Assembly: GCF_902833145.1 (NCBI RefSeq)
Contig: NZ_CADFEN010000005.1
Coordinates: 310,001 to 374,000 of the forward strand
DNA length: 64,000 nt
Source of the DNA: Burkholderia sp. BCC0506
GTDB taxonomy: Bacteria > Pseudomonadota > Gammaproteobacteria > Burkholderiales > Burkholderiaceae
Reading direction: 5' to 3'
Below are positions 1 through 64,000 of this stretch, piece by piece; position 1 is the stretch's first letter; each line of letters opens with the position of its first letter. The notes under the pieces are model-generated. The model saw only the letters and a list, made by a program, of their open reading frames with translations. It was not told the origin of the DNA and ran no database searches. Position numbers and translations under genes: made by a program.

Positions 1-1
1 A

Positions 2-97
2 GCGTGCCTGCACTGCCAGGGCGGCAGCGCGCCGGTGGCGCCGCATCGCATCCTGAAACGCATTGAAGTGGACACCTTGAAGGCTCGTTATCCATGA
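2..97 (+). CDS. 3' end of an upstream gene, CxxC-containing C-terminus
   Basis: Only the last 31 codons lie in the window; the gene begins further left. The tail carries a CLHC (CxxC) motif followed by a basic stretch ending in LKARYP. Its TGA overlaps the ATG of the next gene (ATGA at 94-97), so the two are probably translationally coupled and act together. A CxxC pair near the C-terminus would fit a metal- or Fe-S-binding end such as a SPASM-type radical SAM tail, but this fragment is too short to assign a family. Confidence 0.55.
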   Translation, partial: ACLHCQGGSAPVAPHRILKRIEVDTLKARYP

Positions 98-1161
98 TCG
101 TCGGCACGCGCGACCCGTTCGGTTTCGATCGTCTGCACTACCATCCGCGCAGCGGTGTGTCGGCGTCCGGCATCCGCGCCGTCTTGCGGGCGTCGGGGTA
201 CCCGGCCGGTGCGCCGGATGCGGCCGCCATCGCGGGCTACCTGAGCGGCGAGCGCCTCGTCGGCCGGACCGTGCTGCGCGACGTGCTCGCGGTGCCGCCC
301 GGTCATGTGCTGATCCGTTCGCCGCACGGGCTGACGGTGCAGCCGGCGCCCGGGCAGCCGCGGCCTGCGGATCTCGACACCGTGCTGCGCGCGTCGCTGC
401 AACGCGCGCTCGACAGCGGCAAGCGGGTCGCGCTGGCGCTGAGCGGCGGGCTCGATTCGGCGCTGCTGCTCGCGTTGCTGCGCGAGCTCGGCGCATTGCG
501 GCACGTGACGACCTACATCCTTGCGACCGACATGCCCGATTACTGCGAACTCGATGCGGCGCTCGAACTCGCCACGCAGATGCAGGCGAACGTGAAGATC
601 GTGCGCGCGAACGAGGCCGACTTCGTCGCGGCGCTGCCGAGAACCACGCACGCGGTCGAGGAGCCGATGTTCAACCTGCATCCGGTCGCGAAGCTGCTGC
701 TGGCCGAAGCGATGGCGGCGGACGGCGTCGACGTCGCGATTACCGGCGACGGCGCGGACCAGGTATTGCGCCGCGACCGCTCGGCCAACTATCTGCCGCT
801 GTGCCACGCGTTGTTCGACGCCGCGTCGGTCGACCTGCATCCGCCGTTCGTCGATACCGCCGTCGTCGCGCATCTGACGAGCTTCTCGCCCGACCCGAAC
901 AAGCAGTGCCTGCGCGATCTCGGTGCGCGCCTGAACCTGCCGGCGCGTCTCGTGCACGGCCCCAAGCGCGGGCGGCTCGCGCCGGCGATGGATCTCGCGA
1001 CGCTGCTCGATCGCGACCGCACGCAGGCACTGGCCGACACGCTCGGCCTGGCCGCGCCCGCTTTGCAGGCGGATACCGAACGCGTGCTGTGGACGACGCT
1101 GGCCCTGTTCCTCGATCATCTCGATCGCCTTCATCCCGATGCCGCGCATCGCCCCACCTGA
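94..1161 (+). CDS. asparagine synthetase-like amide-forming enzyme (no glutaminase domain)
   Basis: A 355-residue protein of the asparagine synthetase/beta-lactam synthetase/lasso-cyclase fold. The ATP-pyrophosphatase loop SGGLDSA is at residues 117-123 and a GDGADQ segment, the usual acidic signature of the family, at about 218-223. The first 90 residues resemble the end of a glutaminase (Ntn) domain (DPFGF, then LxxVxxVPPGH), but the N-terminal catalytic Cys and most of that domain are missing, so glutamine-dependent Asn synthesis is unlikely. Family members of this kind adenylate a carboxylate and form an amide or macrolactam. It is coupled to the upstream CxxC gene by an ATGA overlap and followed 7 nt later by a glycosyltransferase. 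The substrate is unknown. Confidence 0.8.
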   Translation: MIVGTRDPFGFDRLHYHPRSGVSASGIRAVLRASGYPAGAPDAAAIAGYLSGERLVGRTVLRDVLAVPPGHVLIRSPHGLTVQPAPGQPRPADLDTVLRASLQRALDSGKRVALALSGGLDSALLLALLRELGALRHVTTYILATDMPDYCELDAALELATQMQANVKIVRANEADFVAALPRTTHAVEEPMFNLHPVAKLLLAEAMAADGVDVAITGDGADQVLRRDRSANYLPLCHALFDAASVDLHPPFVDTAVVAHLTSFSPDPNKQCLRDLGARLNLPARLVHGPKRGRLAPAMDLATLLDRDRTQALADTLGLAAPALQADTERVLWTTLALFLDHLDRLHPDAAHRPT

Positions 1162-1168
1162 GCCGCTC

Positions 1169-2377
1169 ATGAAACGCATCCTGTTCTGCGTGGTGCCCGA
1201 GAAGGGCCACGTCAATCCATGCATCGGCCCGGCCCAGCATCTGCGCGCCGCCGGCTGCGACGTCGTGTTCTATGCGCCGGCCGACATCAGCGCCCAACTC
1301 GACGGCGCCGGCGGCTTCGCGTTCGTCGGGCCGCGCGAGACGCCCGAGCGCCACGACCTGTCGCGCGGCGCGAGCTTCGCGGCGAACATTCGCGACGCCG
1401 ACTGGCTGCGGCACTGGATCCGCACGCTGCTGATCGACCTCGCGCCGGCGCAGGTGGACGGCATTCGTGCCGTGCTGCGCGAATGGCAACCGGACGTGGT
1501 CGTGATCGACCCGCTGCTCTATGCGGCGGCGATTGCCGCCGAGCTGGAAGGGCTGCCGTGGGTGTCGATGTCCAATTCGCTGAATCCGGTGCTGCCGGAC
1601 GATCTCGATTCGGAACTGCTGCGCACGGTGCGATGGCTCGAACCGGAGCGCACGCGCCTGTTCGCCCGCTACGGCCTCGACGCACGTTTTCGCGGTTGCG
1701 ACGTCCTGTCGCCGCACTTGACGCTCGCGTTCACGACCGACGCGCTGGTCGGCGCGCCGCCGCCCGGCGTCGAACTGGTCGGCCCCGCGATGCCGGCAGG
1801 CCCGCGCGGCGACGAGACGGCGTTCCCGTGGGCGCGCCTCGATGACGATCGCCCGCTCGTCTACATGTCGCTCGGCAGTCAGCTTTATTACCACCCTGAG
1901 GTGTTCGCGAAGGTGATCGACGCGACGCGCGCGACCTCGGCGCAACTGGTGCTGTCGGTGGGCGAACTGGTCGATTCGGATCTGCTGCCGGCCGGCGACG
2001 AACGCGTGATCGCGGTGCGTTACGCGCCGCAACTGGCGCTGTTGCGGCGCATGCACGCGTTCGTCAGCCACGGCGGTGCGAATTCGGTGATGGAGTCGCT
2101 CGCGTGCGGCGTGCCGATGCTGCTGTCGCCGTTCTGCAACGACCAGTTCCATTCGGCGCATTTCGTCGAGCGGGCCGGTGCGGGCTGCGTGCTCGATCTG
2201 CAGCAGGCCGGCGTCGCGGAGATTACCGATGCGCTCGAACGCCTGTTGCGGCCCGGTTCGCTGCGCGAGCAGGCGGCGCGGATCCGCGACAGCTATGCCG
2301 CGCGCGACGGTTCGGCGCAGGCGGCGCGCCTGATCAGCGCACTCGCTTCAGGAAGCCGCCTGGCGACAGCGTCATGA
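1169..2377 (+). CDS. MGT/UGT-family (GT1) glycosyltransferase
   Basis: A 402-residue GT-B glycosyltransferase. The N-terminal acceptor domain starts KRILFCVVPEKGHVNP, with the GHVNP motif typical of macrolide/UDP-glycosyltransferases. The C-terminal donor domain has YMSLGSQ, then VSHGGANSVMESLACGVP and PFCNDQ, the HGG...S..E signature that binds the nucleotide sugar. ATG 1169 was chosen because it sits 7 nt after the preceding stop; an in-frame ATG at 1139 lies inside the previous gene. Its 3' end overlaps the convergent CmcI-like gene by 44 nt. It probably glycosylates the product of the neighbouring amide-forming enzyme (inference). Confidence 0.85.
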   Translation: MKRILFCVVPEKGHVNPCIGPAQHLRAAGCDVVFYAPADISAQLDGAGGFAFVGPRETPERHDLSRGASFAANIRDADWLRHWIRTLLIDLAPAQVDGIRAVLREWQPDVVVIDPLLYAAAIAAELEGLPWVSMSNSLNPVLPDDLDSELLRTVRWLEPERTRLFARYGLDARFRGCDVLSPHLTLAFTTDALVGAPPPGVELVGPAMPAGPRGDETAFPWARLDDDRPLVYMSLGSQLYYHPEVFAKVIDATRATSAQLVLSVGELVDSDLLPAGDERVIAVRYAPQLALLRRMHAFVSHGGANSVMESLACGVPMLLSPFCNDQFHSAHFVERAGAGCVLDLQQAGVAEITDALERLLRPGSLREQAARIRDSYAARDGSAQAARLISALASGSRLATAS

Positions 2378-3023
2378 GTACGCGGTCCTCGATGTCGTGG
2401 TCGACGTCGAACCGGTCGTCGCCGGCGAGAAATTCGCGTGTGGCCGTGGCCGGGTTGTTGCCTCGGCCGTACGGCTTGCCGTCGAACATCGACTCGGGCA
2501 GGTACTCCATGATGGTGTCCATCACGATCGCGTAGCTGCCGGGTGTCACGAGCGGCGCATAGCATTCGAGTTCGCGCAGCACGTGTGCATGCGTATGCGT
2601 GAGATCGAGGATCGCCATCACGCGTGCGCCGTCGTCGATCTGCGCACGCACCGAAGCGAGCGTGTCGGCCGCGCACGATTCGCCTTCGATCAGCACCATG
2701 CGGTGGGCGAGCCGGTGCGCGTGCAGGCGCTGCCTGACCTCGTCGCGCAGGCGCGGCTCGATCGCGACGACGCGGCCCGGGCGGCCGGCCAGTTCCAGCA
2801 TCGACGCGGTGAACACCACGCCGCCGCCCGCCGCGATGCCGGTCTGCACGATGCAGTCGGGGCGCTCGCGCCAGATCAGTTCCTGGAGCGCGAGCATGTC
2901 GCCGGGCAGATGGAAGAAGCGCTCGCCGAGCCAGCGGGTCTGGAACAGATGGCCGAATTCGGCGGCGCGCGTCAGCCATTCGATGTTGATGTCCCGCATG
3001 CGGGCCGAAGGACGTTCTGACAT
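2334..3023 (-). CDS. CmcI-like cephalosporin hydroxylase / rhamnosyl O-methyltransferase family protein
   Basis: A 229-residue protein resembling the CmcI/rhamnosyl O-methyltransferase family, which has a SAM-binding Rossmann fold and oxygenates or methylates antibiotic and sugar scaffolds. Visible signs are GIAAGGGVVFTASML, matching the glycine-rich SAM loop; VVAIEP at the end of strand 2; and a central ILDLTHTHAHV segment. It runs opposite to its neighbours: its 3' end overlaps the glycosyltransferase by 44 nt, and its ATG overlaps an in-frame ATG of the next gene (CATG at 3021-3024). Whether it hydroxylates or methylates cannot be told from sequence alone. Confidence 0.75.
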   Translation of the reverse strand: MSERPSARMRDINIEWLTRAAEFGHLFQTRWLGERFFHLPGDMLALQELIWRERPDCIVQTGIAAGGGVVFTASMLELAGRPGRVVAIEPRLRDEVRQRLHAHRLAHRMVLIEGESCAADTLASVRAQIDDGARVMAILDLTHTHAHVLRELECYAPLVTPGSYAIVMDTIMEYLPESMFDGKPYGRGNNPATATREFLAGDDRFDVDHDIEDRVLMTLSPGGFLKRVR

Positions 3024-3048
3024 GGTCGATGCAACGAGCAGGAGTGAC

Positions 3049-4011
3049 GTGAAAACGCTGGAACCGTGGCTTCACCGGTACTGGAATATCGGGCCGGCGC
3101 GCGTGCAGGCGCTGGCGTCGGGCCATACTAACAAAACGTATCTCGTCGAGTGCGACGCGGGGCGCACGGTGCTGCGCGTGTCGTGGGCCGGCAAGCCGGT
3201 CGGGCAGATACAGCGCGAGGCGTCGATCCTCGGTCATCTTGGCGGCGCGCGCACCGCGCCGCGGCTGCCCGCGCTGCCGCGGCTGCGGCCGACCGTCGAC
3301 GCGCAAACCGGTGTGCAGACGCCCGACGGAAGCTGGCTGCATCTGTTCGAGCATATCGACGGCCGTCCGGGCCTGCCGGACGACCCGCACGCGGGGGCGA
3401 CCGATGCGATGCGCACGCTCGCGCATCTGCATGCGGCGCTGGCCGCGATACCCGCGAACGAAGCGGCGCCGCTCGCGTGGCTATCGGCCCGTCATGCGCG
3501 CGTCGCGGCGCGCGCGATGCCGTCGCTGCCGGGCGACTTGACCAACGATTACGACACGGTGATCCAGCGGATCGGCATGCATCTCGACGCGGCCGCCGCG
3601 TGGCTCACGGGGCCGGTGCATTGGCTGCACGGCGACTATCACGCGGGCAACCTGCTGTATGTCGGCAACGCGGTGAGCGGCGTGCTGGATTTCGACGATG
3701 TCGGGCAGGGAGCGCAATGGCTCGAGGCGGCCTTTGCATCGTTCGCGCTGTCGCGCGAGGCGGGCCGGGACGATGGCTTCGTGTTCGACCGCGGCCGATG
3801 GGCGGCCGGGCTGGCGGCTTATGCGGCGACGCGGCCGGATGCGGCGCCGGATTGGCTGCGCGACAACCGCGACGCGCTGATGACGCTCTTCTGCGCGGAC
3901 CAGACGCTGATCCATCTCGAAGCCGCGCAGCGCGGGCTGTGGATGCCGGGGCCCGGCATCGGATTCCTCGGCGGCTGGCGCCGGTTGCTCGACGGGGTGC
4001 CCGCGGGTTAG
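3049..4011 (+). CDS. aminoglycoside phosphotransferase (APH)-family small-molecule kinase
   Basis: A 320-residue kinase of the APH/choline kinase fold. The N-lobe has SGHTNKTYLVEC and TVLRVSW (beta strands with the ATP-site region). The catalytic loop is WLHGDYHAGNLLY, with Asp and Asn, and the metal site is GVLDFDDVG. GTG 3049 was preferred because AGGAG lies just before it at 3040-3044; the ATG at 3022 is in frame but has no ribosome site and overlaps the divergent gene's start. Its TAG (4009-4011) overlaps the stop of the convergent deacetylase by two bases. In a biosynthetic locus such kinases either tailor the product or protect the producer; also possible is a homoserine-kinase-type metabolic role. 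Confidence 0.8.
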   Translation: MKTLEPWLHRYWNIGPARVQALASGHTNKTYLVECDAGRTVLRVSWAGKPVGQIQREASILGHLGGARTAPRLPALPRLRPTVDAQTGVQTPDGSWLHLFEHIDGRPGLPDDPHAGATDAMRTLAHLHAALAAIPANEAAPLAWLSARHARVAARAMPSLPGDLTNDYDTVIQRIGMHLDAAAAWLTGPVHWLHGDYHAGNLLYVGNAVSGVLDFDDVGQGAQWLEAAFASFALSREAGRDDGFVFDRGRWAAGLAAYAATRPDAAPDWLRDNRDALMTLFCADQTLIHLEAAQRGLWMPGPGIGFLGGWRRLLDGVPAG

Positions 4012-4604
4012 CGGCGCGCCGCGTCGGCGCGCTGCCGGTTCAGGAACAGGCGCACGGCCTCGACCGTGTTGGGCCGCGCGTCGCCGTGCCGCGATCCGTC
4101 GTGCAGGCAGAACAGCACGTCGCGCCGTTGCGCCGCGCTGGCGTCGACATGCGCGCACATCGCGTCGCACAGCGCCCGCGGCGACGGCGCCGGCCGCTGC
4201 CAGTCGTCCAGGATCGCGGTCCAGCCCGTGTGTTCGCGTTGCAGGCGCGCGAGCACGGCGGCGCGATCGTCCCGAGGCATCAATCCGTACGGCAGACGCA
4301 GCGGGATCGCGGCCGGCGCGGCAAGGCCGGCGCGACGGTAGACGTCGCGAATCAACGCATCGGTCGTATCGATCTCGTCGATCAGCGCGGCGTCCGCGAG
4401 CGCACCCGGCCTCGCGTGCGAATAGGTGTGATTGCCGAGCCGGTGGCCTTCGCGCGCCATTCTGGTTGCGACGTCGCGCACACTTTCCAGATGCCGGCCG
4501 AGCACGAAGAAGGTCGCCGCGCACGAGGCGTCGCGCAGCACGTTGAGCAAGGCCGGCGTCGAGGGGCCGGGGCCGTCGTCGAAACTGAGATGAATGGATG
4601 TCAT
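4008..4604 (-). CDS. NodB-family polysaccharide deacetylase
   Basis: A 198-residue protein with all five NodB motifs in order: FDDGPGP near residue 8 (catalytic base and metal Asp), GNHTYSH (metal His pair), RLPYG, ILDDW and FCLHDG (catalytic His). Family members remove N- or O-acetyl groups from sugars. There is no signal peptide at the chosen ATG, so a cytoplasmic substrate such as a glycosylated small molecule is plausible. A deacetylase close to a glycosyltransferase is a common pairing: GlcNAc is transferred, then deacetylated. It follows the small peptide gene by 16 nt, so the two are probably co-transcribed. Confidence 0.88.
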   Translation of the reverse strand: MTSIHLSFDDGPGPSTPALLNVLRDASCAATFFVLGRHLESVRDVATRMAREGHRLGNHTYSHARPGALADAALIDEIDTTDALIRDVYRRAGLAAPAAIPLRLPYGLMPRDDRAAVLARLQREHTGWTAILDDWQRPAPSPRALCDAMCAHVDASAAQRRDVLFCLHDGSRHGDARPNTVEAVRLFLNRQRADAARR

Positions 4605-4620
4605 GGGTCGCCCGGGCCGC

Positions 4621-4842
4621 TCACTGAACCGGCTCGATGGCCAGCGGTGCGGCGGGTGGCGTGCGCGGCGCGCGGGCGGCGGCGGCCGGTGCCGGATAGC
4701 GGTCGAACGAAGGCGATGCACAGGTCGCGGCGGCCATGATGGCGGGCGTCGCATCGGCGACACCGGCGCCGGCCGTCAGCGCGGCCGATGCGCCGGCGAT
4801 CAGCGAAAATCGATGGGCAAGCGCCACGCGAGTGTCCTTCAT
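4621..4842 (-). CDS. small Ala/Pro-rich putative secreted peptide (73 aa)
   Basis: The short ORF begins MKDTRVALAHRF, followed by a hydrophobic Ala/Gly-rich stretch (about residues 12-42) resembling a signal sequence. It contains one Cys (about residue 41) and ends in a Pro/Ala-rich tail. It lies 16 nt upstream of the deacetylase in the same direction. No clear ribosome site precedes the ATG, which lowers confidence. It could be a small secreted or lipoprotein-like peptide, a precursor peptide of the adjacent locus, or a chance ORF in GC-rich DNA. Confidence 0.4.
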   Translation of the reverse strand: MKDTRVALAHRFSLIAGASAALTAGAGVADATPAIMAAATCASPSFDRYPAPAAAARAPRTPPAAPLAIEPVQ

Positions 4843-5110
4843 GTTCGAGGTGAATGTCGGGCCGCAGCGGCCGATGGGCCGGCGACGACGATTCTATGAC
4901 GCTTCGCGCGGGCCGGCGACACGGAATGGGGGCCGCGCGCCTGCCGAACCGGCGATGCCGCGGGCAATCTCCCGTCAAGCATTGTCAAATCGGCGCGATA
5001 TCACGATGCCTGACGTTTCATGCGGCGTCGAAGGCTGTCATGTCGCGATCGATTGCGTATCCTTGGATGCGATTCGCGGGGTTCACGCAGTCACAACCGG
5101 GAGGCTTGAC

Positions 5111-5599
5111 ATGAATGCACGTCTTTACCGCGCGACCGTGGCCGGCGCGCTGATCGGATTGCTCGCGCCGTTTTCGGTCGCCCATGCGCAGCTGGGCGAC
5201 GTCCTGAAGCAGGTGGGCGGTGGCGGGGATTCGGGCGGCGGCGCAGGCGGCGCGCTCGGCAACCTCGGCGGCCTGGGCGGCGCGTTGACGGGCGGCGGCG
5301 GGGCGTCGCTGATGCCGGGCAGCACCGGCAACGTCGCGGGCCTGCTGCAGTTCTGTATCCAGAACAACTATCTCGGCGGCGCAACCGGCGGTGGCGCGTC
5401 GTCGGTGAAGGACGCGCTGATCGGCAAGCTCGGCGGCAACGCGTCCGCGTCGTCCGACAGCGGCTATACGAGCGGCGCAAGCGGAATCCTCGACGCAGGC
5501 AACGGCAGCAAGCTCGACCTGAGCGGCGGCGGCCTGAAGCAGCAGGTGACCAAGCAGGTTTGCGACAAGGTGCTGACGCAAGCCAAGTCGCTGCTGTAA
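5111..5599 (+). CDS. DUF2501 family secreted protein (YjjA-like)
   Basis: A 162-residue exported protein. A signal peptide with cleavage near SVAHA-QLGD is followed by a long Gly-rich region (about residues 35-75). The conserved DUF2501 core then follows: LLQFCIQNNYL, SVKDALIGKLGG, and a C-terminal QVCDKVLTQAKSLL helix. Two Cys may form a disulfide in the periplasm. GGGAGG lies 7 nt before the ATG. It stands alone with its own upstream space. The family has no established function. Confidence 0.85.
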   Translation: MNARLYRATVAGALIGLLAPFSVAHAQLGDVLKQVGGGGDSGGGAGGALGNLGGLGGALTGGGGASLMPGSTGNVAGLLQFCIQNNYLGGATGGGASSVKDALIGKLGGNASASSDSGYTSGASGILDAGNGSKLDLSGGGLKQQVTKQVCDKVLTQAKSLL

Positions 5600-5753
5600 G
5601 CGCATCGGTACGCGTCGCGCGTGCCGATTATCCGGGGCGGTGCGCAGGCACCGCGCCCGGCTCACCATTCCAGCCGTTACGTTCGTATCGGCGACAAAAG
5701 CGCGCCGCGCGTGGCGATGCCGCGACCCCGCGTGCAGGCGGCGCCTGCGCCGT

Positions 5754-6119
5754 TCAATCGGCCAGCCGCTTGTCCGCGAGCGCCTTGCAGCAGTCTTCGT
5801 ACACCCATTGCACGAGTCTGGCCCGATAGTCGAGATCGTCGGTATCGACGATTTCCTCGACCGCGTCGCGCGCCCACGACGCGTCGACGAACCCCGCATG
5901 CCGCTTCGCGATGTCCTGCGCGAGCGCCGCGAGCTTGGCGACGGCGAGCCAGTCGGCCTGGCGGTGATGGCGGTCGAGCCACCGGTGCGCGGCCTGGACC
6001 TGGAACGCGGCGTCCGGCCATGATTCGTTGAGGTAAAACGCGCCGAGGTTGCCGCAGGTGAGCCAGCACAGCAGCTCCAGGCGGTCTTGCGAGCCGAGGG
6101 TATGGGATGCGTCGGACAT
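5754..6119 (-). CDS. conserved hypothetical protein (121 aa)
   Basis: I do not recognise this family. The protein is soluble and helical, with no signal peptide, and rich in Trp and Cys ([35 protein letters not shown]). It is convergent with the DUF2501 gene and divergent from the aldehyde dehydrogenase. The start at MSDASH was chosen over an upstream ATG at 6191, whose extra residues look non-coding. Codon use fits the neighbourhood, so it is likely a real gene. Confidence 0.65.
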
Positions 6120-6387
6120 GGCAGCGCTCACGAAGTGCGTCGATTCCGGGCGGCGCCGGCCGCAACGGGCCGATGCCGATAGTAAAAACATAGCACGATG
6201 CGGGCCCGGCCGCGCACCCGGACGGAGGCTGGCGTGGCGCCGGCCGCACGGATGCCGCGCCGCTCGCGCGCGACGGGCGGCGGAGCACCGGCGCGAGGAC
6301 GCGCCGGTCCTTTCGAACGGCTGTCATTCGTCACACCAGTCACCGCAACGCTCGCTAGAATGTCGGCTTCCCTGGAGGCGGAAAACG

Positions 6388-7824
6388 ATGAAAATCTACG
6401 ACCAGTTCTACATCGGCGGCGCGTGGCGCAAACCGGCCGGCACCGGCACGATCGACGTGATCGATTCGGGCACCGAAGCCGTGATCGGCCGGATTCCCGA
6501 GGGCGTCGCGTCCGATGCGCAGGACGCGATCCGCGCGGCGCGCGCGGCCTTCGATGCGTGGGCGGCCACGCCGGCCGCGACGCGCGCGAGCTACCTGCGC
6601 AAGATCGTCGAGCATCTGCAGGCGCGCAGCGAGGAACTCGCGCAGTCGATCACCGGCGAAGTCGGCATGCCGATCAAGCTGTCGCGCGCAATCCAGGTCG
6701 GCGGGCCGATCTACAACTGGAAGGCGTACGCGAAGCTCGCCGAATCGTTCGAATTCGAGGCGCGGGTGGGCCATTCGCTCGTGGTGCGCGAGCCGGTCGG
6801 CGTCGTCGCGGCGATCACGCCGTGGAACTATCCGCTCAACCAGGTCACGCTGAAGGTCGCGCCGGCGCTCGCGGCCGGCTGCACGGTGGTGCTGAAGCCG
6901 TCCGAAGTCGCGCCGCTCAACGCGTTCATGCTCGCCGAAGCGATCCACGCGGCCGGGCTGCCGGCCGGCGTGTTCAACCTCGTGTGCGGGTATGGCCCGG
7001 TCGTCGGCGAGGTGCTGGCCACCGACCCGGACGTCGACATGGTGTCGTTTACCGGTTCGACGCGTGCGGGCAAGCGCGTGGCCGAGCTGGCGGCCGCGGG
7101 CGTCAAGCGCGTCGCGCTGGAGCTGGGCGGCAAGTCGGCGTCGGTGATTCTCGACGATGCCGATTTCGCGACGGCGGTGAAGGGCACGGTCAACGCGTGC
7201 TACCTGAACGCGGGCCAGACCTGCTCCGCGCATACGCGGATGCTGGTGCCGCAAGCCCGCTACGACGAAGCGCGCGAGATCGCGAAGGCCGCGGCCGAAA
7301 CGTACGTCGCGGGCGACCCGCGGCAGGAGACGACGCGCCTCGGCGCGCTTGCGTCGGCCGCGCAACAGCAGCGCGTGCAGGCGTACATCCAGCGCGGGAT
7401 CGACGAAGGCGCGGAGCTCGTGACGGGCGGCACCGGGTTGCCGGAAGGGCTCGAGAAGGGCTTCTTCGTGAAGCCGACGGTGTTCGGCCGCGTCGATCCG
7501 AAATCGACGATCGCACAGGAAGAGATCTTCGGGCCGGTGCTGTCGATCATCACGTATCGCGATGAAGAGGAAGCGGTGCGGATCGCGAACGATTCGCCGT
7601 ACGGGCTCGGCGGCGCGGTGTGGGCCGGCAGCGACGAGCGCGCGATGCGCGTCGCGCGCCGTATCCGCACGGGGCAGGTCGACATCAACGGCGGCGCGTG
7701 GAACGCTGCCGCGCCGTTCGGCGGCTTCAAGCAGTCGGGGTACGGCCGCGAGAACGGCGTGTACGGGCTCGACGAGTATCTCGAATACAAGTCGATGCAG
7801 TTGAAGCCGGCGAAGCCGGCCTGA
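6388..7824 (+). CDS. aldehyde dehydrogenase family protein (NAD(P)+-dependent)
   Basis: A 478-residue ALDH. The NAD-binding segment is TPWNYPLNQ...[10 protein letters not shown], the cofactor loop is [12 protein letters not shown], and the general base region is LELGGKS (Glu). The catalytic Cys is in [12 protein letters not shown], and the C-terminal part carries [10 protein letters not shown] and [15 protein letters not shown]. It oxidises an aldehyde to an acid; the substrate cannot be read from sequence. GGAGG at 6374-6378 supports the ATG. A strong terminator follows, so it is a single-gene unit, separate from the nitronate monooxygenase downstream. Confidence 0.92.
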
Positions 7825-7847
7825 GCGCCGCGCGCGGCTTCGCCCCG

Positions 7848-7875
7848 AAACGGCACGTTCGCGTGCCGTTTTTTA
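7848..7875 (+). terminator. intrinsic terminator after the aldehyde dehydrogenase gene
   Basis: A perfect 10-bp stem (AAACGGCACG with its complement) is closed by a TTCG tetraloop and followed by a run of T, 24 nt after the stop codon. Confidence 0.9.
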
Positions 7876-7946
7876 TTGACGGCCGTCAAGGTGCGCGGCG
7901 GTGGATCGTCGATCATCGCGGTTTCGATGTTCCGACGAGGTTTCAG

Positions 7947-9137
7947 ATGACCGTACGCACTGCCTTTCCGCCGCTGACGATTCGCGGCCGCACCTTGCTG
8001 CCCGTCGTACAGGGCGGCATGGGCGTCGGCATCTCCGCGCACCGGCTGGCGGGCAGCGTCGCGCGCGAAGGCGCGCTCGGCACGATCGCGAGCATCGACC
8101 TGCGCCACCATCATGCGGATCTGCTCGCGCGTTGCCGCGCGCAACCCGATCGCGCGACGCTCGAGGCGGCGAACCGCGACGCGCTCGCGCGCGAGATCCG
8201 TCTCGCGAAGACCTACAGCGAAGGGCGCGGGATGATCGCGGTCAACGTGATGAAGGCGGTCAGCGCGCATGCGGACTACGTGCGCATCGCGTGCGACGAG
8301 GGCGCGGACGCGATCGTGATGGGCGCGGGCCTGCCGCTCGATCTGCCCGACCTCACGCAAGGGCACGACATCGCGCTGATTCCGATCCTGTCGGACAGCC
8401 GCGGGATCGCGCTGGTGCTGAAGAAGTGGATGAAGAAGGGGCGCCTGCCCGATGCGATCGTGATCGAGCATCCGGCGCACGCGGGCGGCCACCTCGGCGT
8501 CACGCAGCTCGACGACATGCACGACGCGCGTTTCGATTTCGCGCGCGTGCTCGACGAGACCGCGCAGGTGATGGCGTCGCTCGGCCTCGCGCGCGACACG
8601 ATCCCGCTGATCGTCGCCGGGGGCATCAACAGTCACGACGCGGTGCGCGCGGCGCTCGCGGCCGGCGCGAACGGCGTGCAGGTCGGAACGCCGTTCGCGG
8701 TGACCGAGGAAGGCGATGCGCATCCGCACTTCAAGCGCGTGCTCGCCGATGCGACACCCGACGACATCGTCGAATTCGTCAGCGTGACGGGGTTGCCGGC
8801 GCGCGCGGTGAAGACGCCGTGGCTCGATCGTTATCTGCGCAACGAGACGCGTATTCGCGACAAACTCGGCGCGTTCAAGCAGCGCTGCCCGACCGCGCTC
8901 GAATGCCTGAGCGTATGCGGGCTGCGCGACGGCATCGAGAAATTCGGGCACTTCTGCATCGATACGCGGCTTGCGGCCGCGCTGCGCGGCGATGTTGCGA
9001 ACGGGCTGTTCTTCCGCGGCCGCGAAGCGTTGCCGTTCGGCCGCGCGATCCGCAGCGTACGCGATTTGCTCGACCTGCTGCTGACGGGCAGTGCGAGCGA
9101 ACCTGCGGCAAACCGTCCCACGTTTACGCTGGCTTGA
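7947..9137 (+). CDS. nitronate monooxygenase-family flavoprotein
   Basis: A 396-residue TIM-barrel flavoprotein of the nitronate monooxygenase/2-nitropropane dioxygenase group. Signs are PVVQGGMGVGIS near the N-terminus; HPAHAGGHLG, matching the catalytic His region; LIVAGGINSHDAVRAALAAGANGVQVGTPF, the FMN phosphate site; and a Cys-rich C-terminal stretch (CPTALECLSVCG...FGHFC). The family oxidises alkyl nitronates such as propionate 3-nitronate, but some members are enoyl-reductase-like. The ATG at 7947 follows GAGG. The stop codon lies within the FNR-type box of the next gene. Confidence 0.85.
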   Translation: MTVRTAFPPLTIRGRTLLPVVQGGMGVGISAHRLAGSVAREGALGTIASIDLRHHHADLLARCRAQPDRATLEAANRDALAREIRLAKTYSEGRGMIAVNVMKAVSAHADYVRIACDEGADAIVMGAGLPLDLPDLTQGHDIALIPILSDSRGIALVLKKWMKKGRLPDAIVIEHPAHAGGHLGVTQLDDMHDARFDFARVLDETAQVMASLGLARDTIPLIVAGGINSHDAVRAALAAGANGVQVGTPFAVTEEGDAHPHFKRVLADATPDDIVEFVSVTGLPARAVKTPWLDRYLRNETRIRDKLGAFKQRCPTALECLSVCGLRDGIEKFGHFCIDTRLAAALRGDVANGLFFRGREALPFGRAIRSVRDLLDLLLTGSASEPAANRPTFTLA

Positions 9138-9147
9138 CCCATATCAA
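9134..9147. promoter_or_regulatory. Anr/FNR-type box upstream of ompW
   Basis: TTGACCCATATCAA matches the FNR/Anr consensus TTGAT-N4-ATCAA at nine of ten fixed positions. It sits 56 bp before the ompW start codon and overlaps the stop codon of the preceding gene. OmpW genes are known FNR targets in other proteobacteria, so oxygen-responsive control is likely. Confidence 0.7.
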
Positions 9148-9202
9148 GATGACGAAAAGACCCTACAGGGAGAATGGAAACCATTCTTTGGGGGTCCGTA
9201 CC

Positions 9203-9844
9203 ATGCATCAAACGATTCGAACTTGTGTCACCGCAGCCGCCGTCGCGGCCGGCGCCATCGCGATGCCGTCGCTGTCGCACGCGGCGTCGCCGGGCGACGG
9301 CATCAACCAGGGTGACGTACTGGTCCGGCTGCGCGCGATCAGCATCCAGCCGAACGAGCGCGCGAGCGACACGCTCGGCGCGATCAACACGGGCGTGAAC
9401 AACGCGATCGTGCCGGAGCTGGACTTCACATACATGATCCGCGACTACCTCGGCGTCGAGCTGATCCTCGGCACGTCGCGGCATCAACTGACGTCGAGCC
9501 TCGGCAATCTCGGCGGCGTGGGCGTGTTGCCGCCGACGCTGCTGCTGCAGTACCACTTCAACCATGCGGGCAAGGTGCGCCCGTACGTCGGCGCCGGGTT
9601 GAACTACACGTACTTCTACAACAACGGGCTCAACGTCGGCGGGCAAGGCGTGTCGATCGACAAGAGCAGCTTCGGCCCCGCGCTGCAGTTCGGCGTGGAC
9701 GTGCAGTTGACGAAGAAGGTGTTCATGAACGTCGACGTGAAGAAGATCTGGATGAGCACCGATGCGACGCTCGCCGACAAGGGCATCGGCACGCTGCACA
9801 TCGATCCGCTGATCGTCGGCGTGGGCGTCGGGATGAAGTTCTAG
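9203..9844 (+). CDS. ompW: OmpW-family outer-membrane protein
   Basis: A 213-residue eight-stranded beta-barrel protein. The signal peptide ends near LSHA-ASPG. Family signs are GDVLVRLRAISIQPNE, ELDFTYMIRDYLGVELILGTSRH, LLQYHFNHAGKVRPYVGAGLNYTYF, and the C-terminal VGVGVGMKF with terminal Phe needed for BAM assembly. OmpW forms a narrow hydrophobic channel. The ATG at 9203 follows GGGGG; an in-frame upstream ATG lies too close to the FNR-type box to be the start. Confidence 0.93.
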   Translation: MHQTIRTCVTAAAVAAGAIAMPSLSHAASPGDGINQGDVLVRLRAISIQPNERASDTLGAINTGVNNAIVPELDFTYMIRDYLGVELILGTSRHQLTSSLGNLGGVGVLPPTLLLQYHFNHAGKVRPYVGAGLNYTYFYNNGLNVGGQGVSIDKSSFGPALQFGVDVQLTKKVFMNVDVKKIWMSTDATLADKGIGTLHIDPLIVGVGVGMKF

Positions 9845-9884
9845 ACGTTCTAGACGCGACCGAACCAGAACAGAGTTGGGGTTG

Positions 9885-9917
9885 GCGGCATGGCGGTCGG
9901 CATGCCGCTCTTTTTTT
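9885..9917 (+). terminator. intrinsic terminator downstream of ompW
   Basis: An 8-bp stem (GCGGCATG with CATGCCGC), 8-nt loop and eight consecutive T residues, between the convergent ompW and DUF1289 genes. Confidence 0.9.
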
Positions 9918-9929
9918 GTGCGCGCGGAT

Positions 9930-10133
9930 TTACAGCTTGTCGTACTGGAAGCGCATCGCGGTGCCTTCGCGCGCGATGCGCTCCCACACCGCGCGCTTTT
10001 CGTCGTCGCTCAGGAACACCCAGTTCGAGACTTCGGCGGCCGTGCGGCCGCAACCCTTGCAGACTTCGTCGAAGAGCGTCGAGCACACGCCGATGCAGGG
10101 GCTGTCGGGGAGGTCGTGAAGATTGGAGGCCAT
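9930..10133 (-). CDS. DUF1289 family small protein
   Basis: A 67-residue protein with the DUF1289 pattern PCIGVCSTLFDEVCKGCGRTAAEVSNW, i.e. four closely spaced Cys suggesting a metal or Fe-S site, then DDEKRAVWERI. The function is not established. An in-frame ATG at 10169 would add 12 residues; neither start has a clear ribosome site. Confidence 0.85.
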   Translation of the reverse strand: MASNLHDLPDSPCIGVCSTLFDEVCKGCGRTAAEVSNWVFLSDDEKRAVWERIAREGTAMRFQYDKL

Positions 10134-10552
10134 CGGGAGGGTTCGCGCAGTGGGATCGTCAGCCGTCATTTTAATGCATCGCGGCGGCCCGGCCGGACGC
10201 CGGCGCGGGCATGCTGTCCGCGTGCGGGAGCGGGACAGTGCGGCCGGGCGTCCGGCGTGGGCGCCGGACGAGCGTACCCGGCATGCGAACGCAGGTGCGC
10301 CGCTGTCGGTTTTTCCCGGTGGACAGCCGCCGATTACCCGATAGAATTCCCCCGGAGCGCCCTGCCGCACGGGCGGCCTGACAGGCCGGCGGCGGGAATC
10401 TGTTCCGTTTGCGCGACACCGGCATGATTTTTTTGTGACGGGGCGCGAATGATGGTAGTTTTCGGGGTTTTCGAGCGGCGGCGCGCCGGAATGCGCCGCC
10501 ATGACGAGGCAGACGGCAGCCGGGCAACGCGTCCGGCCGGAGGGAGAACGGG
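10134..10552 (+). other. intergenic region with potF promoter and long leader
   Basis: A 419-bp gap between divergent genes. TGGACA (10320-10325) and TAGAAT (10342-10347) with a 16-bp spacer form a plausible sigma70 promoter toward potF, giving a leader of about 200 nt. Within that leader a perfect 8-bp stem with an 8-nt loop occurs at 10477-10500, and a T7 run precedes it near 10428-10436. No ORF here looks real. Confidence 0.5.
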
Positions 10553-11647
10553 ATGAAAGCAAAGGTAGTGGGCCGGTTCGCAGCGCTCGCGCTGTGCGTG
10601 GGTGCATCGGCGGCAGCGGCGAAGGATACGCAGCTCAATGTCTATAACTGGTCGGACTACATTGCGAAGGACACGATCCCGAACTTCGAGAAGCAGACGG
10701 GCGTCAAGGTCCGCTACGACAACTACGACAGCGACGACACGCTGCAGGCGAAGCTGCTGACCGGCAGCTCGGGCTACGACATCGTCGTGCCGACCAGCAA
10801 CTACGCGGGCAAGCAGATCGCCGCCGGCATCTTCGCGCCGCTCGACAAGTCGAAGCTGCCGAACCTCAAGTATCTCGATCCGCAACTGATGGCGCTCGTC
10901 GCCGGCGCGGACCCGGGCAACAAGTACTCGGTGCCCTGGGCGTACGGCACGACCGGTCTCGCGTACAACCTGACGAAGGCGCAGCAGGCGCTCGGCAAGG
11001 TGCCGCTCGACAACTGGGACATCCTGTTCAAGCCGGAAAACCTCTCGAAGCTGAAGACCTGCGGCGTGTCGGTGCTCGACGCGCCCGACCAGATGTTCGC
11101 GGCGGCGCTGCACTACATCGGCAAGGATCCGATGAGCACGAACCCGGCCGACTACAAGGCCGCGATGGACGTGCTGAAGAAGATCCGCCCGTACATCACG
11201 CAATTCAACTCGTCGGGCTACATCAACGACCTGGTCGGCGGCGACATCTGCTTCGCGTTCGGCTGGTCGGGCGACGTCGTGATCGCGAAGCATCGCGCGA
11301 TCGAGGCGAAGAAGCCGTACAAGGTCGAGTACTACATTCCGAAGGGCGGCGCGCCGGTGTGGTTCGACGTGATGGCGATTCCGAAGGACGCGAAGAACAA
11401 GGACGCCGCGCTGCAGTGGATCAACTACATCGAGGATCCGAAGGTGCACGCGGCGATCACGAACGCGGTGTACTACCCGAGCGCCAACGCCGAGGCACGC
11501 AAGTACGTGCGTCCCGACGTCGCCAGCGACCCGGCCGTCTACCCGCCGGCCGACGTCGTGAAGACGCTGTTCCTGCTCAAGCCGCTGCCGCCTGAAATCC
11601 AGCGTCTGCAGACGCGTCTGTGGACCGAGCTGAAGTCGGGCCGCTGA
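10553..11647 (+). CDS. potF: putrescine/polyamine ABC transporter periplasmic binding protein
   Basis: A 364-residue PotD/PotF-type binding protein. The signal peptide ends near ASAAAA-KDTQ, followed by LNVYNWSDYIAKDTIPNFEKQTGVKVRYDNYDSD split over the usual first fold. Later motifs are GYDIVVPTSNY, VPWAYGTTGL, the DAPDQMFAAALHY hinge region, FGWSGDV, and VWFDVMAIPKDAKN. Aromatic and acidic residues of the polyamine pocket (W, Y, D) are present. GGAGGG 7-12 nt upstream supports the ATG. It heads a potFGHI operon, consistent with putrescine uptake; spermidine is an alternative substrate. Confidence 0.93.
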   Translation: MKAKVVGRFAALALCVGASAAAAKDTQLNVYNWSDYIAKDTIPNFEKQTGVKVRYDNYDSDDTLQAKLLTGSSGYDIVVPTSNYAGKQIAAGIFAPLDKSKLPNLKYLDPQLMALVAGADPGNKYSVPWAYGTTGLAYNLTKAQQALGKVPLDNWDILFKPENLSKLKTCGVSVLDAPDQMFAAALHYIGKDPMSTNPADYKAAMDVLKKIRPYITQFNSSGYINDLVGGDICFAFGWSGDVVIAKHRAIEAKKPYKVEYYIPKGGAPVWFDVMAIPKDAKNKDAALQWINYIEDPKVHAAITNAVYYPSANAEARKYVRPDVASDPAVYPPADVVKTLFLLKPLPPEIQRLQTRLWTELKSGR

Positions 11648-11733
11648 CGCGAGCCGAAGTGAACCCGCAGTCATGAAGCCCCTGGTGCCCCCGGGGGCTT
11701 TGTTCGTCTAACGCAGGAGAGAAGCAGCACATC

Positions 11734-12894
11734 ATGAATAGCCAGTCGGGCGCGCCGGTCGCGGGCGCGCCGTTCTCCGTTCCTTCCTCCGGCGCCGATG
11801 CGCGCGCCGAGAACTTTGTCCAGATCGTCGACGTCGTCAAGAAGTTCGGCGACACCGAAGCCGTGCGCAGCGTCAACCTGAGCGTGCGCCAGGGCGAGCT
11901 GTTCGCGCTGCTCGGCAGCTCGGGCTGCGGCAAGTCGACGTTGCTGCGGATGCTCGCGGGCCTCGAAACGGTCACGTCGGGCAAGATCCTGATCGACGGC
12001 GAGGACCTCGCGCAGATGCCGCCGTACAAGCGGCCCGTGAACATGATGTTCCAGTCGTATGCGCTGTTTCCGCACATGTCGGTCGAGTCGAACGTCGCGT
12101 TCGGGCTGAAGCAGGAAGGCACGCCGAAGGCCGAGCTGAAGGAGCGCGTCGCGTCCGCGCTCGAACTCGTGCAGATGGGCAAGTATGCGAAGCGCAAGCC
12201 GCATCAACTCTCCGGCGGCCAGCAGCAGCGCGTCGCGCTCGCGCGTTCGCTGGTCAAGCGCCCGAAGCTGCTGCTGCTCGACGAGCCGATGTCCGCGCTC
12301 GACAAGCAGATCCGCCAGCGTACGCAGATCGAGCTCGTCAACATCCTGAAGAAGGTGGGCGTCACCTGCATCATGGTCACGCACGACCAGGAAGAGGCGA
12401 TGACGATGGCGAACCGCCTCGCGGTGATGAGCGAAGGCCAGATCGTGCAGATCGGCTCGCCGAACGAAGTGTACGAATATCCGAACAGCCGCTTCTCGGC
12501 GGAGTTCATCGGCTCGACGAACCTGTTCGACGGCGTGACGGTCGAGGACGAGCCCGATCACGTATACATCGAATCGCCGGAACTGCCGAGCCGGCTGTAC
12601 GTGAGCCACGGGATCTCCGGCCCGCTCGGGATGCCGGTCACGGTGTCGGTGCGCCCCGAGCGGATCGCGCTCACGCGCAAGCCGCCCGAAGGCGCGTTCA
12701 ACTGGGCGCGCGGCCGGATCAGCAACGTCGCGTACATGGGCGGCTATTCGCTGTATCACGTGAAGCTCGATGGCGGCAAGACGGTGATCGCGAACGTGTC
12801 GAGCCTCGCGATTTCCGAACTCGACACGCCGGCGCTCGGCGACGAGATCTACGTGCGCTGGAGCGCGACCGCCGGCGTGGTGCTGACGTCATGA
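11734..12894 (+). CDS. potG: putrescine ABC transporter ATP-binding protein
   Basis: A 386-residue ABC ATPase: Walker A GSSGCGKST at residues 61-69, Q-loop MFQSYALFPHMSVE, signature LSGGQQQRVALARSLV, Walker B LLLLDEPMSALD, and H-loop MVTHDQEEA. A C-terminal TOBE-like regulatory domain (from about residue 260) follows, as in PotA/PotG. It ends in ATGA overlapping the start of potH, so the two are coupled. It energises uptake through the PotH/PotI channel. Confidence 0.94.
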   Translation: MNSQSGAPVAGAPFSVPSSGADARAENFVQIVDVVKKFGDTEAVRSVNLSVRQGELFALLGSSGCGKSTLLRMLAGLETVTSGKILIDGEDLAQMPPYKRPVNMMFQSYALFPHMSVESNVAFGLKQEGTPKAELKERVASALELVQMGKYAKRKPHQLSGGQQQRVALARSLVKRPKLLLLDEPMSALDKQIRQRTQIELVNILKKVGVTCIMVTHDQEEAMTMANRLAVMSEGQIVQIGSPNEVYEYPNSRFSAEFIGSTNLFDGVTVEDEPDHVYIESPELPSRLYVSHGISGPLGMPVTVSVRPERIALTRKPPEGAFNWARGRISNVAYMGGYSLYHVKLDGGKTVIANVSSLAISELDTPALGDEIYVRWSATAGVVLTS

Positions 12895-13818
12895 GCGCGT
12901 TCAAGTCCCTGCTCGAGTGGCCGGTGCGGCGCTTCAACCTGACGGGCGCCACGGCGGTCGTCGCCGGGCCGTTCACGTGGCTCGTGCTGTTCTTCCTCGT
13001 GCCGTTCGTGCTGGTCGTGAAGATCAGCTTCGCGGAGCTGCAGCTCGGCATCCCGCCGTATACGGAACTCGCGTCGTACGCGGACGGCGTCGTGCACATC
13101 GCGCTGAACCTGTCGCACTACGCGTTCCTGCTCACCGACAGCCTGTATTTCGCGACCTACGTGAACTCGGTGGTGGTGGCCGCGATCACGACGCTGCTGT
13201 GCCTGCTGCTCGGCTATCCGATGGCGTACTACATCGCGCGCTCGAACCCGGCCACCCGCAACCTGCTGATGATGGGCGTGATGCTGCCGTTCTGGACGTC
13301 GTTCCTGATCCGCGTGTATGCGTGGATCGGGATCCTGAAGAACAACGGGCTGCTGAACAACTTCCTCATGTGGATCGGGCTCACGCATACGCCGATCGAG
13401 CTGTACCGCACGAACTACGCGGTGTACATCGGGATGGTGTATTCGTACCTGCCGTTCCTCGTGATGCCGCTCTACGCGCACCTCGTGAAGATGGACCTGC
13501 GCCTGCTCGAAGCCGCGTACGACCTCGGCGCGAAGCCGTGGAAGGCGTTCGTGCAGATCACGCTGCCGCTGTCGAAGAACGGGATCATCGCGGGCTGCCT
13601 GCTGGTGTTCATCCCGGCGGTCGGCGAGTACGTGATTCCGGAACTGCTCGGCGGCGCGAACACGCTGATGATCGGCCGCGTGATGTGGAACGAGTTCTTC
13701 AACAACGCGGACTGGCCGATGGCGTCGGCAGGTGACCTGCGCGATGGTGCTGCTGCTGCTCGTACCGATGGCGATGTTCCAGCACTTCCAGGCGAAGGAG
13801 CAGGGAGGCCGTCGATGA
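12891..13818 (+). pseudogene. potH: putrescine ABC transporter permease, frameshifted near its 3' end
   Basis: Residues 1-280 read as a normal PotH permease, with six-helix topology and the EAA loop EAAYDLGAKPWKAFVQITLPLSKNGI. At 13728-13731 the reading frame shifts. With one base removed (GCAGGTG read as GCGGTG) the sequence continues ASAVTCAMVLLLLVPMAM and ends at TGA 13816-13818, giving the expected last helix and the usual ATGA overlap with potI. As written, the frame instead reads 28 hydrophilic residues into potI, producing one 581-codon ORF (12891-14636). This is either a real single-base insertion or a sequencing error. If real, PotH loses its sixth helix. Confidence 0.85.
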
Positions 13819-14636
13819 AGCCGAATCGTTACCTGCAGTTCGCGGCGCTGTTCGTCGGCTTCGCGTTCCTGTACATCCCGATCGTCAGCCTGATCGTCTA
13901 TTCGTTCAACGAGTCGAAGCTCGTCACCGTGTGGTCGGGCTTCTCGTTGCGCTGGTACGCGGCGCTCGTGGAGGACGACGAGCTGCTGACGGCCGCGTGG
14001 CTGTCGCTGAAGATCGGCGTGCTGACGGCGTTCGCGTCGGTGTTCATCGGTACGTGGGCCGGCTTCGTGCTCGCGCGGATGGGCCGCTTTCGCGGTTTCG
14101 CGCTGTTCAGCGGGATGATCAACGCGCCGCTCGTGATTCCCGAGGTGATCCAGGGGATCTCGCTGCTGCTGCTGTTCATCGAGCTCGCGAAATGGATCGG
14201 CTGGCCGGCCGAGCGCGGCGTGTTCACGATCTGGCTCGGCCACGTGATGCTGTGCATCTCGTACGTCGCGATCATCGTGCAGTCGCGCGTGCGCGAGCTG
14301 AATCCGTCGCTGGAGGAAGCCGCGCTCGATCTCGGCGCGACGCCGCTGAAGGTGTTCTTCACGATCACGCTGCCGCTGATCTCGCAGGCGCTGATCGCGG
14401 GCTGGCTGCTGTCGTTCACGCTGTCGATCGACGACCTCGTGCTGTCGGCGTTCCTGTCGGGCCCCGGCTCGACGACGCTGCCGCTCGTGGTGTTCTCGCG
14501 CGTGCGCCTCGGGCTGAATCCGGAAATGAACGCGCTCGCGACGCTGTTCATCATCGCGGTAACGGCCGGCGTCGTGATCGCGAACTTCGTGATGCTGCGC
14601 CAGGAGCGCAAGCGGATGGCGGGGTTCGCGGCCTGA
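13815..14636 (+). CDS. potI: putrescine ABC transporter permease
   Basis: A 273-residue inner-membrane permease starting MKPNRYLQFAALFVGF. It has about six membrane helices, the conserved YIPIVSLIVYSFNESK start, and the EAA loop EEAALDLGATPLKVFFTITLPLISQALIAG that docks on PotG. GGGAGG lies 7 nt before ATG 13815. In the deposited sequence it is in frame with the shifted potH, so it could be made as a fusion as well as from its own start. It pairs with PotH to form the channel. Confidence 0.9.
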   Translation: MKPNRYLQFAALFVGFAFLYIPIVSLIVYSFNESKLVTVWSGFSLRWYAALVEDDELLTAAWLSLKIGVLTAFASVFIGTWAGFVLARMGRFRGFALFSGMINAPLVIPEVIQGISLLLLFIELAKWIGWPAERGVFTIWLGHVMLCISYVAIIVQSRVRELNPSLEEAALDLGATPLKVFFTITLPLISQALIAGWLLSFTLSIDDLVLSAFLSGPGSTTLPLVVFSRVRLGLNPEMNALATLFIIAVTAGVVIANFVMLRQERKRMAGFAA

Positions 14637-14658
14637 CGCGCCGGTTGTGGCTGTCATG

Positions 14659-14700
14659 AAAAACGCCCGGTGCCGACGACGAGTTGGCCCGGGCGTTTCG
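14659..14700. terminator. terminator hairpin between convergent potI and tauE
   Basis: A 10-bp stem AAACGCCCGG (14661-14670) pairs with 14689-14698. Flanking A and T residues allow it to work in both directions between the convergent operons. Confidence 0.7.
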
Positions 14701-14732
14701 TTTGGCGGCGCGTTTCCGTGTGCGCCGACGGC

Positions 14733-15539
14733 TCACGCGCCGAACGCGGCTTTAGCCAGCAACCCGAGCGCGACGCACACGAGCACGGCCGCGAAACCGG
14801 CCTGCACGTGCCGCGCGGCGAGGCGCCGCGACGCGCCGCGGCCGGCGGCCATGCCGAGCGCGGTCGCGACGGCGAACCACAGCGTCACGTCGAGCGGCGC
14901 GCGCGTGCCGGACACGAGCGTCGCGAGCACGCCGCCCGTGCCGACCAGCGCGATCACCATCAGCGACGTCGCGACCACCCCATGCATCGACACGTTCGTG
15001 AACTTGCGCAGCATCGGCACGATCACGAAGCCGCCGCCGACGCCGAGCAAGCCCGTCATCAGGCCCGTGACCGCGCCGGTCGACGCGAGCGCGAGGCCCA
15101 CGGGCCACGACCACACGAGCCGGCCCGTATCGGGATTCACGCGGCCGACGCACAGCGGCGACGCGTCCGCATCGGCCGCCTGCGGCCGCAGCGCCTGCCG
15201 CAGCAGGCGGCCGGCGACGGCGAGCATCGTCAGCGCGAACAGCGTGAGCAGCAGGCGCTGCGGCAGCACGTGCGCGAGCCGCACGCCAAGCGTGGTCAGC
15301 GGCACGCCGGCCACGGCCATCAGCAGCGCCGCGCGATAGCGCACGAGCCCGCGGCGAAAGCCTTCGAGCGCGCCGAGCGCGGCGCTGCCGGCCACCGCGA
15401 CGAGCGCGACGGGCGTGGCCTGCTGCATCGGCCAGCTCATCCCGACGACGAGCGCGGGCACCGCGAGAATGCCGCCGCCGGCGCCGGTCAGACCGAGCAC
15501 GGCGCCGACGAAGCCGCCGAGTACGAAGGAAATCAGCAT
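14733..15539 (-). CDS. TauE/SafE family sulfite/anion exporter
   Basis: A 268-residue membrane protein with two repeats of the TauE/SafE glycine motif: GAVLGLTGAGGGILAVPAL at the N-terminus and LMTGLLGVGGGFVIVPML in the middle, and about eight helices. It is the last gene of a persulfide dioxygenase-SQR-TauE operon, 18 nt after SQR. In this setting TauE/SafE proteins are thought to export sulfite or thiosulfate made by sulfide oxidation. Confidence 0.9.
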   Translation of the reverse strand: MLISFVLGGFVGAVLGLTGAGGGILAVPALVVGMSWPMQQATPVALVAVAGSAALGALEGFRRGLVRYRAALLMAVAGVPLTTLGVRLAHVLPQRLLLTLFALTMLAVAGRLLRQALRPQAADADASPLCVGRVNPDTGRLVWSWPVGLALASTGAVTGLMTGLLGVGGGFVIVPMLRKFTNVSMHGVVATSLMVIALVGTGGVLATLVSGTRAPLDVTLWFAVATALGMAAGRGASRRLAARHVQAGFAAVLVCVALGLLAKAAFGA

Positions 15540-15557
15540 GACGTCATCGCGCTCCGG

Positions 15558-16823
15558 TCAACGTACGGTCGCGGGCTTCGCGAGCCATTCGCGGCCCTTG
15601 AGCATCGCCTTCCAGTAGAGCGGCGGCAGCACGCGTTCCTTGAGCAGCCACGCGAGCCGCGACGGGCGCTTGCCGTCGATCAGCCACGCGGGGAAGGTCG
15701 GCGCGACCTTGCCGCCGTACAGGAACTCGGCGAGCACGATCTTGCCGCGCTCGACGGTGAGCGGGCATGAGCCGTAGCCGTCGTAGGCGGCGTCGCCGTG
15801 CGCGCGGCCGAGCGATGCGAGCAGGTTGTGCGCGACGACGGGCGCCTGCTTGCGGGCGGCCGCGGCGGTTTTCGCATTGGTCGTGTTGGTGACGTCGCCG
15901 AGCGCGTAGATGTCGGGAAACTGCTTGTGCCGCAGCGTCGCCGGATCGACGTCGATCCAGCCGGCCGCGTCGGCGAGCGGGCTCGTGCGTACGAAGTCGG
16001 GCGCTTTCTGCGGCGGCACGACGTGGATCATGTCGAACGGGCGCTCGACGGTTTCCTTGCCGCCGTCCGGCAGCGTGCGCACGAACGTCGCCCGGCGCGC
16101 GGGCCCGTCGATCGCGACGAGGTTGTGGCCGAACGACAGCGCGATGCCGTAGCTTTTCACGTACTCCATCAGCGCGGGCACGTAATCGGCGACGCCGAAC
16201 AGCGCGCCGCCCGCATTCAGGAATTCGACGTTCGCGGCGTCGAGGTGCCCCGTGCGCCGCCAATGGTCGCACGACAGGTACATCGCCTTTTGCGGCGCGC
16301 CCGCGCACTTGATCGGCATCGGCGGCTGCGTGAAGAGCGCATTGCCGCCGCGGAACGCGCGCACGAGTTCCCATGTGTACGGCGCGAGATCGTAGCGGTA
16401 GTTCGACGTGACGCCGTTGCGGCCGAGCGTGTCGGCGAGGCCGTCGATCGCGTGCCAGTCGAGCTCGAGCCCCGGGCACACGACGAGCTTGCGATAGCCG
16501 ATGCGCCGGCAGTCGTCGAGCACGACCGCGTGCGCGTCGGGCGCGAAGCCCGCGACCGCGGCCCGGATCCGCTGCACGCCGCGCGGCAGCACGTCGATCA
16601 TCGGCCGCGCGGTGGTGCCGGGCTGGAACACGCCCGCGCCGACCATCGTCCAGCCGGGCTGGTAATAGTGGACGTCAGCGGGATCGATCACCGCGATGTC
16701 GAGCGACGCGTCGCGCGCGAGCAGGCTCGACGCGACCGCGATGCCGGCCGCGCCCGCGCCGACGATCACGATGTCGTGTCGTGCATCGACCGACGGCGCG
16801 TCGGTCTGCTTGCGGATGGTCAT
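15558..16823 (-). CDS. sulfide:quinone oxidoreductase-like flavoprotein
   Basis: A 421-residue two-dinucleotide-fold flavoprotein. The FAD loop is DIVIVGAGAAGIAVASSLL (about residues 17-35), with VHYYQPGWTMVGAG typical of type II SQR. Cysteines occur in LVVCPGLELDW, MPIKCAGAPQKAMYLSCDHW and GSCPLTVERGK. The second FAD site is FPDIYALGDVTN. The C-terminal amphipathic segment fits peripheral membrane binding. It oxidises sulfide to persulfide and passes electrons to quinone. It lies between persulfide dioxygenase and TauE, which supports the call. Confidence 0.88.
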   Translation of the reverse strand: MTIRKQTDAPSVDARHDIVIVGAGAAGIAVASSLLARDASLDIAVIDPADVHYYQPGWTMVGAGVFQPGTTARPMIDVLPRGVQRIRAAVAGFAPDAHAVVLDDCRRIGYRKLVVCPGLELDWHAIDGLADTLGRNGVTSNYRYDLAPYTWELVRAFRGGNALFTQPPMPIKCAGAPQKAMYLSCDHWRRTGHLDAANVEFLNAGGALFGVADYVPALMEYVKSYGIALSFGHNLVAIDGPARRATFVRTLPDGGKETVERPFDMIHVVPPQKAPDFVRTSPLADAAGWIDVDPATLRHKQFPDIYALGDVTNTTNAKTAAAARKQAPVVAHNLLASLGRAHGDAAYDGYGSCPLTVERGKIVLAEFLYGGKVAPTFPAWLIDGKRPSRLAWLLKERVLPPLYWKAMLKGREWLAKPATVR

Positions 16824-16851
16824 GTCAGGGTTCTCCGGTGGGGCGTTCGGC

Positions 16852-17736
16852 TCAGATCGCGTCGAGCGGAATCTTCAGGTAGCGCACGCCATTGTTTTCG
16901 GGCTCGGGCAGATGGCCGGCGCGCATGTTCACCTGCACGGACGGCAGCATCAGCACGGGCATCTCGAGCGTCGCGTCGCGCGCGGTGCGCATCGCGACGA
17001 AATCGTCCTCGGTCACGCCGTCCTTCACGTGCACGTTCGCGCGGCGCTGTTCGGCGACGGTCGTCACGAACCGAACGTCGCGGCCGCCCGGCTGGTAGTC
17101 GTGGCACAGATACAGGCGCGTGTCGGGCGGCAGCGCGAGCACGCGCGCGATCGAGCGGTACAGCGTGCGCGCGTCGCCGCCGGGGAAGTCGCAGCGGGCC
17201 GTGCCGTAGTCGGGCATGAACAGCGTGTCGCCGACGAACGCCGCGCGCTGCGTCGCGTCGTCGACGCAGTAGGTCATGCACGCGGGGGTGTGGCCCGGCG
17301 TGTGCAACGCGCGGATCGTCAGGGCGCCGAGCGGGAGCGTGTGGCCGTCGTCGACGAGCCGGTCGAACTGGCGGCCGTCTTCCGCGAAACCGGGCCCCGC
17401 GTTGAATAGCGCGCCGAACACGTGCTGCACGCGGCGCACGTGCGAACCGATCGCGATCCGGCCGCCGAGCTGCGCTTTCAGGTACGGCGCGGCCGACAGG
17501 TGGTCGGCGTGCACGTGCGTCTCCAGCAGCCAGTGCACGGTCGCGCCGAGTTCGGCCACGCGCGCGATCAGCCGGTCGGCGCTGGCGGTGCGCGTGCGGC
17601 CGGATTTCGGGTCGTAGTCGAGCACGCTGTCGATCAGCGCGCACGCGTGGCTCGTCGTATCGAGCAGGAGATAGCTGACGGTGTGGGTCGCCGGGTCGAA
17701 AAAGCCTTCGACCGACAGGGCGGGGGCGTTGCTCAC
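16852..17736 (-). CDS. persulfide dioxygenase-like metallo-beta-lactamase-fold protein
   Basis: A 294-residue MBL-fold protein of the ETHE1/Blh group. Metal ligands are visible in THVHADH (residues 73-79), HTPGH, FVGDTLF and LCHDYQ. The mono-iron enzyme oxidises glutathione persulfide to sulfite. GTG 17736 was chosen: it follows GAGGA at about 8 nt, and it begins where the family's conserved domain begins. The upstream in-frame ATG at 17793 lies inside the probable sigma54 promoter. It is first in an operon with SQR and TauE and divergent from the FisR-like activator. Confidence 0.88.
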
Positions 17737-17782
17737 GGGGTGTCCTCGATCGGGTGCAGCATCTGCAATCGCGATCTTTATC

Positions 17783-17798
17783 TCAAGAAGCATGCCAA
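17783..17798 (-). promoter_or_regulatory. probable sigma54 (-24/-12) promoter of the sulfide-oxidation operon
   Basis: On the minus strand TTGGCATGCTTCTTGA matches TTGGCACG-N4-TTGC except for CG to TG in the -24 block and GC to GA at -12. The GG-to-GA spacing is the required 10 bp. It would start transcription about 35 nt before GTG 17736. The divergent regulator is a sigma54 activator, which fits. Confidence 0.5.
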
Positions 17799-17904
17799 TC
17801 TGCCGCGCGGCCCCGGTCGACGTGGCAAGGGCTTGATTCGGCTCGGATTTTCGGTGCGTCGGCGGCCCGGTGAAGGTGGCGGCGACGTTCGGTCGCGGGC
17901 GATG

Positions 17905-17952
17905 ACTGCCACAACTGGCAGTGCCGTGGCAGAATTGGCAGCCAGCCTGGCA
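17905..17952. repeat. cluster of TGGCA boxes, likely enhancer sites for the FisR-like activator
   Basis: ACTGCCA-CAAC-TGGCAGT at 17905-17922 is a perfect inverted repeat. It is followed by further TGGCA copies at 17927-17931, 17936-17940 and 17948-17952. They lie about 110-170 bp upstream of the candidate -24/-12 element, a usual distance for a sigma54 enhancer. Confidence 0.55.
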
Positions 17953-17988
17953 GTCCGTCCGGGCGCCCCTTCGCCGAGCGAGCGTCGC

Positions 17989-19371
<1,383 letters not shown>

Positions 19372-19489
19372 AGGGGGCGTTGGCGTGGGGTTGGCAGCGG
19401 CACGCGGCTTTGTCGATCATGGCGCGTCCGATTTCAGTGCTCTCGCATCCGATGCTCGCGCTGGACGCGGTTCGCGATACCGGCTGCCA

Positions 19490-19529
19490 ATGGTGAAACG
19501 GGCGGCACACGGGAATCCATGTGCCGCCC
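19490..19529 (-). terminator. hairpin terminator downstream of the merR-type gene
   Basis: A perfect 10-bp stem (GGGCGGCACA at 19500-19509 with 19520-19529) and 10-nt loop lie 16 nt past the minus-strand stop. The T tract is weak (GTTT), so termination may be partial. Confidence 0.55.
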
Positions 19530-19544
19530 GCGCGAATCATGCGA

Positions 19545-20573
19545 TCAGCGCGCCGGCGCCAGCTGCGCCATCGCTTCGCGCACGAAGCCGATCAGTGTGT
19601 CGTCGACCCACGAATCCTTCGTGAGCACCGGCTCGTTCATCATCGCGTGGCGGAATTTCGCGTGCGTGGCCGGATCGTGGCCCGCGTAGCTGCAGAACAG
19701 TTCGAGCCAGCGCTGCGCGAGCGCGCGGCCTTGCGGCGAATCGGGCTGCGCGCCCGCATCGATCGCGTCGCGCACGTCGGCCATCAGTTGCGGCCATTCC
19801 ATCGCCCGTTCGGCGTAGTGCGCCCGCATGAAGCGAATCTCGTCCGGCGTGAGGTATTTCTCGAAGAGCCGCATCTTCGTTTCCGACGAAGCCCGCAGCA
19901 CATAGTCGCGCAACGCGGTCGAGATGCCGATCTTCGACTGCATCGACGGCTCGTGCTCGTGCATCAGGTTCAGCTTCGCGAGCAGGCGCGGATCGTTGTT
20001 CGTGTCGCGCACCAGCTGCGCCATCCAGCGCGCGGCGAGCGCACGGACGCGCTCGTCCTCGGCCGGTACGCCCGCGTCATACAGCGCGCGGACCTCGGCG
20101 ACGAGCGCGATCCATTCCGCGTCGCCCGCCTGGCTCTTCTGGTACATCGGCAGGCGCGCGAGTTCTTCCTCGGAGAAATATTTGTCGTACACGGTCATCA
20201 ACTCCAGTGTGGTGAGCCAATCGGCCAGTTCCGGCTCGGTGCCCGCCGTGAGCTGCGCATGCAGGCTCGCGAGCCGCTCGCGCAGCTGCGCGGTTTGCGC
20301 GAGCTGGCGGTCGAGCGACGCGATCTGCCTGGCGACGAGATCGACCAGCGGGGTGCCGGGCCGGTTCAGGTAGTCGCCGATTTCGGCGAGCGACAGTCCG
20401 AAGCGACGCAGGGCCTGGATCTGGTGGAGCCGGGCGATGTCGTCGCGGTCGTACAGCCGGTAGCCGTTGTCGGCGCGCGCCGAAGGCGTCAGCAGACCGA
20501 TTGCGTGATAGTGATGAAGCGTGCGGACGGTCAACCCGCTGCGTTTCGCCAGTTCTCCCACTTTCAGCCGCAT
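19545..20573 (-). CDS. MerR-family regulator with TipAS-like effector domain
   Basis: A 342-residue regulator. The N-terminal winged helix has VGELAKRSGLTVRTLHHYHAIGLL and NGYRLYDRDDIARLHQI, followed by a coiled dimerisation helix (about 75-110). The C-terminal region carries TipAS-like helical units, e.g. DKYFSEEELARL and EKYLTPDEIRFM, separated by about 100 residues and so apparently duplicated. TipAS domains bind small hydrophobic or peptide antibiotics. Its start faces a long-spacer promoter, as expected for autoregulation. The effector is unknown; the neighbouring RND pump might be a target. Confidence 0.88.
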   Translation of the reverse strand: MRLKVGELAKRSGLTVRTLHHYHAIGLLTPSARADNGYRLYDRDDIARLHQIQALRRFGLSLAEIGDYLNRPGTPLVDLVARQIASLDRQLAQTAQLRERLASLHAQLTAGTEPELADWLTTLELMTVYDKYFSEEELARLPMYQKSQAGDAEWIALVAEVRALYDAGVPAEDERVRALAARWMAQLVRDTNNDPRLLAKLNLMHEHEPSMQSKIGISTALRDYVLRASSETKMRLFEKYLTPDEIRFMRAHYAERAMEWPQLMADVRDAIDAGAQPDSPQGRALAQRWLELFCSYAGHDPATHAKFRHAMMNEPVLTKDSWVDDTLIGFVREAMAQLAPAR

Positions 20574-20601
20574 TCGTTCCTCCGTTCGGTGCGCACACTG
20601 G

Positions 20602-20632
20602 AGTCTCGAACGTTACGCTACGTGAGGGTCAA
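20602..20632 (-). promoter_or_regulatory. MerR-type long-spacer promoter
   Basis: On the minus strand TTGACC and GAGACT are separated by 19 bp, with a partial dyad (CTCACGT and ACGTTCGAG) in the spacer. A 19-bp spacer is characteristic of promoters that MerR proteins remodel. The right half of the dyad is degenerate. Confidence 0.45.
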
Positions 20633-20698
20633 GCGGAAGATCGGCGATCGGACGCGCGTGCCGGGAATCCGTACGCGCGTCCGATCGAAGGGGGCCGG

Positions 20699-22261
20699 TC
20701 ATTGCGCCGAAGGGATGGCGTCCGGCGTGGCGGCGCGTGCCAGCGGGCCGGTCGTGCCGCCGGCGGCATGGCCGGTTTGAGCGGGCTTGTCGCCGCTGTC
20801 GGCCGGCGGCGTGCCCATCGCCTGGTAAAGCCGCGCGGTATCCGCGAACCGTGCGCCGGTCGCGCGAATCTCGTCGAGCCGCGCATTGCGGTACTGCAAC
20901 TCGCTCGCGCGCGCGGCCGACGGCGGCAGCGCGCCGAGCCGCACGCGGGCGGCCGCGTCGTCGTAAGCGCCGCGTGCGGACAGCGCGGCGCGCGACGACG
21001 CATCGAGCGCTTCCGCGTCGTGCTCGAGCGCCGCGAGCGAATCGGCGACGTTCTGGAACGCGCCGAGCACCGCCTGCTTGTACTGGTCGACCGCGGCCTC
21101 GTAGGTCGCCTTCGCCGCGCGGCGCTGCGCGAGCAGCGCGCCGCCGTGGAAGATCGGCTGGCTCAGCGACGCGCCGACGTTCCAGATCGCGCCCGCGCCC
21201 GACAGCATCGTCGGCCAGCTGAAGCCGCCTTTGCCCATCGCCGCCGACAGCGACAACTGCGGAAACATCTGCGCGGTCGCGAGGCCCACTTCGGCGGCGG
21301 CGGCCTTCAGCCCCGCGTCGGCGGCCTGGATATCCGGGCGGCTTCGCAGCAGGTCCGACGGCACGACGACGGGCACCTGCTCGGGCAGGTGCAGATCGGC
21401 GAGCGCGAGATCGGCCGGCGGCCGGTCGGGCGTGCGGCCGACCAGCACCGCGAGCGCATGGCGCGCCGAGTCGCGTTGCTGGCGCAGCGCGGGCACGCTG
21501 GCCGCGAACGTGTCGGCGCTTTGCCGGGCGTTCAGCGCGTCGCTGCGCGAGGCCGAACCGAGCGCATGGCGGCGCTCGGCGTCGTGCGCCTGGTCGTTCG
21601 CGAGCGCGACGAGCCGCTCGGTCGTCTCGATCTGCGCATTGAGCACCGACACGGTGATCGACGCGGTCACGATGTTCGCGGCCAGCGCGCGCCGCGCGGA
21701 TTCGAGCTGGAACGCGCTGACGTCGACGCGTTTCGCGAGCGCACGGTTCGCGAAGCGCGACACGCCGAACAGGTCGACCGTGTAGCTCGCCTGCAGTTGC
21801 CCGACGAACGTGTCGTACAGCAGCGTCGGCGCGCCGAGCGCGGGAATCGGCACGCCGAGCGCGCGCTGGCGCGCGGCCTGGCCGCCCGCGTCGATCGACG
21901 GCAGCATCGAGCTGCCGATCTGCCCGCGCAACTGTTCGCGCGCGGCATCCAGCGAATGCGACGCCGCACTCAGCGTCGGGCTGTTGCGCAGCCCTTCGTC
22001 GACGAGCGCGTTCAGCGCGTCGGAACGGTACTGTTTCCACCAGTCCGGCACCGGCTGCGCGCCAACCTCGAACTGTTGCGCGACGCCGTGCGCGGACACG
22101 GTCTGCTCGACTTGCGGCGCGGCGCCGTAGTGCGCGGGCGACGGCATCGCGGGCGGCTCGCCGCTCGGCGCGAACCACGCGCAGCCCGCGAGCGGGCCGG
22201 CGAGGCTCGCCACCGCGAGCGCGCGCAAGGTTTTCGTTTTCAGGGTCATCGATCGATTCAT
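20699..22261 (-). CDS. NodT-family outer-membrane efflux lipoprotein
   Basis: A 520-residue TolC/NodT-type channel. Lipobox LAGCAWF at about residue 27 marks lipidation. The two OEP repeats are visible: AASHSLDAAREQLRGQIGSSMLPSIDAGG, and RSRPDIQAADAGLKAAAAEVGLATAQMFPQL with WNVGASLSQPIFHGG. It forms the exit duct of a tripartite pump and follows the inner-membrane component by 2 nt. The C-terminal 40 residues are a Gly/Pro/Ala-rich extension. Confidence 0.93.
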   Translation of the reverse strand: MNRSMTLKTKTLRALAVASLAGPLAGCAWFAPSGEPPAMPSPAHYGAAPQVEQTVSAHGVAQQFEVGAQPVPDWWKQYRSDALNALVDEGLRNSPTLSAASHSLDAAREQLRGQIGSSMLPSIDAGGQAARQRALGVPIPALGAPTLLYDTFVGQLQASYTVDLFGVSRFANRALAKRVDVSAFQLESARRALAANIVTASITVSVLNAQIETTERLVALANDQAHDAERRHALGSASRSDALNARQSADTFAASVPALRQQRDSARHALAVLVGRTPDRPPADLALADLHLPEQVPVVVPSDLLRSRPDIQAADAGLKAAAAEVGLATAQMFPQLSLSAAMGKGGFSWPTMLSGAGAIWNVGASLSQPIFHGGALLAQRRAAKATYEAAVDQYKQAVLGAFQNVADSLAALEHDAEALDASSRAALSARGAYDDAAARVRLGALPPSAARASELQYRNARLDEIRATGARFADTARLYQAMGTPPADSGDKPAQTGHAAGGTTGPLARAATPDAIPSAQ

Positions 22262-22263
22262 GG

Positions 22264-25200
22264 TCAGGCTCCCGACGGCGCGGCAGGCGTGGCGCCGGGC
22301 GGCGGGCCGTCCTGCGGGTCGCGTTCGTCGCGCTTCACGCGGAACCACGTCGCGTACAGCGCAGGCAGGTAGAACAGCGTCAGCACGGTCGCGCTCGTGA
22401 TGCCGCCCATCAGCGCGGTCGCCATCGGCCCGAAGAAGTTCGAGCGCAGCAGCGGAATCAGCGCGAGCACGGCGGCCGCGGCCGTCAGCGTGATCGGCCG
22501 GAAGCGCCGCACGGTCGCGCCGATGATCGCGTCGACGCGGCCGTGGCCGGCCGCGATGTCCTGCTCGATCTGGTCGACCAGGATCACCGAGTTGCGCATG
22601 ATGATCCCGAACATCGCGATCACGCCGAGCATCGCGACGAAGCCGAACGGCTGGCCGAACAGCAGCAGCGTCGCGGCCACGCCGATCAGCCCGAGCGGCG
22701 CGGTCAGCACGACCATCAGCACGCGCGAGAAGCTCTGCAGCTGGATCATCAGCAGCGTGAACACGGCGATCGCCATCAGCGGCATCTGCGCGTTGATCGA
22801 TGCCTGCGCCTTCGCGCTTTCCTCGACCGAGCCGCCGATGTTGATCTGATAGCCGACCGGCAACTGCGCGCGCAGCGCGTTCAGCTTCGCGTCGACCGCA
22901 TGCGTGACGTCGATGCCCTGGGCGCCGGCGCGCACGTCCGACTGCACGGTGATGGTCGGCTGGCGGTCGCGTTCCCACACGACGCCGTATTCGAGCGTCG
23001 GCGTGAAGCGGCCGAGCGAGCCGAGCGGCACGGGGCCGTTCGGCGTCGGCAGCGCGAGGCCGGCGAGCTTCGCCGGATCGACGCGGTCCGCGCGCGGCGC
23101 GCGCAGGTCGACGGCGATCAGCTTGTCGCGCTCGCGATACTGCGTGACGGTCGTGCCGGACAGCGTCATCGCGAGGAAGCCCGACACGTCCTGCGACGTG
23201 ACGTTCAGCTCGCGCGCCTTCTTCTGGTCGAGCTCGAAGCGCACCGAGCGCTCGGCCGGCTCGTCCCAGTCGAACTGCACGTTGACCGTGCGCGCGTCGC
23301 CGCGCATCGTCGCCGCGACCTTCTCGGCGATCGAGCGGACCGTCGCGATGCTGTCGCCGCTCACGCGGAACTGCACCGGATAGCCGACCGGCGGGCCGTT
23401 CTCGAGCCGCGACAGTCGCCAGCGCACGGCCGGAAATTGGTCGCGCAGCGTGGTCTCGAGCCAGCCCGCGAGCTTTTCGCGATCCTCGACCGACTTCGCG
23501 GTGATCACGAACTGCGCGAAGTTCGGCAGTTGCAGCTGCTGATCGAGCGGCAGGTAGAAGCGCGGCGCGCCGCTGCCGACGAAGTTCACCGCATGGTCGA
23601 TCTCGGGCCGCTTGTCGATCGCTTTCTCGAGACGCTCGGTCTCGCGCAGCGTCGCCGCGAACGACGCGCCTTCGGGCAGCCGCAGGTCGACCAGCAGCTC
23701 GGGCCGGTCGGAGCTCGGGAAGAACTGCTGCGGCACCAGCGAGAAGCCCATCAGCGCGACGACGAAGAGCGCGCCCGTGATCAGCAGCACGACGAAGCGC
23801 CGCTCGATGCACCAGTCGATCCAGCCGCGCAGCCGCCGGTAGAAGCGGGTGTCGTAGATGTCGTGCTCGTGATCGTCGGGCAGGTGCGCCTCGTGCGCGT
23901 GCCGCTTGCGCTCGGGCAGCATGTGGAAGCCCAGCAGCGGGATCAGCACGACGGCCGCGAACCACGACGCGATCAGCGCGATCGCCGACACCTCGAAGAT
24001 CGAGCGCGTGTATTCGCCGGTGCTCGATTTCGCGAGCGCGATCGGCAGGAAGCCCGATACCGTGACGAGCGTGCCGGTCAGCATCGGGAACGCGGTGCTG
24101 GTGTACGCGAACGCGGCGGCGCGCGCGCGGCTGTAGCCCTGCTCGAGCTTCACGGCCATCATCTCGACCGCGATGATCGCGTCGTCGACGAGCAGCCCGA
24201 GCGCGAGCACGAGCGTGCCGAGCGACACCTTGTGCAGCCCGATGTCGAACAGGTACATGAAGAGCGCGGTGACTGCGAGCACGACCGGGATCGAGATCAC
24301 GACGACCATCCCGGTGCGCAGCCCGAGCGACACGAGGCTCACGACCAGCACGATCGCGACCGCTTCGGCGACGGCCTCGAGGAAGTCGTCGACCGAATGC
24401 GAGACCGCGTGCGGCATGCTCGACACCTCGGTCAGCTTCAGGCCCGCCGGCAGTTGCGCCTGCAGGTCTTTCGATTCCGCGTCGAGCGCCTTGCCGAGCC
24501 GGATCACGTCGCCGCCGGGCTGCATCGTGACGCCGATGCCGAGCACGGCTTTGCCGTTCATACGCATCTGCGTGACCTGCGGATCGTCGTAGCCGCGCTT
24601 CACGGTCGCGAGATCGCCGAGCCGGAACGTGCGGCCGTTGATGCGGATCAGCGTATCGGCGAGCGCGGCGACGTTGTCGAACTGGCCGCTCGGCCGCACG
24701 AACACGCGATCGTCGGCGGTCGTCAGCACGCCGGCCGACGAGATGTCGTTCTGGGCGTTGATCGCCTGGCCGAGCTGCTGCGGCGAGATGCCGAGGCGCG
24801 TGAGCTGCGCGTTGTTCACCTCGATGAAGATTCGCTGGTCGGGGTCGCCGAAATAGTCGACCTTGCCGACGCCCGGCACGCGCAGCAGCACGGTGCGCAA
24901 CTGGTCCGCGTAGTCGTGCAGTTGCGCGGGCGTGAAGCCGTCGCCCTCGAGCGTCCAGATGTTGGTGTAGACGTCGCCGAATTCGTCGTTGAAGAACGGG
25001 CCCTGCACGCCGGGCGGCAGCGTATAGCCGATGTCGCCGACCTTCTTGCGGATCTGGTACCAGGTTTCGGGCACGTCCTTCACGGGCGCCGAATCCTTCA
25101 TCGTGAAGAAGATCAGCGATTCGCCGGGGCGCGAATAGCTGCGCAGGAAATCGATGGCCGGCGTTTCCTGCAGCTTGCGGCCGATCCGGTCGGTCACCTG

Positions 25201-25410
25201 TTCCTGCACCTGCCGCGCACTCGCGCCGGGCCAGAAGGTCCGGATCACCATCACGCGGAACGTGAACGGCGGGTCTTCGGACTGGGCGAGCCGCGTGTAC
25301 GCGAGGATGCCCGCGAGCGTCGCGAGCGCGATCAGGTAGACGACCAGCGCCTGGTGGCGCAGCGCCCAGGCGGACAGGTTGAAGCGGCCTTCTTCGTGGG
25401 AGACGCTCAC
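22264..25410 (-). CDS. RND efflux transporter, inner-membrane pump
   Basis: A 1048-residue HAE1-type RND pump. The N-terminal helix is followed by the first periplasmic loop (FRVMVIRTFWPGASARQVQEQVTDRIG). The TM4 proton-relay stretch ALGLLVDDAIIAVE carries the paired Asp. A second half is duplicated, ending with IMRNSVILVDQIEQ and RFRPITLTAAAAVLALIPLL. GTG 25410 overlaps the stop of the fusion protein (GTGA) and is preceded by GGAGG. It expels substrates by proton antiport. The sequence style is nearer the MexK/TriC branch than AcrB, but the substrate is not readable. Confidence 0.93.
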   Translation of the reverse strand: MSVSHEEGRFNLSAWALRHQALVVYLIALATLAGILAYTRLAQSEDPPFTFRVMVIRTFWPGASARQVQEQVTDRIGRKLQETPAIDFLRSYSRPGESLIFFTMKDSAPVKDVPETWYQIRKKVGDIGYTLPPGVQGPFFNDEFGDVYTNIWTLEGDGFTPAQLHDYADQLRTVLLRVPGVGKVDYFGDPDQRIFIEVNNAQLTRLGISPQQLGQAINAQNDISSAGVLTTADDRVFVRPSGQFDNVAALADTLIRINGRTFRLGDLATVKRGYDDPQVTQMRMNGKAVLGIGVTMQPGGDVIRLGKALDAESKDLQAQLPAGLKLTEVSSMPHAVSHSVDDFLEAVAEAVAIVLVVSLVSLGLRTGMVVVISIPVVLAVTALFMYLFDIGLHKVSLGTLVLALGLLVDDAIIAVEMMAVKLEQGYSRARAAAFAYTSTAFPMLTGTLVTVSGFLPIALAKSSTGEYTRSIFEVSAIALIASWFAAVVLIPLLGFHMLPERKRHAHEAHLPDDHEHDIYDTRFYRRLRGWIDWCIERRFVVLLITGALFVVALMGFSLVPQQFFPSSDRPELLVDLRLPEGASFAATLRETERLEKAIDKRPEIDHAVNFVGSGAPRFYLPLDQQLQLPNFAQFVITAKSVEDREKLAGWLETTLRDQFPAVRWRLSRLENGPPVGYPVQFRVSGDSIATVRSIAEKVAATMRGDARTVNVQFDWDEPAERSVRFELDQKKARELNVTSQDVSGFLAMTLSGTTVTQYRERDKLIAVDLRAPRADRVDPAKLAGLALPTPNGPVPLGSLGRFTPTLEYGVVWERDRQPTITVQSDVRAGAQGIDVTHAVDAKLNALRAQLPVGYQINIGGSVEESAKAQASINAQMPLMAIAVFTLLMIQLQSFSRVLMVVLTAPLGLIGVAATLLLFGQPFGFVAMLGVIAMFGIIMRNSVILVDQIEQDIAAGHGRVDAIIGATVRRFRPITLTAAAAVLALIPLLRSNFFGPMATALMGGITSATVLTLFYLPALYATWFRVKRDERDPQDGPPPGATPAAPSGA

Positions 25411-26516
25411 GATGCGAAGTCCTCCGGATGCAGCGGCGCGATCGCGCGCACCTTCTCGCCCGCGCTGACCGTATGCACACCCTGCAGCACGACGCGCTCG
25501 CCCGGCTGCAGCCCGTGCGACACGGTGACCGTGCGCTCGTTGAAGCGCGCGACGTCGACGCGGCGCAACTCGAGCGTGTCGTCCTTCGTGCGCACGACCC
25601 ATACGGCCGGTTGCGCGCCGTCGTGGAACAGCGCGGTCGCGGGCAGCGTGATCGGCTGCGCGTCGCCTGCTGGCGGCGGGCCGTCGAACGCGACGTCCGC
25701 GGTCATCCCGAGCCGGACCGCCGGGTCGGGCGCGGCGAGCGTGAGCTTCACGCGCCAGGTGCGGCTTTGCGGATCGGCGGCCGGCGCGATTTCTCGCACC
25801 TTCGCGGCGAACTGGCGGCCCGGCAGCGACGGCAGCGTGACGGTTGCCGAGTGACCAGGCGGGAGCGATGCGAGCGCGGATTCGGGCACGTCGCTGACCA
25901 CGTCGACGTCGCCCGACCACGCGAGCTGGTAGACCGGCTGGCCGGCCGACACGTTCTGACCGGTATCGGCCTGTTCGGCGGTGATGGTGCCCGCGTGATC
26001 GGCGACGAGCGTCGCGTAGCGGAGCTGGTTCTTCGCGAGCGCGAGCTGCTGCTGGGCCTGGTCGCGCTGCGCGAGCGCCGACGCGTAGCTGTTCTGCGTC
26101 TGTTCGAGCTGCGCGGTGGCGATCAGGTTTTCGCGGGCCTGCGCGCGATCGCGCTCGAGCTGCTGCTTCGCGAACGCGAGGCTGTGCGTCGCGGCATCGA
26201 GTTGCGCCTGCGCGCTCGCGGCGTTCTTCTCGACGTCGGACGGATCGAGCAGCGCGACGACCTGGCCGGCCTTCACCGTATCGCCGAGCCGCACGCGGCG
26301 CTCGATGATCTTGCCGGCGATGCGGAACGACAGCGGGGTGGCATAGCGCGGCTGGATGTCGCCGGGCAGCGTGCGCGCGGCCGCGGCGGTGTCGGCCCGG
26401 GCGGGCAGCGCGACGACGGGGCGCGGGGCGGGCGGCGCGGATTCTTTCGGATGACAGGCGGCAAGGACGAGCGCGGCGCCGATCAGCAGCGCAGCGCGGG
26501 AACCGGAGCGATTCAC
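25407..26516 (-). CDS. RND efflux membrane-fusion lipoprotein
   Basis: A 369-residue adaptor. The signal ends in lipobox LAACHP. The barrel-sandwich hybrid halves (IAGKIIERRVRLGDTVKAGQVVALLDPSD and LVADHAGTITAEQADTGQNVSAGQPV) flank a coiled coil (about residues 80-150). Beta-barrel and membrane-proximal domains follow. GTG 26516 places the signal peptide at the N-terminus; a TTG at 26555 is an alternative with a longer leader. First gene of the pump operon, divergent from tetR. Confidence 0.9.
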   Translation of the reverse strand: MNRSGSRAALLIGAALVLAACHPKESAPPAPRPVVALPARADTAAAARTLPGDIQPRYATPLSFRIAGKIIERRVRLGDTVKAGQVVALLDPSDVEKNAASAQAQLDAATHSLAFAKQQLERDRAQARENLIATAQLEQTQNSYASALAQRDQAQQQLALAKNQLRYATLVADHAGTITAEQADTGQNVSAGQPVYQLAWSGDVDVVSDVPESALASLPPGHSATVTLPSLPGRQFAAKVREIAPAADPQSRTWRVKLTLAAPDPAVRLGMTADVAFDGPPPAGDAQPITLPATALFHDGAQPAVWVVRTKDDTLELRRVDVARFNERTVTVSHGLQPGERVVLQGVHTVSAGEKVRAIAPLHPEDFAS

Positions 26517-26635
26517 GAAACCCCCAGGTGAGGTGGAGCGGAACGAAGTCGGCAAGCGCGGCGGGCGCTTGCCCCGGACGGCGCCGGCATCGGCGCACGC
26601 GGACAGACCAACGACATTTTCAGAAACTGTGGCGG

Positions 26636-26661
26636 ATTCTAATACACACCTGTATCTGAAT
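26636..26661. promoter_or_regulatory. palindromic TetR operator between pump and repressor genes
   Basis: ATACA-CACC-TGTAT (26642-26655) is a perfect inverted repeat, and the outer blocks ATTC (26636-26639) and GAAT (26658-26661) extend the symmetry. It lies 44 bp before tetR and about 120 bp before the divergent pump operon, a usual place for a TetR/AcrR operator controlling both. Confidence 0.65.
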
Positions 26662-26704
26662 GCAAAGATGAATTTGAAAGGAGGAAGGTGCTAGACTGCG
26701 CGTC

Positions 26705-27325
26705 ATGAAAATACAGCGCTTAACTCGCGAGCAGAGCCGGGACCAGACGCGCGAACGTCTGCTCAAGGCCGCGCATCGCATTTTTCTGAAGAAAGGCTAC
26801 GTGGCCGCGAGCGTCGAGGACATCGCGGCGGCGGCCGGCTATACGCGCGGCGCGTTCTACTCGAATTTCCGCAGCAAGTCCGATCTGCTGCTGGAATTGC
26901 TGGAGCGCAATCACGCGGAGGTGCAGGCCGACTTCCAGGCGATTTTCGACGGGGGCGGCACGCGCGAGCAGATGGAATCGATGGCGCTCGCGTATTACCG
27001 GACGCTCTTTCGCGACGACGAATACTCGCTGCTGTGGGGCGAGGCGAAGCTGCAGGCGGCGCGCGACGCGAAGTTCCGCGTGCGCTTCAACCAGTTCCTG
27101 CACGGCAAGCGCGTGCAGATGGCCGAATTCATCGAGCGCTTCGCCGAGCGGGCGGGCACGCCGCTGCTGCTGCCGGCCGACACGCTCGCGTTCGGGCTGA
27201 TGTGCCTGTGCGACGGCGTGCAGTCGTATTACACGGCCGATCCGCAGCACGTGCCGGCCGACATGGCCGAGTCGGTGCTGGGGGGATTCTTCGCACGGGT
27301 CGTGCTGGGGCGCGCGCCGGACTGA
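26705..27325 (+). CDS. TetR/AcrR-family repressor of the adjacent RND pump
   Basis: A 206-residue repressor. The HTH is RERLLKAAHRIFLKKGYVAASVEDIAAAAGYTRGAFYSNFRSKSDLL (in pieces across residues 17-63). It has an all-helical ligand domain with aromatic residues. It is divergent from the MFP-RND-OMF operon and flanks a palindromic operator. It most likely represses the pump and itself until a pump substrate binds. The DNA-recognition helix YTRGAFYSNF is canonical. Confidence 0.92.
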   Translation: MKIQRLTREQSRDQTRERLLKAAHRIFLKKGYVAASVEDIAAAAGYTRGAFYSNFRSKSDLLLELLERNHAEVQADFQAIFDGGGTREQMESMALAYYRTLFRDDEYSLLWGEAKLQAARDAKFRVRFNQFLHGKRVQMAEFIERFAERAGTPLLLPADTLAFGLMCLCDGVQSYYTADPQHVPADMAESVLGGFFARVVLGRAPD

Positions 27326-27379
27326 GCCTGAGCCGACAGCGCGCCCGTTGCCGGAGCCGCTACGCGCGGCATCCGGCGT

Positions 27380-29299
27380 TCAGCGCGCGCCGGCGGGCGG
27401 CACGCGCAGCGTCCGGGCCAGCGACGTGGCATAGTCGCGCGCCGGATCCGAGATCGGCGAGCGCACGACCGGATGCGGATGGCCGAACGCTTCGACGAAC
27501 GTGTCGACATGCGGGACGAGGCGCGCGCACAGCGCGTCGGTTGCGGCGTCGAGCTGTCGATAGTGCGACGCGTCCAGCACGCCTTCGCTGATCAGCCAGG
27601 CGCCGTGCCGCTGCACACGATCGATGGCGAACAGCGCGACGAGGTCGCGCAGCAGCGTGCGCGCCGGTTCGCCCGCGACAGCCTCGGTCGCGCGCAGCGC
27701 GGCATTCAGCGCCAGATTCTGCCCGTACGCTTGCGCCGCATCGCGCGCGCCCGGCAACAGCGGGTTCCAGACATCGAGCGCATCGACGCCGCTGGCCGTG
27801 CGCGCGTCGACATCGTCGGCGAGCGAGTCGATCAGTCGCCGTTCGTACGTGCGCAGTGCTGCGATGGCATCGCGCGCCGCCTCCGGCCAGTCGCTTCCGA
27901 CGTCATCGGCGCCGGCCGATGCAGCCGGTGTCGCAACCAGCGTGCGCGCGGTGTCGAGCAGGATCAGGAAGTTGTTGCCGCCCGCGTCGTTGAAGACATG
28001 GCCGAGCCCCTGATAGTCGAGATACCGGTTGACGAGAAGATCGCCGGCCACGCCGCAACGCAGCCGGCATTCGGCCGCGACTTCCTCGGCGGCCCAGGCC
28101 GTCAGCGCCTTGACGAGTGCGAGCTTGCGGTTGGTCGAACTCCACGGCGCCCACATCATGAACGTCGCGGTCGTGCGATCCGGCTGCGCGCGGCGATGCA
28201 GCGCGTGCGCCCATTCGCGCGCGGCGTCGTTGGCGAAACAGGTCATCACATACGAGGTCGCGAGCGCGCGCAACAGCGCGCGCTGCTGCGTGCTGTAGCG
28301 TATCAGCGACGTTTCGGGCGCGATGCGCGCCATGCTCGAGCGATGCGTCGAGTAGCGCAACGCCTGCGCGACGCAGGTGCGCGAGACGGCCGCCAGCCCG
28401 ATCGCTCCCATGGCCCAGACGTTTTCCGGCGCGGTCAGCGTGCGTACGAGCCGGCCGTTGGGGTCGCCGAGCGGATCGTGGAATCGCCCGTCGGCGTCGA
28501 TCGACGCGCCGTCGGACAGCCACGCGTCGAACGGAACGCGCACGCGATCGAAGCCGGCGAGGCCGTAATCGAACGGCACCAGCGGTATTTCGGCGGGTGC
28601 CGACAAGCGCACGCCCGGCAGCGGCCCTTCGCGTGTCGACAGGTCGACCGCGAACGCGAACACGCCGCAGTCGCGTCCGTCGACGACCACGCGCGCGCAG
28701 ACGATGCCGAGCTTGTCGAGATCGTTGACGCCGACGTTGGTGAATTTCAGTGCGCCGTCGTCCGGCGTATGCAGGACGAAGGTCCGGCTGGCCGCGTCGA
28801 AGCGCGCCTCGGTGCGGGTGGCGAGCTGGCTGTTGCCGCCGCCGATTTCGGTGATCATGAACGCGCCGACCTTGCGGCCTGCCGCAAGCTCGCGCGCATA
28901 TGCCTGCGCGCGGTCGTTGCCTTTGCCGAGTTCGACGAGAGAACCGATGCAGAGCCCGTAGTGGATCAGCGCGGCAATGCACAGCGACGGATCGTTGACG
29001 GCCGTCCATTCGGCGATCGCGGACAGCAGCGATGGATCGGACAGGTCGCCGGCCGCGGCCGGCAGCCGGCCGGCCAGTCTGGCGAGGCGGTCGTAGGTCG
29101 AGCGATGCAGGTCGATCGAGTGCCGCTCGAGCGGTTTGTCGAAATCGGCACTCGACAGCAACTGGATCAGCAGCCGCCGATGGTCCGGTTTCGTGAGGCC
29201 CGAAAGCGTGTCGCGTATTTCGTCGATTTCGGGCGCGATAACGGGGCGGGAAACCGGTGCGCCGGAGATTCCGCCATTTTCGATTTGATAGGCATTCAT
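27380..29299 (-). CDS. acyl-CoA oxidase-like flavoprotein
   Basis: A 639-residue protein with the length and order of acyl-CoA oxidases. An N-terminal helical part is followed by the acyl-CoA dehydrogenase middle domain (MITEIGGGNSQLATRTEARFD, TFVLHTPDDGALKFTNVGVN), two FAD-contacting helices, and a C-terminal extension. By eye, the usual EGDN motif around the catalytic Glu is replaced by DAGGNN in VFNDAGGNNFLILLDTAR, so base catalysis may be altered or supplied elsewhere. ATGA overlap with the upstream acyltransferase shows the two are coupled. A role in making or desaturating an acyl chain for a special product is an inference. Confidence 0.78.
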   Translation of the reverse strand: MNAYQIENGGISGAPVSRPVIAPEIDEIRDTLSGLTKPDHRRLLIQLLSSADFDKPLERHSIDLHRSTYDRLARLAGRLPAAAGDLSDPSLLSAIAEWTAVNDPSLCIAALIHYGLCIGSLVELGKGNDRAQAYARELAAGRKVGAFMITEIGGGNSQLATRTEARFDAASRTFVLHTPDDGALKFTNVGVNDLDKLGIVCARVVVDGRDCGVFAFAVDLSTREGPLPGVRLSAPAEIPLVPFDYGLAGFDRVRVPFDAWLSDGASIDADGRFHDPLGDPNGRLVRTLTAPENVWAMGAIGLAAVSRTCVAQALRYSTHRSSMARIAPETSLIRYSTQQRALLRALATSYVMTCFANDAAREWAHALHRRAQPDRTTATFMMWAPWSSTNRKLALVKALTAWAAEEVAAECRLRCGVAGDLLVNRYLDYQGLGHVFNDAGGNNFLILLDTARTLVATPAASAGADDVGSDWPEAARDAIAALRTYERRLIDSLADDVDARTASGVDALDVWNPLLPGARDAAQAYGQNLALNAALRATEAVAGEPARTLLRDLVALFAIDRVQRHGAWLISEGVLDASHYRQLDAATDALCARLVPHVDTFVEAFGHPHPVVRSPISDPARDYATSLARTLRVPPAGAR

Positions 29300-30282
29300 T
29301 GCAGAATCTCCGTGCGATCGGAATCAAATGGAAAAGGCCCGGTTTCACGAGTCGGTGAATAAGTGCGCGCATCCGGCAGCGCGGCTTTGATGCTGCGAGC
29401 CATGATGCCGGTCATGCTCAGGTCGATATAGATCGAATCGCGGGCGGCCTGGCTGCGCTCGAGTACGGCCGGCATGTGATACGGCTTCGTGAAACAGTCC
29501 GCCAACGCACGGGGCAGGTCGTCGGTATCGGCATAGCGCCGGCACGCGACGGCCGAATAGACCGGTACCTCGAAACGGCCGCGCGGCAACGGCGCGATCG
29601 CATCGTGGAATCGGTCCGCGGCCGCCCACAGCGCCGGATGATGAGCCGGATACGGAATCGGCAGCGCATGCAGCTTGAGGCCGCGGCGGCTCGCGAACGC
29701 GGCCAGGGTGTCGAGCGCGGCGTGCGATCCGCTGACGACGGTCTGTCGCGGCGCATTCACGCATGCGAGCACGAGCTGCTCGTGCGCGATCTCGTCCAGC
29801 AACGCCAGCGTCTCGGCTTGCGACGCGGCGACGGCCGTCATGCCGCCGCGCCCGGCAAACGGCTGGAAGGCCGCATTCAGTGCAAGGACGGCTCGCACGC
29901 CGTCGGATACGGACCAGACGCCCGAGCAGACGAGCGACGCGATTTCGCCGAGGCTCTGGCCGATGATCGCGGCGACGCGCACCGGCTGCCGCGCGAGAAA
30001 GCGGTGCAGGCAGATCGCGGTGGCGAACGCCGCCAGTTGTGGAATGCCGACGGGGACGGTAGCGGATGCGTCGCCGAGCAGCACGTCGCGCAGCAGTCGG
30101 GGATCGTGATCGTACGGCTCGTTGCGCAACGTGGCCTCGATCTCGTCGAGTGTCGCGTCGATGCATTCGCGCGCCGCGCGACTTCGCTCATGGAGCGATT
30201 TCAACGCACCGGACGGACTATCCCCCTGGCCCGGGATCACATAGATCGCGAGCGGGGTCGGATGGCTGGAACAGGTTTCCAT
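29296..30282 (-). CDS. free-standing acyltransferase (malonyl-CoA:ACP transacylase-like)
   Basis: A 328-residue FabD/trans-AT-type protein. Signs are YVIPGQGDSPSG at the N-terminus; the nucleophile elbow IGQSLGEIASLV (active Ser); NAPRQTVVSGSHAAL; and the catalytic His region in LHALPIPYPAHHPALW. The usual RVVDALxQP start is altered. It is not in a fatty-acid gene cluster, so it is probably a dedicated loader rather than FabD. GAGGG lies 7 nt before the ATG. It is coupled by ATGA overlap to the acyl-CoA oxidase-like gene. Trans-acting ATs are typical of polyketide loci, but no synthase is visible here. Confidence 0.8.
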   Translation of the reverse strand: METCSSHPTPLAIYVIPGQGDSPSGALKSLHERSRAARECIDATLDEIEATLRNEPYDHDPRLLRDVLLGDASATVPVGIPQLAAFATAICLHRFLARQPVRVAAIIGQSLGEIASLVCSGVWSVSDGVRAVLALNAAFQPFAGRGGMTAVAASQAETLALLDEIAHEQLVLACVNAPRQTVVSGSHAALDTLAAFASRRGLKLHALPIPYPAHHPALWAAADRFHDAIAPLPRGRFEVPVYSAVACRRYADTDDLPRALADCFTKPYHMPAVLERSQAARDSIYIDLSMTGIMARSIKAALPDARTYSPTRETGPFPFDSDRTEILQ

Positions 30283-30679
30283 TTTTTTCCCTCGTAGCGG
30301 TTTCGATTCGATTGTTTTTCTACTGCGGACTGCATTTTTTGGTCTCCGTATTTCGCTTTTTAAAAACTACGAGAGTGAACGATAGGCGATTTATTTTTGG
30401 TTTTCTAGGCGATTGGATCTATTGATTTTTGCGAAATGAAGGGGTGAATTCTTGATTTTCCGGGTGAGGATTTTTCACCTCCCGGAACCGCGCAAAAAAC
30501 CTGAATCTTCGAACGCTTCGAACATTGCGAAGCGCGTGCTGTGGGCGCAGGCGCCCATCCGCGCGGAAGGCGGAACGCAGGGAGGAATGCAGCCGGGCGC
30601 CGCGACGATGCGGCGCCGGCTGGCGAGAGGGAATGGACGAAGCGGAACGCGAGCGATGGCCGAATCGCGTGGCTGCGCG
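30283..30679 (-). other. AT-rich intergenic stretch upstream of the acyltransferase gene
   Basis: The first 190 bp are far richer in A+T than the rest of the window, with several T5-T7 runs, and probably carry the minus-strand promoter of the acyltransferase-oxidase pair. A short inverted repeat CTCGTAG...CTACGAG flanks about 70 bp here. The remainder (30490-30679) is ordinary GC-rich DNA with no convincing ORF. Confidence 0.5.
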
Positions 30680-32449
30680 TCAGCGCTCGCCGGTCATCCG
30701 CCGGTACGCGTCGAGCAGCGACGTCTTGTAGACGACGCCCGCGAGCGTAGGCTCGGCCTCGCTCTCGATCACCGGCAGGCGTTCGCCCTGGAACGCCATG
30801 AAGCGTTCGAGCGCGGTCGCGAGCGGCATGTCGGGCGTGAGCAGCGGAAACGGCGTGTGCGCGTAGTGCGCGGCCGTCTTGTCGGTCGTGTCGCGCTTGT
30901 CGAGCAGGTCGGACGTGATGTCCTTCAGCGCGACCGCGCCGCGGAAACGTCCACCGTCGTCGGTCACGTACAGGTACTTCACCGGATATTCGAGAAACAC
31001 GCGCGTCATGTCGGCGACGCTCGCGGTGAGCGGCACGACCGTCTGCGCGGGCTGGATCAGCTCGCGCATCTGCGTGGTGCGCAGCCGCTGCCGCTCCTGC
31101 GCGTCCTGGTAATGATGCTGCGTGATTTCGTACATCGACGTCGTGCCCGTCGCGCGCGCGACGAAATACGCGAACACGCACGACACCAGCAGCGGCAGCA
31201 CGACCTGATAGCTCAGCGTCATCTCGAAGATCATCAGGATCGCCATCAGCGGCGCCTGCGTGGCGCCCGCCATGAACGCGCCCATCCCGACGATCGCGTA
31301 CGCGAAATATGCGGACGTATGGCCGGGCCACAGCGTGTCCATCGCGAGCCCGAACAGCGAGCCGAACACCGCGCCGACGAACAGCGTCGGCGTGAACACG
31401 CCGCCGATCGCGCCCGAGCCGGCGGTCGCGGCGGTCGCGATCACCTTGAACACGAGTACCGCGACGAGCGCCTGCCACGTCCACGGCGAATGGAGGATGT
31501 GGTTCACGACGCTGTAGCCGTTGCCCCACACGTCCGGAATCCACACCGAGATCACGCCGACGACGAGGCCGCCGAGCGCGAGCCGCACGGGCAACGGCAC
31601 GGGCAGCCGCTTGAACTGCGTCTTCGATGCGTCGAGCAGGTGCAGGAACTGCGGCGCGAGCACGCCGCACAGCGCACCGAGCACGACGAACAGCAGCACC
31701 TCGGGGCCCGTCACGGCCGGGAACACCGGCATCTCGTACGGCGGCCGGTAGCCGGCGAATTCGCGCATCACGATGTTCGCGACGACGGAGGCGACGACCA
31801 TCGGCCCGAAGCTTTCCATCGCGATCGTGCCGAGCACGATCTCCGACACGAAGAACGCGCCGGCGATCGGCGCGTTGTACGCGGACGTGATGCCGGCCGC
31901 CGCGCCGCACGCGACCAGCAGGCGCAGGCGCGGCGGGTCGAAGTGCGCGAAGCGGCCGACGAGCGACGCGGCGAGCGCCGCGAGCTGCACCATCGGGCCT
32001 TCGCGACCGATCGAGCCGCCGCTGCCGATCGTCAGCAGCGACGACACGCTGCGCCACAGGCTCTGCCGTACCGGCACGACGCCGTTGCCGAGCGCGACCG
32101 ATTCCATGTAGTCGGTCTTGGCGGCCGCCTTGTCGCCGCGCGTCGCGACGAGCAGCACGCAGCCGGCGAGGAAGCCGCCCGCGGCCGGCAGCCAGAACCG
32201 CACGTACCACGGCAGGCTTTTCGCCATCTGCACGAAGCTGCCGCTGTGCCCCGAGATCAGGCGCTGCATCAGGTCGATGCCTTCGCGGAACGCCATCGTG
32301 GCAAAGGCGCCGCCGACGCCGACGATGGCCGACCAGATCAGCATCGTATGGGCGTCCGACAGGCGGAACAGCGTTCGGGCGCGGGTGCGCAGCTTCAGCA
32401 GGAACGAGAGCACGGCTGAAAGGGGGCGATGGAAAACGACGCGAAGCAT
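30680..32449 (-). CDS. ClC-family voltage-gated chloride channel/antiporter with CBS domains
   Basis: A 589-residue membrane protein with ten or more helices. The selectivity sequence GSGGSIGREGP includes the gating Glu, GAAAGITSAYNAPIAGAFF follows, and GGVFTPTLFVGA is the third anion-site motif. A cytoplasmic C-terminal part (from about 440) holds two CBS domains. Start MLRVVF was chosen because the 29 preceding codons look non-coding. ClC proteins exchange chloride for protons or conduct it, and bacterial members help in acid resistance. Confidence 0.92.
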   Translation of the reverse strand: MLRVVFHRPLSAVLSFLLKLRTRARTLFRLSDAHTMLIWSAIVGVGGAFATMAFREGIDLMQRLISGHSGSFVQMAKSLPWYVRFWLPAAGGFLAGCVLLVATRGDKAAAKTDYMESVALGNGVVPVRQSLWRSVSSLLTIGSGGSIGREGPMVQLAALAASLVGRFAHFDPPRLRLLVACGAAAGITSAYNAPIAGAFFVSEIVLGTIAMESFGPMVVASVVANIVMREFAGYRPPYEMPVFPAVTGPEVLLFVVLGALCGVLAPQFLHLLDASKTQFKRLPVPLPVRLALGGLVVGVISVWIPDVWGNGYSVVNHILHSPWTWQALVAVLVFKVIATAATAGSGAIGGVFTPTLFVGAVFGSLFGLAMDTLWPGHTSAYFAYAIVGMGAFMAGATQAPLMAILMIFEMTLSYQVVLPLLVSCVFAYFVARATGTTSMYEITQHHYQDAQERQRLRTTQMRELIQPAQTVVPLTASVADMTRVFLEYPVKYLYVTDDGGRFRGAVALKDITSDLLDKRDTTDKTAAHYAHTPFPLLTPDMPLATALERFMAFQGERLPVIESEAEPTLAGVVYKTSLLDAYRRMTGER

Positions 32450-32528
32450 AGCACTGCGCCGCGCCTGCGGGACCTCCCTGTCGGGCTTCCCGTCGGGCGC
32501 GGCGCGCGAACCGTCGCGGACGTGCGGC

Positions 32529-33605
32529 TCAGCCAAGCCAGTGCTGCACGGCCCAGGTGATCCCGTAGCCGCCGACGATCAGCCACACGTACAGGATCAG
32601 GCCGGTCATCAGCGCTCGCGGGCCGGCTGCGCGGATCTGCGCGACGCGCGTCTCGATGCCGAGCGCGGTCATGGCCATCGTCAGCGCGAAGGTGTCGAGC
32701 ACGTTCAGCGTATGCGTGACGTCCGTGGGCAGTACGTTCAGCGAATTGACGATCACGAAGCCGAGGAAGCCGAGCGCGAACCACGGAACCGCCACCGTGC
32801 GCTTGCCGTGCGCGCCGCCGGCCGCGTCGTGAACCGGGCGCGCCGAACGGGCGAGCCACCAGCCGAGCGCGAGCAGCACCGGCACCAGCAGCATCACGCG
32901 CGTCATCTTCACGATCGTCGCAACACGCGCGACCTCCGGGCTGATGTCGCTCGCCGCGCCGACCACCTGCGCGACTTCGTGGATCGTGCCGCCGAAGAAC
33001 AGGCCGAGGCCGGCCGGATCGAGGTTCAGCAGCCCGGCGTGATAGGCGAGCGGATACAGGAACATCGACAGCGTGCCGAACAGCACGACGCTGCCCACGG
33101 CCATCGCGCTCTGGTGCGGCTTCGACTGCAGCGTCGATTCGAACGCGAGCACGGCGGCCGCGCCGCAGATCGCGCTGCCGGCGGCGGTCAGCAGCGCGGC
33201 GTCGCGGTCGAGCTTCATCAGCTTCATGCCGACCCAGGTGCCGATCGCGAGCGTGCTGACGACGACCAGCACCGACACCGTGAGGCCCGGCAACCCGACT
33301 TGCGCGATCTCCTGCAGGCTCACGCGCAACCCGAAGAACGCGACCGCGATGCGCAGCAGCTTGCGCGCGGAGAAATTGACGCCGGCGGCCCAACTGGCCG
33401 GCATGCCGTCGCGCAGGCCGTTGCCGTACAGTGCACCGGCGACGATGCCGACGATCAGCGGCGACAGGCCGAGCCCCGCGATCGCGGGAAGCTCGGAGAG
33501 GCTCGTGACGGCGGCGGCGAACAGCGCGACGAACAGCACGCCGTTCAACTGGCCGCGCATCGACGGCGCGGCGTGGCTGAGAGGGGAAGTCGGAGCAGTG
33601 GACAT
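32529..33605 (-). CDS. YeiH/UPF0324 family membrane transporter
   Basis: A 358-residue inner-membrane protein with about ten helices and family signs GLSPLIVGIVAGALYGN, SARKLLRIAVAFFGLRVSLQEI, GSAICGAAAVLAFE, and FFGGTIHEVAQVVGAA. YeiH proteins are putative sulfonate or anion transporters and typically sit divergent from the LysR regulator YeiE, exactly as here. The transported substrate is not established. Confidence 0.9.
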   Translation of the reverse strand: MSTAPTSPLSHAAPSMRGQLNGVLFVALFAAAVTSLSELPAIAGLGLSPLIVGIVAGALYGNGLRDGMPASWAAGVNFSARKLLRIAVAFFGLRVSLQEIAQVGLPGLTVSVLVVVSTLAIGTWVGMKLMKLDRDAALLTAAGSAICGAAAVLAFESTLQSKPHQSAMAVGSVVLFGTLSMFLYPLAYHAGLLNLDPAGLGLFFGGTIHEVAQVVGAASDISPEVARVATIVKMTRVMLLVPVLLALGWWLARSARPVHDAAGGAHGKRTVAVPWFALGFLGFVIVNSLNVLPTDVTHTLNVLDTFALTMAMTALGIETRVAQIRAAGPRALMTGLILYVWLIVGGYGITWAVQHWLG

Positions 33606-33654
33606 GGAGGCACCGTGAGGGAGCGTGTGGCGACGGTGTAATCCTAGTTTCGTT

Positions 33655-33664
33655 ATATCGATAT
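33655..33664. promoter_or_regulatory. ATATCGATAT palindrome in the yeiH/lysR divergent region
   Basis: A perfect 10-bp palindrome in an AT-rich part of the 112-bp divergent spacer, about 54 bp from the lysR start. Its position suits a LysR recognition site, though no other repeat supports it. Confidence 0.4.
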
Positions 33665-33717
33665 GAAAAATTGTGATTTGTGACGTAAACTATCTGGAAA
33701 GCCGATAATTCACCGCC

Positions 33718-34611
33718 ATGACCCCGGATCAACTGATAACGTTCGCCGCCGTCGCCGAGCACCTGAACATCAGCCGCGCCGCCGTGGCGCTGCATCTGTC
33801 GCAGCCGGCCGTGTCGGGCCAGTTGCGGCTGCTGCAGGACGAGTTCGGCGAACCGCTGTACCAGCGCGACGGCCGCGGCATCCGGCTGACGCCGGTCGGC
33901 GAACAGCTCGCGCAGTACGCGAAGGCGCAGCGCGACACGTTCGCCCAGGCGCGTGCGTTTCGCGACGCGGTGCGCGGGCTGGAAGCCGGCACGCTGCGCA
34001 TCGGCGCGAGCACGACGCCCGCGAGCTACCTGCTGCCGTACCTGATCGCGGCGTTCCAGCCGCGCGCGCCGCGCGTGTCGATCCAGACGATGAGCGGCAA
34101 TACGGCCGACGTGGTCGCGGCGCTGCCGTCGCTCGACATCGCGCTGATCGAAGGGCCGCCGGGCGAGGCGCTGCCGCCCGGCACGGCCGTGCACGCGTGG
34201 CACGAGGATGAGATCGTCGCGATCGTGCCGGCCGGCCATCCGCTCGCGGCGCCCGGCTACGACGCGGGCGTGACGCTCGATGCGCTCGCCGCGCATCCGC
34301 TCGTGCTGCGCGAGGCGGGCTCCGCGGTGCGGCAGCTCGTCGAGCGCGCGTTCGCGCACGGCGGCGCGCCGATGCGCGTCGCGTTCGAGATCGCGGGCGT
34401 CGAGGCCGTGAAGGAGGCCGTGCGCGCGGGAATGGGCGTCGGGTTCGTGTCCGCGATGTCGCTGCGTCATCAGGATGCGGCGCTCGTGCTGCGCTCGCTG
34501 GCGCCCGCGCCGCTCACGCGCCATTTCTCGATCTTGGTGCCGCATGGCGGCGCGCCGTCGCGGGCCGCCGCGCAATTTCTCGAAATGAGTCTCGCGCAAG
34601 ACCTCGCGTAG
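33718..34611 (+). CDS. LysR-family regulator (YeiE-like)
   Basis: A 297-residue LTTR. The N-terminal HTH has LITFAAVAEHLNISRAAVALHLSQPAVSGQLRLLQDEFGEPLYQR (in segments over residues 5-50), followed by a linker helix and the two-lobed inducer domain (LRIGASTTPASYLLPYLI, GVEAVKEAVRAGMGVGFVSA). Divergent from the YeiH transporter gene, which it probably controls. The related YeiE/CysB branch responds to sulfur compounds. Confidence 0.92.
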   Translation: MTPDQLITFAAVAEHLNISRAAVALHLSQPAVSGQLRLLQDEFGEPLYQRDGRGIRLTPVGEQLAQYAKAQRDTFAQARAFRDAVRGLEAGTLRIGASTTPASYLLPYLIAAFQPRAPRVSIQTMSGNTADVVAALPSLDIALIEGPPGEALPPGTAVHAWHEDEIVAIVPAGHPLAAPGYDAGVTLDALAAHPLVLREAGSAVRQLVERAFAHGGAPMRVAFEIAGVEAVKEAVRAGMGVGFVSAMSLRHQDAALVLRSLAPAPLTRHFSILVPHGGAPSRAAAQFLEMSLAQDLA

Positions 34612-34736
34612 GCGCTCGAAGCCGCGCCGGGAATGCATGTTGCGCGTGGGCGGCGCGTGTTCGTGCCGCCACCGTCCTTAGGGATTTCCTCTATGGCGTG
34701 GGTTTGAAGCGAAGCGCACCATCCGTCTCAAGCAAA

Positions 34737-34750
34737 TGGAACCGGTTCCA
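34737..34750. promoter_or_regulatory. PtxS-type operator upstream of kguE
   Basis: TGGAACCGGTTCCA is a perfect 14-bp palindrome, closely matching the Pseudomonas PtxS site TGAAACCGGTTTCA. It lies 20 bp before the kguE ATG, and a PtxS-like regulator is encoded in the same cluster. Repression lifted by 2-ketogluconate is expected. Confidence 0.8.
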
Positions 34751-34770
34751 TCCGGTTGAAAAAGGGCAAC

Positions 34771-35535
34771 ATGGCAGACATCGTGATCGTGGCGAGCGCA
34801 TTCGGGATGGACCGGGTGCGCCAGGAGGGCCACAGTGCATTCATCGCGACCGTGGCGGCATCCGGCGCGGCCGGTTTCGAGGTGCGGCGCGAACTGTTCG
34901 CGTCGGACGACGACACGGCGCCCGGCGCGCTGGCCGCGCTCGGTGCGCAGATCGCCGGCCACGGGCTGTGGTCGGTCTATTCGACACCGGACTCGCTCTA
35001 TACGGAAACGGGGGCGCTCGACGCCGACGCGTTGCGCGACGGGCTCGCGCAAGCCGACGCGCTCGGCGCGCGCTTCGTGAAATTCCAGCTCGGCGGCTTC
35101 GCCGGCGACGCGCACGCGGCCGGGATCGTCGCGCTGTCGCGCGGTGCGCGGGCGCGCGTGGTGGTCGAGAACGGCCAGCTCGAGGTCGGCGGCGCGTTCG
35201 CGCAGTTCCGCGGGCTGTTTGACGCGCTCGCCGAAGCCGGCGCGCCCGATGCGCTCGGCATGACGTTCGACATCGGCAACTGGCAGTGGCGCGGCGAAGC
35301 GCCGCTCGACTGCGCACAGGTGCTCGCGCCGCGCGTGGAATACATTCATTGCAAGACCATCGAAGGCGAGGGCGCGCGTCGTTTCGCCGCCGCGCCGGCG
35401 CCGAACGATCCGCTCGTGACCGGCGTGCTCGCCACGCTGCCGCAGCATGCGCCGCGCGGCATCGAGTTTCCGTTCGACGCGGCCGACCTGGCGGGCGACG
35501 CCTGCCGGCGCGTCGCGTGGCTCGCGACCGCGTGA
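34771..35535 (+). CDS. kguE: 2-ketogluconate-utilisation sugar epimerase/isomerase
   Basis: A 254-residue TIM-barrel protein of the xylose isomerase-like group (VVVENGQLEVGG, GMTFDIGNWQWRG, VEYIHCKTIEGEG). Metal ligands typical of this fold (Glu, Asp, His) are placed at the strand ends. It is first in a kguE-K-T-D order identical to Pseudomonas. The exact reaction of KguE is not settled. AAGGG precedes ATG 34771. A PtxS-type operator overlaps the promoter area. Confidence 0.85.
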   Translation: MADIVIVASAFGMDRVRQEGHSAFIATVAASGAAGFEVRRELFASDDDTAPGALAALGAQIAGHGLWSVYSTPDSLYTETGALDADALRDGLAQADALGARFVKFQLGGFAGDAHAAGIVALSRGARARVVVENGQLEVGGAFAQFRGLFDALAEAGAPDALGMTFDIGNWQWRGEAPLDCAQVLAPRVEYIHCKTIEGEGARRFAAAPAPNDPLVTGVLATLPQHAPRGIEFPFDAADLAGDACRRVAWLATA

Positions 35536-35564
35536 CGGCGGCAGCAATCCTGAGGAGTTCAGTC

Positions 35565-36557
35565 ATGAAAGCAGCACTCGATGTCGTGACCTACGGCGAA
35601 GCGATGGCGATGTTCGTCGCGACGGAGCCCGGCCACCTCGCGCACGCCGGGCAATTCGCGAAGCGGATCGCCGGCGCCGATCTCAATGTCGCGATCGGCC
35701 TGTCGCGGCTCGGCTTCCGGGTCGGCTGGATGAGCCGGGTCGGCCGCGATTCGTTCGGCCGCTACGTACTCGACACGCTGGCGCGCGAGGGCATCGACGC
35801 GTCGTGCGTGACCGTCGATCCGCGTTACCCGACCGGTTTCCAGCTGAAGTCGCGCAACGACGACGGCAGCGATCCGACCGTCGAATATTTCCGCAAGGGT
35901 TCGGCGGCGAGCCACCTGTCGTGCGACGACTACGTGGCCGACTACGTGCTCGGCGCGCGCCATCTGCACCTGACGGGCGTCGCGCCGGCGATCTCGGCGA
36001 CGTCGTGCGAACTCGCGTTCCGGCTCGCGCGCGAGATGCGCGCGGCCGGCAGGACGATCTCGTTCGACCCGAACTTGCGCCCGACGCTGTGGCCGTCCGC
36101 CGACGTGATGGCGAAGACGCTGAACGCGCTCGCGACGCTCGCCGACTGGGTGCTGCCGGGGCTGGCCGAAGGGCGGCAGCTCACCGGGCACGACCGGCCG
36201 GCCGACATCGCGGGCTTCTATCTCGCGCAGGGCGCGCGCGGCGTCGTGATCAAGCTCGGCGAGCAGGGCGCGTATTTCCGCACGGCCGACGGCCGCGAAG
36301 GCACGGTCGCCGGCGAGCGCGTCGACAAGGTCGTCGATACGGTCGGCGCCGGCGACGGCTTCGCGGTCGGCGTGGTCAGCGCGCTGCTCGAGGGGCGCAG
36401 CGTCGAGCAGGCGGTCGCGCGCGGCAACCGGATCGGGGCGCTCGCGATCCAGGTGATCGGCGATTCGGAAGGCTTGCCGACGCGCGACGCGCTCGACCGG
36501 CTCGAAAATGTCAGCAATCGTGCCGATCGCTTAGAGGAAACCGTCACCGCGCAATGA
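35565..36557 (+). CDS. kguK: 2-ketogluconate kinase (PfkB family)
   Basis: A 330-residue ribokinase-fold sugar kinase. GADLNVAIGLSRLG lies in the substrate domain, and the C-terminal PfkB signature DTVGAGDGFAVGVVSALL holds the catalytic Asp and anion hole. It phosphorylates 2-ketogluconate to 6-phospho-2-ketogluconate; the closely related 2-keto-3-deoxygluconate kinase is the alternative, and context favours KguK. GAGGAG lies 9 nt before the ATG. About 20 bp after kguE. Confidence 0.88.
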   Translation: MKAALDVVTYGEAMAMFVATEPGHLAHAGQFAKRIAGADLNVAIGLSRLGFRVGWMSRVGRDSFGRYVLDTLAREGIDASCVTVDPRYPTGFQLKSRNDDGSDPTVEYFRKGSAASHLSCDDYVADYVLGARHLHLTGVAPAISATSCELAFRLAREMRAAGRTISFDPNLRPTLWPSADVMAKTLNALATLADWVLPGLAEGRQLTGHDRPADIAGFYLAQGARGVVIKLGEQGAYFRTADGREGTVAGERVDKVVDTVGAGDGFAVGVVSALLEGRSVEQAVARGNRIGALAIQVIGDSEGLPTRDALDRLENVSNRADRLEETVTAQ

Positions 36558-36672
36558 GAGGCCGGACACGGCACAATCCGCGGATCCATTTCGTGCGCGA
36601 CGCACAGCAGTTTTGTTCGAGGCCGGTCAGGCGCCAGCGCGCCCACTCCGGTCCATATACGGAGACACTCTC

Positions 36673-37953
36673 ATGGCAGCCAATCTCGCAGCCCGTCGCT
36701 GGTGGACGATCATGCCGATCGTCTTCATCACCTACAGCCTCGCTTACCTCGACCGCGCGAATTACGGGTTCGCGGCGGCGGCCGGCATCAACCAGGATCT
36801 CGGGATCAGCAAGGGGCTGTCGTCGCTGATCGGCGCGCTGTTCTTCCTCGGCTACTTCTTCTTCCAGATCCCCGGCGCGATCTACGCGGAGCGCCGCAGC
36901 GTGAAGAAGCTCGTGTTCGTGAGCCTCGTGCTGTGGGGCGGCTGCGCGGCGCTGACCGGCGTGGTCAGCAACATCCCGTCGCTGATGGCGATCCGCTTCG
37001 TGCTCGGCGTCGTCGAGGCGGCCGTGATGCCGGCGATGCTGATCTACATCAGCAACTGGTTCACGAAGAACGAGCGCTCGCGCGCGAACACGTTCCTGAT
37101 CCTCGGCAACCCGGTCACCGTGCTGTGGATGTCGATCGTGTCGGGTTATCTCGTGCATGAATTCGGCTGGCGCCACATGTTCATCGCCGAAGGCGTGCCG
37201 GCCATCATCTGGGCCGTGTGCTGGTGGTGCCTCGTGCAGGACAAGCCGGCCGATTCGCCGTGGCTCAGCGCGCAGGAAAAGCGCGACCTCGATGCCGCGC
37301 TCGCGGCCGAGCAGGCGGCGATCAAGCCGGTGCGCAACTATGGCGAGGCATTCCGTTCGCCGGCCGTGATCAAGCTGTGCGCGCAGTATTTCTGCTGGAG
37401 CATCGGCGTGTACGGCTTCGTGCTGTGGCTGCCGTCGATCGTGAAGAACGGTTCCGACCTCGGAATGGTCGCGACCGGCTGGCTGTCCGCGCTGCCGTAC
37501 CTCGCGGCGACGATCGCGATGCTCGCCGCGTCGTGGGCGTCCGACAAGGTCGGCTCGCGCCGCGGTTTCGTGTGGCCGTTCCTGCTGGTCGGCGCCGCCG
37601 CGTTCGCCGCGTCGTATGCGCTCGGCTCGTCGCATTTCTGGATCTCGTACGCGCTGCTGGTCGTCGCGGGCGCCGCGATGTACGCGCCGTACGGCCCGTT
37701 CTTCGCGATCGTGCCGGAACTGCTGCCGAAGAACGTCGCCGGCGGTGCGATGGCGCTGATCAACAGCATGGGCGCGCTCGGCTCGTTCGTCGGCTCGTAC
37801 TTCGTCGGCTACCTGAACGGTGCGACCGGGTCGCCTGTCGCGTCGTACGCATTCATGAGCGCCGCGCTCGTCGCCGCGGTGATCCTCACGCTGTCCGTCA
37901 AACCCCAGGCGCGCGATGCGCATCCGCTCGCCGCGCCGCTGCAAGGAAAATGA
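36673..37953 (+). CDS. kguT: 2-ketogluconate MFS transporter
   Basis: A 426-residue MFS protein of the anion:cation symporter (ACS) family with twelve helices. [14 protein letters not shown] in TM1 and the loop [12 protein letters not shown] match the family. An EEA-type charged middle loop lies at about 190-230. In the operon it imports 2-ketogluconate with protons. It follows kguK by 115 bp with its own ribosome site (GGAGA). Confidence 0.9.
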
Positions 37954-37957
37954 AACG

Positions 37958-38923
37958 ATGAAGCCCCGTATCGTCGCGTACAAACCGCTGCCCGATGACG
38001 TTCTCGCGTACCTGCGCGAGCATGCGGACGTCGTGCAGGCGGACGGCGCCGACGCGCTCGCCGCCGCGCTCGGCGACGCGGACGGCGCGATCGGCGCGAG
38101 CCTGAAGGTCACGCCGCAGATGCTCGACCGCGCGCCGCGGCTGAAGGCGTGGTCGACGATCTCGGTCGGCTACGACAACTTCGACGTCGCCGATCTGACG
38201 CGCCGCGGCATCGTGCTCGCGCACACGCCGGACGTGCTGACCGAGTCGACCGCCGATACGGTGTTTTCGCTGATACTCGCCTCCGCCCGGCGCGTGGTCG
38301 AGCTGGCCGAGTGGGTGAAGGCCGGCCACTGGCATCGCAGCATCGGCCCGGCGTTGTACGGCACGGACGTGCAGGGCAAGACGCTCGGCATCGTCGGGCT
38401 CGGGCGGATCGGCGGCGCGGTCGCGCGGCGCGCGGCGCTCGGCTTCCGGATGCAGGTGCTGTACGCGAACCGGTCCGCGCATGCCGAGGCCGAGACGCAG
38501 TACGGCGCCCGGCGCGTGACGCTCGACGCGCTGCTCGCGCAGTCGGATTTCGTGTGCCTGCAGGTGCCGCTGTCGCCCGACACGCGCCACCTGATCGGCG
38601 CGCCCGAATTCGCGAAGATGAAGCGCAGCGCGATCCTGATCAACGCGTCGCGCGGGCCCGTCGTCGACGAAGCCGCGCTGGTCGACGCGCTGCGCGCGGG
38701 GACGATCCGCGGCGCGGGCCTCGACGTGTTCGAGAAGGAGCCGCTGCCGGTGGATTCGCCGCTGCTGCAGATGAAGAACGTCGTCGCGCTACCGCATATC
38801 GGCTCGGCGACGCACGAGACGCGCCATGCGATGGCGCGCTGCGCCGCGGAAAACCTGGTCGGCGCGCTGGCCGGCACGCTGCGCACGAATCTCGTCAACC
38901 CGGATGCGCTGGCGCACGCCTGA
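37958..38923 (+). CDS. kguD: 6-phospho-2-ketogluconate / 2-keto acid reductase (D-2-hydroxyacid dehydrogenase family)
   Basis: A 321-residue D-isomer-specific 2-hydroxyacid dehydrogenase. The NAD(P) loop is [13 protein letters not shown], with the NRS pattern after strand 2 suggesting NADPH. The catalytic Arg is in [10 protein letters not shown], Glu in DVFEKEPL, and His in [11 protein letters not shown]. In the Kgu route it reduces 6-phospho-2-ketogluconate to 6-phosphogluconate, feeding Entner-Doudoroff. 4 nt after kguT. Confidence 0.9.
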
Positions 38924-39255
38924 GCCGCCTCCGGCAACCGGCCGGCGCGGTGCCGGCGCCGTTAGAGTCGATGATCTTGGTGCCGGAGGGCCGGCTGCGT
39001 TATGATCGCCCGCGCTCGTCGCATCGACGGCCGGCCCCGCGGCCGGCGGCGTCGCGCGACGGGCATCCGCGCCAGGTCCGGTGCGGCCGACTGCCGTAGC
39101 ACGCGACTGGCGGGCGCGGCGCGGCCGCGAGACACCGGGCCGGCGCAGGCGCCCACGCGCCAGGACAAGGGAGGCCGCCGGTTGGCTTACGTTTCCAACA
39201 ACAAAGGTCCGTCTGCTCATGAAGCGGCGCGGATCGTACGTCGCGAGGCACGACA
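38924..39255 (+). other. intergenic region with probable ptxS promoter
   Basis: A 332-bp gap between kguD and ptxS. TTGGTG (38977-38982) and TATGAT (39001-39006), 18 bp apart, form a plausible sigma70 promoter, leaving a leader of about 240 nt. No copy of the PtxS palindrome was seen here, so direct autoregulation through that site is not evident. No convincing ORF. Confidence 0.45.
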
Positions 39256-40299
39256 GTGACCGATTCGCAACCTTCCACGACGCGTCCGGCGACGATCAGC
39301 GACGTCGCGCGCGAGGCCGGCACGGGCAAGACCAGCGTTTCGCGCTACCTGAACGGCGAGACGCACGTGCTGTCCGTCGATCTGCGCCAGCGGATCGAGG
39401 CGGCCATCGCGCGGCTCAACTACCGGCCGAACCAGATGGCGCGCGGGCTCAAGCGCGGCCGTAACCGGCTGCTCGGCATGCTCGCGGCCGACCTGACCAA
39501 TCCTTACACCGTCGAAGTGCTGCAGGGCGTCGAGGCCGCGTGCCATGCGCTCGGCTACATGCCGCTCATCTGTCACGCGGCGAACGAAGTCGAGATGGAG
39601 CGCCGCTTCCTGCAACTGCTCACGACCTATCGCGTCGAAGGGCTGATCGTCAACGCGCTCGGCGCCGAGGAAGACGTGCTGCGCCCGCTGCGCGGCGCGG
39701 GCATTCCGGCCGTGCTCGTCGACCGGACGGTCGAAGGCTTCGAGGCCGACCTGATCGGCCTCGACAACGCCGACGCGATCGAGACGGCGCTCGCGCACCT
39801 GATCGAACACGGTTTCGACGCGATCCATTTCGTCGTGCAGCCGTTCGAGGCCGTCAGCTCGCGGCGCGTGCGCGAGGCCGCGTTCCGCGCGGCGCTGGCC
39901 GCGCGCGGGCTGCCGGTGCCGTCGACGATCGTGCTCGACCTGAACGCGCCCGACGCGGCCGCGGCGGCGCTCGCCGACGTCGATGCCCGCATCGACGACG
40001 CGGCCCGGCGCGGCGTGCGCGCGGCGCTGTTCGCCGCGAATGCGCCGGTCGCGCTGGCGATCGCGCGCCACCTGCGCGCGCGCTTCGGCGCCGCGTGGCA
40101 GCAACAGGCGGCGCTGCTGTCGATCGACGATCCGGAATGGGCCGAGCTGATCGGCATCACGACGATCCGTCAGCCGACCTACGAAATCGGCTACAAGGCC
40201 GTCGAATTCGTGCACGAGCGGATCGACGGCGCGGCCGGCGACGTGCGCGTCGCGATGCTGCCCGGCGAGCTGATCGCGCGCGCGTCGACCGCAAGCTGA
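39256..40299 (+). CDS. ptxS: LacI-family repressor of 2-ketogluconate genes
   Basis: A 347-residue LacI/GalR regulator. The N-terminal HTH has ATISDVAREAGTGKTSVSRYLNG and hinge QMARGLKRGR, followed by a periplasmic-binding-protein-like sugar domain (LLGMLAADLTNPYTVEVLQG, PAVLVDR, LLSIDDPEWAELIGITTIRQP). Start GTG 39256 follows GAGG. Gene neighbourhood and the PtxS-type palindrome before kguE support the name. Confidence 0.85.
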   Translation: MTDSQPSTTRPATISDVAREAGTGKTSVSRYLNGETHVLSVDLRQRIEAAIARLNYRPNQMARGLKRGRNRLLGMLAADLTNPYTVEVLQGVEAACHALGYMPLICHAANEVEMERRFLQLLTTYRVEGLIVNALGAEEDVLRPLRGAGIPAVLVDRTVEGFEADLIGLDNADAIETALAHLIEHGFDAIHFVVQPFEAVSSRRVREAAFRAALAARGLPVPSTIVLDLNAPDAAAAALADVDARIDDAARRGVRAALFAANAPVALAIARHLRARFGAAWQQQAALLSIDDPEWAELIGITTIRQPTYEIGYKAVEFVHERIDGAAGDVRVAMLPGELIARASTAS

Positions 40300-40354
40300 G
40301 TATCATTCGGGGCACGCGGCGCGTCAGGTGCGCTGCTTCGAACCAAGGAACTCC

Positions 40355-41143
40355 ATGACTGTCGCTCCCGTCACGCTGGCGGCGCTGATCGCCGCCACGC
40401 TGATCATCGCGCTGCTGCCGCTCGTCCTCTACCGCATCCTGCGCAAGCCGCTTGCGCTCAACCGCCGCGACACGATCGTCGGCGTCGCGGTCTTCACGCT
40501 GTTTGCGATGATTCTCGAGCGCGCGTTCCACGGGCTCGTGCTGAGCCGCACGCCCGAGGACGGCTGGCTGACGCAGCCGCTCGCGTTCGTCGCGTACAGC
40601 GCACTCGCGACCGCGGTATTCGAGGAAGTCGGTCGCTATCTCGGGATGCGTGTGCTGGAGCGCCGCTATGGCGCGTCGGCGGGCGACGCTCGCGGGATCG
40701 GCTACGGGATCGGCCACGGCGGCGCCGAGGCATGGTTCGTCGGCGTGCTCGTGTGGGGCCAGTGGTCGTATCTCGCGTGGCTCGCGAGCCGCGGCCAACT
40801 CGAGACGCAGTTGTCCGACTTGCCGGTCGACACCGTGGTGCGGCTGCACATGATGCTCGCGACGCTGTCGGCCCAGTCGATCCTGCTGTTGCTGCTCGAA
40901 CGCTGCGCGGCGTTCGCGGTGCAACTGGCGCTGTCGGTGCTGGTGTGGCGCGGCGTACGGGCCGGCCGACTGGCCGTGTTGCCGCTCGCGATCGTGCTGC
41001 ATGCGCTCGCGGCGACGCCGACGCTGCTGTACCAGGTGCGCGCGCTGCCGGCCGCGTGGGTCGAGGCCGCGTATTTCGTGCTGGCCGCGATCCTGACGGT
41101 CGTGCTGGTGAAGACGTGCCGGCCGTCGCATGCGACGGCCTGA
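40355..41143 (+). CDS. YhfC-family predicted intramembrane metalloprotease
   Basis: A 262-residue membrane protein with about seven helices. The conserved ATAVFEEVGRYLGMRV (Glu pair), GIGHGGAEAWFVGV (His and Glu) and a late LHALAATPTLLYQ (His) match the YhfC group of glutamate/histidine intramembrane proteases related to CPBP/PrsW. Its substrate is unknown. It is followed 13 nt later by a small cytosolic protein gene, probably co-transcribed. Confidence 0.72.
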   Translation: MTVAPVTLAALIAATLIIALLPLVLYRILRKPLALNRRDTIVGVAVFTLFAMILERAFHGLVLSRTPEDGWLTQPLAFVAYSALATAVFEEVGRYLGMRVLERRYGASAGDARGIGYGIGHGGAEAWFVGVLVWGQWSYLAWLASRGQLETQLSDLPVDTVVRLHMMLATLSAQSILLLLLERCAAFAVQLALSVLVWRGVRAGRLAVLPLAIVLHALAATPTLLYQVRALPAAWVEAAYFVLAAILTVVLVKTCRPSHATA

Positions 41144-41156
41144 CGGGAGAGACGCA

Positions 41157-41519
41157 ATGGACGACTATCTGATCGAATGCCGGAGCGCGGAATTCGACGC
41201 GCTCGCGCGCGTGATCTGCGATCTCTTTCCGGAGCAGACACGCTTTGTCGAAAACAGCGACGAACGCGGCCGATTCCTGTCCGTGCAGTGGCTCGCGATG
41301 CGGTTCGGCGCGACCCCGAAGCGAATGACGCTCGATATCCGGATCGTGCCGGCCGCGCTCGCGCGCTACCTGGCGCTCAAGCCGATGCAGCGTGCGCGCA
41401 GCCATGCCGTGTTGCACGCGTATACGGAAGCGATGCTCGGCTCGCTCGAAGAGCGGCACGCGGCCGGCGAGGCCGTCGAGCGCGATGCGGCACTCGAGCT
41501 GGACGAAGATTTCGCGTGA
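41157..41519 (+). CDS. conserved hypothetical protein (120 aa)
   Basis: I cannot assign this with confidence; it resembles small Burkholderia-restricted proteins (DUF3022-like, tentatively). It is soluble and helical, with an acidic C-terminus (ERDAALELDEDFA) and a central FGATPKRMTLDIRIVP strand region. Start MDDYLIE follows GGGAG. It probably shares a transcript with the YhfC-like gene. Confidence 0.7.
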   Translation: MDDYLIECRSAEFDALARVICDLFPEQTRFVENSDERGRFLSVQWLAMRFGATPKRMTLDIRIVPAALARYLALKPMQRARSHAVLHAYTEAMLGSLEERHAAGEAVERDAALELDEDFA

Positions 41520-41562
41520 GCCGTGGCGCCGGCTTCGTGCCGGCGCGGTGCGTTACGTCACG

Positions 41563-41994
41563 TCACGCGTCGCGGTAGACCTGCGCGAAGCGCTGCGCCT
41601 GCACGACGCCGTAGTCGCCCGGCGCGTATTGCATCACCCAGTCGCCGGCGACGCCGCGCAGCGTGTCGCCGTTTTCCGAGCGGGCGATCGTGAACGGTTC
41701 GTCCATCCGGCGCGCGAGCACGACGGCCGGCCGGTTGCGGTAGGCGCCCGGCGCGCCGTGCGCGAGTGCCGGATCGGCGGGCAGGTATTTGGCGTCGAAG
41801 CGCGTGCGCGACACGACCCAGCGGTCGCCGGTCGAGCCGGTGATCAGCGCGTCGCCTGCCACATAACGGTTCGGGCCTTCGAGGCTCATCAGTTCGCCGT
41901 CGGCGTCCGCGAACGACACGGCGACGGTTTCGTCCTTGACGACGCGACGGGCCTGCGGATCGGTACGCAGATCGAGGTGCTTGAGTTCGAGCAT
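41563..41994 (-). CDS. conserved hypothetical protein with PGDYGVV motif (143 aa)
   Basis: A small soluble protein made of short beta-strands. Visible repeats of function-neutral motifs include VSFADADGELMSLEGPNRYVAGDALITGSTGDRWVV (split over residues 26-60) and the conserved C-terminal MQYAPGDYGVVQAQRFAQVY. The PGDYxVV pattern recurs in small bacterial proteins of unknown role. Convergent with the 120-residue gene; stands alone. Confidence 0.6.
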   Translation of the reverse strand: MLELKHLDLRTDPQARRVVKDETVAVSFADADGELMSLEGPNRYVAGDALITGSTGDRWVVSRTRFDAKYLPADPALAHGAPGAYRNRPAVVLARRMDEPFTIARSENGDTLRGVAGDWVMQYAPGDYGVVQAQRFAQVYRDA

Positions 41995-42137
41995 GGCGGG
42001 AAAGGGCGGGAAAGCGGGAAAAGCCGGGAGCTTATCCCGAATTCGGCGCGCCGTGTGACGCGCCGGTCGCCGGTTGCCGATCGAGGCGCGGCGCCGTTCG
42101 GCCCGGGTGGGCCGGTACGGCGCCGGCGGGGAGGGCG

Positions 42138-42698
42138 TCAGGGCTGTGCGGGTGCGCTCGCGGCCGGTGCGGCGGCCGCCTTGCCTTCCTTGCCCTTCGC
42201 CTTGCCCTTGCCGCGGTGCTCGCCGCCGTGGTGCAGCCAGCTGCGGAACGTCGTGTCGGCCAGCGCCTTCTGTTCGGCCGGGAAGCTCTCGTAGAGCGGC
42301 GCGAACGCGTCGGCGAGCTTCTTCGCGCCGTCGGCGTTCCCTTGCGACAGTTCCGCGTACTGCTTCATGTCGTCGAGCGCGGACACGTCGTGCCTCGCCA
42401 TCCGTTCGCTGTAGAGCCGGCCCATCGTCGCGCCGTTGTCGCGCATCGTGTCGGCGAACGTCTTCCATTGCGGCTCCTGCGCCGACGTGATCTTCAACTG
42501 GTCGTGCAGGTACTTGATGCGCTGCTCGATGCGCGCTTCGTGGCGTGCCACGCGCTGCTGGGCGCTCGGGGCCGACGCCGCGGCCGTCGTGGTCGTCGAT
42601 GCCGCGGCCTGAGCGGGCGCTTGCGGCTGCGCCGGGGTTTGCGCGAATGCGCTGGCTGCAACGACGAGCGTAGCGAGGGTGAGCGAGATTTTCTTCAT
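42138..42698 (-). CDS. Spy/CpxP-like periplasmic protein
   Basis: A 186-residue exported protein. The signal peptide ends near SAFA-QTPA, followed by a low-complexity Ala/Pro/Thr linker and a helical core (ARIEQRIKYLHDQLKITSAQEPQWKTFADTMRDN, in pieces) with the LTxxQ-like spacing LKITSAQ. It ends in a Lys/Gly- and Ala/Pro-rich tail. Spy/CpxP proteins are periplasmic chaperones or stress sensors. GGAGAG precedes the ATG. Divergent from the AsnC-type regulator. Confidence 0.75.
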   Translation of the reverse strand: MKKISLTLATLVVAASAFAQTPAQPQAPAQAAASTTTTAAASAPSAQQRVARHEARIEQRIKYLHDQLKITSAQEPQWKTFADTMRDNGATMGRLYSERMARHDVSALDDMKQYAELSQGNADGAKKLADAFAPLYESFPAEQKALADTTFRSWLHHGGEHRGKGKAKGKEGKAAAAPAASAPAQP

Positions 42699-42871
42699 GG
42701 TGGGCTCTCCGGGGTGGTGTCTGGCGAGCGGGCGCGGCGGCCATCGCCGCATGCGCGCATCTCGCGTCGCCCGTTATTAGTAGCACGTCGGGTGCAGCGC
42801 GGCAGTGAATGCGACACTTGCTTACATCCGATACGAATCGAAATTGAAGGGGCGAATCCAGGCGATGCCGG

Positions 42872-42900
42872 TTGGGCGCGCCGGCGTTAGGCGCTATCAT
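42872..42900 (+). promoter_or_regulatory. sigma70 promoter of the AsnC-type gene
   Basis: TTGGGC (42872-42877) and TATCAT (42895-42900) with a 17-bp spacer. The predicted start near 42907 excludes the longer TTG-initiated ORF and leaves a leader of about 40 nt. Confidence 0.55.
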
Positions 42901-42918
42901 CGCGTCACTTTCCACTTT

Positions 42919-42938
42919 GCCGGCATATGCATGCCGGC
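42919..42938. repeat. 20-bp inverted repeat just before the asnC-type start
   Basis: GCCGGCAT-ATGC-ATGCCGGC is a perfect 8-bp stem ending 8 nt before the ATG, in the place where a ribosome site would be. It could be an operator or an mRNA hairpin. Confidence 0.7.
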
Positions 42939-42946
42939 CCAGCGTC

Positions 42947-43411
42947 ATGCGTCCACCCCGCCTCGACCAACTCGACGATCTCGACCGGCAGCTCGTCGCG
43001 CTGCTGCAAGCCGATGCGCGCGCCAGCGTCGCGGATCTCGCGCGCCAGCTCGACGTCGCGCGCACGACGGTCGTCGCACGCATCGCGCGGCTCGAGCGCA
43101 CCAACGTGATCGCCGGGTACAGCGTGCGGCTCGGGCAGGACGTGCTCGATGCCAGCATTTATGCGTACGTCGGCATCATCCTCACGCCGAAGTTCGGCAA
43201 GGACGTGTTGCGCAAGCTCGACCGGATGCCCGAAGTCCAGCTGCTGTGCGCGGTGAGCGGCGAGTACGACTACGTCGCGTGGCTGCGCGCCGATTCGCCG
43301 GAGCGGCTCAACGATCTGCTCGACCAGATCGGCACGCTCGAAGGGGTCGAGCGCACGACGACGTCGATCATCCTGTCGCGCAAGATCGATCGCGGGACGA
43401 TCGGCGGCTGA
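42947..43411 (+). CDS. Lrp/AsnC-family regulator
   Basis: A 154-residue Lrp-type protein. HTH: LDQLDDLDRQLVALLQADARASVADLARQLDVARTTVVARIARLERTNVIAGY (in pieces across residues 6-60). The C-terminal RAM domain (IYAYVGIILTPKFG, VSGEYDYVAWLRADSPERLNDLLDQIGTLEGV) binds amino acids. The neighbouring saccharopine dehydrogenase gene, in the same direction, is the likely target. No Shine-Dalgarno sequence is visible, only a hairpin. Confidence 0.9.
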   Translation: MRPPRLDQLDDLDRQLVALLQADARASVADLARQLDVARTTVVARIARLERTNVIAGYSVRLGQDVLDASIYAYVGIILTPKFGKDVLRKLDRMPEVQLLCAVSGEYDYVAWLRADSPERLNDLLDQIGTLEGVERTTTSIILSRKIDRGTIGG

Positions 43412-43763
43412 TCGGTTGCACGCTGCGCGTGCATGACGGCGCAAGCGCCTGCGCCGCGCAAGTGTCGTCGCGTCACAAGTAACCGGATCGAGGTCGGGCA
43501 TTTGCCCGCAAGCATTCGTATCGGCCTTCGCTGTACTTCGTGATCGGCACGGGGGCCCGCTGCCGTTCTTTCGCGCCGCTCGCGCGTCTCTCCCGGGTTT
43601 TCCTTCGCATTCCACTTCGACACGGCGTGTCGCACCTGACGCATGAGTCGTTCGTGCGTCCGGCGCCACGCCGTCGGTCGTCACCTTCTCCTTGCAATGC
43701 GCAATCGCCAACGGCCGGTTTGCGACCGCACCGCTACGCGATTTTTAGATGAATCTGTCGTTT

Positions 43764-43795
43764 CGTCGAAATTATTCGTCATAACGTCGAAATTA
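43764..43795. repeat. two in-phase CGTCGAAATTA direct repeats
   Basis: Exact 11-bp copies at 43764-43774 and 43785-43795, 21 bp apart (two helical turns), in AT-rich DNA 27 bp upstream of the -35. This is the layout expected for a multimeric Lrp/AsnC-type protein. Confidence 0.6.
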
Positions 43796-43821
43796 CAGGT
43801 CGTTTCACATCATTCTTCGTC

Positions 43822-43850
43822 TTGGAACTGATTTTGAGCGTCCCTACACT
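43822..43850 (+). promoter_or_regulatory. sigma70 promoter of the saccharopine dehydrogenase gene
   Basis: TTGGAA (43822-43827) and TACACT (43845-43850) with a 17-bp spacer; predicted leader of about 50 nt ending in AGGAG. Confidence 0.6.
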
Positions 43851-43906
43851 GTGGTTCATGGCTCGACGCCGTCCACAACACCAACCCATCATCAGGAGAT
43901 AAGCGC

Positions 43907-45007
43907 ATGAAAATCGCCATCGTCGGCGCAGGTCTGATCGGCCACACCATTGCTCACATGCTGCGCGAAACGGGCGACTACGAAGTCGTCGCGTTCGACC
44001 GCGATGCGGATGCGCTCGCGAAGCTGTCGCGCGAAGGCATCGCGACGCAACGGGTCGATTCGGCCGATGCGAATGCGATTCGCGAAGCAGTGAAGGGCTT
44101 CGATGCGCTCGTCAACGCGCTGCCTTACTACCTCGCGGTCAACGTGGCGGCCGCCGCGAAGGCGGCCGGCGTTCACTACTTCGACCTGACCGAGGACGTG
44201 CGCGCCACCCACGCGATCCGCGAACTGGCCGACGGCTCCGACCGCGCGTTCATGCCGCAGTGCGGCCTCGCGCCGGGCTTCATCGGCATCGCCGCGCACG
44301 AGCTCGTGAACGGCTTCAGCGAAGTGCGCGACGTGAAGATGCGCGTCGGCGCGCTGCCCGAATACCCGACCAACGCGTTGAAGTACAACCTGACGTGGAG
44401 CGTCGACGGCCTGATCAACGAATACTGCCAGCCGTGCGAAGCGATCCGCGACGGCCGCAAGCAGTGGGTGCAGCCGCTCGAAGGTCTCGAGCACTTCTCG
44501 CTCGACGGCACCGAATACGAAGCGTTCAACACGTCGGGCGGCCTCGGCACCCTGTGCGAGACGCTGTCGGGCAAGGTCGAGACGCTCGACTACAAGTCGG
44601 TGCGCTACCCGGGCCACCGCGAGCTCGTCCAGTTCCTGCTGGAAGACCTGCGCCTGTCGAGCGATCGCGACACGCTGAAGTCGATCATGCGCCGCGCGGT
44701 GCCGTCGACGAAGCAGGACGTCGTGCTCGTGTTCGTCACGGTGACGGGCGTGAAGGACGGCCAACTGGTGCAGGACGTGTTCACGCGCAAGATCTTCGCG
44801 AAGGACGTGTGCGGGATGCACATGAGCGCGATCCAGATCACGACGGCCGGCGCGATGTGCGCGGTGCTGGATCTGTTCCGCGAAAAGAAGCTGCCGCAGA
44901 GCGGTTTCATCCCGCAGGAAAAGGTGTCGCTGAAGGCGTTCCTGTCGAACCGTTTCGGCAAGCTGTACGACGGCGGCACGATGGAGCGCGTGCACGCGCT
45001 CGCCTGA
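43907..45007 (+). CDS. saccharopine dehydrogenase family protein
   Basis: A 366-residue oxidoreductase. The NAD(P) Rossmann loop IAIVGAGLIGHTIAHML is at the N-terminus, with VNALPYYL and HYFDLTED, then QCGLAPGFIGIAAHEL, as in saccharopine dehydrogenase/lysine-6-dehydrogenase. It could act in lysine degradation (lysine 6-dehydrogenase) rather than synthesis. AGGAG precedes the ATG by 8 nt. The divergently spaced AsnC regulator suggests amino-acid-dependent control. Confidence 0.85.
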   Translation: MKIAIVGAGLIGHTIAHMLRETGDYEVVAFDRDADALAKLSREGIATQRVDSADANAIREAVKGFDALVNALPYYLAVNVAAAAKAAGVHYFDLTEDVRATHAIRELADGSDRAFMPQCGLAPGFIGIAAHELVNGFSEVRDVKMRVGALPEYPTNALKYNLTWSVDGLINEYCQPCEAIRDGRKQWVQPLEGLEHFSLDGTEYEAFNTSGGLGTLCETLSGKVETLDYKSVRYPGHRELVQFLLEDLRLSSDRDTLKSIMRRAVPSTKQDVVLVFVTVTGVKDGQLVQDVFTRKIFAKDVCGMHMSAIQITTAGAMCAVLDLFREKKLPQSGFIPQEKVSLKAFLSNRFGKLYDGGTMERVHALA

Positions 45008-45054
45008 CCGCGGTTGCAAGACCATTCGCCAGTCACCGGCACGAGGGCCGTACG

Positions 45055-45092
45055 ACGCCGGGAGCGCAGCAGCGCTTCCGGCGTTGTTTTTT
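45055..45092 (+). terminator. intrinsic terminator after saccharopine dehydrogenase gene
   Basis: A long stem (45055-45067 with 45072-45084), AGCA loop, and a T-rich tail TGTTTTTT. Confidence 0.88.
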
Positions 45093-45111
45093 GCGGAGGC
45101 GGGCGGCGCGC

Positions 45112-45729
45112 TCAGGCCGGCAGCGGCGGGACGATCGTCGCCGGTTGCGACGGCGGCACGATGCGGTACAGCAGCGCATCGATGTCCGCGTCGGACGGCG
45201 CGGTGTTGTCGAACATCACGATGCCGTCGCATTCGCGGCCGGTCGGCACGAAGCGGCGCTGCCGGTATTCGTCCCAGTGCGCGAGCTTGTACGCATCGTT
45301 CGGGTTCGCGCGCGCGACGATCCGCTGGCGGGCGACGTCTTCCGACGTGTGAACCCAGACGACCGTCAGCGTGACGTCCGGCGCGATGCCGAGCCACGCG
45401 CGATCGAGGAGGCGCCGGTCGCGCACTTCACGCGACAGCGGGCCGACGACGAGTACGCCGATGCCGAGCGAGAGATTTTCACGGGCCGTGTCGAGCAGGC
45501 CCTGGTATTCGGGATCGCGAAGATGTTTCAGGTAGAGCGGGCTGTCGCGGTCGTTCGGGTCGTCCGTGAGCGCGCCCATCGCGGCCGCGCTGTAGCGGCC
45601 GTACAGCGTGTCCTTGTCGAGCAGGCAGAACGCCTCGCCGGTCGCGCGCATCAGCGGCCCGATGAGCCGCTTCGCAAGCGTGGTCTTGCCGGTGCCGGCG
45701 TGACCGCAGAAGAACACCAGGTGCGTCAC
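45112..45729 (-). CDS. P-loop kinase/ATPase coupled to cydX
   Basis: A 205-residue P-loop protein. Walker A GHAGTGKTTLAKRL is near the N-terminus, and a DKDTLYGRYS segment, a lid-like VRDRRLLDRAWLG region and RECDGIVMFDN follow, resembling zeta-toxin/gluconate-kinase-type predicted kinases. The substrate is unknown. GTG 45729 overlaps the cydX stop (GTGA), with GGGGAG about 10 nt upstream inside cydX. Hence it is co-translated with CydX. No antitoxin gene is visible. Confidence 0.75.
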   Translation of the reverse strand: MTHLVFFCGHAGTGKTTLAKRLIGPLMRATGEAFCLLDKDTLYGRYSAAAMGALTDDPNDRDSPLYLKHLRDPEYQGLLDTARENLSLGIGVLVVGPLSREVRDRRLLDRAWLGIAPDVTLTVVWVHTSEDVARQRIVARANPNDAYKLAHWDEYRQRRFVPTGRECDGIVMFDNTAPSDADIDALLYRIVPPSQPATIVPPLPA

Positions 45730-45860
45730 GAATACCGGCTCCCCGACTGCTGGCCCGACGTGTCGCCGCGCGAGAACACTTCCGCTTCCAGCCACATCGC
45801 GTTGATGATGCCGAAGCCGAGTGCCACGCCGATGCCGAGTATCCACGAGAAATACCACAT
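45726..45860 (-). CDS. cydX: CydX/YbgT-family cytochrome bd oxidase small subunit (orphan)
   Basis: A 44-residue membrane peptide starting MWYFSWILGIGVALGF, with the invariant WYFxWILG start, one helix, and the conserved Glu after it (MWLEAE). CydX stabilises the haem site of cytochrome bd. Usually it is the last gene of cydABX; here no cydA or cydB lies nearby, and the next gene upstream is divergent corA. AAGGAG is 9 nt before the ATG. A 17-residue polar tail is longer than usual. It is coupled to a P-loop kinase. Confidence 0.85.
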   Translation of the reverse strand: MWYFSWILGIGVALGFGIINAMWLEAEVFSRGDTSGQQSGSRYS

Positions 45861-46060
45861 GGGTCTGTCTCCTTGACGATTGGGCCGCACGGCCGTTGTG
45901 CACAGCGCAACGCAGGCCGGTCGAGCCTGTCGACGTGCGCCGACGCGCGTGCTGCGGCGCACGCAGCCCGATCATGACCAATATCGGCGTGCCGCGCAAG
46001 CCGGGCCGTCCGTGCGGCAAACCGGTAAACTGATGCGCAAACCGCAACGTCACGGACAAC

Positions 46061-47038
46061 ATGCTGATCAACTGTGCTGCTTACCAGGACGGCCGCAAGC
46101 TGGCCGATATCGAAATCGACGCCATCAGCGATTACGTGTCGAAGCCCGAATGCTTCGTGTGGGTCGCGCTGAAGGATCCGACGCCCGAGGAAATCGCGCT
46201 GATGGGCGAGGAGTTCGGGTTGCACGAGCTTGCGCTCGAGGATGCCCGCAAGGGCCATCAGCGGCCGAAGATCGAGGAATACGGCGATTCGCTGTTCGCG
46301 GTGCTGCATACGGTCGAACTCGACGAGGACGACGAATTCAAGGTCGGCGAACTGAACGTGTTCGTCGGCCCGAACTACGTGCTGTCGATCCGCAACCATA
46401 CCGAGCAGGATTTCCGCGACGTGCGCAAGCGTTGCGAGCGGGAGCCGCATCTGCTGCGGGAGGGGGCGGCGTTCGTGTTCTACGCGCTGATGGACCAGGT
46501 CGTCGACCGGTATTTCCCGATTCTCGAAACGCTCGGTACCGAGCTCGAGGAACTCGAGGACCGCATCTTCGCGAAGGCGACGCCTGCGTCGTCGCGCGCG
46601 ATCATCGAGGATCTCTATTCGCTCAAGCGTCGGCTCGTGCTGCTGTACCAGCACACGGCGCCGTTGATGGAGCCGCTCGCGAAGCTCACCGGCGGGCGCG
46701 TGCCGCAGGTGTGCAGCGGGATGGCTGCCTATTTTCGCGATGTGTACGACCATCTGCAGCGGATCGTGAAGACGATCGAAGGGCGGCGCGAGATGGTCGT
46801 CACCGCGATCCAGGTCAACCTCGGGATGATTTCGCTCGCGGAGAACGAGGTGACCAAGCGGCTCGGCTCGTTCGCCGCGCTGTTCGCGATACCGACGATG
46901 ATCGCCGGTATCTACGGAATGAACTTCGCGAACATGCCCGAACTGCACCTGAAATACGGGTTCTACGGCTGCATCGCGGTGATGGCCGTCGCCGACCTCG
47001 CGCTGTGGTGGCGTTTCAAGCGGGCAGGGTGGCTGTAG
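46061..47038 (+). CDS. corA: CorA-family magnesium/cobalt channel
   Basis: A 325-residue protein. A large N-terminal cytoplasmic alpha/beta domain and a long stalk helix are followed by two C-terminal helices with the pore signature YGMNFANMPEL between them and a basic tail (WWRFKRAGWL). The pentameric channel admits Mg2+ and related ions. ATG 46061 has only a weak ribosome site. Divergent from cydX. Confidence 0.93.
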   Translation: MLINCAAYQDGRKLADIEIDAISDYVSKPECFVWVALKDPTPEEIALMGEEFGLHELALEDARKGHQRPKIEEYGDSLFAVLHTVELDEDDEFKVGELNVFVGPNYVLSIRNHTEQDFRDVRKRCEREPHLLREGAAFVFYALMDQVVDRYFPILETLGTELEELEDRIFAKATPASSRAIIEDLYSLKRRLVLLYQHTAPLMEPLAKLTGGRVPQVCSGMAAYFRDVYDHLQRIVKTIEGRREMVVTAIQVNLGMISLAENEVTKRLGSFAALFAIPTMIAGIYGMNFANMPELHLKYGFYGCIAVMAVADLALWWRFKRAGWL

Positions 47039-47045
47039 CCCGGCT

Positions 47046-47339
47046 TCACGCCGGACGCGGCGCATGCTTGCCGACCACGACGCGCCACGGCCGCACGCGC
47101 CACGATTTCACGAGGCCGTTCTGCACGTACGGATCGGCGCGCGCGAACGATTCGGCCGCCTCCGGCGAATCGCCTTCGAACACGAGTATGGCCTGATCGG
47201 CCGGGTCCGCCAGCGCGCCGGCGAGCACGAGTTCGCCGCGCTCGGTCGCAGCCTGCGCGAGCGCGAGATGCTGCGCCCGGAACGGTTCGCGTCGAGACAG
47301 GTAATCGTCGACGAGTTCGTAGATCAACTGGTAATGCAT
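47046..47339 (-). CDS. YciI-family protein
   Basis: A 97-residue single-domain protein with the YciI pattern: YQLIYELVDDYLSRREPFRAQHLALAQAA, LVLAGALADPADQAILVF, and ADPYVQNGLVKSWRVRPW, with the conserved His and Asp. The dimeric ferredoxin-like family has unknown, possibly catalytic, roles. Convergent with corA, the two ends only 7 nt apart. Confidence 0.9.
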   Translation of the reverse strand: MHYQLIYELVDDYLSRREPFRAQHLALAQAATERGELVLAGALADPADQAILVFEGDSPEAAESFARADPYVQNGLVKSWRVRPWRVVVGKHAPRPA

Positions 47340-47797
47340 GATCGCTCCAGGAGTGGGTTTCCGCCGCGGGAGGATGGGCGGCCGGCTCAGTATAGGACAC
47401 CGGGAAAGCCGTTGACGGCGTGGTTTGCCGGCGCGGCGACGGGTATTCGCGGGGTGGCTCTTTTTGAACGACGCATGGAGGGCGATATCATGGTGTTCTT
47501 CCTTAAACGCAACTAACAGTCTATTTTTTCAACGTCGGCAAATTGCCCGGTTCGCCGGCCTCGACGCATCCTCGTGGCAAATTCGTCTACAGGAAATGAG
47601 GGCCCGCCACGCGTATTCCGGGTCCGGATTTCGCATGCCGGCGGGGTGGGCGGGCGGATCGAAAACGACGGGAACAGCCTCCCTGGCCGTCCGCACGGGC
47701 GGTGCGCGAGAGCGTTTCCATTGGGCCGGAATGCGACCTATGCTGAACGAATCCGGAGCGAACGCCGTTCGCCCGATTCATCCAGACGAGGTGTGCC
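47340..47797. other. 458-bp gap; one tiny ORF with a good ribosome site
   Basis: No normal gene was found. A 13-codon ORF (47475-47516, MEGDIMVFFLKRN) contains an internal ATG at 47490 preceded by GGAGGG at ideal distance, and a T-run follows the stop. The remaining DNA holds the YciI promoter on the left and that of the deacylase on the right. Confidence 0.35.
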
Positions 47798-48286
47798 ATG
47801 CCGGTCTCAGCCACCCTGCAGGATTGCCTGCGCCAGAAGTCATCGCGGTACGAAGTCGTGTACCACCCCTACAGCCATACGAGCATGGAGACGGCTGCCG
47901 CCGCGCACATTCCCGGCGACCGTCTCGCGAAAACGGTGCTCCTCGAGGACGCCGACGGCTACGTCGCCGCCGTATTGCCGACCACGCACGCCGTGCGCCT
48001 GTCGGATCTCTGGGTGAAGACGGGACGCCATCTCGTGCTCGCCCGGGAGGTCGAATTGCGCGAGCTGTTCAAGGATTGCGACATGGGCGCGCTGCCGCCG
48101 GTCTGCATGGCGTACGGGATGAAGACGTTCCTCGAGGAACGTCTCGCGCAGCAGCCGGAAGTCTATTTCGAGGCCGGCGACCATGAAGCGCTGATTCACA
48201 TGATGCAGGACGAATTCCTGACGCTGATGGAGACGGCCGAGCGCGCGCATTTCTCGCACCGGATGCAGGGGATGATGCTGTCCTGA
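47798..48286 (+). CDS. YbaK/ProX-like aminoacyl-tRNA deacylase domain protein
   Basis: A 162-residue YbaK-fold protein. Signs: YEVVYHPYSHTSMETAAAAHIPGDRLAKTVLLEDADGY with the catalytic Lys, VLPTTHAVRLSDL, and CDMGALPPVCMAYG, matching the family's CxxGxxxP region. It hydrolyses mischarged aminoacyl-tRNA; which amino acid is uncertain. GAGG lies upstream. Stands alone. Confidence 0.85.
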   Translation: MPVSATLQDCLRQKSSRYEVVYHPYSHTSMETAAAAHIPGDRLAKTVLLEDADGYVAAVLPTTHAVRLSDLWVKTGRHLVLAREVELRELFKDCDMGALPPVCMAYGMKTFLEERLAQQPEVYFEAGDHEALIHMMQDEFLTLMETAERAHFSHRMQGMMLS

Positions 48287-48743
48287 GCGATGCCGGTCGC
48301 GCGTCGATGACGCATGCGCGGGCATTTTCCCACCGGGCTCGGTGAAGGGGAGATGCCCGTGTGCGCCGAGCGTCGGGCAATGCATTCACGCCGATGCAGC
48401 CACATGCTGCGTCGGAAAAGAGATTCGTTGTCCGGATAATTGTGTGGATTCGATCGGTAGGAAAAGCTCTTTTGTTTTTGATTCGGAATCCTTTCTAGGT
48501 AAGCGATGGGTCCGTTCGAACATCTCATGAACAAGCCCTGGCTACGCATGAAAACGGCCGATCGGCTTCCATCCGTGCATGAGACAACGAAACGTATCCG
48601 GCGATGCTTGCGTCGGGCGCGCCGATTCGGTGCACCGCACTAAATTGGTGACTGTTTATATTGGACTCACTCGATTGGTGCGATTTCATACAAAATAATT
48701 ACTGAACAAATGGAAAATGGTTAATGAGGTTTACTAACTCGTA

Positions 48744-48778
48744 ATTCGAGTAACGCCTCCAAACTTTGTATTCGAGTA
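48744..48778. repeat. ATTCGAGTA direct repeats before the tonB-operon promoter
   Basis: Exact 9-bp copies at 48744-48752 and 48770-48778 (26 bp apart). The second ends 11 bp before the -35, a classic activator or repressor position. Confidence 0.55.
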
Positions 48779-48789
48779 TCAAATAAAGT

Positions 48790-48819
48790 TTGACGCCCAA
48801 ATTTTTTCCTTGCTATCTT
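48790..48819 (+). promoter_or_regulatory. sigma70 promoter of the tonB-exbBD operon
   Basis: TTGACG (48790-48795) and TATCTT (48814-48819), 18-bp spacer, in a T-rich context; predicted transcript start near 48826, about 310 nt before tonB. Confidence 0.6.
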
Positions 48820-48999
48820 CTGCACCCAAGAAGAACGGCCTGGCTGACATCAGCGCGTAACGAAGCACCAATCGTCATGCGAAGGTATGCCAGCGTCGAC
48901 GCAGCTGACAAATGCCTGAATGCGCTGGTTCGGGGTGGGCGCCGGATAGGGCGGCTATCCCGTTGCAGTTGAAACGATTCCTTGAAATTGAATGAACAG

Positions 49000-49029
49000 G
49001 ATCCGAAGCCGATGCTTTCAATTCGGATC
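49000..49029 (+). other. leader hairpin upstream of tonB
   Basis: GATCCGAA (49000-49007) pairs with TTCGGATC (49022-49029), loop 14 nt, inside the long leader and about 110 nt before the start codon. Confidence 0.5.
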
Positions 49030-49137
49030 ACTAATTGAATTAAAAATGAAATTTCGTGATGAGACGGAGACGGAGCCGACCCGGTTCCGGAGCCGGTCAT
49101 CGTCGCGAAACTGGGCGATTCGCTTGGGGGATGGATA

Positions 49138-49845
49138 GTGGGCATGAAAGTCGAAGAGCATCTGGTTGCTTCGAACAGCGGGCTGGCCACGCTAGGGCGT
49201 CCGCGAGAATTCGGCAAGAAGCAGCAGAATCCGGTGCGCCGTTTCGGCGGCATCGCAGTCGTCCTCCTGTTGCATGCAGTGCTGATCTACGCATTGCTCA
49301 ACGGCCTCGCGACGAAAGTCGTGCAGGTGATCCAGCATCCGATCGAAACCCGCATCATCGAGCCGGTGAAGCCGCCGCCGCCACCGCCGCTGCCGGTCGT
49401 CAAGCTTCCGCCGCCGAAGTTCGCGCCGCCGCCGCCGCCGTTCGTGCCGCCGCCGGAAGTGCCGGTGCAGGCACCGCCGCAGGCGGCGCCGATCACGCAC
49501 CAGTCGGCACCGGTGCCGTCCGCGCCGGCCGTGCAGGCGCCGGTCATCGCACCGCCCGCGCCTGCCAAGCCGGTCAGTCACGAAGTGGGGGTCGTCTGCC
49601 CGAATTCGGACTCGATTCGCGCGTCGATGCAGTACCCGAAGGAAGCGCAGGAAAACAACATCACGGGTGACGTGACGATCGAGTTCGTCGTGGATGCGGA
49701 AGGGAACATCACGAACGAACGCGTGGCCCAGTCGGCCGACCCCGTGCTCGATCGTGCGGCCTACAACACCGTGAAGCGGTTCAAATGCGTGGCGCAAGGC
49801 CAGGCAGTACGGGTGCAGGTGCCGTTCTCGTTCAACCTGAATTGA
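49138..49845 (+). CDS. tonB: TonB energy-transducing protein
   Basis: A 235-residue TonB. One N-terminal helix (GGIAVVLLLHAVLIYALL) keeps the family's His-containing face. A Pro-rich periplasmic spacer (about residues 75-150) and a C-terminal TonB domain follow (SMQYPKEAQENNITGDVTIEFVVDAEGNI ... VAQSADPVLDRAAYNTVKRF, in pieces). It transmits proton-motive energy to an outer-membrane receptor. GTG 49138 was used since GGGGGA sits about 8 nt upstream; ATG 49144 is an alternative. First gene of tonB-exbB-exbD-exbD-TPR. Confidence 0.9.
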   Translation: MGMKVEEHLVASNSGLATLGRPREFGKKQQNPVRRFGGIAVVLLLHAVLIYALLNGLATKVVQVIQHPIETRIIEPVKPPPPPPLPVVKLPPPKFAPPPPPFVPPPEVPVQAPPQAAPITHQSAPVPSAPAVQAPVIAPPAPAKPVSHEVGVVCPNSDSIRASMQYPKEAQENNITGDVTIEFVVDAEGNITNERVAQSADPVLDRAAYNTVKRFKCVAQGQAVRVQVPFSFNLN

Positions 49846-49931
49846 CGTAGTGGGCGGTCCGGCGGAAGCCGGACCGGGGAAAACCGGCTCGAACTCAGAT
49901 AGTAAGTTCAACGAAAGAATTGGAGTGGGGT

Positions 49932-50831
49932 ATGACGAAGCGTTCTCTGGCCGCGCTGGCGGCAAGCCTGTTGATGTCCGTCGCTGCAATCGACGGGCTC
50001 GTTGCACCGCAACTCGCTTACGCGCAAGCGAGCGGATCCACGGCGACATCCGACGCCTTGACACAGGCCGCGGCGCCGGCGCCGTCCGCCGCCGAGCCGG
50101 CTCCGCCGCCGGCGCCGGCCACGACCGAAGCGGTCGAGAATCCGTACGGGCTCGGCGCGCTATGGAAGAACGGCGACTTCGTCGCGCGCTTCGTGCTGAT
50201 GCTGCTCGTGATCATGTCGATGGGCAGCTGGTACATCATGATCACGAAGTTCGTCGAGCAATTGCGGGCGAACCGCCGCGCGAAACTCGCCGATGCGCAG
50301 CTCTGGAGCGCGCCGTCGCTGGCCGAGGGCGCGAAGTTGCTCGACGAGGCGTCGCCGTTCCGCTTCATCGCCGAGACGGCGATCGAGGCGGGCGAGCATC
50401 ACGACGAGGCGCTGCTCGAAGCCGTGGATCGCAATACGTGGATCGACGTGTCCGTCGAGCGCTCGATCACGAACGTGTCGAACCGCCTGCAGGACGGGCT
50501 CGCGTTCCTGGCGACGGTCGGCTCGACGGCGCCGTTCGTCGGGCTGTTCGGCACGGTCTGGGGGATCTACCACGCGCTGACGGCGATCGGGATCGCGGGT
50601 CAGGCGTCGATCGACAAGGTCGCGGGCCCGGTGGGCGAGGCGCTCATCATGACGGCGATCGGCCTGGCGGTCGCGGTGCCTGCCGTACTCGGCTACAACT
50701 TCCTGGTCCGGCGCAACAAGTCGGTGATGGAGCGGGTCCGCAACTTCGGCGCCCAGCTGCATACCGTGCTGCTGGCCGGCAGCAAGCGTCCCGCTCGCGC
50801 GCCGTCGCCTGCCGCGTCGCTCGTGAACTGA
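49932..50831 (+). CDS. exbB: ExbB proton-channel protein with signal peptide
   Basis: A 299-residue MotA/TolQ/ExbB protein with an unusual N-terminal extension: a cleavable signal (ends LAYA-QASG) and a Pro/Ala-rich linker. TM1 is FVLMLLVIMSMGSWYIMI, and the core TM2-TM3 is LAFLATVGSTAPFVGLFGTVWGIYHAL and ALIMTAIGLAVAVPAVLGYNFL, with the conserved Glu at EALIM. GGAG precedes ATG 49932. It forms the pentameric channel around ExbD. 86 bp after tonB. Confidence 0.92.
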   Translation: MTKRSLAALAASLLMSVAAIDGLVAPQLAYAQASGSTATSDALTQAAAPAPSAAEPAPPPAPATTEAVENPYGLGALWKNGDFVARFVLMLLVIMSMGSWYIMITKFVEQLRANRRAKLADAQLWSAPSLAEGAKLLDEASPFRFIAETAIEAGEHHDEALLEAVDRNTWIDVSVERSITNVSNRLQDGLAFLATVGSTAPFVGLFGTVWGIYHALTAIGIAGQASIDKVAGPVGEALIMTAIGLAVAVPAVLGYNFLVRRNKSVMERVRNFGAQLHTVLLAGSKRPARAPSPAASLVN

Positions 50832-50851
50832 CCGGCTGACGGAGGCGCGCG

Positions 50852-51274
50852 ATGGGCATGAACGTCGGGCAGGACGAAAGCGACGAGGTGATCGCGAACA
50901 TCAACACGACGCCGCTCGTCGACGTGATGCTGGTGTTGCTGATCATCTTCCTGATCACGATTCCGGTCGTCACGCACACGATCCAGCTGCAGTTGCCGAA
51001 GGAGGTCGTGCAGCCGCTGCAGACCACGCCGAAGAGCGTCGAGATCGCGGTGAACCGCGACGGCGATTTCTTCTGGGGCGAGCAACTGGTGGATGCGTCG
51101 ACGTTGCTCGTGAAGCTGAAGGGGGTGTCGCAGCAGCAACCGCAGCCGAGCGTGCACGTGCGGGGCGACCAGAACACGCGTTACGAGTTCATCGGCCGCG
51201 TCATCACGATGTGCGAGCGGGCGGGTATCGCGAAGGTGTCGTTCATTACGGAACCGCCGGCGCGTGGCGGTTAG
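50852..51274 (+). CDS. exbD: ExbD proton-channel protein, copy 1
   Basis: A 140-residue ExbD/TolR. N-terminal tail, one helix with the essential Asp (Asp24 in NTTPLVDVMLVLLIIFLI), and a periplasmic domain (EIAVNRDGDFFWGEQLVD). It is the first of two ExbD genes. The last gap before copy 2 is 18 bp. Confidence 0.92.
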   Translation: MGMNVGQDESDEVIANINTTPLVDVMLVLLIIFLITIPVVTHTIQLQLPKEVVQPLQTTPKSVEIAVNRDGDFFWGEQLVDASTLLVKLKGVSQQQPQPSVHVRGDQNTRYEFIGRVITMCERAGIAKVSFITEPPARGG

Positions 51275-51292
51275 CCTTGACAGGAGCAGAAG

Positions 51293-51724
51293 ATGGGAAT
51301 GAACGTGCCTTCGGGCGGGAGCGGCAGCGAGCCGGACGTGATGGTCGACATCAACACCACGCCGCTGATCGACGTGATGCTGGTGCTGCTGATCATGCTG
51401 ATCATCACGATCCCGATCCAGATGCATTCGGTGAAGATGGACCTGCCGGTGGGTAACCCGCCGCCGCCCGCTACCCAGCCGGAAGTCGTGCAGATCGATA
51501 TCGACTTCGACGGGACGACGACGTGGAATGGCGCGCCGGTGCCGGACCGCGCGGCACTCGAGGCGAAGCTGACGCAGGTCGCGCACGAACCCGTGCAGGC
51601 GGAGATCCATCTGCGGCCGAACAAGCTGGCGCCGTACAAGGACGTGGCGGCCGTACTGGCGTCCGCGCAGCGCGTGGGCGCGACGAAGATCGGCCTGATC
51701 GGCAACGAGCAGTTCATGCAATGA
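51293..51724 (+). CDS. exbD: ExbD proton-channel protein, copy 2
   Basis: A 143-residue ExbD/TolR with the same plan but diverged sequence: Asp27 in NTTPLIDVMLVLLIMLII, Pro-rich segment GNPPPPATQPEVV, then IDIDFDGTTTWNGAPVPD. Two ExbD proteins with one ExbB occur in other specialised TonB systems, allowing mixed complexes. Its ATG follows AGGAG. Confidence 0.92.
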   Translation: MGMNVPSGGSGSEPDVMVDINTTPLIDVMLVLLIMLIITIPIQMHSVKMDLPVGNPPPPATQPEVVQIDIDFDGTTTWNGAPVPDRAALEAKLTQVAHEPVQAEIHLRPNKLAPYKDVAAVLASAQRVGATKIGLIGNEQFMQ

Positions 51725-51740
51725 CGGGACAGACCGACCG

Positions 51741-52931
51741 ATGAACCAGCGACGATGGAAACGGATGATGGCGGTGACGGCGCTCGGGGCCGCCTGCGCG
51801 CTCGGCCGGCCGGCGTGGGCGGCCGACGCGCTGCGCCCCGATGTGGCGAAGCCGCTGGCGGCGGCGCAGGAGCTGTATCGCGCGCACAAGTATCGCGATG
51901 CCCTCGGCAAGATCGCGCAGGCGGCCGCCGTGCCCAACCGCACGCCGTATGAAACCTACATGGTGGAAGCGACGCGCGGCGCGACGGCGATGGCGGCCGG
52001 CGACACCGGCGTGGCCGCGCAGGCCTACGAAACCGTCCTGAACTCGGGGCGCCTGTCGGGCGACGAAGAGCAGCGGACGACGGCGGCGCTCGCCGGGATC
52101 TATTTCCAGCAGAAGAACTATCCGCAGGCGATCCGCGTCGCGCAGCGCTACCTGAAGGCGGGCGGCACGGATCCGGAAATGCACACGCTGCTCACGCAGT
52201 CGTATTACCTGTCGAACGATTGCAGTCAGGTTGTGAGCCAGCTGAAGGCGAGCACGGATGCACAGGCGAAGGCCGGCCACGCGCCGGACGAAGCGCAGTT
52301 GCAGATGCTGGCGACCTGTGCGCAGAAGAGCAAGGATACCGGCGCGTATCGCAACGCGCTCGGCATGCTGGTGGCTTATCATCCGAGCCCCGCGTACTGG
52401 GACGAAATGGTTTCGGCCATTCGCGGCAGCCCCGGTTACCTGTCGTCGCTCGACCTCGACATCTACCGGCTGCGCAGGGCGACGGGCTCGCTCACGACGG
52501 CCGATGCCTATATGGAGATGACGCAGCTCGCCCTGGTGGCCGGAACGCCGGCCGAAGGCAGGCAGGTGATCGACCAGGGATTCGCGTCCGGCGTGCTGGG
52601 CAAGGATGCGCAGGCGGACCGCGAGAAACGGCTGCAGGCGCTGGCCGCCAAGCGTGCGCAGTCGGGCTCGGATGCCGCCAATCCGGTGGCGCCGATCGAC
52701 GCCGGCATGAATCTCGTGTTCGCGGGCCACGCGGCGCAGGGGCTGTCGATGATGGAGCAGGCGATCGCGAAGGGCGGGATCGAGCATCCCGATGCGGCGC
52801 GGCTGCGGCTCGGCGAGGCGTATTACGTGGCGGGCCAGAAGGCCCACGCGCTCCAGGTGCTGCGCACGGTGAAGGGTACCGACGGATCAGGGGATCTGGC
52901 GAAGCTCTGGACCGCCGTCGCGTCGCGCTGA
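51741..52931 (+). CDS. secreted TPR-repeat protein of the TonB operon
   Basis: A 396-residue exported helical repeat protein. The signal peptide ends near PAWA-ADAL. TPR-like units run throughout (LAAAQELYRAHKYRDALGKIAQAA; TTAALAGIYFQQKNYPQAIRVAQRYLKAGG; LRLGEAYYVAGQKAHALQVLRTV). It has several Cys. It is the last gene of the tonB-exbB-exbD-exbD unit, 16 nt after exbD. A role in scaffolding or sensing within the periplasm is an inference. I know similar genes in comparable TonB loci, but no defined function. Confidence 0.85.
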   Translation: MNQRRWKRMMAVTALGAACALGRPAWAADALRPDVAKPLAAAQELYRAHKYRDALGKIAQAAAVPNRTPYETYMVEATRGATAMAAGDTGVAAQAYETVLNSGRLSGDEEQRTTAALAGIYFQQKNYPQAIRVAQRYLKAGGTDPEMHTLLTQSYYLSNDCSQVVSQLKASTDAQAKAGHAPDEAQLQMLATCAQKSKDTGAYRNALGMLVAYHPSPAYWDEMVSAIRGSPGYLSSLDLDIYRLRRATGSLTTADAYMEMTQLALVAGTPAEGRQVIDQGFASGVLGKDAQADREKRLQALAAKRAQSGSDAANPVAPIDAGMNLVFAGHAAQGLSMMEQAIAKGGIEHPDAARLRLGEAYYVAGQKAHALQVLRTVKGTDGSGDLAKLWTAVASR

Positions 52932-53241
52932 CGGGATGCAGCGGAAGGCAGGTGCCCGACGATGGGCGCCGTGCCGCGTACACGAGGTAGGACGGTGATC
53001 TGACGGAAGCTGACGGCAGGGAAGTCTGTCTGGACGAAGATAAGGGGCAGTCTTGTTAATTAGCAAACCGAATGAAATGAGCGTGAATCGCGCGGCCGAG
53101 AGGCGGGAGTCCCGTTTCTCGCCGCATGCGACGCGCGCCCGGCGGCGAAGCGGAACGGCGTGTCGCGCCGCGGCAGCCTCATGGCATCGGGCAAGGCGTG
53201 CCGACATCAAACCGATTTCGATTGAGAGGGTCCGCTCTTCC
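52932..53241 (+). other. 310-bp gap before the cupin regulator
   Basis: No convincing gene. The middle (about 53045-53090) is AT-rich with TTGTTAATTAGC and probably holds the regulator's promoter. An in-frame ORF extends upstream to 53053 but lacks a ribosome site and has atypical Arg-rich content. Confidence 0.4.
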
Positions 53242-53817
53242 ATGGTCTTGCCTCCCGATGAATCGGTGCTCGTCGCGATTTCGCTCGGCAACAAGATCCG
53301 CTCGCTTCGACAGCGCCTGAACCTCACGCTCGACGAAACGGCCACGATGGCAGGAATCTCGAAGCCGTTCCTGTCGCAGGTCGAGCGCGGGCGCGCGACG
53401 CCGTCGATCACGTCGCTGGTCCGAATTGCGAAGGCGCTCGGTGTGACGATGCAGTACTTCATCGATACGCCAACCGAGGCGCGCTCGGTGTGCCGCGGCG
53501 ACGCATTGCAGTATTTCCAGTTCACCAACTCGGCGAGCTCCTTTGCCCGGCTGACGAATCTCGTGGACGGTCGCAAGCTCGAGGCGATTCTCGTCAGGAT
53601 ACCGGCGGGGCAGTCGCCGTCGGAAGTGACGACGCATGCAGGCGAGGAGTTTCTCTACGTGATGCGCGGCAGGATCGCGCTCACGCTGGAGGATTGCACG
53701 TTCGTGCTGAGTGCGGGCGACACCGCGCACTACGAGTCGACGATGCCGCATGCGTGGCACAACACGGCCGACGAAGATGCGGTGATCGTCTGGGTCGGTA
53801 CGCCGCGGCTGTTCTAG
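53242..53817 (+). CDS. XRE-cupin transcriptional regulator
   Basis: A 191-residue regulator. HTH_3 domain (GNKIRSLRQRLNLTLDETATMAGISKPFLSQVERGRATPSITSLVRIAKAL, in pieces over residues 16-65) and C-terminal cupin (HAGEEFLYVMRGRIALTL, GDTAHYESTMPHAWHN) with His/Glu metal-type residues. It sits between the TonB operon and the receptor gene, so local control of either is likely. The ligand is unknown. ATG 53242 follows GAGAGGG. Confidence 0.9.
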   Translation: MVLPPDESVLVAISLGNKIRSLRQRLNLTLDETATMAGISKPFLSQVERGRATPSITSLVRIAKALGVTMQYFIDTPTEARSVCRGDALQYFQFTNSASSFARLTNLVDGRKLEAILVRIPAGQSPSEVTTHAGEEFLYVMRGRIALTLEDCTFVLSAGDTAHYESTMPHAWHNTADEDAVIVWVGTPRLF

Positions 53818-54066
53818 CCCGTCGTGCCGGAATTATTCGAAACGGAAAGAAAGCGTGCGCACAATGCAAGTCATAAGTCATGCAAATTAAATAACGAGAA
53901 AGAGACGTGTCGCGTTCGCGCTGCACGGTCGGTCCGTTCGGGTCGAGGTGGTTGGCAGGTCGGCAATGGCGGGCTCCGGCACACGGATGCCCAGGACGCG
54001 CGACGGAATTCACAAGGTTCCGACGCGCAGCGGGTGGGGTCTTACTGACGAGCGAGAGGGAACAAG

Positions 54067-56883
54067 ATGAAGCCGAGAGTTTTGGCGTTGGCCATCAAGA
54101 GGATAGTCTGGGCGGAGCTGGCGCTGACGGCCGCGCTGGTGCCGCCGGCGTTCGCCCAGAGCCAGCCGGCGCCGGGAGCCGCATCGATCGCGGACGCGGT
54201 CGCGAACGGCGCACCCGTGACCGTTGCGCAGGCGGACGGCACGGCGGGCGCCGTCGCTGCCGCGGGACCCGGTGCGGCAGCCGAGGCGACGCCTGCCGCG
54301 CCCGGCGCGAATGGGCAGGGCAAGGTCGCGCAGATCAAGCGGTTCGAAGTGACGGGTTCGCTGATCCGGCAGGCCGACAAGGTCGGCTTCAACCAGGTGC
54401 AGACCATCACGAGCAAGGACATCGAGAACAGCGGTCAGACCAGCGTCGCTGACTACCTGCGCAGCACCTCGGCGAATTCGGCAAGCAGCTGGAGCGAAGG
54501 TACGACGAACAGCTTCGCACCGGGCGGCGCTGGTATCGCGCTGCGCGGTCTCAGCGAGAAATACACGCTGGTGCTGATCGACGGCATGCGGGTGTCGCCG
54601 TATGCGTTCGCGGTGAACGGCAGCGATCAGTTCTTCGACCTGAACACGCTGCCGCTCAACATCATCGACCGTATCGAAATCGTCAAGACTGGCGCGGTGT
54701 CTCAGTATGGTTCCGACGCAATCGCGGGCGTGGTGAACATCATCACGAAGAAAAACTTTCAGGGTCTTGAACTGGGAGGCAGCTACGGTGGTGCGACGAA
54801 CGGTGAAGGCGGCCAGGGCACGACGAAGTTCAGCATCCTCGGCGGTTTCGGCGACCTGAACGCCGACCGCTTCAACGTGACGGCGGCGCTCAGCTACTAC
54901 AAGTCGAACGGCATCTCGATCGCCGATCGCGACACGACGCAAAACCAGAATTTCTCCAATTTCCCGGGCGGCTTGTCGAACCAGAGCGTCTCCTACTGGC
55001 GCAATCCGGCCACCGGCGCGAAGGTGCCGCTGAGCCCGTGTCCGAACGGAGGCCAGGCCGTGCCGGGCACCTCCGTCGCGCAGGTCAACGGTCCCGGCAC
55101 GGTGTGCGCAAACAACACCGCGTACGCATCGTCGCTGTCGCCGTGGACTGAACGCCTGAGCGCGAAGGTGCACGCCGACTTCAAGATCAACGATGCGATG
55201 CAGGCGTTCGCGGATCTGTGGGAAAGCAACAATACGACGGTCACGAACAACTTCGTCGGCCGCCTCGGTAACAGCACGCAGACCTATGATCCGGCGACGG
55301 GCGGTCTCACCCCGATTTCGAACCTCGTGCCGGGCAGCAACCCGTATAACCCGTTTGGCGTGCCGGCGAAGCTGGTCTACGCATTTCCGGCCGCGCAGGC
55401 GGTGCATACGAGCTCCAACTTCTGGCGTGCCGCGACAGGCGTGAAAGGCTCGTTCAGCACGCCGCGTGTCGGGGATTGGGATTGGACCGCGTCCTACACG
55501 CATTCGCAGGACACGGTGTCGAACAACTATTCGAACCTGATCAACGCGGCCGCACTGAAAAATATCGTGCAGAACGGCGTGTTCGACTTCGCCAATCCAT
55601 CGTCGACACCGAACGGGTTGAACGGGCTGTACGGAAGCACGTCGACACAGGCCATCACGAAGCTCGACGCTGTCGACGCGACCCTGTCGACGCCGAACCT
55701 GTTCACGCTGCCCACGGGTAACGTCGGCCTGGGCCTCGGTACGCAATTCACGCACCAGAGCCAGTACATCGGCACGGGCGCGGACTACGCGAACGGCACG
55801 CTCATCCAGCCGGCGCTGCAATCGGTCAATGGCGAGCGCAACGTCGCGGCGGTCTACTACCAGATCGACATTCCGATCGTGAAGAACCTGACGTTCAGCC
55901 AGTCGGGTCGCTACGACCACTACAGTGACTTCGGCGGTGCGTTCTCGCCGCGCTTCGCGCTGCGCTTTCAGCCGATCCGCGAGCTGACGATGTACGGTTC
56001 GTACAACCGTGGCTTCCGCGCACCGACGCTGATCGAGAACACCTCGTCGAGGACCTACGGCGCGCAGGGCGCGGTCGATCCGAACGATCCTAACAACCCG
56101 AACGCATACAACCTCGTCGAGGAAGTGCAGGCCGGTAACAGCAAGCTGCAGCCGGAGCGGACCAAGAACTACAACATCGGCTTCCAGCTGTCGCCCACCC
56201 GCAATACCGATTTCGGCTTCGACTGGTACAAGATCCACATCGACAACGTGATTGGCACGGAAGACATCCAGACGGTGGTCGACCAGAACGATCCGTCGAA
56301 TGTGATCCGTAACCCGAACGGTTCGATCGCGTATGTGCGGCTGCCGTATATGAACCTGTCGTCGCTCGATACGGACGGCTTCGAGACGACCTTCCGTCAA
56401 TCGGTGTCGACCAAGATCGGTACTTTCACGCTGTCGGGTGACTGGGCCTACGTGTGGCACTTCAAGATGCCGATGGGCGGCGTGTCGACCGACTTCGCGG
56501 GCAACAACGGTTCGCTGAACGAGCCGTTCGGCGGCAGCTTCCCGCGCTGGAAGGGCAACACGAGTCTGAACTGGAACTACCACAACCAATGGAATGCGAC
56601 GTTGACGTGGATGTTCACGGGGCCGTACAGCCAGGCAATCCTGTCGCCCGGCCAATATCCGAACATGCAGGACAGCGTGGCTTCGTACAGTCAGTTCAAC
56701 CTGATGGTCAGCTACACGGGCTTCAAGCACTGGACGATCTATGCGGGCATCGACAACATCTTCAATCGTGCGCCGCCGTTCGACCCGGTTTATATGAACG
56801 CGAGTTACCAGACGGGCTACGACACGTCGCTGTACACGTATGTCGGTCGATTTGCGCAGGTTGGCGCGACCTACAAGTTCTGA
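54067..56883 (+). CDS. TonB-dependent outer-membrane receptor
   Basis: A 938-residue receptor. The signal peptide ends near PAFA-QSQP, then an Ala/Pro-rich linker and a plug domain (FEVTGSLIRQ...QTITSKDIENSGQTSVADYLR; GIALRGLSEKYTLVLIDGMR; DRIEIVKTGAVSQYGSDAIAGVVNIITKKN). A 22-strand barrel ends RFAQVGATYKF. There is no N-terminal signalling domain, so it is not an ECF-transducer type. Adjacent cupin regulator, TonB set and peptide ABC importer indicate uptake of a peptide-like or metallophore ligand. GAGAGGG is 8 nt upstream. The size is larger than most iron receptors. Confidence 0.92.
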   Translation: MKPRVLALAIKRIVWAELALTAALVPPAFAQSQPAPGAASIADAVANGAPVTVAQADGTAGAVAAAGPGAAAEATPAAPGANGQGKVAQIKRFEVTGSLIRQADKVGFNQVQTITSKDIENSGQTSVADYLRSTSANSASSWSEGTTNSFAPGGAGIALRGLSEKYTLVLIDGMRVSPYAFAVNGSDQFFDLNTLPLNIIDRIEIVKTGAVSQYGSDAIAGVVNIITKKNFQGLELGGSYGGATNGEGGQGTTKFSILGGFGDLNADRFNVTAALSYYKSNGISIADRDTTQNQNFSNFPGGLSNQSVSYWRNPATGAKVPLSPCPNGGQAVPGTSVAQVNGPGTVCANNTAYASSLSPWTERLSAKVHADFKINDAMQAFADLWESNNTTVTNNFVGRLGNSTQTYDPATGGLTPISNLVPGSNPYNPFGVPAKLVYAFPAAQAVHTSSNFWRAATGVKGSFSTPRVGDWDWTASYTHSQDTVSNNYSNLINAAALKNIVQNGVFDFANPSSTPNGLNGLYGSTSTQAITKLDAVDATLSTPNLFTLPTGNVGLGLGTQFTHQSQYIGTGADYANGTLIQPALQSVNGERNVAAVYYQIDIPIVKNLTFSQSGRYDHYSDFGGAFSPRFALRFQPIRELTMYGSYNRGFRAPTLIENTSSRTYGAQGAVDPNDPNNPNAYNLVEEVQAGNSKLQPERTKNYNIGFQLSPTRNTDFGFDWYKIHIDNVIGTEDIQTVVDQNDPSNVIRNPNGSIAYVRLPYMNLSSLDTDGFETTFRQSVSTKIGTFTLSGDWAYVWHFKMPMGGVSTDFAGNNGSLNEPFGGSFPRWKGNTSLNWNYHNQWNATLTWMFTGPYSQAILSPGQYPNMQDSVASYSQFNLMVSYTGFKHWTIYAGIDNIFNRAPPFDPVYMNASYQTGYDTSLYTYVGRFAQVGATYKF

Positions 56884-56916
56884 TGGCGATCGCGATGCAC
56901 TGACAGGCTTTGGACC

Positions 56917-56963
56917 GGCCGCTCCACGTCCACCTCCCCATTTTTTGGAGCGGCCCTTTTTTG
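56917..56963 (+). terminator. intrinsic terminator after the receptor gene
   Basis: A 10-bp stem GGCCGCTCCA (56917-56926) with 56946-56955, 19-nt loop, then CTTTTTT. Confidence 0.88.
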
Positions 56964-57123
56964 CCTGACGCCACGACGGCCCGCGACCGGGACGCGCGGC
57001 GATGCAGCTTGCAGGATCGTTGACAGCACGAACAACTAGTGGGATGCGGGCGGCACGCGGCATCCTGCACAGGCATCTACTGCGCGCAGGCATCGCGCCC
57101 GCACGCTTTCGGACAGACCGACC

Positions 57124-59004
57124 ATGAAACTGTTGAATTGGCGATGGGCAGGCGTGCCGCGCACGGCGCTGTTCGCGTGCGCCGTGCTGCTCGTGTCGGG
57201 TAGCGCCATGCCGCGTGCGGCGCTCGCCGTGCCCGCCATCGCGCAATACGACCAACCGAAATACCCGCCGGGCTTCACGCATTTCGATTATGCCGATCCC
57301 GACGCGCCGAATGACGGCACGCTCAATTTCCAGAACTACGACGAAGCGCAGAGCTACGATTCGCTGAATCCGTTCCTCGTGCGCGGCTCGCCCGCACCGG
57401 ACATCAAGAACCTGATGTTCGACACGCTGATGCAGCGCAGCTGGGATGAACTCGCGTCCGAATACGCGCTGATCGCCGACGACGTCGAGGTGGCGCCCGA
57501 CGGGCTGTCGGCCACGTTCCACATCAATACGGCCGCACGCTTCTCGAACGGCGACCCGATCACCGCGGCCGACGTCAAGTATTCGTTCGATACGCTCACG
57601 AGCCCGCAGGCGTCGCCGCTGTACAACGCGCAGTTCTCGATCATCAAGCGCGCGGTGATCGTCGACGGCCACACGATCCGCTTCGAGTTCAAGCACGCGG
57701 AGCGCGACGCCGCGCTGATCGCGGGCGACCTGCCGGTGTTCTCGCCGAAGTGGGGGCAGCGCCCGGACGGCACGCGGCCGCCGTTCGACCAGATCGCGAA
57801 CGTGCCGCCGATCGCGAGCGGCGCGTACCTGATCGAGCAGCGCAGGAACGACAAGCAGATCGCGTACGTGCGCAACCCGCACTACTGGGCCGCGAACCTG
57901 CCGTCGCGGCGGGGGATGTTCCGTTTCGCACGCGTGTCGTTCAAGCTGTATCTCGACCAGTACACGGAGCTCGAGGCGCTGAAGGCCGGCGATGTGGATG
58001 CGCGGGTGGAATACAGCTCGACGCAGTGGGCGCGCAAGTACGTCGGCAAGAACTTTCGCAGTGGGCTGCTGAAGAAGGGCGAATTTCCGGATGGCCCCGC
58101 GCAGATGCAGGGTTTCCTGATAAACCTGCGCAAGCCGATGTTCCAGGACGTACGCGTGCGGCATGCGCTCGCGTTGGCATTCGACTTCGACTGGATGAGC
58201 CGGATGATGTTCTACGGGCAGTACCGCCGTACCAGCAGCTTCTGGGAGGCGAGCCCGTTCGCGGCGTCCGGCATGCCGAGCGACAAGGAACTCGCGCTGC
58301 TCGAACCATTCCGGTCGACGCTGCCGCCGGAGGTGTTCGGCCCGATGGTCAAACAGCCGTCGACGCTGCCGCCCGGCTCGCTGCGCGCGAACCTCCGGCA
58401 AGCGCGCGACCTGCTCGCGCAGGCCGGCTGGCACTATCGCGACGGCGCACTGCGCGACGCGAACGGCACGCCGATGACGATCGAGATCATCGACGACCAG
58501 CCCGGCATGGATCGTGTGATCCTGCCGTACACGCAGGCGCTCGCGACGCTCGGCATCCATGCATATCTGCACGAGATCGACAGTGCGCTCTACCAGAAGC
58601 GGCTCGACAATTTCGAGTACGACATGACGACGTACATCTACTCGCCCGTGACGATCCCCGGGGCGGAGTTGACCCGCCGTTTCGGCAGCGAGGCCGCATC
58701 GCAGCCCGGCTCGGAGAACTATCCGGGCGTGAAGTCGAAGGCCGTCGATGCGCTGATCCGCGCGGCGCTCGCGGCCAATACGCTCGACGATCTCGAGACG
58801 GCCATGCACGCCCTCGACCGCGTGCTGATCAACCTGTACGTGCTGGTTCCGGAGTACTACGTGCCGAACGCGCGGATTGCATACAAGACGACGCTCGGCC
58901 ATCCGGCGGTCGTGCCGGTTTCCTATCAGTACGAGGACTGGATCATCGACTACTGGTACGCGAAGAAGCCGGCAGCACGACCACAACCCGCTCCGGCGGC
59001 CTGA
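57124..59004 (+). CDS. yejA: peptide ABC transporter substrate-binding protein, YejA-like
   Basis: A 626-residue SBP_bac_5 protein. The signal peptide is long (to about residue 36); YADPDAPNDGTLNFQNYDEAQSYDSLNPFLVRG is the family opening. The binding-protein core has DVEVAPDGLSATFHINTAARFSNGDPITAADVKYSFDTL (in pieces), and VRHALALAFDFDWMSRMMFYGQY lies in the second domain. YejA imports peptide-type compounds such as microcin C. First gene of yejABEF. Confidence 0.88.
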   Translation: MKLLNWRWAGVPRTALFACAVLLVSGSAMPRAALAVPAIAQYDQPKYPPGFTHFDYADPDAPNDGTLNFQNYDEAQSYDSLNPFLVRGSPAPDIKNLMFDTLMQRSWDELASEYALIADDVEVAPDGLSATFHINTAARFSNGDPITAADVKYSFDTLTSPQASPLYNAQFSIIKRAVIVDGHTIRFEFKHAERDAALIAGDLPVFSPKWGQRPDGTRPPFDQIANVPPIASGAYLIEQRRNDKQIAYVRNPHYWAANLPSRRGMFRFARVSFKLYLDQYTELEALKAGDVDARVEYSSTQWARKYVGKNFRSGLLKKGEFPDGPAQMQGFLINLRKPMFQDVRVRHALALAFDFDWMSRMMFYGQYRRTSSFWEASPFAASGMPSDKELALLEPFRSTLPPEVFGPMVKQPSTLPPGSLRANLRQARDLLAQAGWHYRDGALRDANGTPMTIEIIDDQPGMDRVILPYTQALATLGIHAYLHEIDSALYQKRLDNFEYDMTTYIYSPVTIPGAELTRRFGSEAASQPGSENYPGVKSKAVDALIRAALAANTLDDLETAMHALDRVLINLYVLVPEYYVPNARIAYKTTLGHPAVVPVSYQYEDWIIDYWYAKKPAARPQPAPAA

Positions 59005-59017
59005 CGGGGGAATAACG

Positions 59018-60070
59018 ATGCTGGCATACATATTGAGGCGCCTGCTGCTGATGATCCCGACGCTGATCGGGGTGGTGACGATCACGTTCGCGGTCACGCA
59101 GTTCGTGCCGGGCGGCCCGGTCGAACAGGTGCTCGCGCAATTGCGCCACGGCAGCACGCGCGGCGGGGAGGCGGGCGGAGGTGCGGGCGGCTACCACGGC
59201 AGCCAGGGCGTCGACCCGCAGCAGATCGAGCAGATCCGCAAGCAGTTCGGTTTCGACAAGCCGCCGCTGGAGCGCTATCTGCTGATGCTGAAAAGCTATG
59301 CGACGTTCGACCTCGGCCAGTCCTACTTCGCGCACCGCAGCGTGTGGGCGGTAATCCGCTCGAAGTTGCCGGTGTCGATCACGCTCGGACTGTGGACGGT
59401 GATGCTCACGTATCTCGTGTCAGTGCCGCTCGGCATCGCGAAGGCGGTGCGCAACGGCTCGCGGTTCGACACGGTGACGAGCGTGCTGGTGCTGACCGGC
59501 TACGCCGTGCCGGGCTTCGTGCTCGGCGTGCTGTTGCTGATGCTGTTCGGCGGCGGCACGTTCTGGCAGGTGTTTCCGATGCGCGGGCTCACGTCGGACA
59601 ACTTCGACGAGCTGACGCTGGCCGGCAAGACACTCGACTATCTGTGGCACATCGCGTTGCCGGTTACCGCATCGGTCGTCGGCAATTTCGCGATCGTCAC
59701 GATCCTCACGAAGAACACGTTCCTCGAGGAAATCGGCCGGCAATACGTGTTGACCGCGCGCGCGAAGGGCGCGCCGGAGCGCGACGTGTTGTGGAAGCAC
59801 GTGTTGCGCAATGCGGCGATTCCGCTGCTCACCGGGCTGCCGGCGGCATTCGTCGGCGCGTTCCTGAACGGCAACCTGCTGATCGAGACGCTGTTCTCGC
59901 TCGACGGGATGGGCCAACTGTCGTACGACTCGGTGATCCGCCGCGACTATCCGGTCGTGCTCGGCTCGCTGTTCCTGTTCACCCTGATCGGTCTGCTGAC
60001 CAAGCTCATCGCGGATATCTGCTATGTCCTCGTCGACCCCCGTATCCAGTTCAGCCGCCTGGACCACTGA
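59018..60070 (+). CDS. yejB: peptide ABC transporter permease, YejB-like
   Basis: A 350-residue oligopeptide-type permease with LRRLLLMIPTLIGVVTITF, a periplasmic Gly-rich loop (about 45-70), and the EAA-type loop EEIGRQYVLTARAKGAPERDVLWKHVLRNA. About six helices. 13 nt after yejA. With YejE it makes the channel. Confidence 0.92.
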   Translation: MLAYILRRLLLMIPTLIGVVTITFAVTQFVPGGPVEQVLAQLRHGSTRGGEAGGGAGGYHGSQGVDPQQIEQIRKQFGFDKPPLERYLLMLKSYATFDLGQSYFAHRSVWAVIRSKLPVSITLGLWTVMLTYLVSVPLGIAKAVRNGSRFDTVTSVLVLTGYAVPGFVLGVLLLMLFGGGTFWQVFPMRGLTSDNFDELTLAGKTLDYLWHIALPVTASVVGNFAIVTILTKNTFLEEIGRQYVLTARAKGAPERDVLWKHVLRNAAIPLLTGLPAAFVGAFLNGNLLIETLFSLDGMGQLSYDSVIRRDYPVVLGSLFLFTLIGLLTKLIADICYVLVDPRIQFSRLDH

Positions 60071-61136
60071 CCCGGCCGCCGTCGCGTGCGCGGCGTCGCC
60101 GTCGCCGTGGCGACGCACGTGGCTGCGGTTTCGCGCGCAGCGGCTCGGCTACTGGAGCCTCGTGATCTTTGCCACGCTGTTCACACTCAGCCTGCTGGCC
60201 GACGGATTGTCGAACGACCGGCCGCTGCTCGTGCGCTACGACGGACACTATTATTTCCCGATCGTGAAGGAGTATCCGGAGACGCAGTTCGGCGGCGATT
60301 TCCCGGCGAAGACCAACTATCTCGATCCGTACATCCGGGCGAAGATCGAATCGCACGGCAACTTCGCGATTTACCCGCCGAATCGCTACCGCTACGACAC
60401 GATCGACTATTTCGCGTCGCGGCCGTACCCGGCGCCGCCGTCCGCGAGCAACTGGCTCGGCACCGACCAGTTCGGCCGCGACGTGCTCGCGCGGCTGCTG
60501 TACGGGTTTAGGCTGTCGGTGCTGATGGCGCTCGCGCTGACGGTGTCGGGCGTCGCGATCGGCGTGCTGACGGGGGCGCTGCAGGGCTTCTACGGCGGGC
60601 GCACCGATCTCGTCGGGCAGCGCCTGATCGAGATCTGGAGCGCGCTGCCCGACCTGTACCTGCTGATCATCTTCGCGTCGATCTTCGAGCCGTCGCTGTG
60701 GCTGCTGTTCATCCTGCTGTCGATGTTCGGCTGGCTCGTGCTGTCCGACTACGTGCGCGCGGAGTTCCTGCGCAACCGCGCGCTCGACTACGTGAAGGCC
60801 GCGCGCACGATGGGGCTGTCGAACTGGCAGATCATGTGGCGGCACGTGCTGCCGAACAGCCTGACGCCGGTGATCACGTTCCTGCCGTTCCGGATGAGCG
60901 CGGCGATCCTGTCGCTGACGAGCCTCGACTTCCTCGGCCTCGGCGTGCAGCCGCCGACGCCGAGCCTCGGCGAGCTGCTGCAGGAAGGCAAGAACTACCT
61001 CGACGCGTGGTGGATCTCGATCTCCGCGTTCACGGCGCTGGTCGTCACGCTGCTGCTGCTCACGTTCATGGGCGACGCGCTGCGCAACGCGCTCGACATG
61101 CGCACGCGCGGTTCGGCCTTCGGCGGGGAGCAATGA
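60024..61136 (+). CDS. yejE: peptide ABC transporter permease, YejE-like
   Basis: A 370-residue DppC-type permease. The long N-terminal soluble segment precedes helices; the periplasmic loop has RYDGHYYFPIVKEYPETQFGGDFPAKTNYLDPYI, characteristic of YejE; then GTDQFGRDVLARLLYG and EAA loop RALDYVKAARTMGLSNWQIMWRHVLPNSL. Overlaps yejB by 47 nt; the first in-frame ATG was used as no better start is near. Confidence 0.92.
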   Translation: MSSSTPVSSSAAWTTDPAAVACAASPSPWRRTWLRFRAQRLGYWSLVIFATLFTLSLLADGLSNDRPLLVRYDGHYYFPIVKEYPETQFGGDFPAKTNYLDPYIRAKIESHGNFAIYPPNRYRYDTIDYFASRPYPAPPSASNWLGTDQFGRDVLARLLYGFRLSVLMALALTVSGVAIGVLTGALQGFYGGRTDLVGQRLIEIWSALPDLYLLIIFASIFEPSLWLLFILLSMFGWLVLSDYVRAEFLRNRALDYVKAARTMGLSNWQIMWRHVLPNSLTPVITFLPFRMSAAILSLTSLDFLGLGVQPPTPSLGELLQEGKNYLDAWWISISAFTALVVTLLLLTFMGDALRNALDMRTRGSAFGGEQ

Positions 61137-62776
61137 TGACGACGCCCTTGCTGGATATCCGGCGGTTCTCCGCGCACTTCGGCGCGAAAGCCGCCGTGCA
61201 GGACCTGAACCTCTCGGTCGGGCGCGGCGAGCGCGTGGCGCTCGTCGGCGAGTCGGGCTCGGGCAAGAGCGTGACGGCGCTGTCGATCCTGCGGCTCGCG
61301 CAGCACGCGACGCTGTCGGGGCAGATGCTGTTCGACGGCGAGGATCTGCTCGCGAAGACCGAGCAGCAGATGCGCGGCATCCGCGGCGCCGATATCGCGA
61401 TGGTGTTCCAGGAACCGATGACGGCGCTCAATCCGCTATATACGATCGGCAAGCAGATCGCCGAGAGCCTGCGGTTGCACGAGGGGCTGCGCGCGGGCGA
61501 CGCGCGCGAGCGCGGCATCGCGCTGCTGCGGCGCACCGGGATTCCGGAGCCGGAACGGCGCATCGACAGTTTTCCTCACCAGTTGTCGGGCGGCCAGCGG
61601 CAGCGCGCGATGATCGCGATGGCGCTCGCGTGCCGGCCGCGGCTGTTGCTCGCGGACGAGCCGACGACGGCGCTCGACGTCACCGTGCGCCAGCAGATCG
61701 TCGACCTGCTGATCGAACTGCAGGAGCAGGAGGCCGCCGCGCGCGGGATGGCCGTGCTGCTGATCACGCACGACCTGAACCTCGTGCGGCGTTTCGCGCA
61801 GCGCGTGGCCGTGATGGAGCAGGGCGTGCTCGTGGAGACGAACACGACCGGCGCGCTGTTCGCCGCGCCGCAGCACGCGTACACGCGCCGGTTGCTCGAC
61901 AGCGCGCCGCAACGCGCCGTCGAGCCCGTCGCGGCCGGCGCGCAGACGATTCTCGACGTGCAGCAGCTCGCCGTCGATTACCGCATCGCGGCGAAGGGCT
62001 GGCGCGCGATGTTCGGCAAGACGGCGTTCCGGGCCGTGCACGACGTGAAGCTGAGCCTCAGGCGCGGCGAGACGCTCGGGATCGTCGGCGAGTCGGGGTC
62101 GGGAAAATCGACGCTGGCGGCGGCCGTGCTGGGCCTGCAGCGACCGGCGTCGGGCGGCATCGAGATCGACGGCATGCCGCTGGCGTTGCTGCGCACGACG
62201 CGCGGCCGGCGCGCGCTGTACGGCCGCATGCAGGTCGTGTTCCAGGATCCGTTCGGCTCGCTGTCGCCGCGCATGACGGTCGAGCAGATCGTCGGCGAGG
62301 GGCTCGCCGTGCACCGGCCGACGGTGGCGGGCGCCGCGCGGCGCACGCGGATCGCCGCGCTGCTGCAGGAGGTCGGCCTGCCCGCCGAAGCGATGCTACG
62401 GTATCCGCACGAATTTTCCGGCGGCCAGCGCCAGCGCATCGCGATCGCGCGCGCGCTGGCGGTGGAGCCGGAGCTGCTGGTGCTGGACGAGCCGACCAGC
62501 GCGCTCGACGTGTCGATCCAGAAGCAGGTGCTGAATCTGCTGACGAATCTGCAAAAGAAGTACGCACTGAGCTACCTGTTCATCACGCACGATCTCGCGG
62601 TGATGCGCGCGATGGCTCACCGGGTCATCGTGATGAAGGCAGGACGCGTGGTCGAGGAGGGCGATACGCTCGACGTGTTGCACGCCCCGTCCCACCCGTA
62701 TACGCAGGCGCTGCTCGCGTCGTCGATGCTCGCACCGGAACCGGGGCCGCAGCAGACGGAAGGGAGACACGAATGA
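61133..62776 (+). CDS. yejF: duplicated peptide ABC transporter ATPase, YejF-like
   Basis: A 547-residue double ABC ATPase. First half: Walker A GESGSGKSV, signature LSGGQRQRAMIAMALA, Walker B LLLADEPTTALD, HDLN. Second half: GESGSGKST, SGGQRQRIAIARALA, LLVLDEPTSALD, ITHDLAVM. Both sites are intact. ATGA overlap with yejE. Energises YejBE transport. Confidence 0.94.
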   Translation: MMTTPLLDIRRFSAHFGAKAAVQDLNLSVGRGERVALVGESGSGKSVTALSILRLAQHATLSGQMLFDGEDLLAKTEQQMRGIRGADIAMVFQEPMTALNPLYTIGKQIAESLRLHEGLRAGDARERGIALLRRTGIPEPERRIDSFPHQLSGGQRQRAMIAMALACRPRLLLADEPTTALDVTVRQQIVDLLIELQEQEAAARGMAVLLITHDLNLVRRFAQRVAVMEQGVLVETNTTGALFAAPQHAYTRRLLDSAPQRAVEPVAAGAQTILDVQQLAVDYRIAAKGWRAMFGKTAFRAVHDVKLSLRRGETLGIVGESGSGKSTLAAAVLGLQRPASGGIEIDGMPLALLRTTRGRRALYGRMQVVFQDPFGSLSPRMTVEQIVGEGLAVHRPTVAGAARRTRIAALLQEVGLPAEAMLRYPHEFSGGQRQRIAIARALAVEPELLVLDEPTSALDVSIQKQVLNLLTNLQKKYALSYLFITHDLAVMRAMAHRVIVMKAGRVVEEGDTLDVLHAPSHPYTQALLASSMLAPEPGPQQTEGRHE

Positions 62777-62826
62777 TCGACGTGAAGCGGGCGCGGGGCG
62801 CCCGTGCCGTTCGCTGACGCACCGCG

Positions 62827-64000
62827 ATGCCGTCGTTCTTCATCGACCGCCCGGTGTTCGCGTGGATCGTCGCGCTCGCGATCGTCGTCGCGGGCGTGCT
62901 TGCCATTCCGCAATTGCCGATCGCGCAGTATCCGCGCCTTGCGCCGCCGCGCGTCGTGATCACCGCGACGTATCCGGGCGCGTCGACCGAGACGGTCGAC
63001 GGCGACGTCGGCAGCATCATCGAGGAAAGCCTCGACGGCGCCGACGGGCTGCAGTACTACCAGACGAGCAGCGACGGTCACGGCAATCTCGAGATCGACG
63101 TGACGTTCGCACCCGGCACCGATCCGGACATCGCGCTCGTCGACGTCAACAACCGGCTCAAGCAGGTCGAGCCGCGATTGCCGCAGCAGGTCGTGCAGCA
63201 GGGCATCGGCGTGTTCAAGGCGGCCAACACGTTCCTGATGCTCGTCACGCTCACGTCGACGGACGGCACGCGCGACTCCGCGCAGCTCGGTGACTATCTG
63301 AACCGCTACGTGCTGCGCGAACTGAAGCGCGCGCCGGGCGTCGGCGCGGCCGAGCTGTGGGACGCCGACGAGGCGCTGCGGGTCTGGCTCGATCCGAACA
63401 AGTTGCGCGAATACGACCTCGGCGCCGACGACGTAATCGCGGCCATCGGCGTGCAGAACGCGACGGTGACGGCCGGCGCGATCGGCGATGCGCCGTTCGT
63501 GCGCGGCCAGCAGCTCACCGCGACGATCGTCGTCAAGGGGCAACTGACGTCGCCGGAGGAGTTCGGCCGGATCGTGCTGAAGTCGAAGCAGGACGGTTCG
63601 GTGGTGCGCGTCGCCGACGTCGCCCGCGTCGAAATCGGCCGCGACGACTACTCGTTCTATTCCCGGCTGAACGGCCGTCCGGCAGCCACCGTCGGCATCC
63701 AGCTCGGCCCGCGCGGCAACGCGCTCGAAACGTCGAACGCGATTCGCGCGCGGCTGGCCGAGCTGTCGAAGACGCTGCCGCCGGGCGTCGCGGTCGAGAT
63801 TCCGTTCGACGGCGCGCATTTCGTGAAGATCGCCATCCGGGAAGTCGTGCTGACGCTCGTCGAGGCCGTCGTGCTGGTGTTCTGCGTGATGTGGCTGTTC
63901 CTGCGCGAGCTGCGCTACACGCTCGTGCCGACCGTCGTGATTCCCGTCACGCTGATGGGCGCGTTCGCCGCGATGTGGGCGTTCGGGCTGTCGATCAACG
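62827..64000 (+). CDS. RND efflux pump, inner-membrane component (partial)
   Basis: The first 391 codons are present; the gene continues beyond the window. It starts MPSFFIDRPVFAWIVALAIVVAG, with QYPRLAPPRVVITATYPGAS and the HAE1 loop DVNNRLKQVEPRLPQQV, as in AcrB/MexB-type pumps. No membrane-fusion gene precedes it, unlike most RND loci; yejF ends 50 nt upstream. It could share the yej transcript. Possible 14-codon remnant at its 5' side is noted separately. Confidence 0.9.
   Translation, partial: MPSFFIDRPVFAWIVALAIVVAGVLAIPQLPIAQYPRLAPPRVVITATYPGASTETVDGDVGSIIEESLDGADGLQYYQTSSDGHGNLEIDVTFAPGTDPDIALVDVNNRLKQVEPRLPQQVVQQGIGVFKAANTFLMLVTLTSTDGTRDSAQLGDYLNRYVLRELKRAPGVGAAELWDADEALRVWLDPNKLREYDLGADDVIAAIGVQNATVTAGAIGDAPFVRGQQLTATIVVKGQLTSPEEFGRIVLKSKQDGSVVRVADVARVEIGRDDYSFYSRLNGRPAATVGIQLGPRGNALETSNAIRARLAELSKTLPPGVAVEIPFDGAHFVKIAIREVVLTLVEAVVLVFCVMWLFLRELRYTLVPTVVIPVTLMGAFAAMWAFGLSIN

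Follow-up and report, generated by a model that had tools for sequence, protein, structure and literature searches.

A TonB-coupled YejABEF island of Burkholderia, probably involved in nutritional peptide uptake

Background

Passive diffusion through porins is commonly regarded as the first step of peptide uptake by Proteobacteria. In Bacteroidota, SusCD/RagAB-type systems perform TonB-driven oligopeptide uptake, which the island described here would resemble, although no SusD-like lipoprotein was present among the island genes read and an ABC importer is found instead. This importer agrees with the microcin C/peptide importer YejABEF in its four genes and their order, and its permeases have their best NCBIfam match there; it differs in being an accessory copy that is coupled to a TonB receptor. 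For methanobactin, an uptake pair consisting of a TonB receptor (MbnT) and a YejA-like binding protein (MbnE) for a peptide ligand has been described (PMC7558416), but no metallophore genes were seen beside the present island, nor any sign of metal control. Similarly, the TonB2 cluster of Vibrio vulnificus is described as an additional TonB-ExbB-ExbD set whose cluster includes the TPR protein TtpD2 (PMC6957404); the island differs from it by two ExbD genes, by the lack of TtpB and TtpC among the genes read, and by showing no sign of iron control. As to regulation, PsdR of P. aeruginosa is reported to be a dipeptide repressor of dppA3 and a metallodipeptidase gene (PMC7901475), acting on a site with the same 5-5-5 layout as the putative operator of the island (PMC10965056). 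Both regulons (dppA3 and mdpA in the case of PsdR) combine an XRE-cupin regulator, a 5-5-5 promoter palindrome, and genes for a family-5 peptide-binding protein and peptidases. However, the PsdR site reads TTAAG-N5-CTTAA and that of the island TCAAA-N5-TTTGA, and the latter is also found before TonB motor genes and before genes encoding a TonB receptor, a porin, and a secreted sedolisin. Among the publications listed by full-text literature searches, none describes this locus in its title or the start of its abstract.

Gene content of the island

The window, a stretch of 64,000 nucleotides from a Burkholderia cepacia-complex-like genome, contained the genes tonB-exbB-exbD1-exbD2-TPR-XRE/cupin-receptor-yejABEF in one direction (Table 1). 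Every gene named by the first-pass annotation was indeed present as an open reading frame on the + strand, and the AT-rich control DNA that it had proposed was recovered as 857 bp upstream of tonB with a GC content of 0.51, most other kilobases of the window lying at 0.62-0.73. Ten island products were covered by the Pfam scan, all of them matching the families expected; YejF was identified from its translation and its conservation. The yej genes displayed the YejABEF architecture, namely a family-5 binding protein, two permeases, and a fused double ATPase in the order A-B-E-F. Microcin C permease was the best NCBIfam family for both YejB and YejE, yet both scored under the curated cut-offs. 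YejA was 54% identical to a second YejA copy of the same genome, the island gene being the accessory one. The TonB-ExbB-ExbD set adjoins the receptor gene and is distinct from the three other loci of the genome with a TonB_C domain above cut-off, which supports the proposal, made in the first-pass annotation, of import across both membranes powered by a dedicated energy module. Beyond the range covered by that annotation, an AcrB-type RND pump gene begins 50 bp past yejF, and a second receptor gene (C5:376602-379415) encodes a protein 58% identical to receptor 1.

Table 1. Features of the island and its control regions (positions in the window unless preceded by a contig label)
Feature	Position	Strand	Description
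Candidate operator TCAAA-N5-TTTGA before tonB	48779..48793	+	Exact palindrome
Sigma70-like promoter TTGACG-18-TATCTT	48790..48819	+	-35 overlaps operator
tonB	49144..49845	+	Pfam TonB_C, 60.8 bits
exbB	49935..50831	+	Pfam MotA_ExbB
exbD1	50852..51274	+	Pfam ExbD
exbD2	51293..51724	+	Pfam ExbD
TPR protein	51741..52931	+	Pfam TPR_16/TPR_19; signal-peptide-like N-terminus
XRE-cupin regulator	53149..53817	+	HTH_3 and Cupin_2; start uncertain
TonB-dependent receptor 1	54067..56883	+	Plug and TonB-dependent barrel, 938 aa
Terminator-like hairpin with U run, receptor-yejA gap	56917..56955	+	-22.9 kcal/mol, z -3.0
yejA, family-5 binding protein	57124..59004	+	SBP_bac_5; YejA and MbnE structure matches
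yejB, permease	59012..60070	+	BPD_transp_1; NCBIfam YejB 434.6 bits (cut-off 445)
yejE, permease	60024..61136	+	BPD_transp_1 and OppC_N; NCBIfam 388.6 bits (cut-off 439)
yejF, fused double ATPase	61133..62776	+	Two ABC ATPase halves in translation
AcrB-type RND pump gene, start	62827..64000	+	Pfam ACR_tran, 1056 bits; runs on to C5:375994

Conservation of the island among Burkholderiaceae

Among 150 Burkholderiaceae genomes surveyed, the accessory yejA was present in 27, all of which possessed the receptor gene as well; in 26 of them it was located on the same contig within about 10 kb. Joint conservation of receptor and yej genes, on which the first-pass annotation depended, was hence found. 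The receptor occurred in 32 genomes and the TPR gene in 25. Within the genus the island was all-or-none (eight genomes with it, seven without). Conservation of all these genes together shows that the island is not a chance grouping. Its members were arranged in two gene orders, both followed by the RND pump gene, and YejF was 72-97% identical among the loci with accessory yejA. In four loci (L015, L043, L044, and L064) the receptor was only 60-61% identical, whereas the other tabulated island proteins reached 83-96%. The receptor has thus been swapped between clades while the motor and ABC genes stayed similar; different receptors would therefore feed one importer. In many relatives, genes for TldD, TldE, and one or two GNAT proteins were found between yejF and the RND pump gene. 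The TldD of these relatives contained the Pfam domain PmbA_TldD_3rd and an HExxxH motif (HESIGH at 248), and matched a TldD structure in the PDB at 7e-20.

A candidate operator in common with proteolysis and peptide-uptake genes

The palindrome upstream of tonB occurred five times in the 7.29-Mb genome and not once in a reversed control. The five sites preceded tonB, receptor 2, a cupin-Dpp-OprD/POT peptide locus, a porin gene, and a gene coding for a secreted sedolisin. In addition, every one of the 27 loci with a cupin match had the exact operator; four loci lacking this match (L014, L016, L017, and L018) had two mismatches at the operator position, and loci L034-L037, containing the receptor gene, the accessory yej genes or both, had neither a cupin match nor an operator site. 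The promoter-like sequence was the sole such match on either strand in 48200-62900; it carries weight because it is conserved in 12 loci, shuffled sequences alone giving 1.9 matches on average. Across these 12 loci a conserved footprint covered the operator/promoter block. A conserved leader RNA before tonB was considered too and rejected, as the leader was poorly conserved in these loci and only the promoter block was kept.

The XRE-cupin regulator combines an XRE helix-turn-helix with a cupin domain, as does PsdR, and shares 71% identity along 180 residues with the Dpp-operon regulator encoded at C8. Another PsdR-like trait is the 15-bp palindrome, with its 5-bp spacer, that precedes genes for peptide uptake and peptidases, but PsdR half-sites (TTAAG/CTTAA) were not found in the window, L072 or L104. 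It is presumably the cupin protein that binds the palindrome, whose 15 bp offer a direct way of testing the regulon. Elsewhere in the genus, exact copies of the site were located before a sedolisin gene (six out of seven island-positive genomes), before the porin gene (four genomes), and before an M1 aminopeptidase gene (two genomes).

Sedolisin-like genes were found in 38 of the 150 genomes, comprising 20 of the 27 with accessory yejA and 18 others; the sedolisin and the island are not tightly linked. Island-specific control of the sedolisin gene was first suggested by exact sites, which lay beside a sedolisin gene in six of seven island-positive and none of seven island-negative genomes of the genus. 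It was withdrawn because orthologues in four island-negative genomes and in the island-positive genome G141 carried a site with one mismatch at the corresponding position, and because no site within one mismatch preceded the other sedolisin genes (L163-L171), which include one in each of four order-B, Paraburkholderia-type genomes (L168-L171).

Nature of the imported substrate

The island is probably a TonB-driven locus for nutritional peptide uptake rather than a siderophore or antibiotic importer. As its control switch is common to protein-digesting and peptide-uptake genes, protein scavenging is likelier than iron uptake. Secreted proteases, such as the sedolisin with the same operator, would release peptides, which the large receptor may bind at the outer membrane and the dedicated TonB-ExbB-ExbD1-ExbD2 motor, with its TPR helper, may pull through it. 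YejA would then pass them to YejBEF for import, and their degradation would fall to cytoplasmic peptidases, represented in relatives by a dedicated TldD/E pair. Indeed, TldD/E of E. coli is described as degrading unfolded peptides without sequence preference (PMC5810440). The XRE-cupin protein would act as a repressor sitting on the operator over the -35 box and leaving it when peptides are sensed; both this direction of regulation and the peptide nature of the cargo are inferred. With its secreted proteases, exchangeable receptors, private TonB-ExbB-ExbD1-ExbD2-TPR motor, single YejABEF, TldD/E, and PsdR-like operator, the island might even be the proteobacterial counterpart, for proteins, of a Bacteroidota utilisation locus, in which a receptor swap changes the peptides taken while the machinery remains constant. 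This wider comparison is tentative, being weakened by the missing sedolisin site in the four order-B genomes examined. TonB energy spent on peptides through a swappable receptor would name a nutrient route into Burkholderia and Paraburkholderia, and would equally concern the entry of peptide-linked drugs into these bacteria.

The first-pass annotation had named a peptide siderophore and an amino-acid-decorated antibiotic as ligands that would fit, neither of which gained support. Uptake of an own or pirated peptide metallophore, as by MbnT with the YejA-like MbnE, followed by re-export through the RND pump, is unlikely. It agrees with the published MbnT/MbnE pair, with the place of the pump in both gene orders, and with the match of YejA to MbnE (5icq, 1.9e-91), which is on par with E. 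coli-type YejA entries (about 1e-90) and below 4ony (5e-105). However, the best match to the Fur-box consensus before tonB scored 12 of 19, within the range of shuffled sequences (mean 11.4, maximum 14), and no Rfam family, cobalamin riboswitch included, matched at gathering score in 44000-64000. Furthermore, no conserved synthesis genes adjoin the island; a PKS-NRPS cluster after receptor 2 was dropped as ligand source, since in B. anthina (L061 and L102) no such cluster was visible in the roughly 24 kb that follow receptor 2. The operator, common mainly to proteolysis, porin, and peptide-uptake genes, argues against a metallophore as well as against an antibiotic.

Import of a peptide antibiotic or RiPP by YejABEF for its destruction, with cleavage by TldD/E, acetylation by GNAT, and expulsion by RND, is quite improbable, even though the genes concerned follow yejF in many relatives, the permeases are named microcin C permeases by NCBIfam, and modified microcin B17 is described as a TldD/E target (PMC5810440). 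Importing a toxin before breaking it down would be a poor defence, and the genome of the window contained neither an accessory TldD (search at E 1e-30) nor a GNAT gene in the island. Plain nutrition leaves the putative roles of the RND pump and the GNATs unexplained. Rather improbable, too, is a receptor for another nutrient (sugar, lignin fragment or cofactor) that merely neighbours a peptide importer. TonB systems of Xanthomonas and Sphingobium are described as taking up plant carbohydrates and lignin compounds, and the receptor model, with 125 of 938 residues at pLDDT <50, mostly in 1-109, matched many TonB receptors, BtuB first. This modelled likeness says nothing of peptides and would not decide the ligand; the receptor remained far under the NCBIfam cut-offs for BtuB/TonB-B12 (82.2 versus 836 and 96.4 versus 599.7 bits). 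No RagA/SusC-type chain was among the best 50 structure matches listed, which is not evidence against such receptors. Against another nutrient speak the receptor accompanying every accessory yejA, and more distant receptors of the family (L050-L052), which also adjoin Opp-type ABC genes and an ExbD-like gene.

Expression across the receptor-yejA junction

Joint regulation of tonB, the receptor, and yej, as assumed by the first-pass annotation, was upheld in part. An operator with a promoter-like sequence precedes tonB and the same operator is present at receptor 2, but a terminator-like hairpin splits the receptor gene from yejA, and no exact operator was located ahead of yejA. A consensus-based terminator scan, which admits loops of up to 8, did not call this hairpin; a similar one was present between the receptor gene and yejA in 12 of the 17 loci examined.

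Conservation of the predicted import island

All genes that the first-pass annotation had assigned to the island, namely tonB, exbB, exbD1, exbD2, a TPR protein gene, an XRE-cupin regulator gene, the gene for a 938-amino-acid TonB-dependent receptor (receptor 1), and yejABEF, were found on the + strand in the 7.29-Mb genome of Burkholderia sp. BCC0506, where the window spans C5:310001-374000. The 857 bp upstream of tonB has a GC fraction of 0.51. Among named relatives of the receptor, the nearest (97%) belong to Burkholderia anthina, Burkholderia sp. MS389, and B. cenocepacia. A literature search for combinations of the island's parts, judged by titles and abstract starts, retrieved no published description of it.

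One set of 150 Burkholderiaceae genomes was searched with each of five proteins (E ≤ 1e-60 for the receptor and the sedolisin-like protein; E ≤ 1e-30 for the TPR protein and the accessory TldD). YejA fell into two groups, the accessory one, with 28 copies in 27 genomes and 69-100% identity, and another at 56% or less, which takes in the second YejA copy of the window's own genome. The receptor occurred in 32 genomes, including all 27 with accessory yejA, so that the proposal that receptor and yej genes are kept together held; five genomes (G015, G036, G038, G052, and G058) contained the receptor without accessory yejA. For the co-occurrence of receptor and accessory yejA, Fisher p is 4.7e-25 over the 150 genomes, a value that ignores kinship among non-independent genomes. 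In 26 of the 27 genomes (all but G016), no more than about 10 kb of one contig separates the two genes. Of 25 genomes with the TPR protein, 23 belong to these 27, as do 14 of 15 with accessory TldD and 20 of 38 with the sedolisin-like protein; accessory TldD was not found in the window's genome at E ≤ 1e-30. Within the genus of the window, eight of 15 genomes have receptor, accessory yejA, and TPR gene, and the other seven have none of the three. The accessory TldD/TldE pair was also seen in G071 (L046:9242-11982), a genome devoid of receptor and accessory yejA.

Features in and around the window (bare coordinates, window positions; C5, contig positions; L006 and L007, stretches fetched from the same genome)
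Feature	Position	Remarks
Asparagine-synthase-like protein, glycosyltransferase, and hydroxylase-like genes	94-3023	window start
Second conserved motif, CTCCAAACTTTGT	48757-48769	about 10 bp upstream of operator
Operator site 1 of 5, TCAAA-N5-TTTGA	48779-48793	ahead of tonB; covers -35 box of TTGACG-18-TATCTT
Hairpin, GGCCGCTCC...GGAGCGGCC	56917-56955	between receptor and yejA
AcrB-type RND gene	50 bp 3' of yejF	outside the range of the first-pass annotation
Receptor 2	C5:376602-379415	58% identity with receptor 1
IS110 transposase gene	L006:7580-8365	immediately 3' of receptor 2; possibly a remnant
Apparent PKS-NRPS cluster	L006:12901-19000 and L007:3616-8421 (C5:384901-399421)	3' of receptor 2
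Operator site 2 of 5		receptor 2
Operator site 3 of 5		start of XRE-cupin gene (71% identical), then SBP5, Dpp-type ABC genes, and OprD porin; POT peptide transporter divergent
Operator site 4 of 5		upstream of general porin
Operator site 5 of 5		471 bp upstream of secreted sedolisin

Gene order and receptor replacement

Layout of 39 accessory-yejA loci, including the window (L017 and L065 being one contig, L044 and L045 both coming from G141, and several being truncated at one end), revealed two orders. Order A is tonB-exbB-exbD1-exbD2-TPR-cupin-receptor(-receptor)-yejABEF-[tldD-tldE]-[GNAT-GNAT]-RND. In order B, cupin-receptor-tonB-exbB-exbD1-exbD2-TPR-yejABEF is followed by a tail of the order-A kind, and some loci have a second cupin gene. 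No tonB set lay within the fetched stretches of L009, L021, L023, and L034-L037. HExxxH is present in the TldD-like protein of the relatives, for which the PDB gives a match to E. coli TldD; TldD/E is reported to degrade unfolded peptides whatever their sequence (PMC5810440). In another genome of the class (L116), a YejA-like protein (24%) is encoded together with a TonB receptor, TldD, TldE, an M20 peptidase, and an Opp-type ABC set. More distant family receptors (L050-L052) have an ExbD-like gene and different Opp-type ABC genes as neighbours. Eleven loci (L105-L115) contain a TldD/E pair without yej or receptor matches, one having a 26% RND match. The TonB2 system of Vibrio vulnificus requires the TPR protein TtpD2 (PMC6957404), and methanobactin is taken up by a TonB receptor paired with MbnE, a binding protein related to OppA (PMC7558416).

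In L015, L043, L044, and L064, the receptor is 60-61% identical to that of the window and the other tabulated island proteins 83-96%, with tonB of the last three at 93-94%. In a tree of 26 receptors, with six forks open and three outgroup rows long or oddly composed, the island receptors form several supported groups: window/L009/L011a, joined by L010 and L012 (accessory yej genes absent from the fetched stretches); L014/L015/L020/L021/L028/L030/L032/L011b; and receptor 2 of the window's genome with the island receptor of L047. The receptor slot has thus been refilled and the machinery retained.

Regulation of the island

The five exact operator sites in the window's genome compare with none for the reversed control pattern, and when the stretch upstream of tonB was shuffled by mononucleotides, one of 2000 versions contained an exact site. 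The overlapping sigma70-like match, the sole one in 48200-62900, proves nothing by itself, because shuffles average 1.9. The promoter block ATCAAATAAAGTTTGACG...TTTTTTCCTTGCTATCTT is almost invariant (12 loci), and the 300-nt leader 3' of it varies. The motif upstream of the operator reads CTCCAAA(C/T)TTTGT in 11 of 12 aligned tonB promoters.

As sequence features, regulator and site go together, with exceptions. Wherever a cupin match of at least 50% was present (27 loci), an exact site lies upstream of the tonB, cupin, or receptor gene. The site occurs without a cupin match in accessory-yejA loci L009 and L023 (the latter starting at a contig end), and also in L022 and L026, with a receptor and no yej genes. 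It was not found in the cupin-less accessory-yejA loci L014, L016, L017 (= L065), L018, and L034-L037, L060 being incomplete. Upstream of tonB in L014, L016, L017, and L018, a two-mismatch remnant is readable, which may represent one event, since these loci are close relatives. In P. aeruginosa, dppA3 and the metallodipeptidase gene mdpA are repressed by PsdR, an XRE-cupin protein that binds TTAAG-N5-CTTAA (PMC7901475 and PMC10965056).

The 10-bp hairpin between receptor and yejA, followed by a U run (-22.9 kcal/mol, z -3.0), has similar counterparts in 12 of 17 loci selected from the 39, including all four with a swapped receptor, and may end or thin transcription ahead of yej. The receptor-yejA gap of the window contains no exact operator, and both features count against co-expression of the whole island. 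In L062, the hairpin has matching changes on both sides.

Operator sites in other genomes

Fourteen further genomes of the genus contained 65 pattern sites, spread over 13 of them (reversed control, eight); gene context was read for part of these, in 17 short loci (L121-L137) and 20 stretches, which overlap. Among the sites read in context, the operator precedes the cupin-Dpp operon in seven genomes (G032, G049, G063, G073, G093, G126, and G134), a sedolisin gene in six of seven island-positive genomes (not found in G126), and the porin gene in four, and lies between an M1 aminopeptidase gene and a divergent gene in two. By pattern match only, the 15-mer of the window's Dpp site also occurs in G011, G083, G102, G110, G118, and G141. 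Several sites read in context adjoin no query gene and may be chance occurrences.

The sedolisin at site 5 matches PDB sedolisin 1nlu (2.9e-112), with E-x3-D and GGTS motifs aligned. Its orthologues in four island-negative genomes, and similarly that of G141, have a one-mismatch site at the same position. No site with one mismatch or fewer lies in nine other stretches upstream of sedolisin genes (L163-L171), four of which come from order-B genomes. The one-mismatch sites and the siteless stretches count against a tight link between sedolisin and island.

In G134, an exact site precedes a gene for a secreted-looking 363-amino-acid protein (L143:5066-6154; no Pfam or PDB match), and an operator site adjoins an NADPH-FMN-reductase-like gene (L153:4321-5552), similar genes being located 3' of receptor-1-type genes in two Paraburkholderia (L010:13148 and L012:13063). 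Two island-negative genomes (L154:3244-4021 and L155) have another exact site in common, adjoining a 28% identical XRE-cupin gene; near it, L154 contains apparent glutamine synthetase and aminotransferase genes (as read; PuuR-like by look).

Surroundings of the island

Beyond receptor 2, LuxR and HxlR regulator genes precede the apparent PKS-NRPS cluster, which, as read, includes an MFS exporter, an amine oxidase, a thioesterase, and LuxR/HxlR regulators; no such cluster was seen in the roughly 24 kb that follow receptor 2 in B. anthina. The genes at the window start are perhaps the tail of another biosynthetic cluster.
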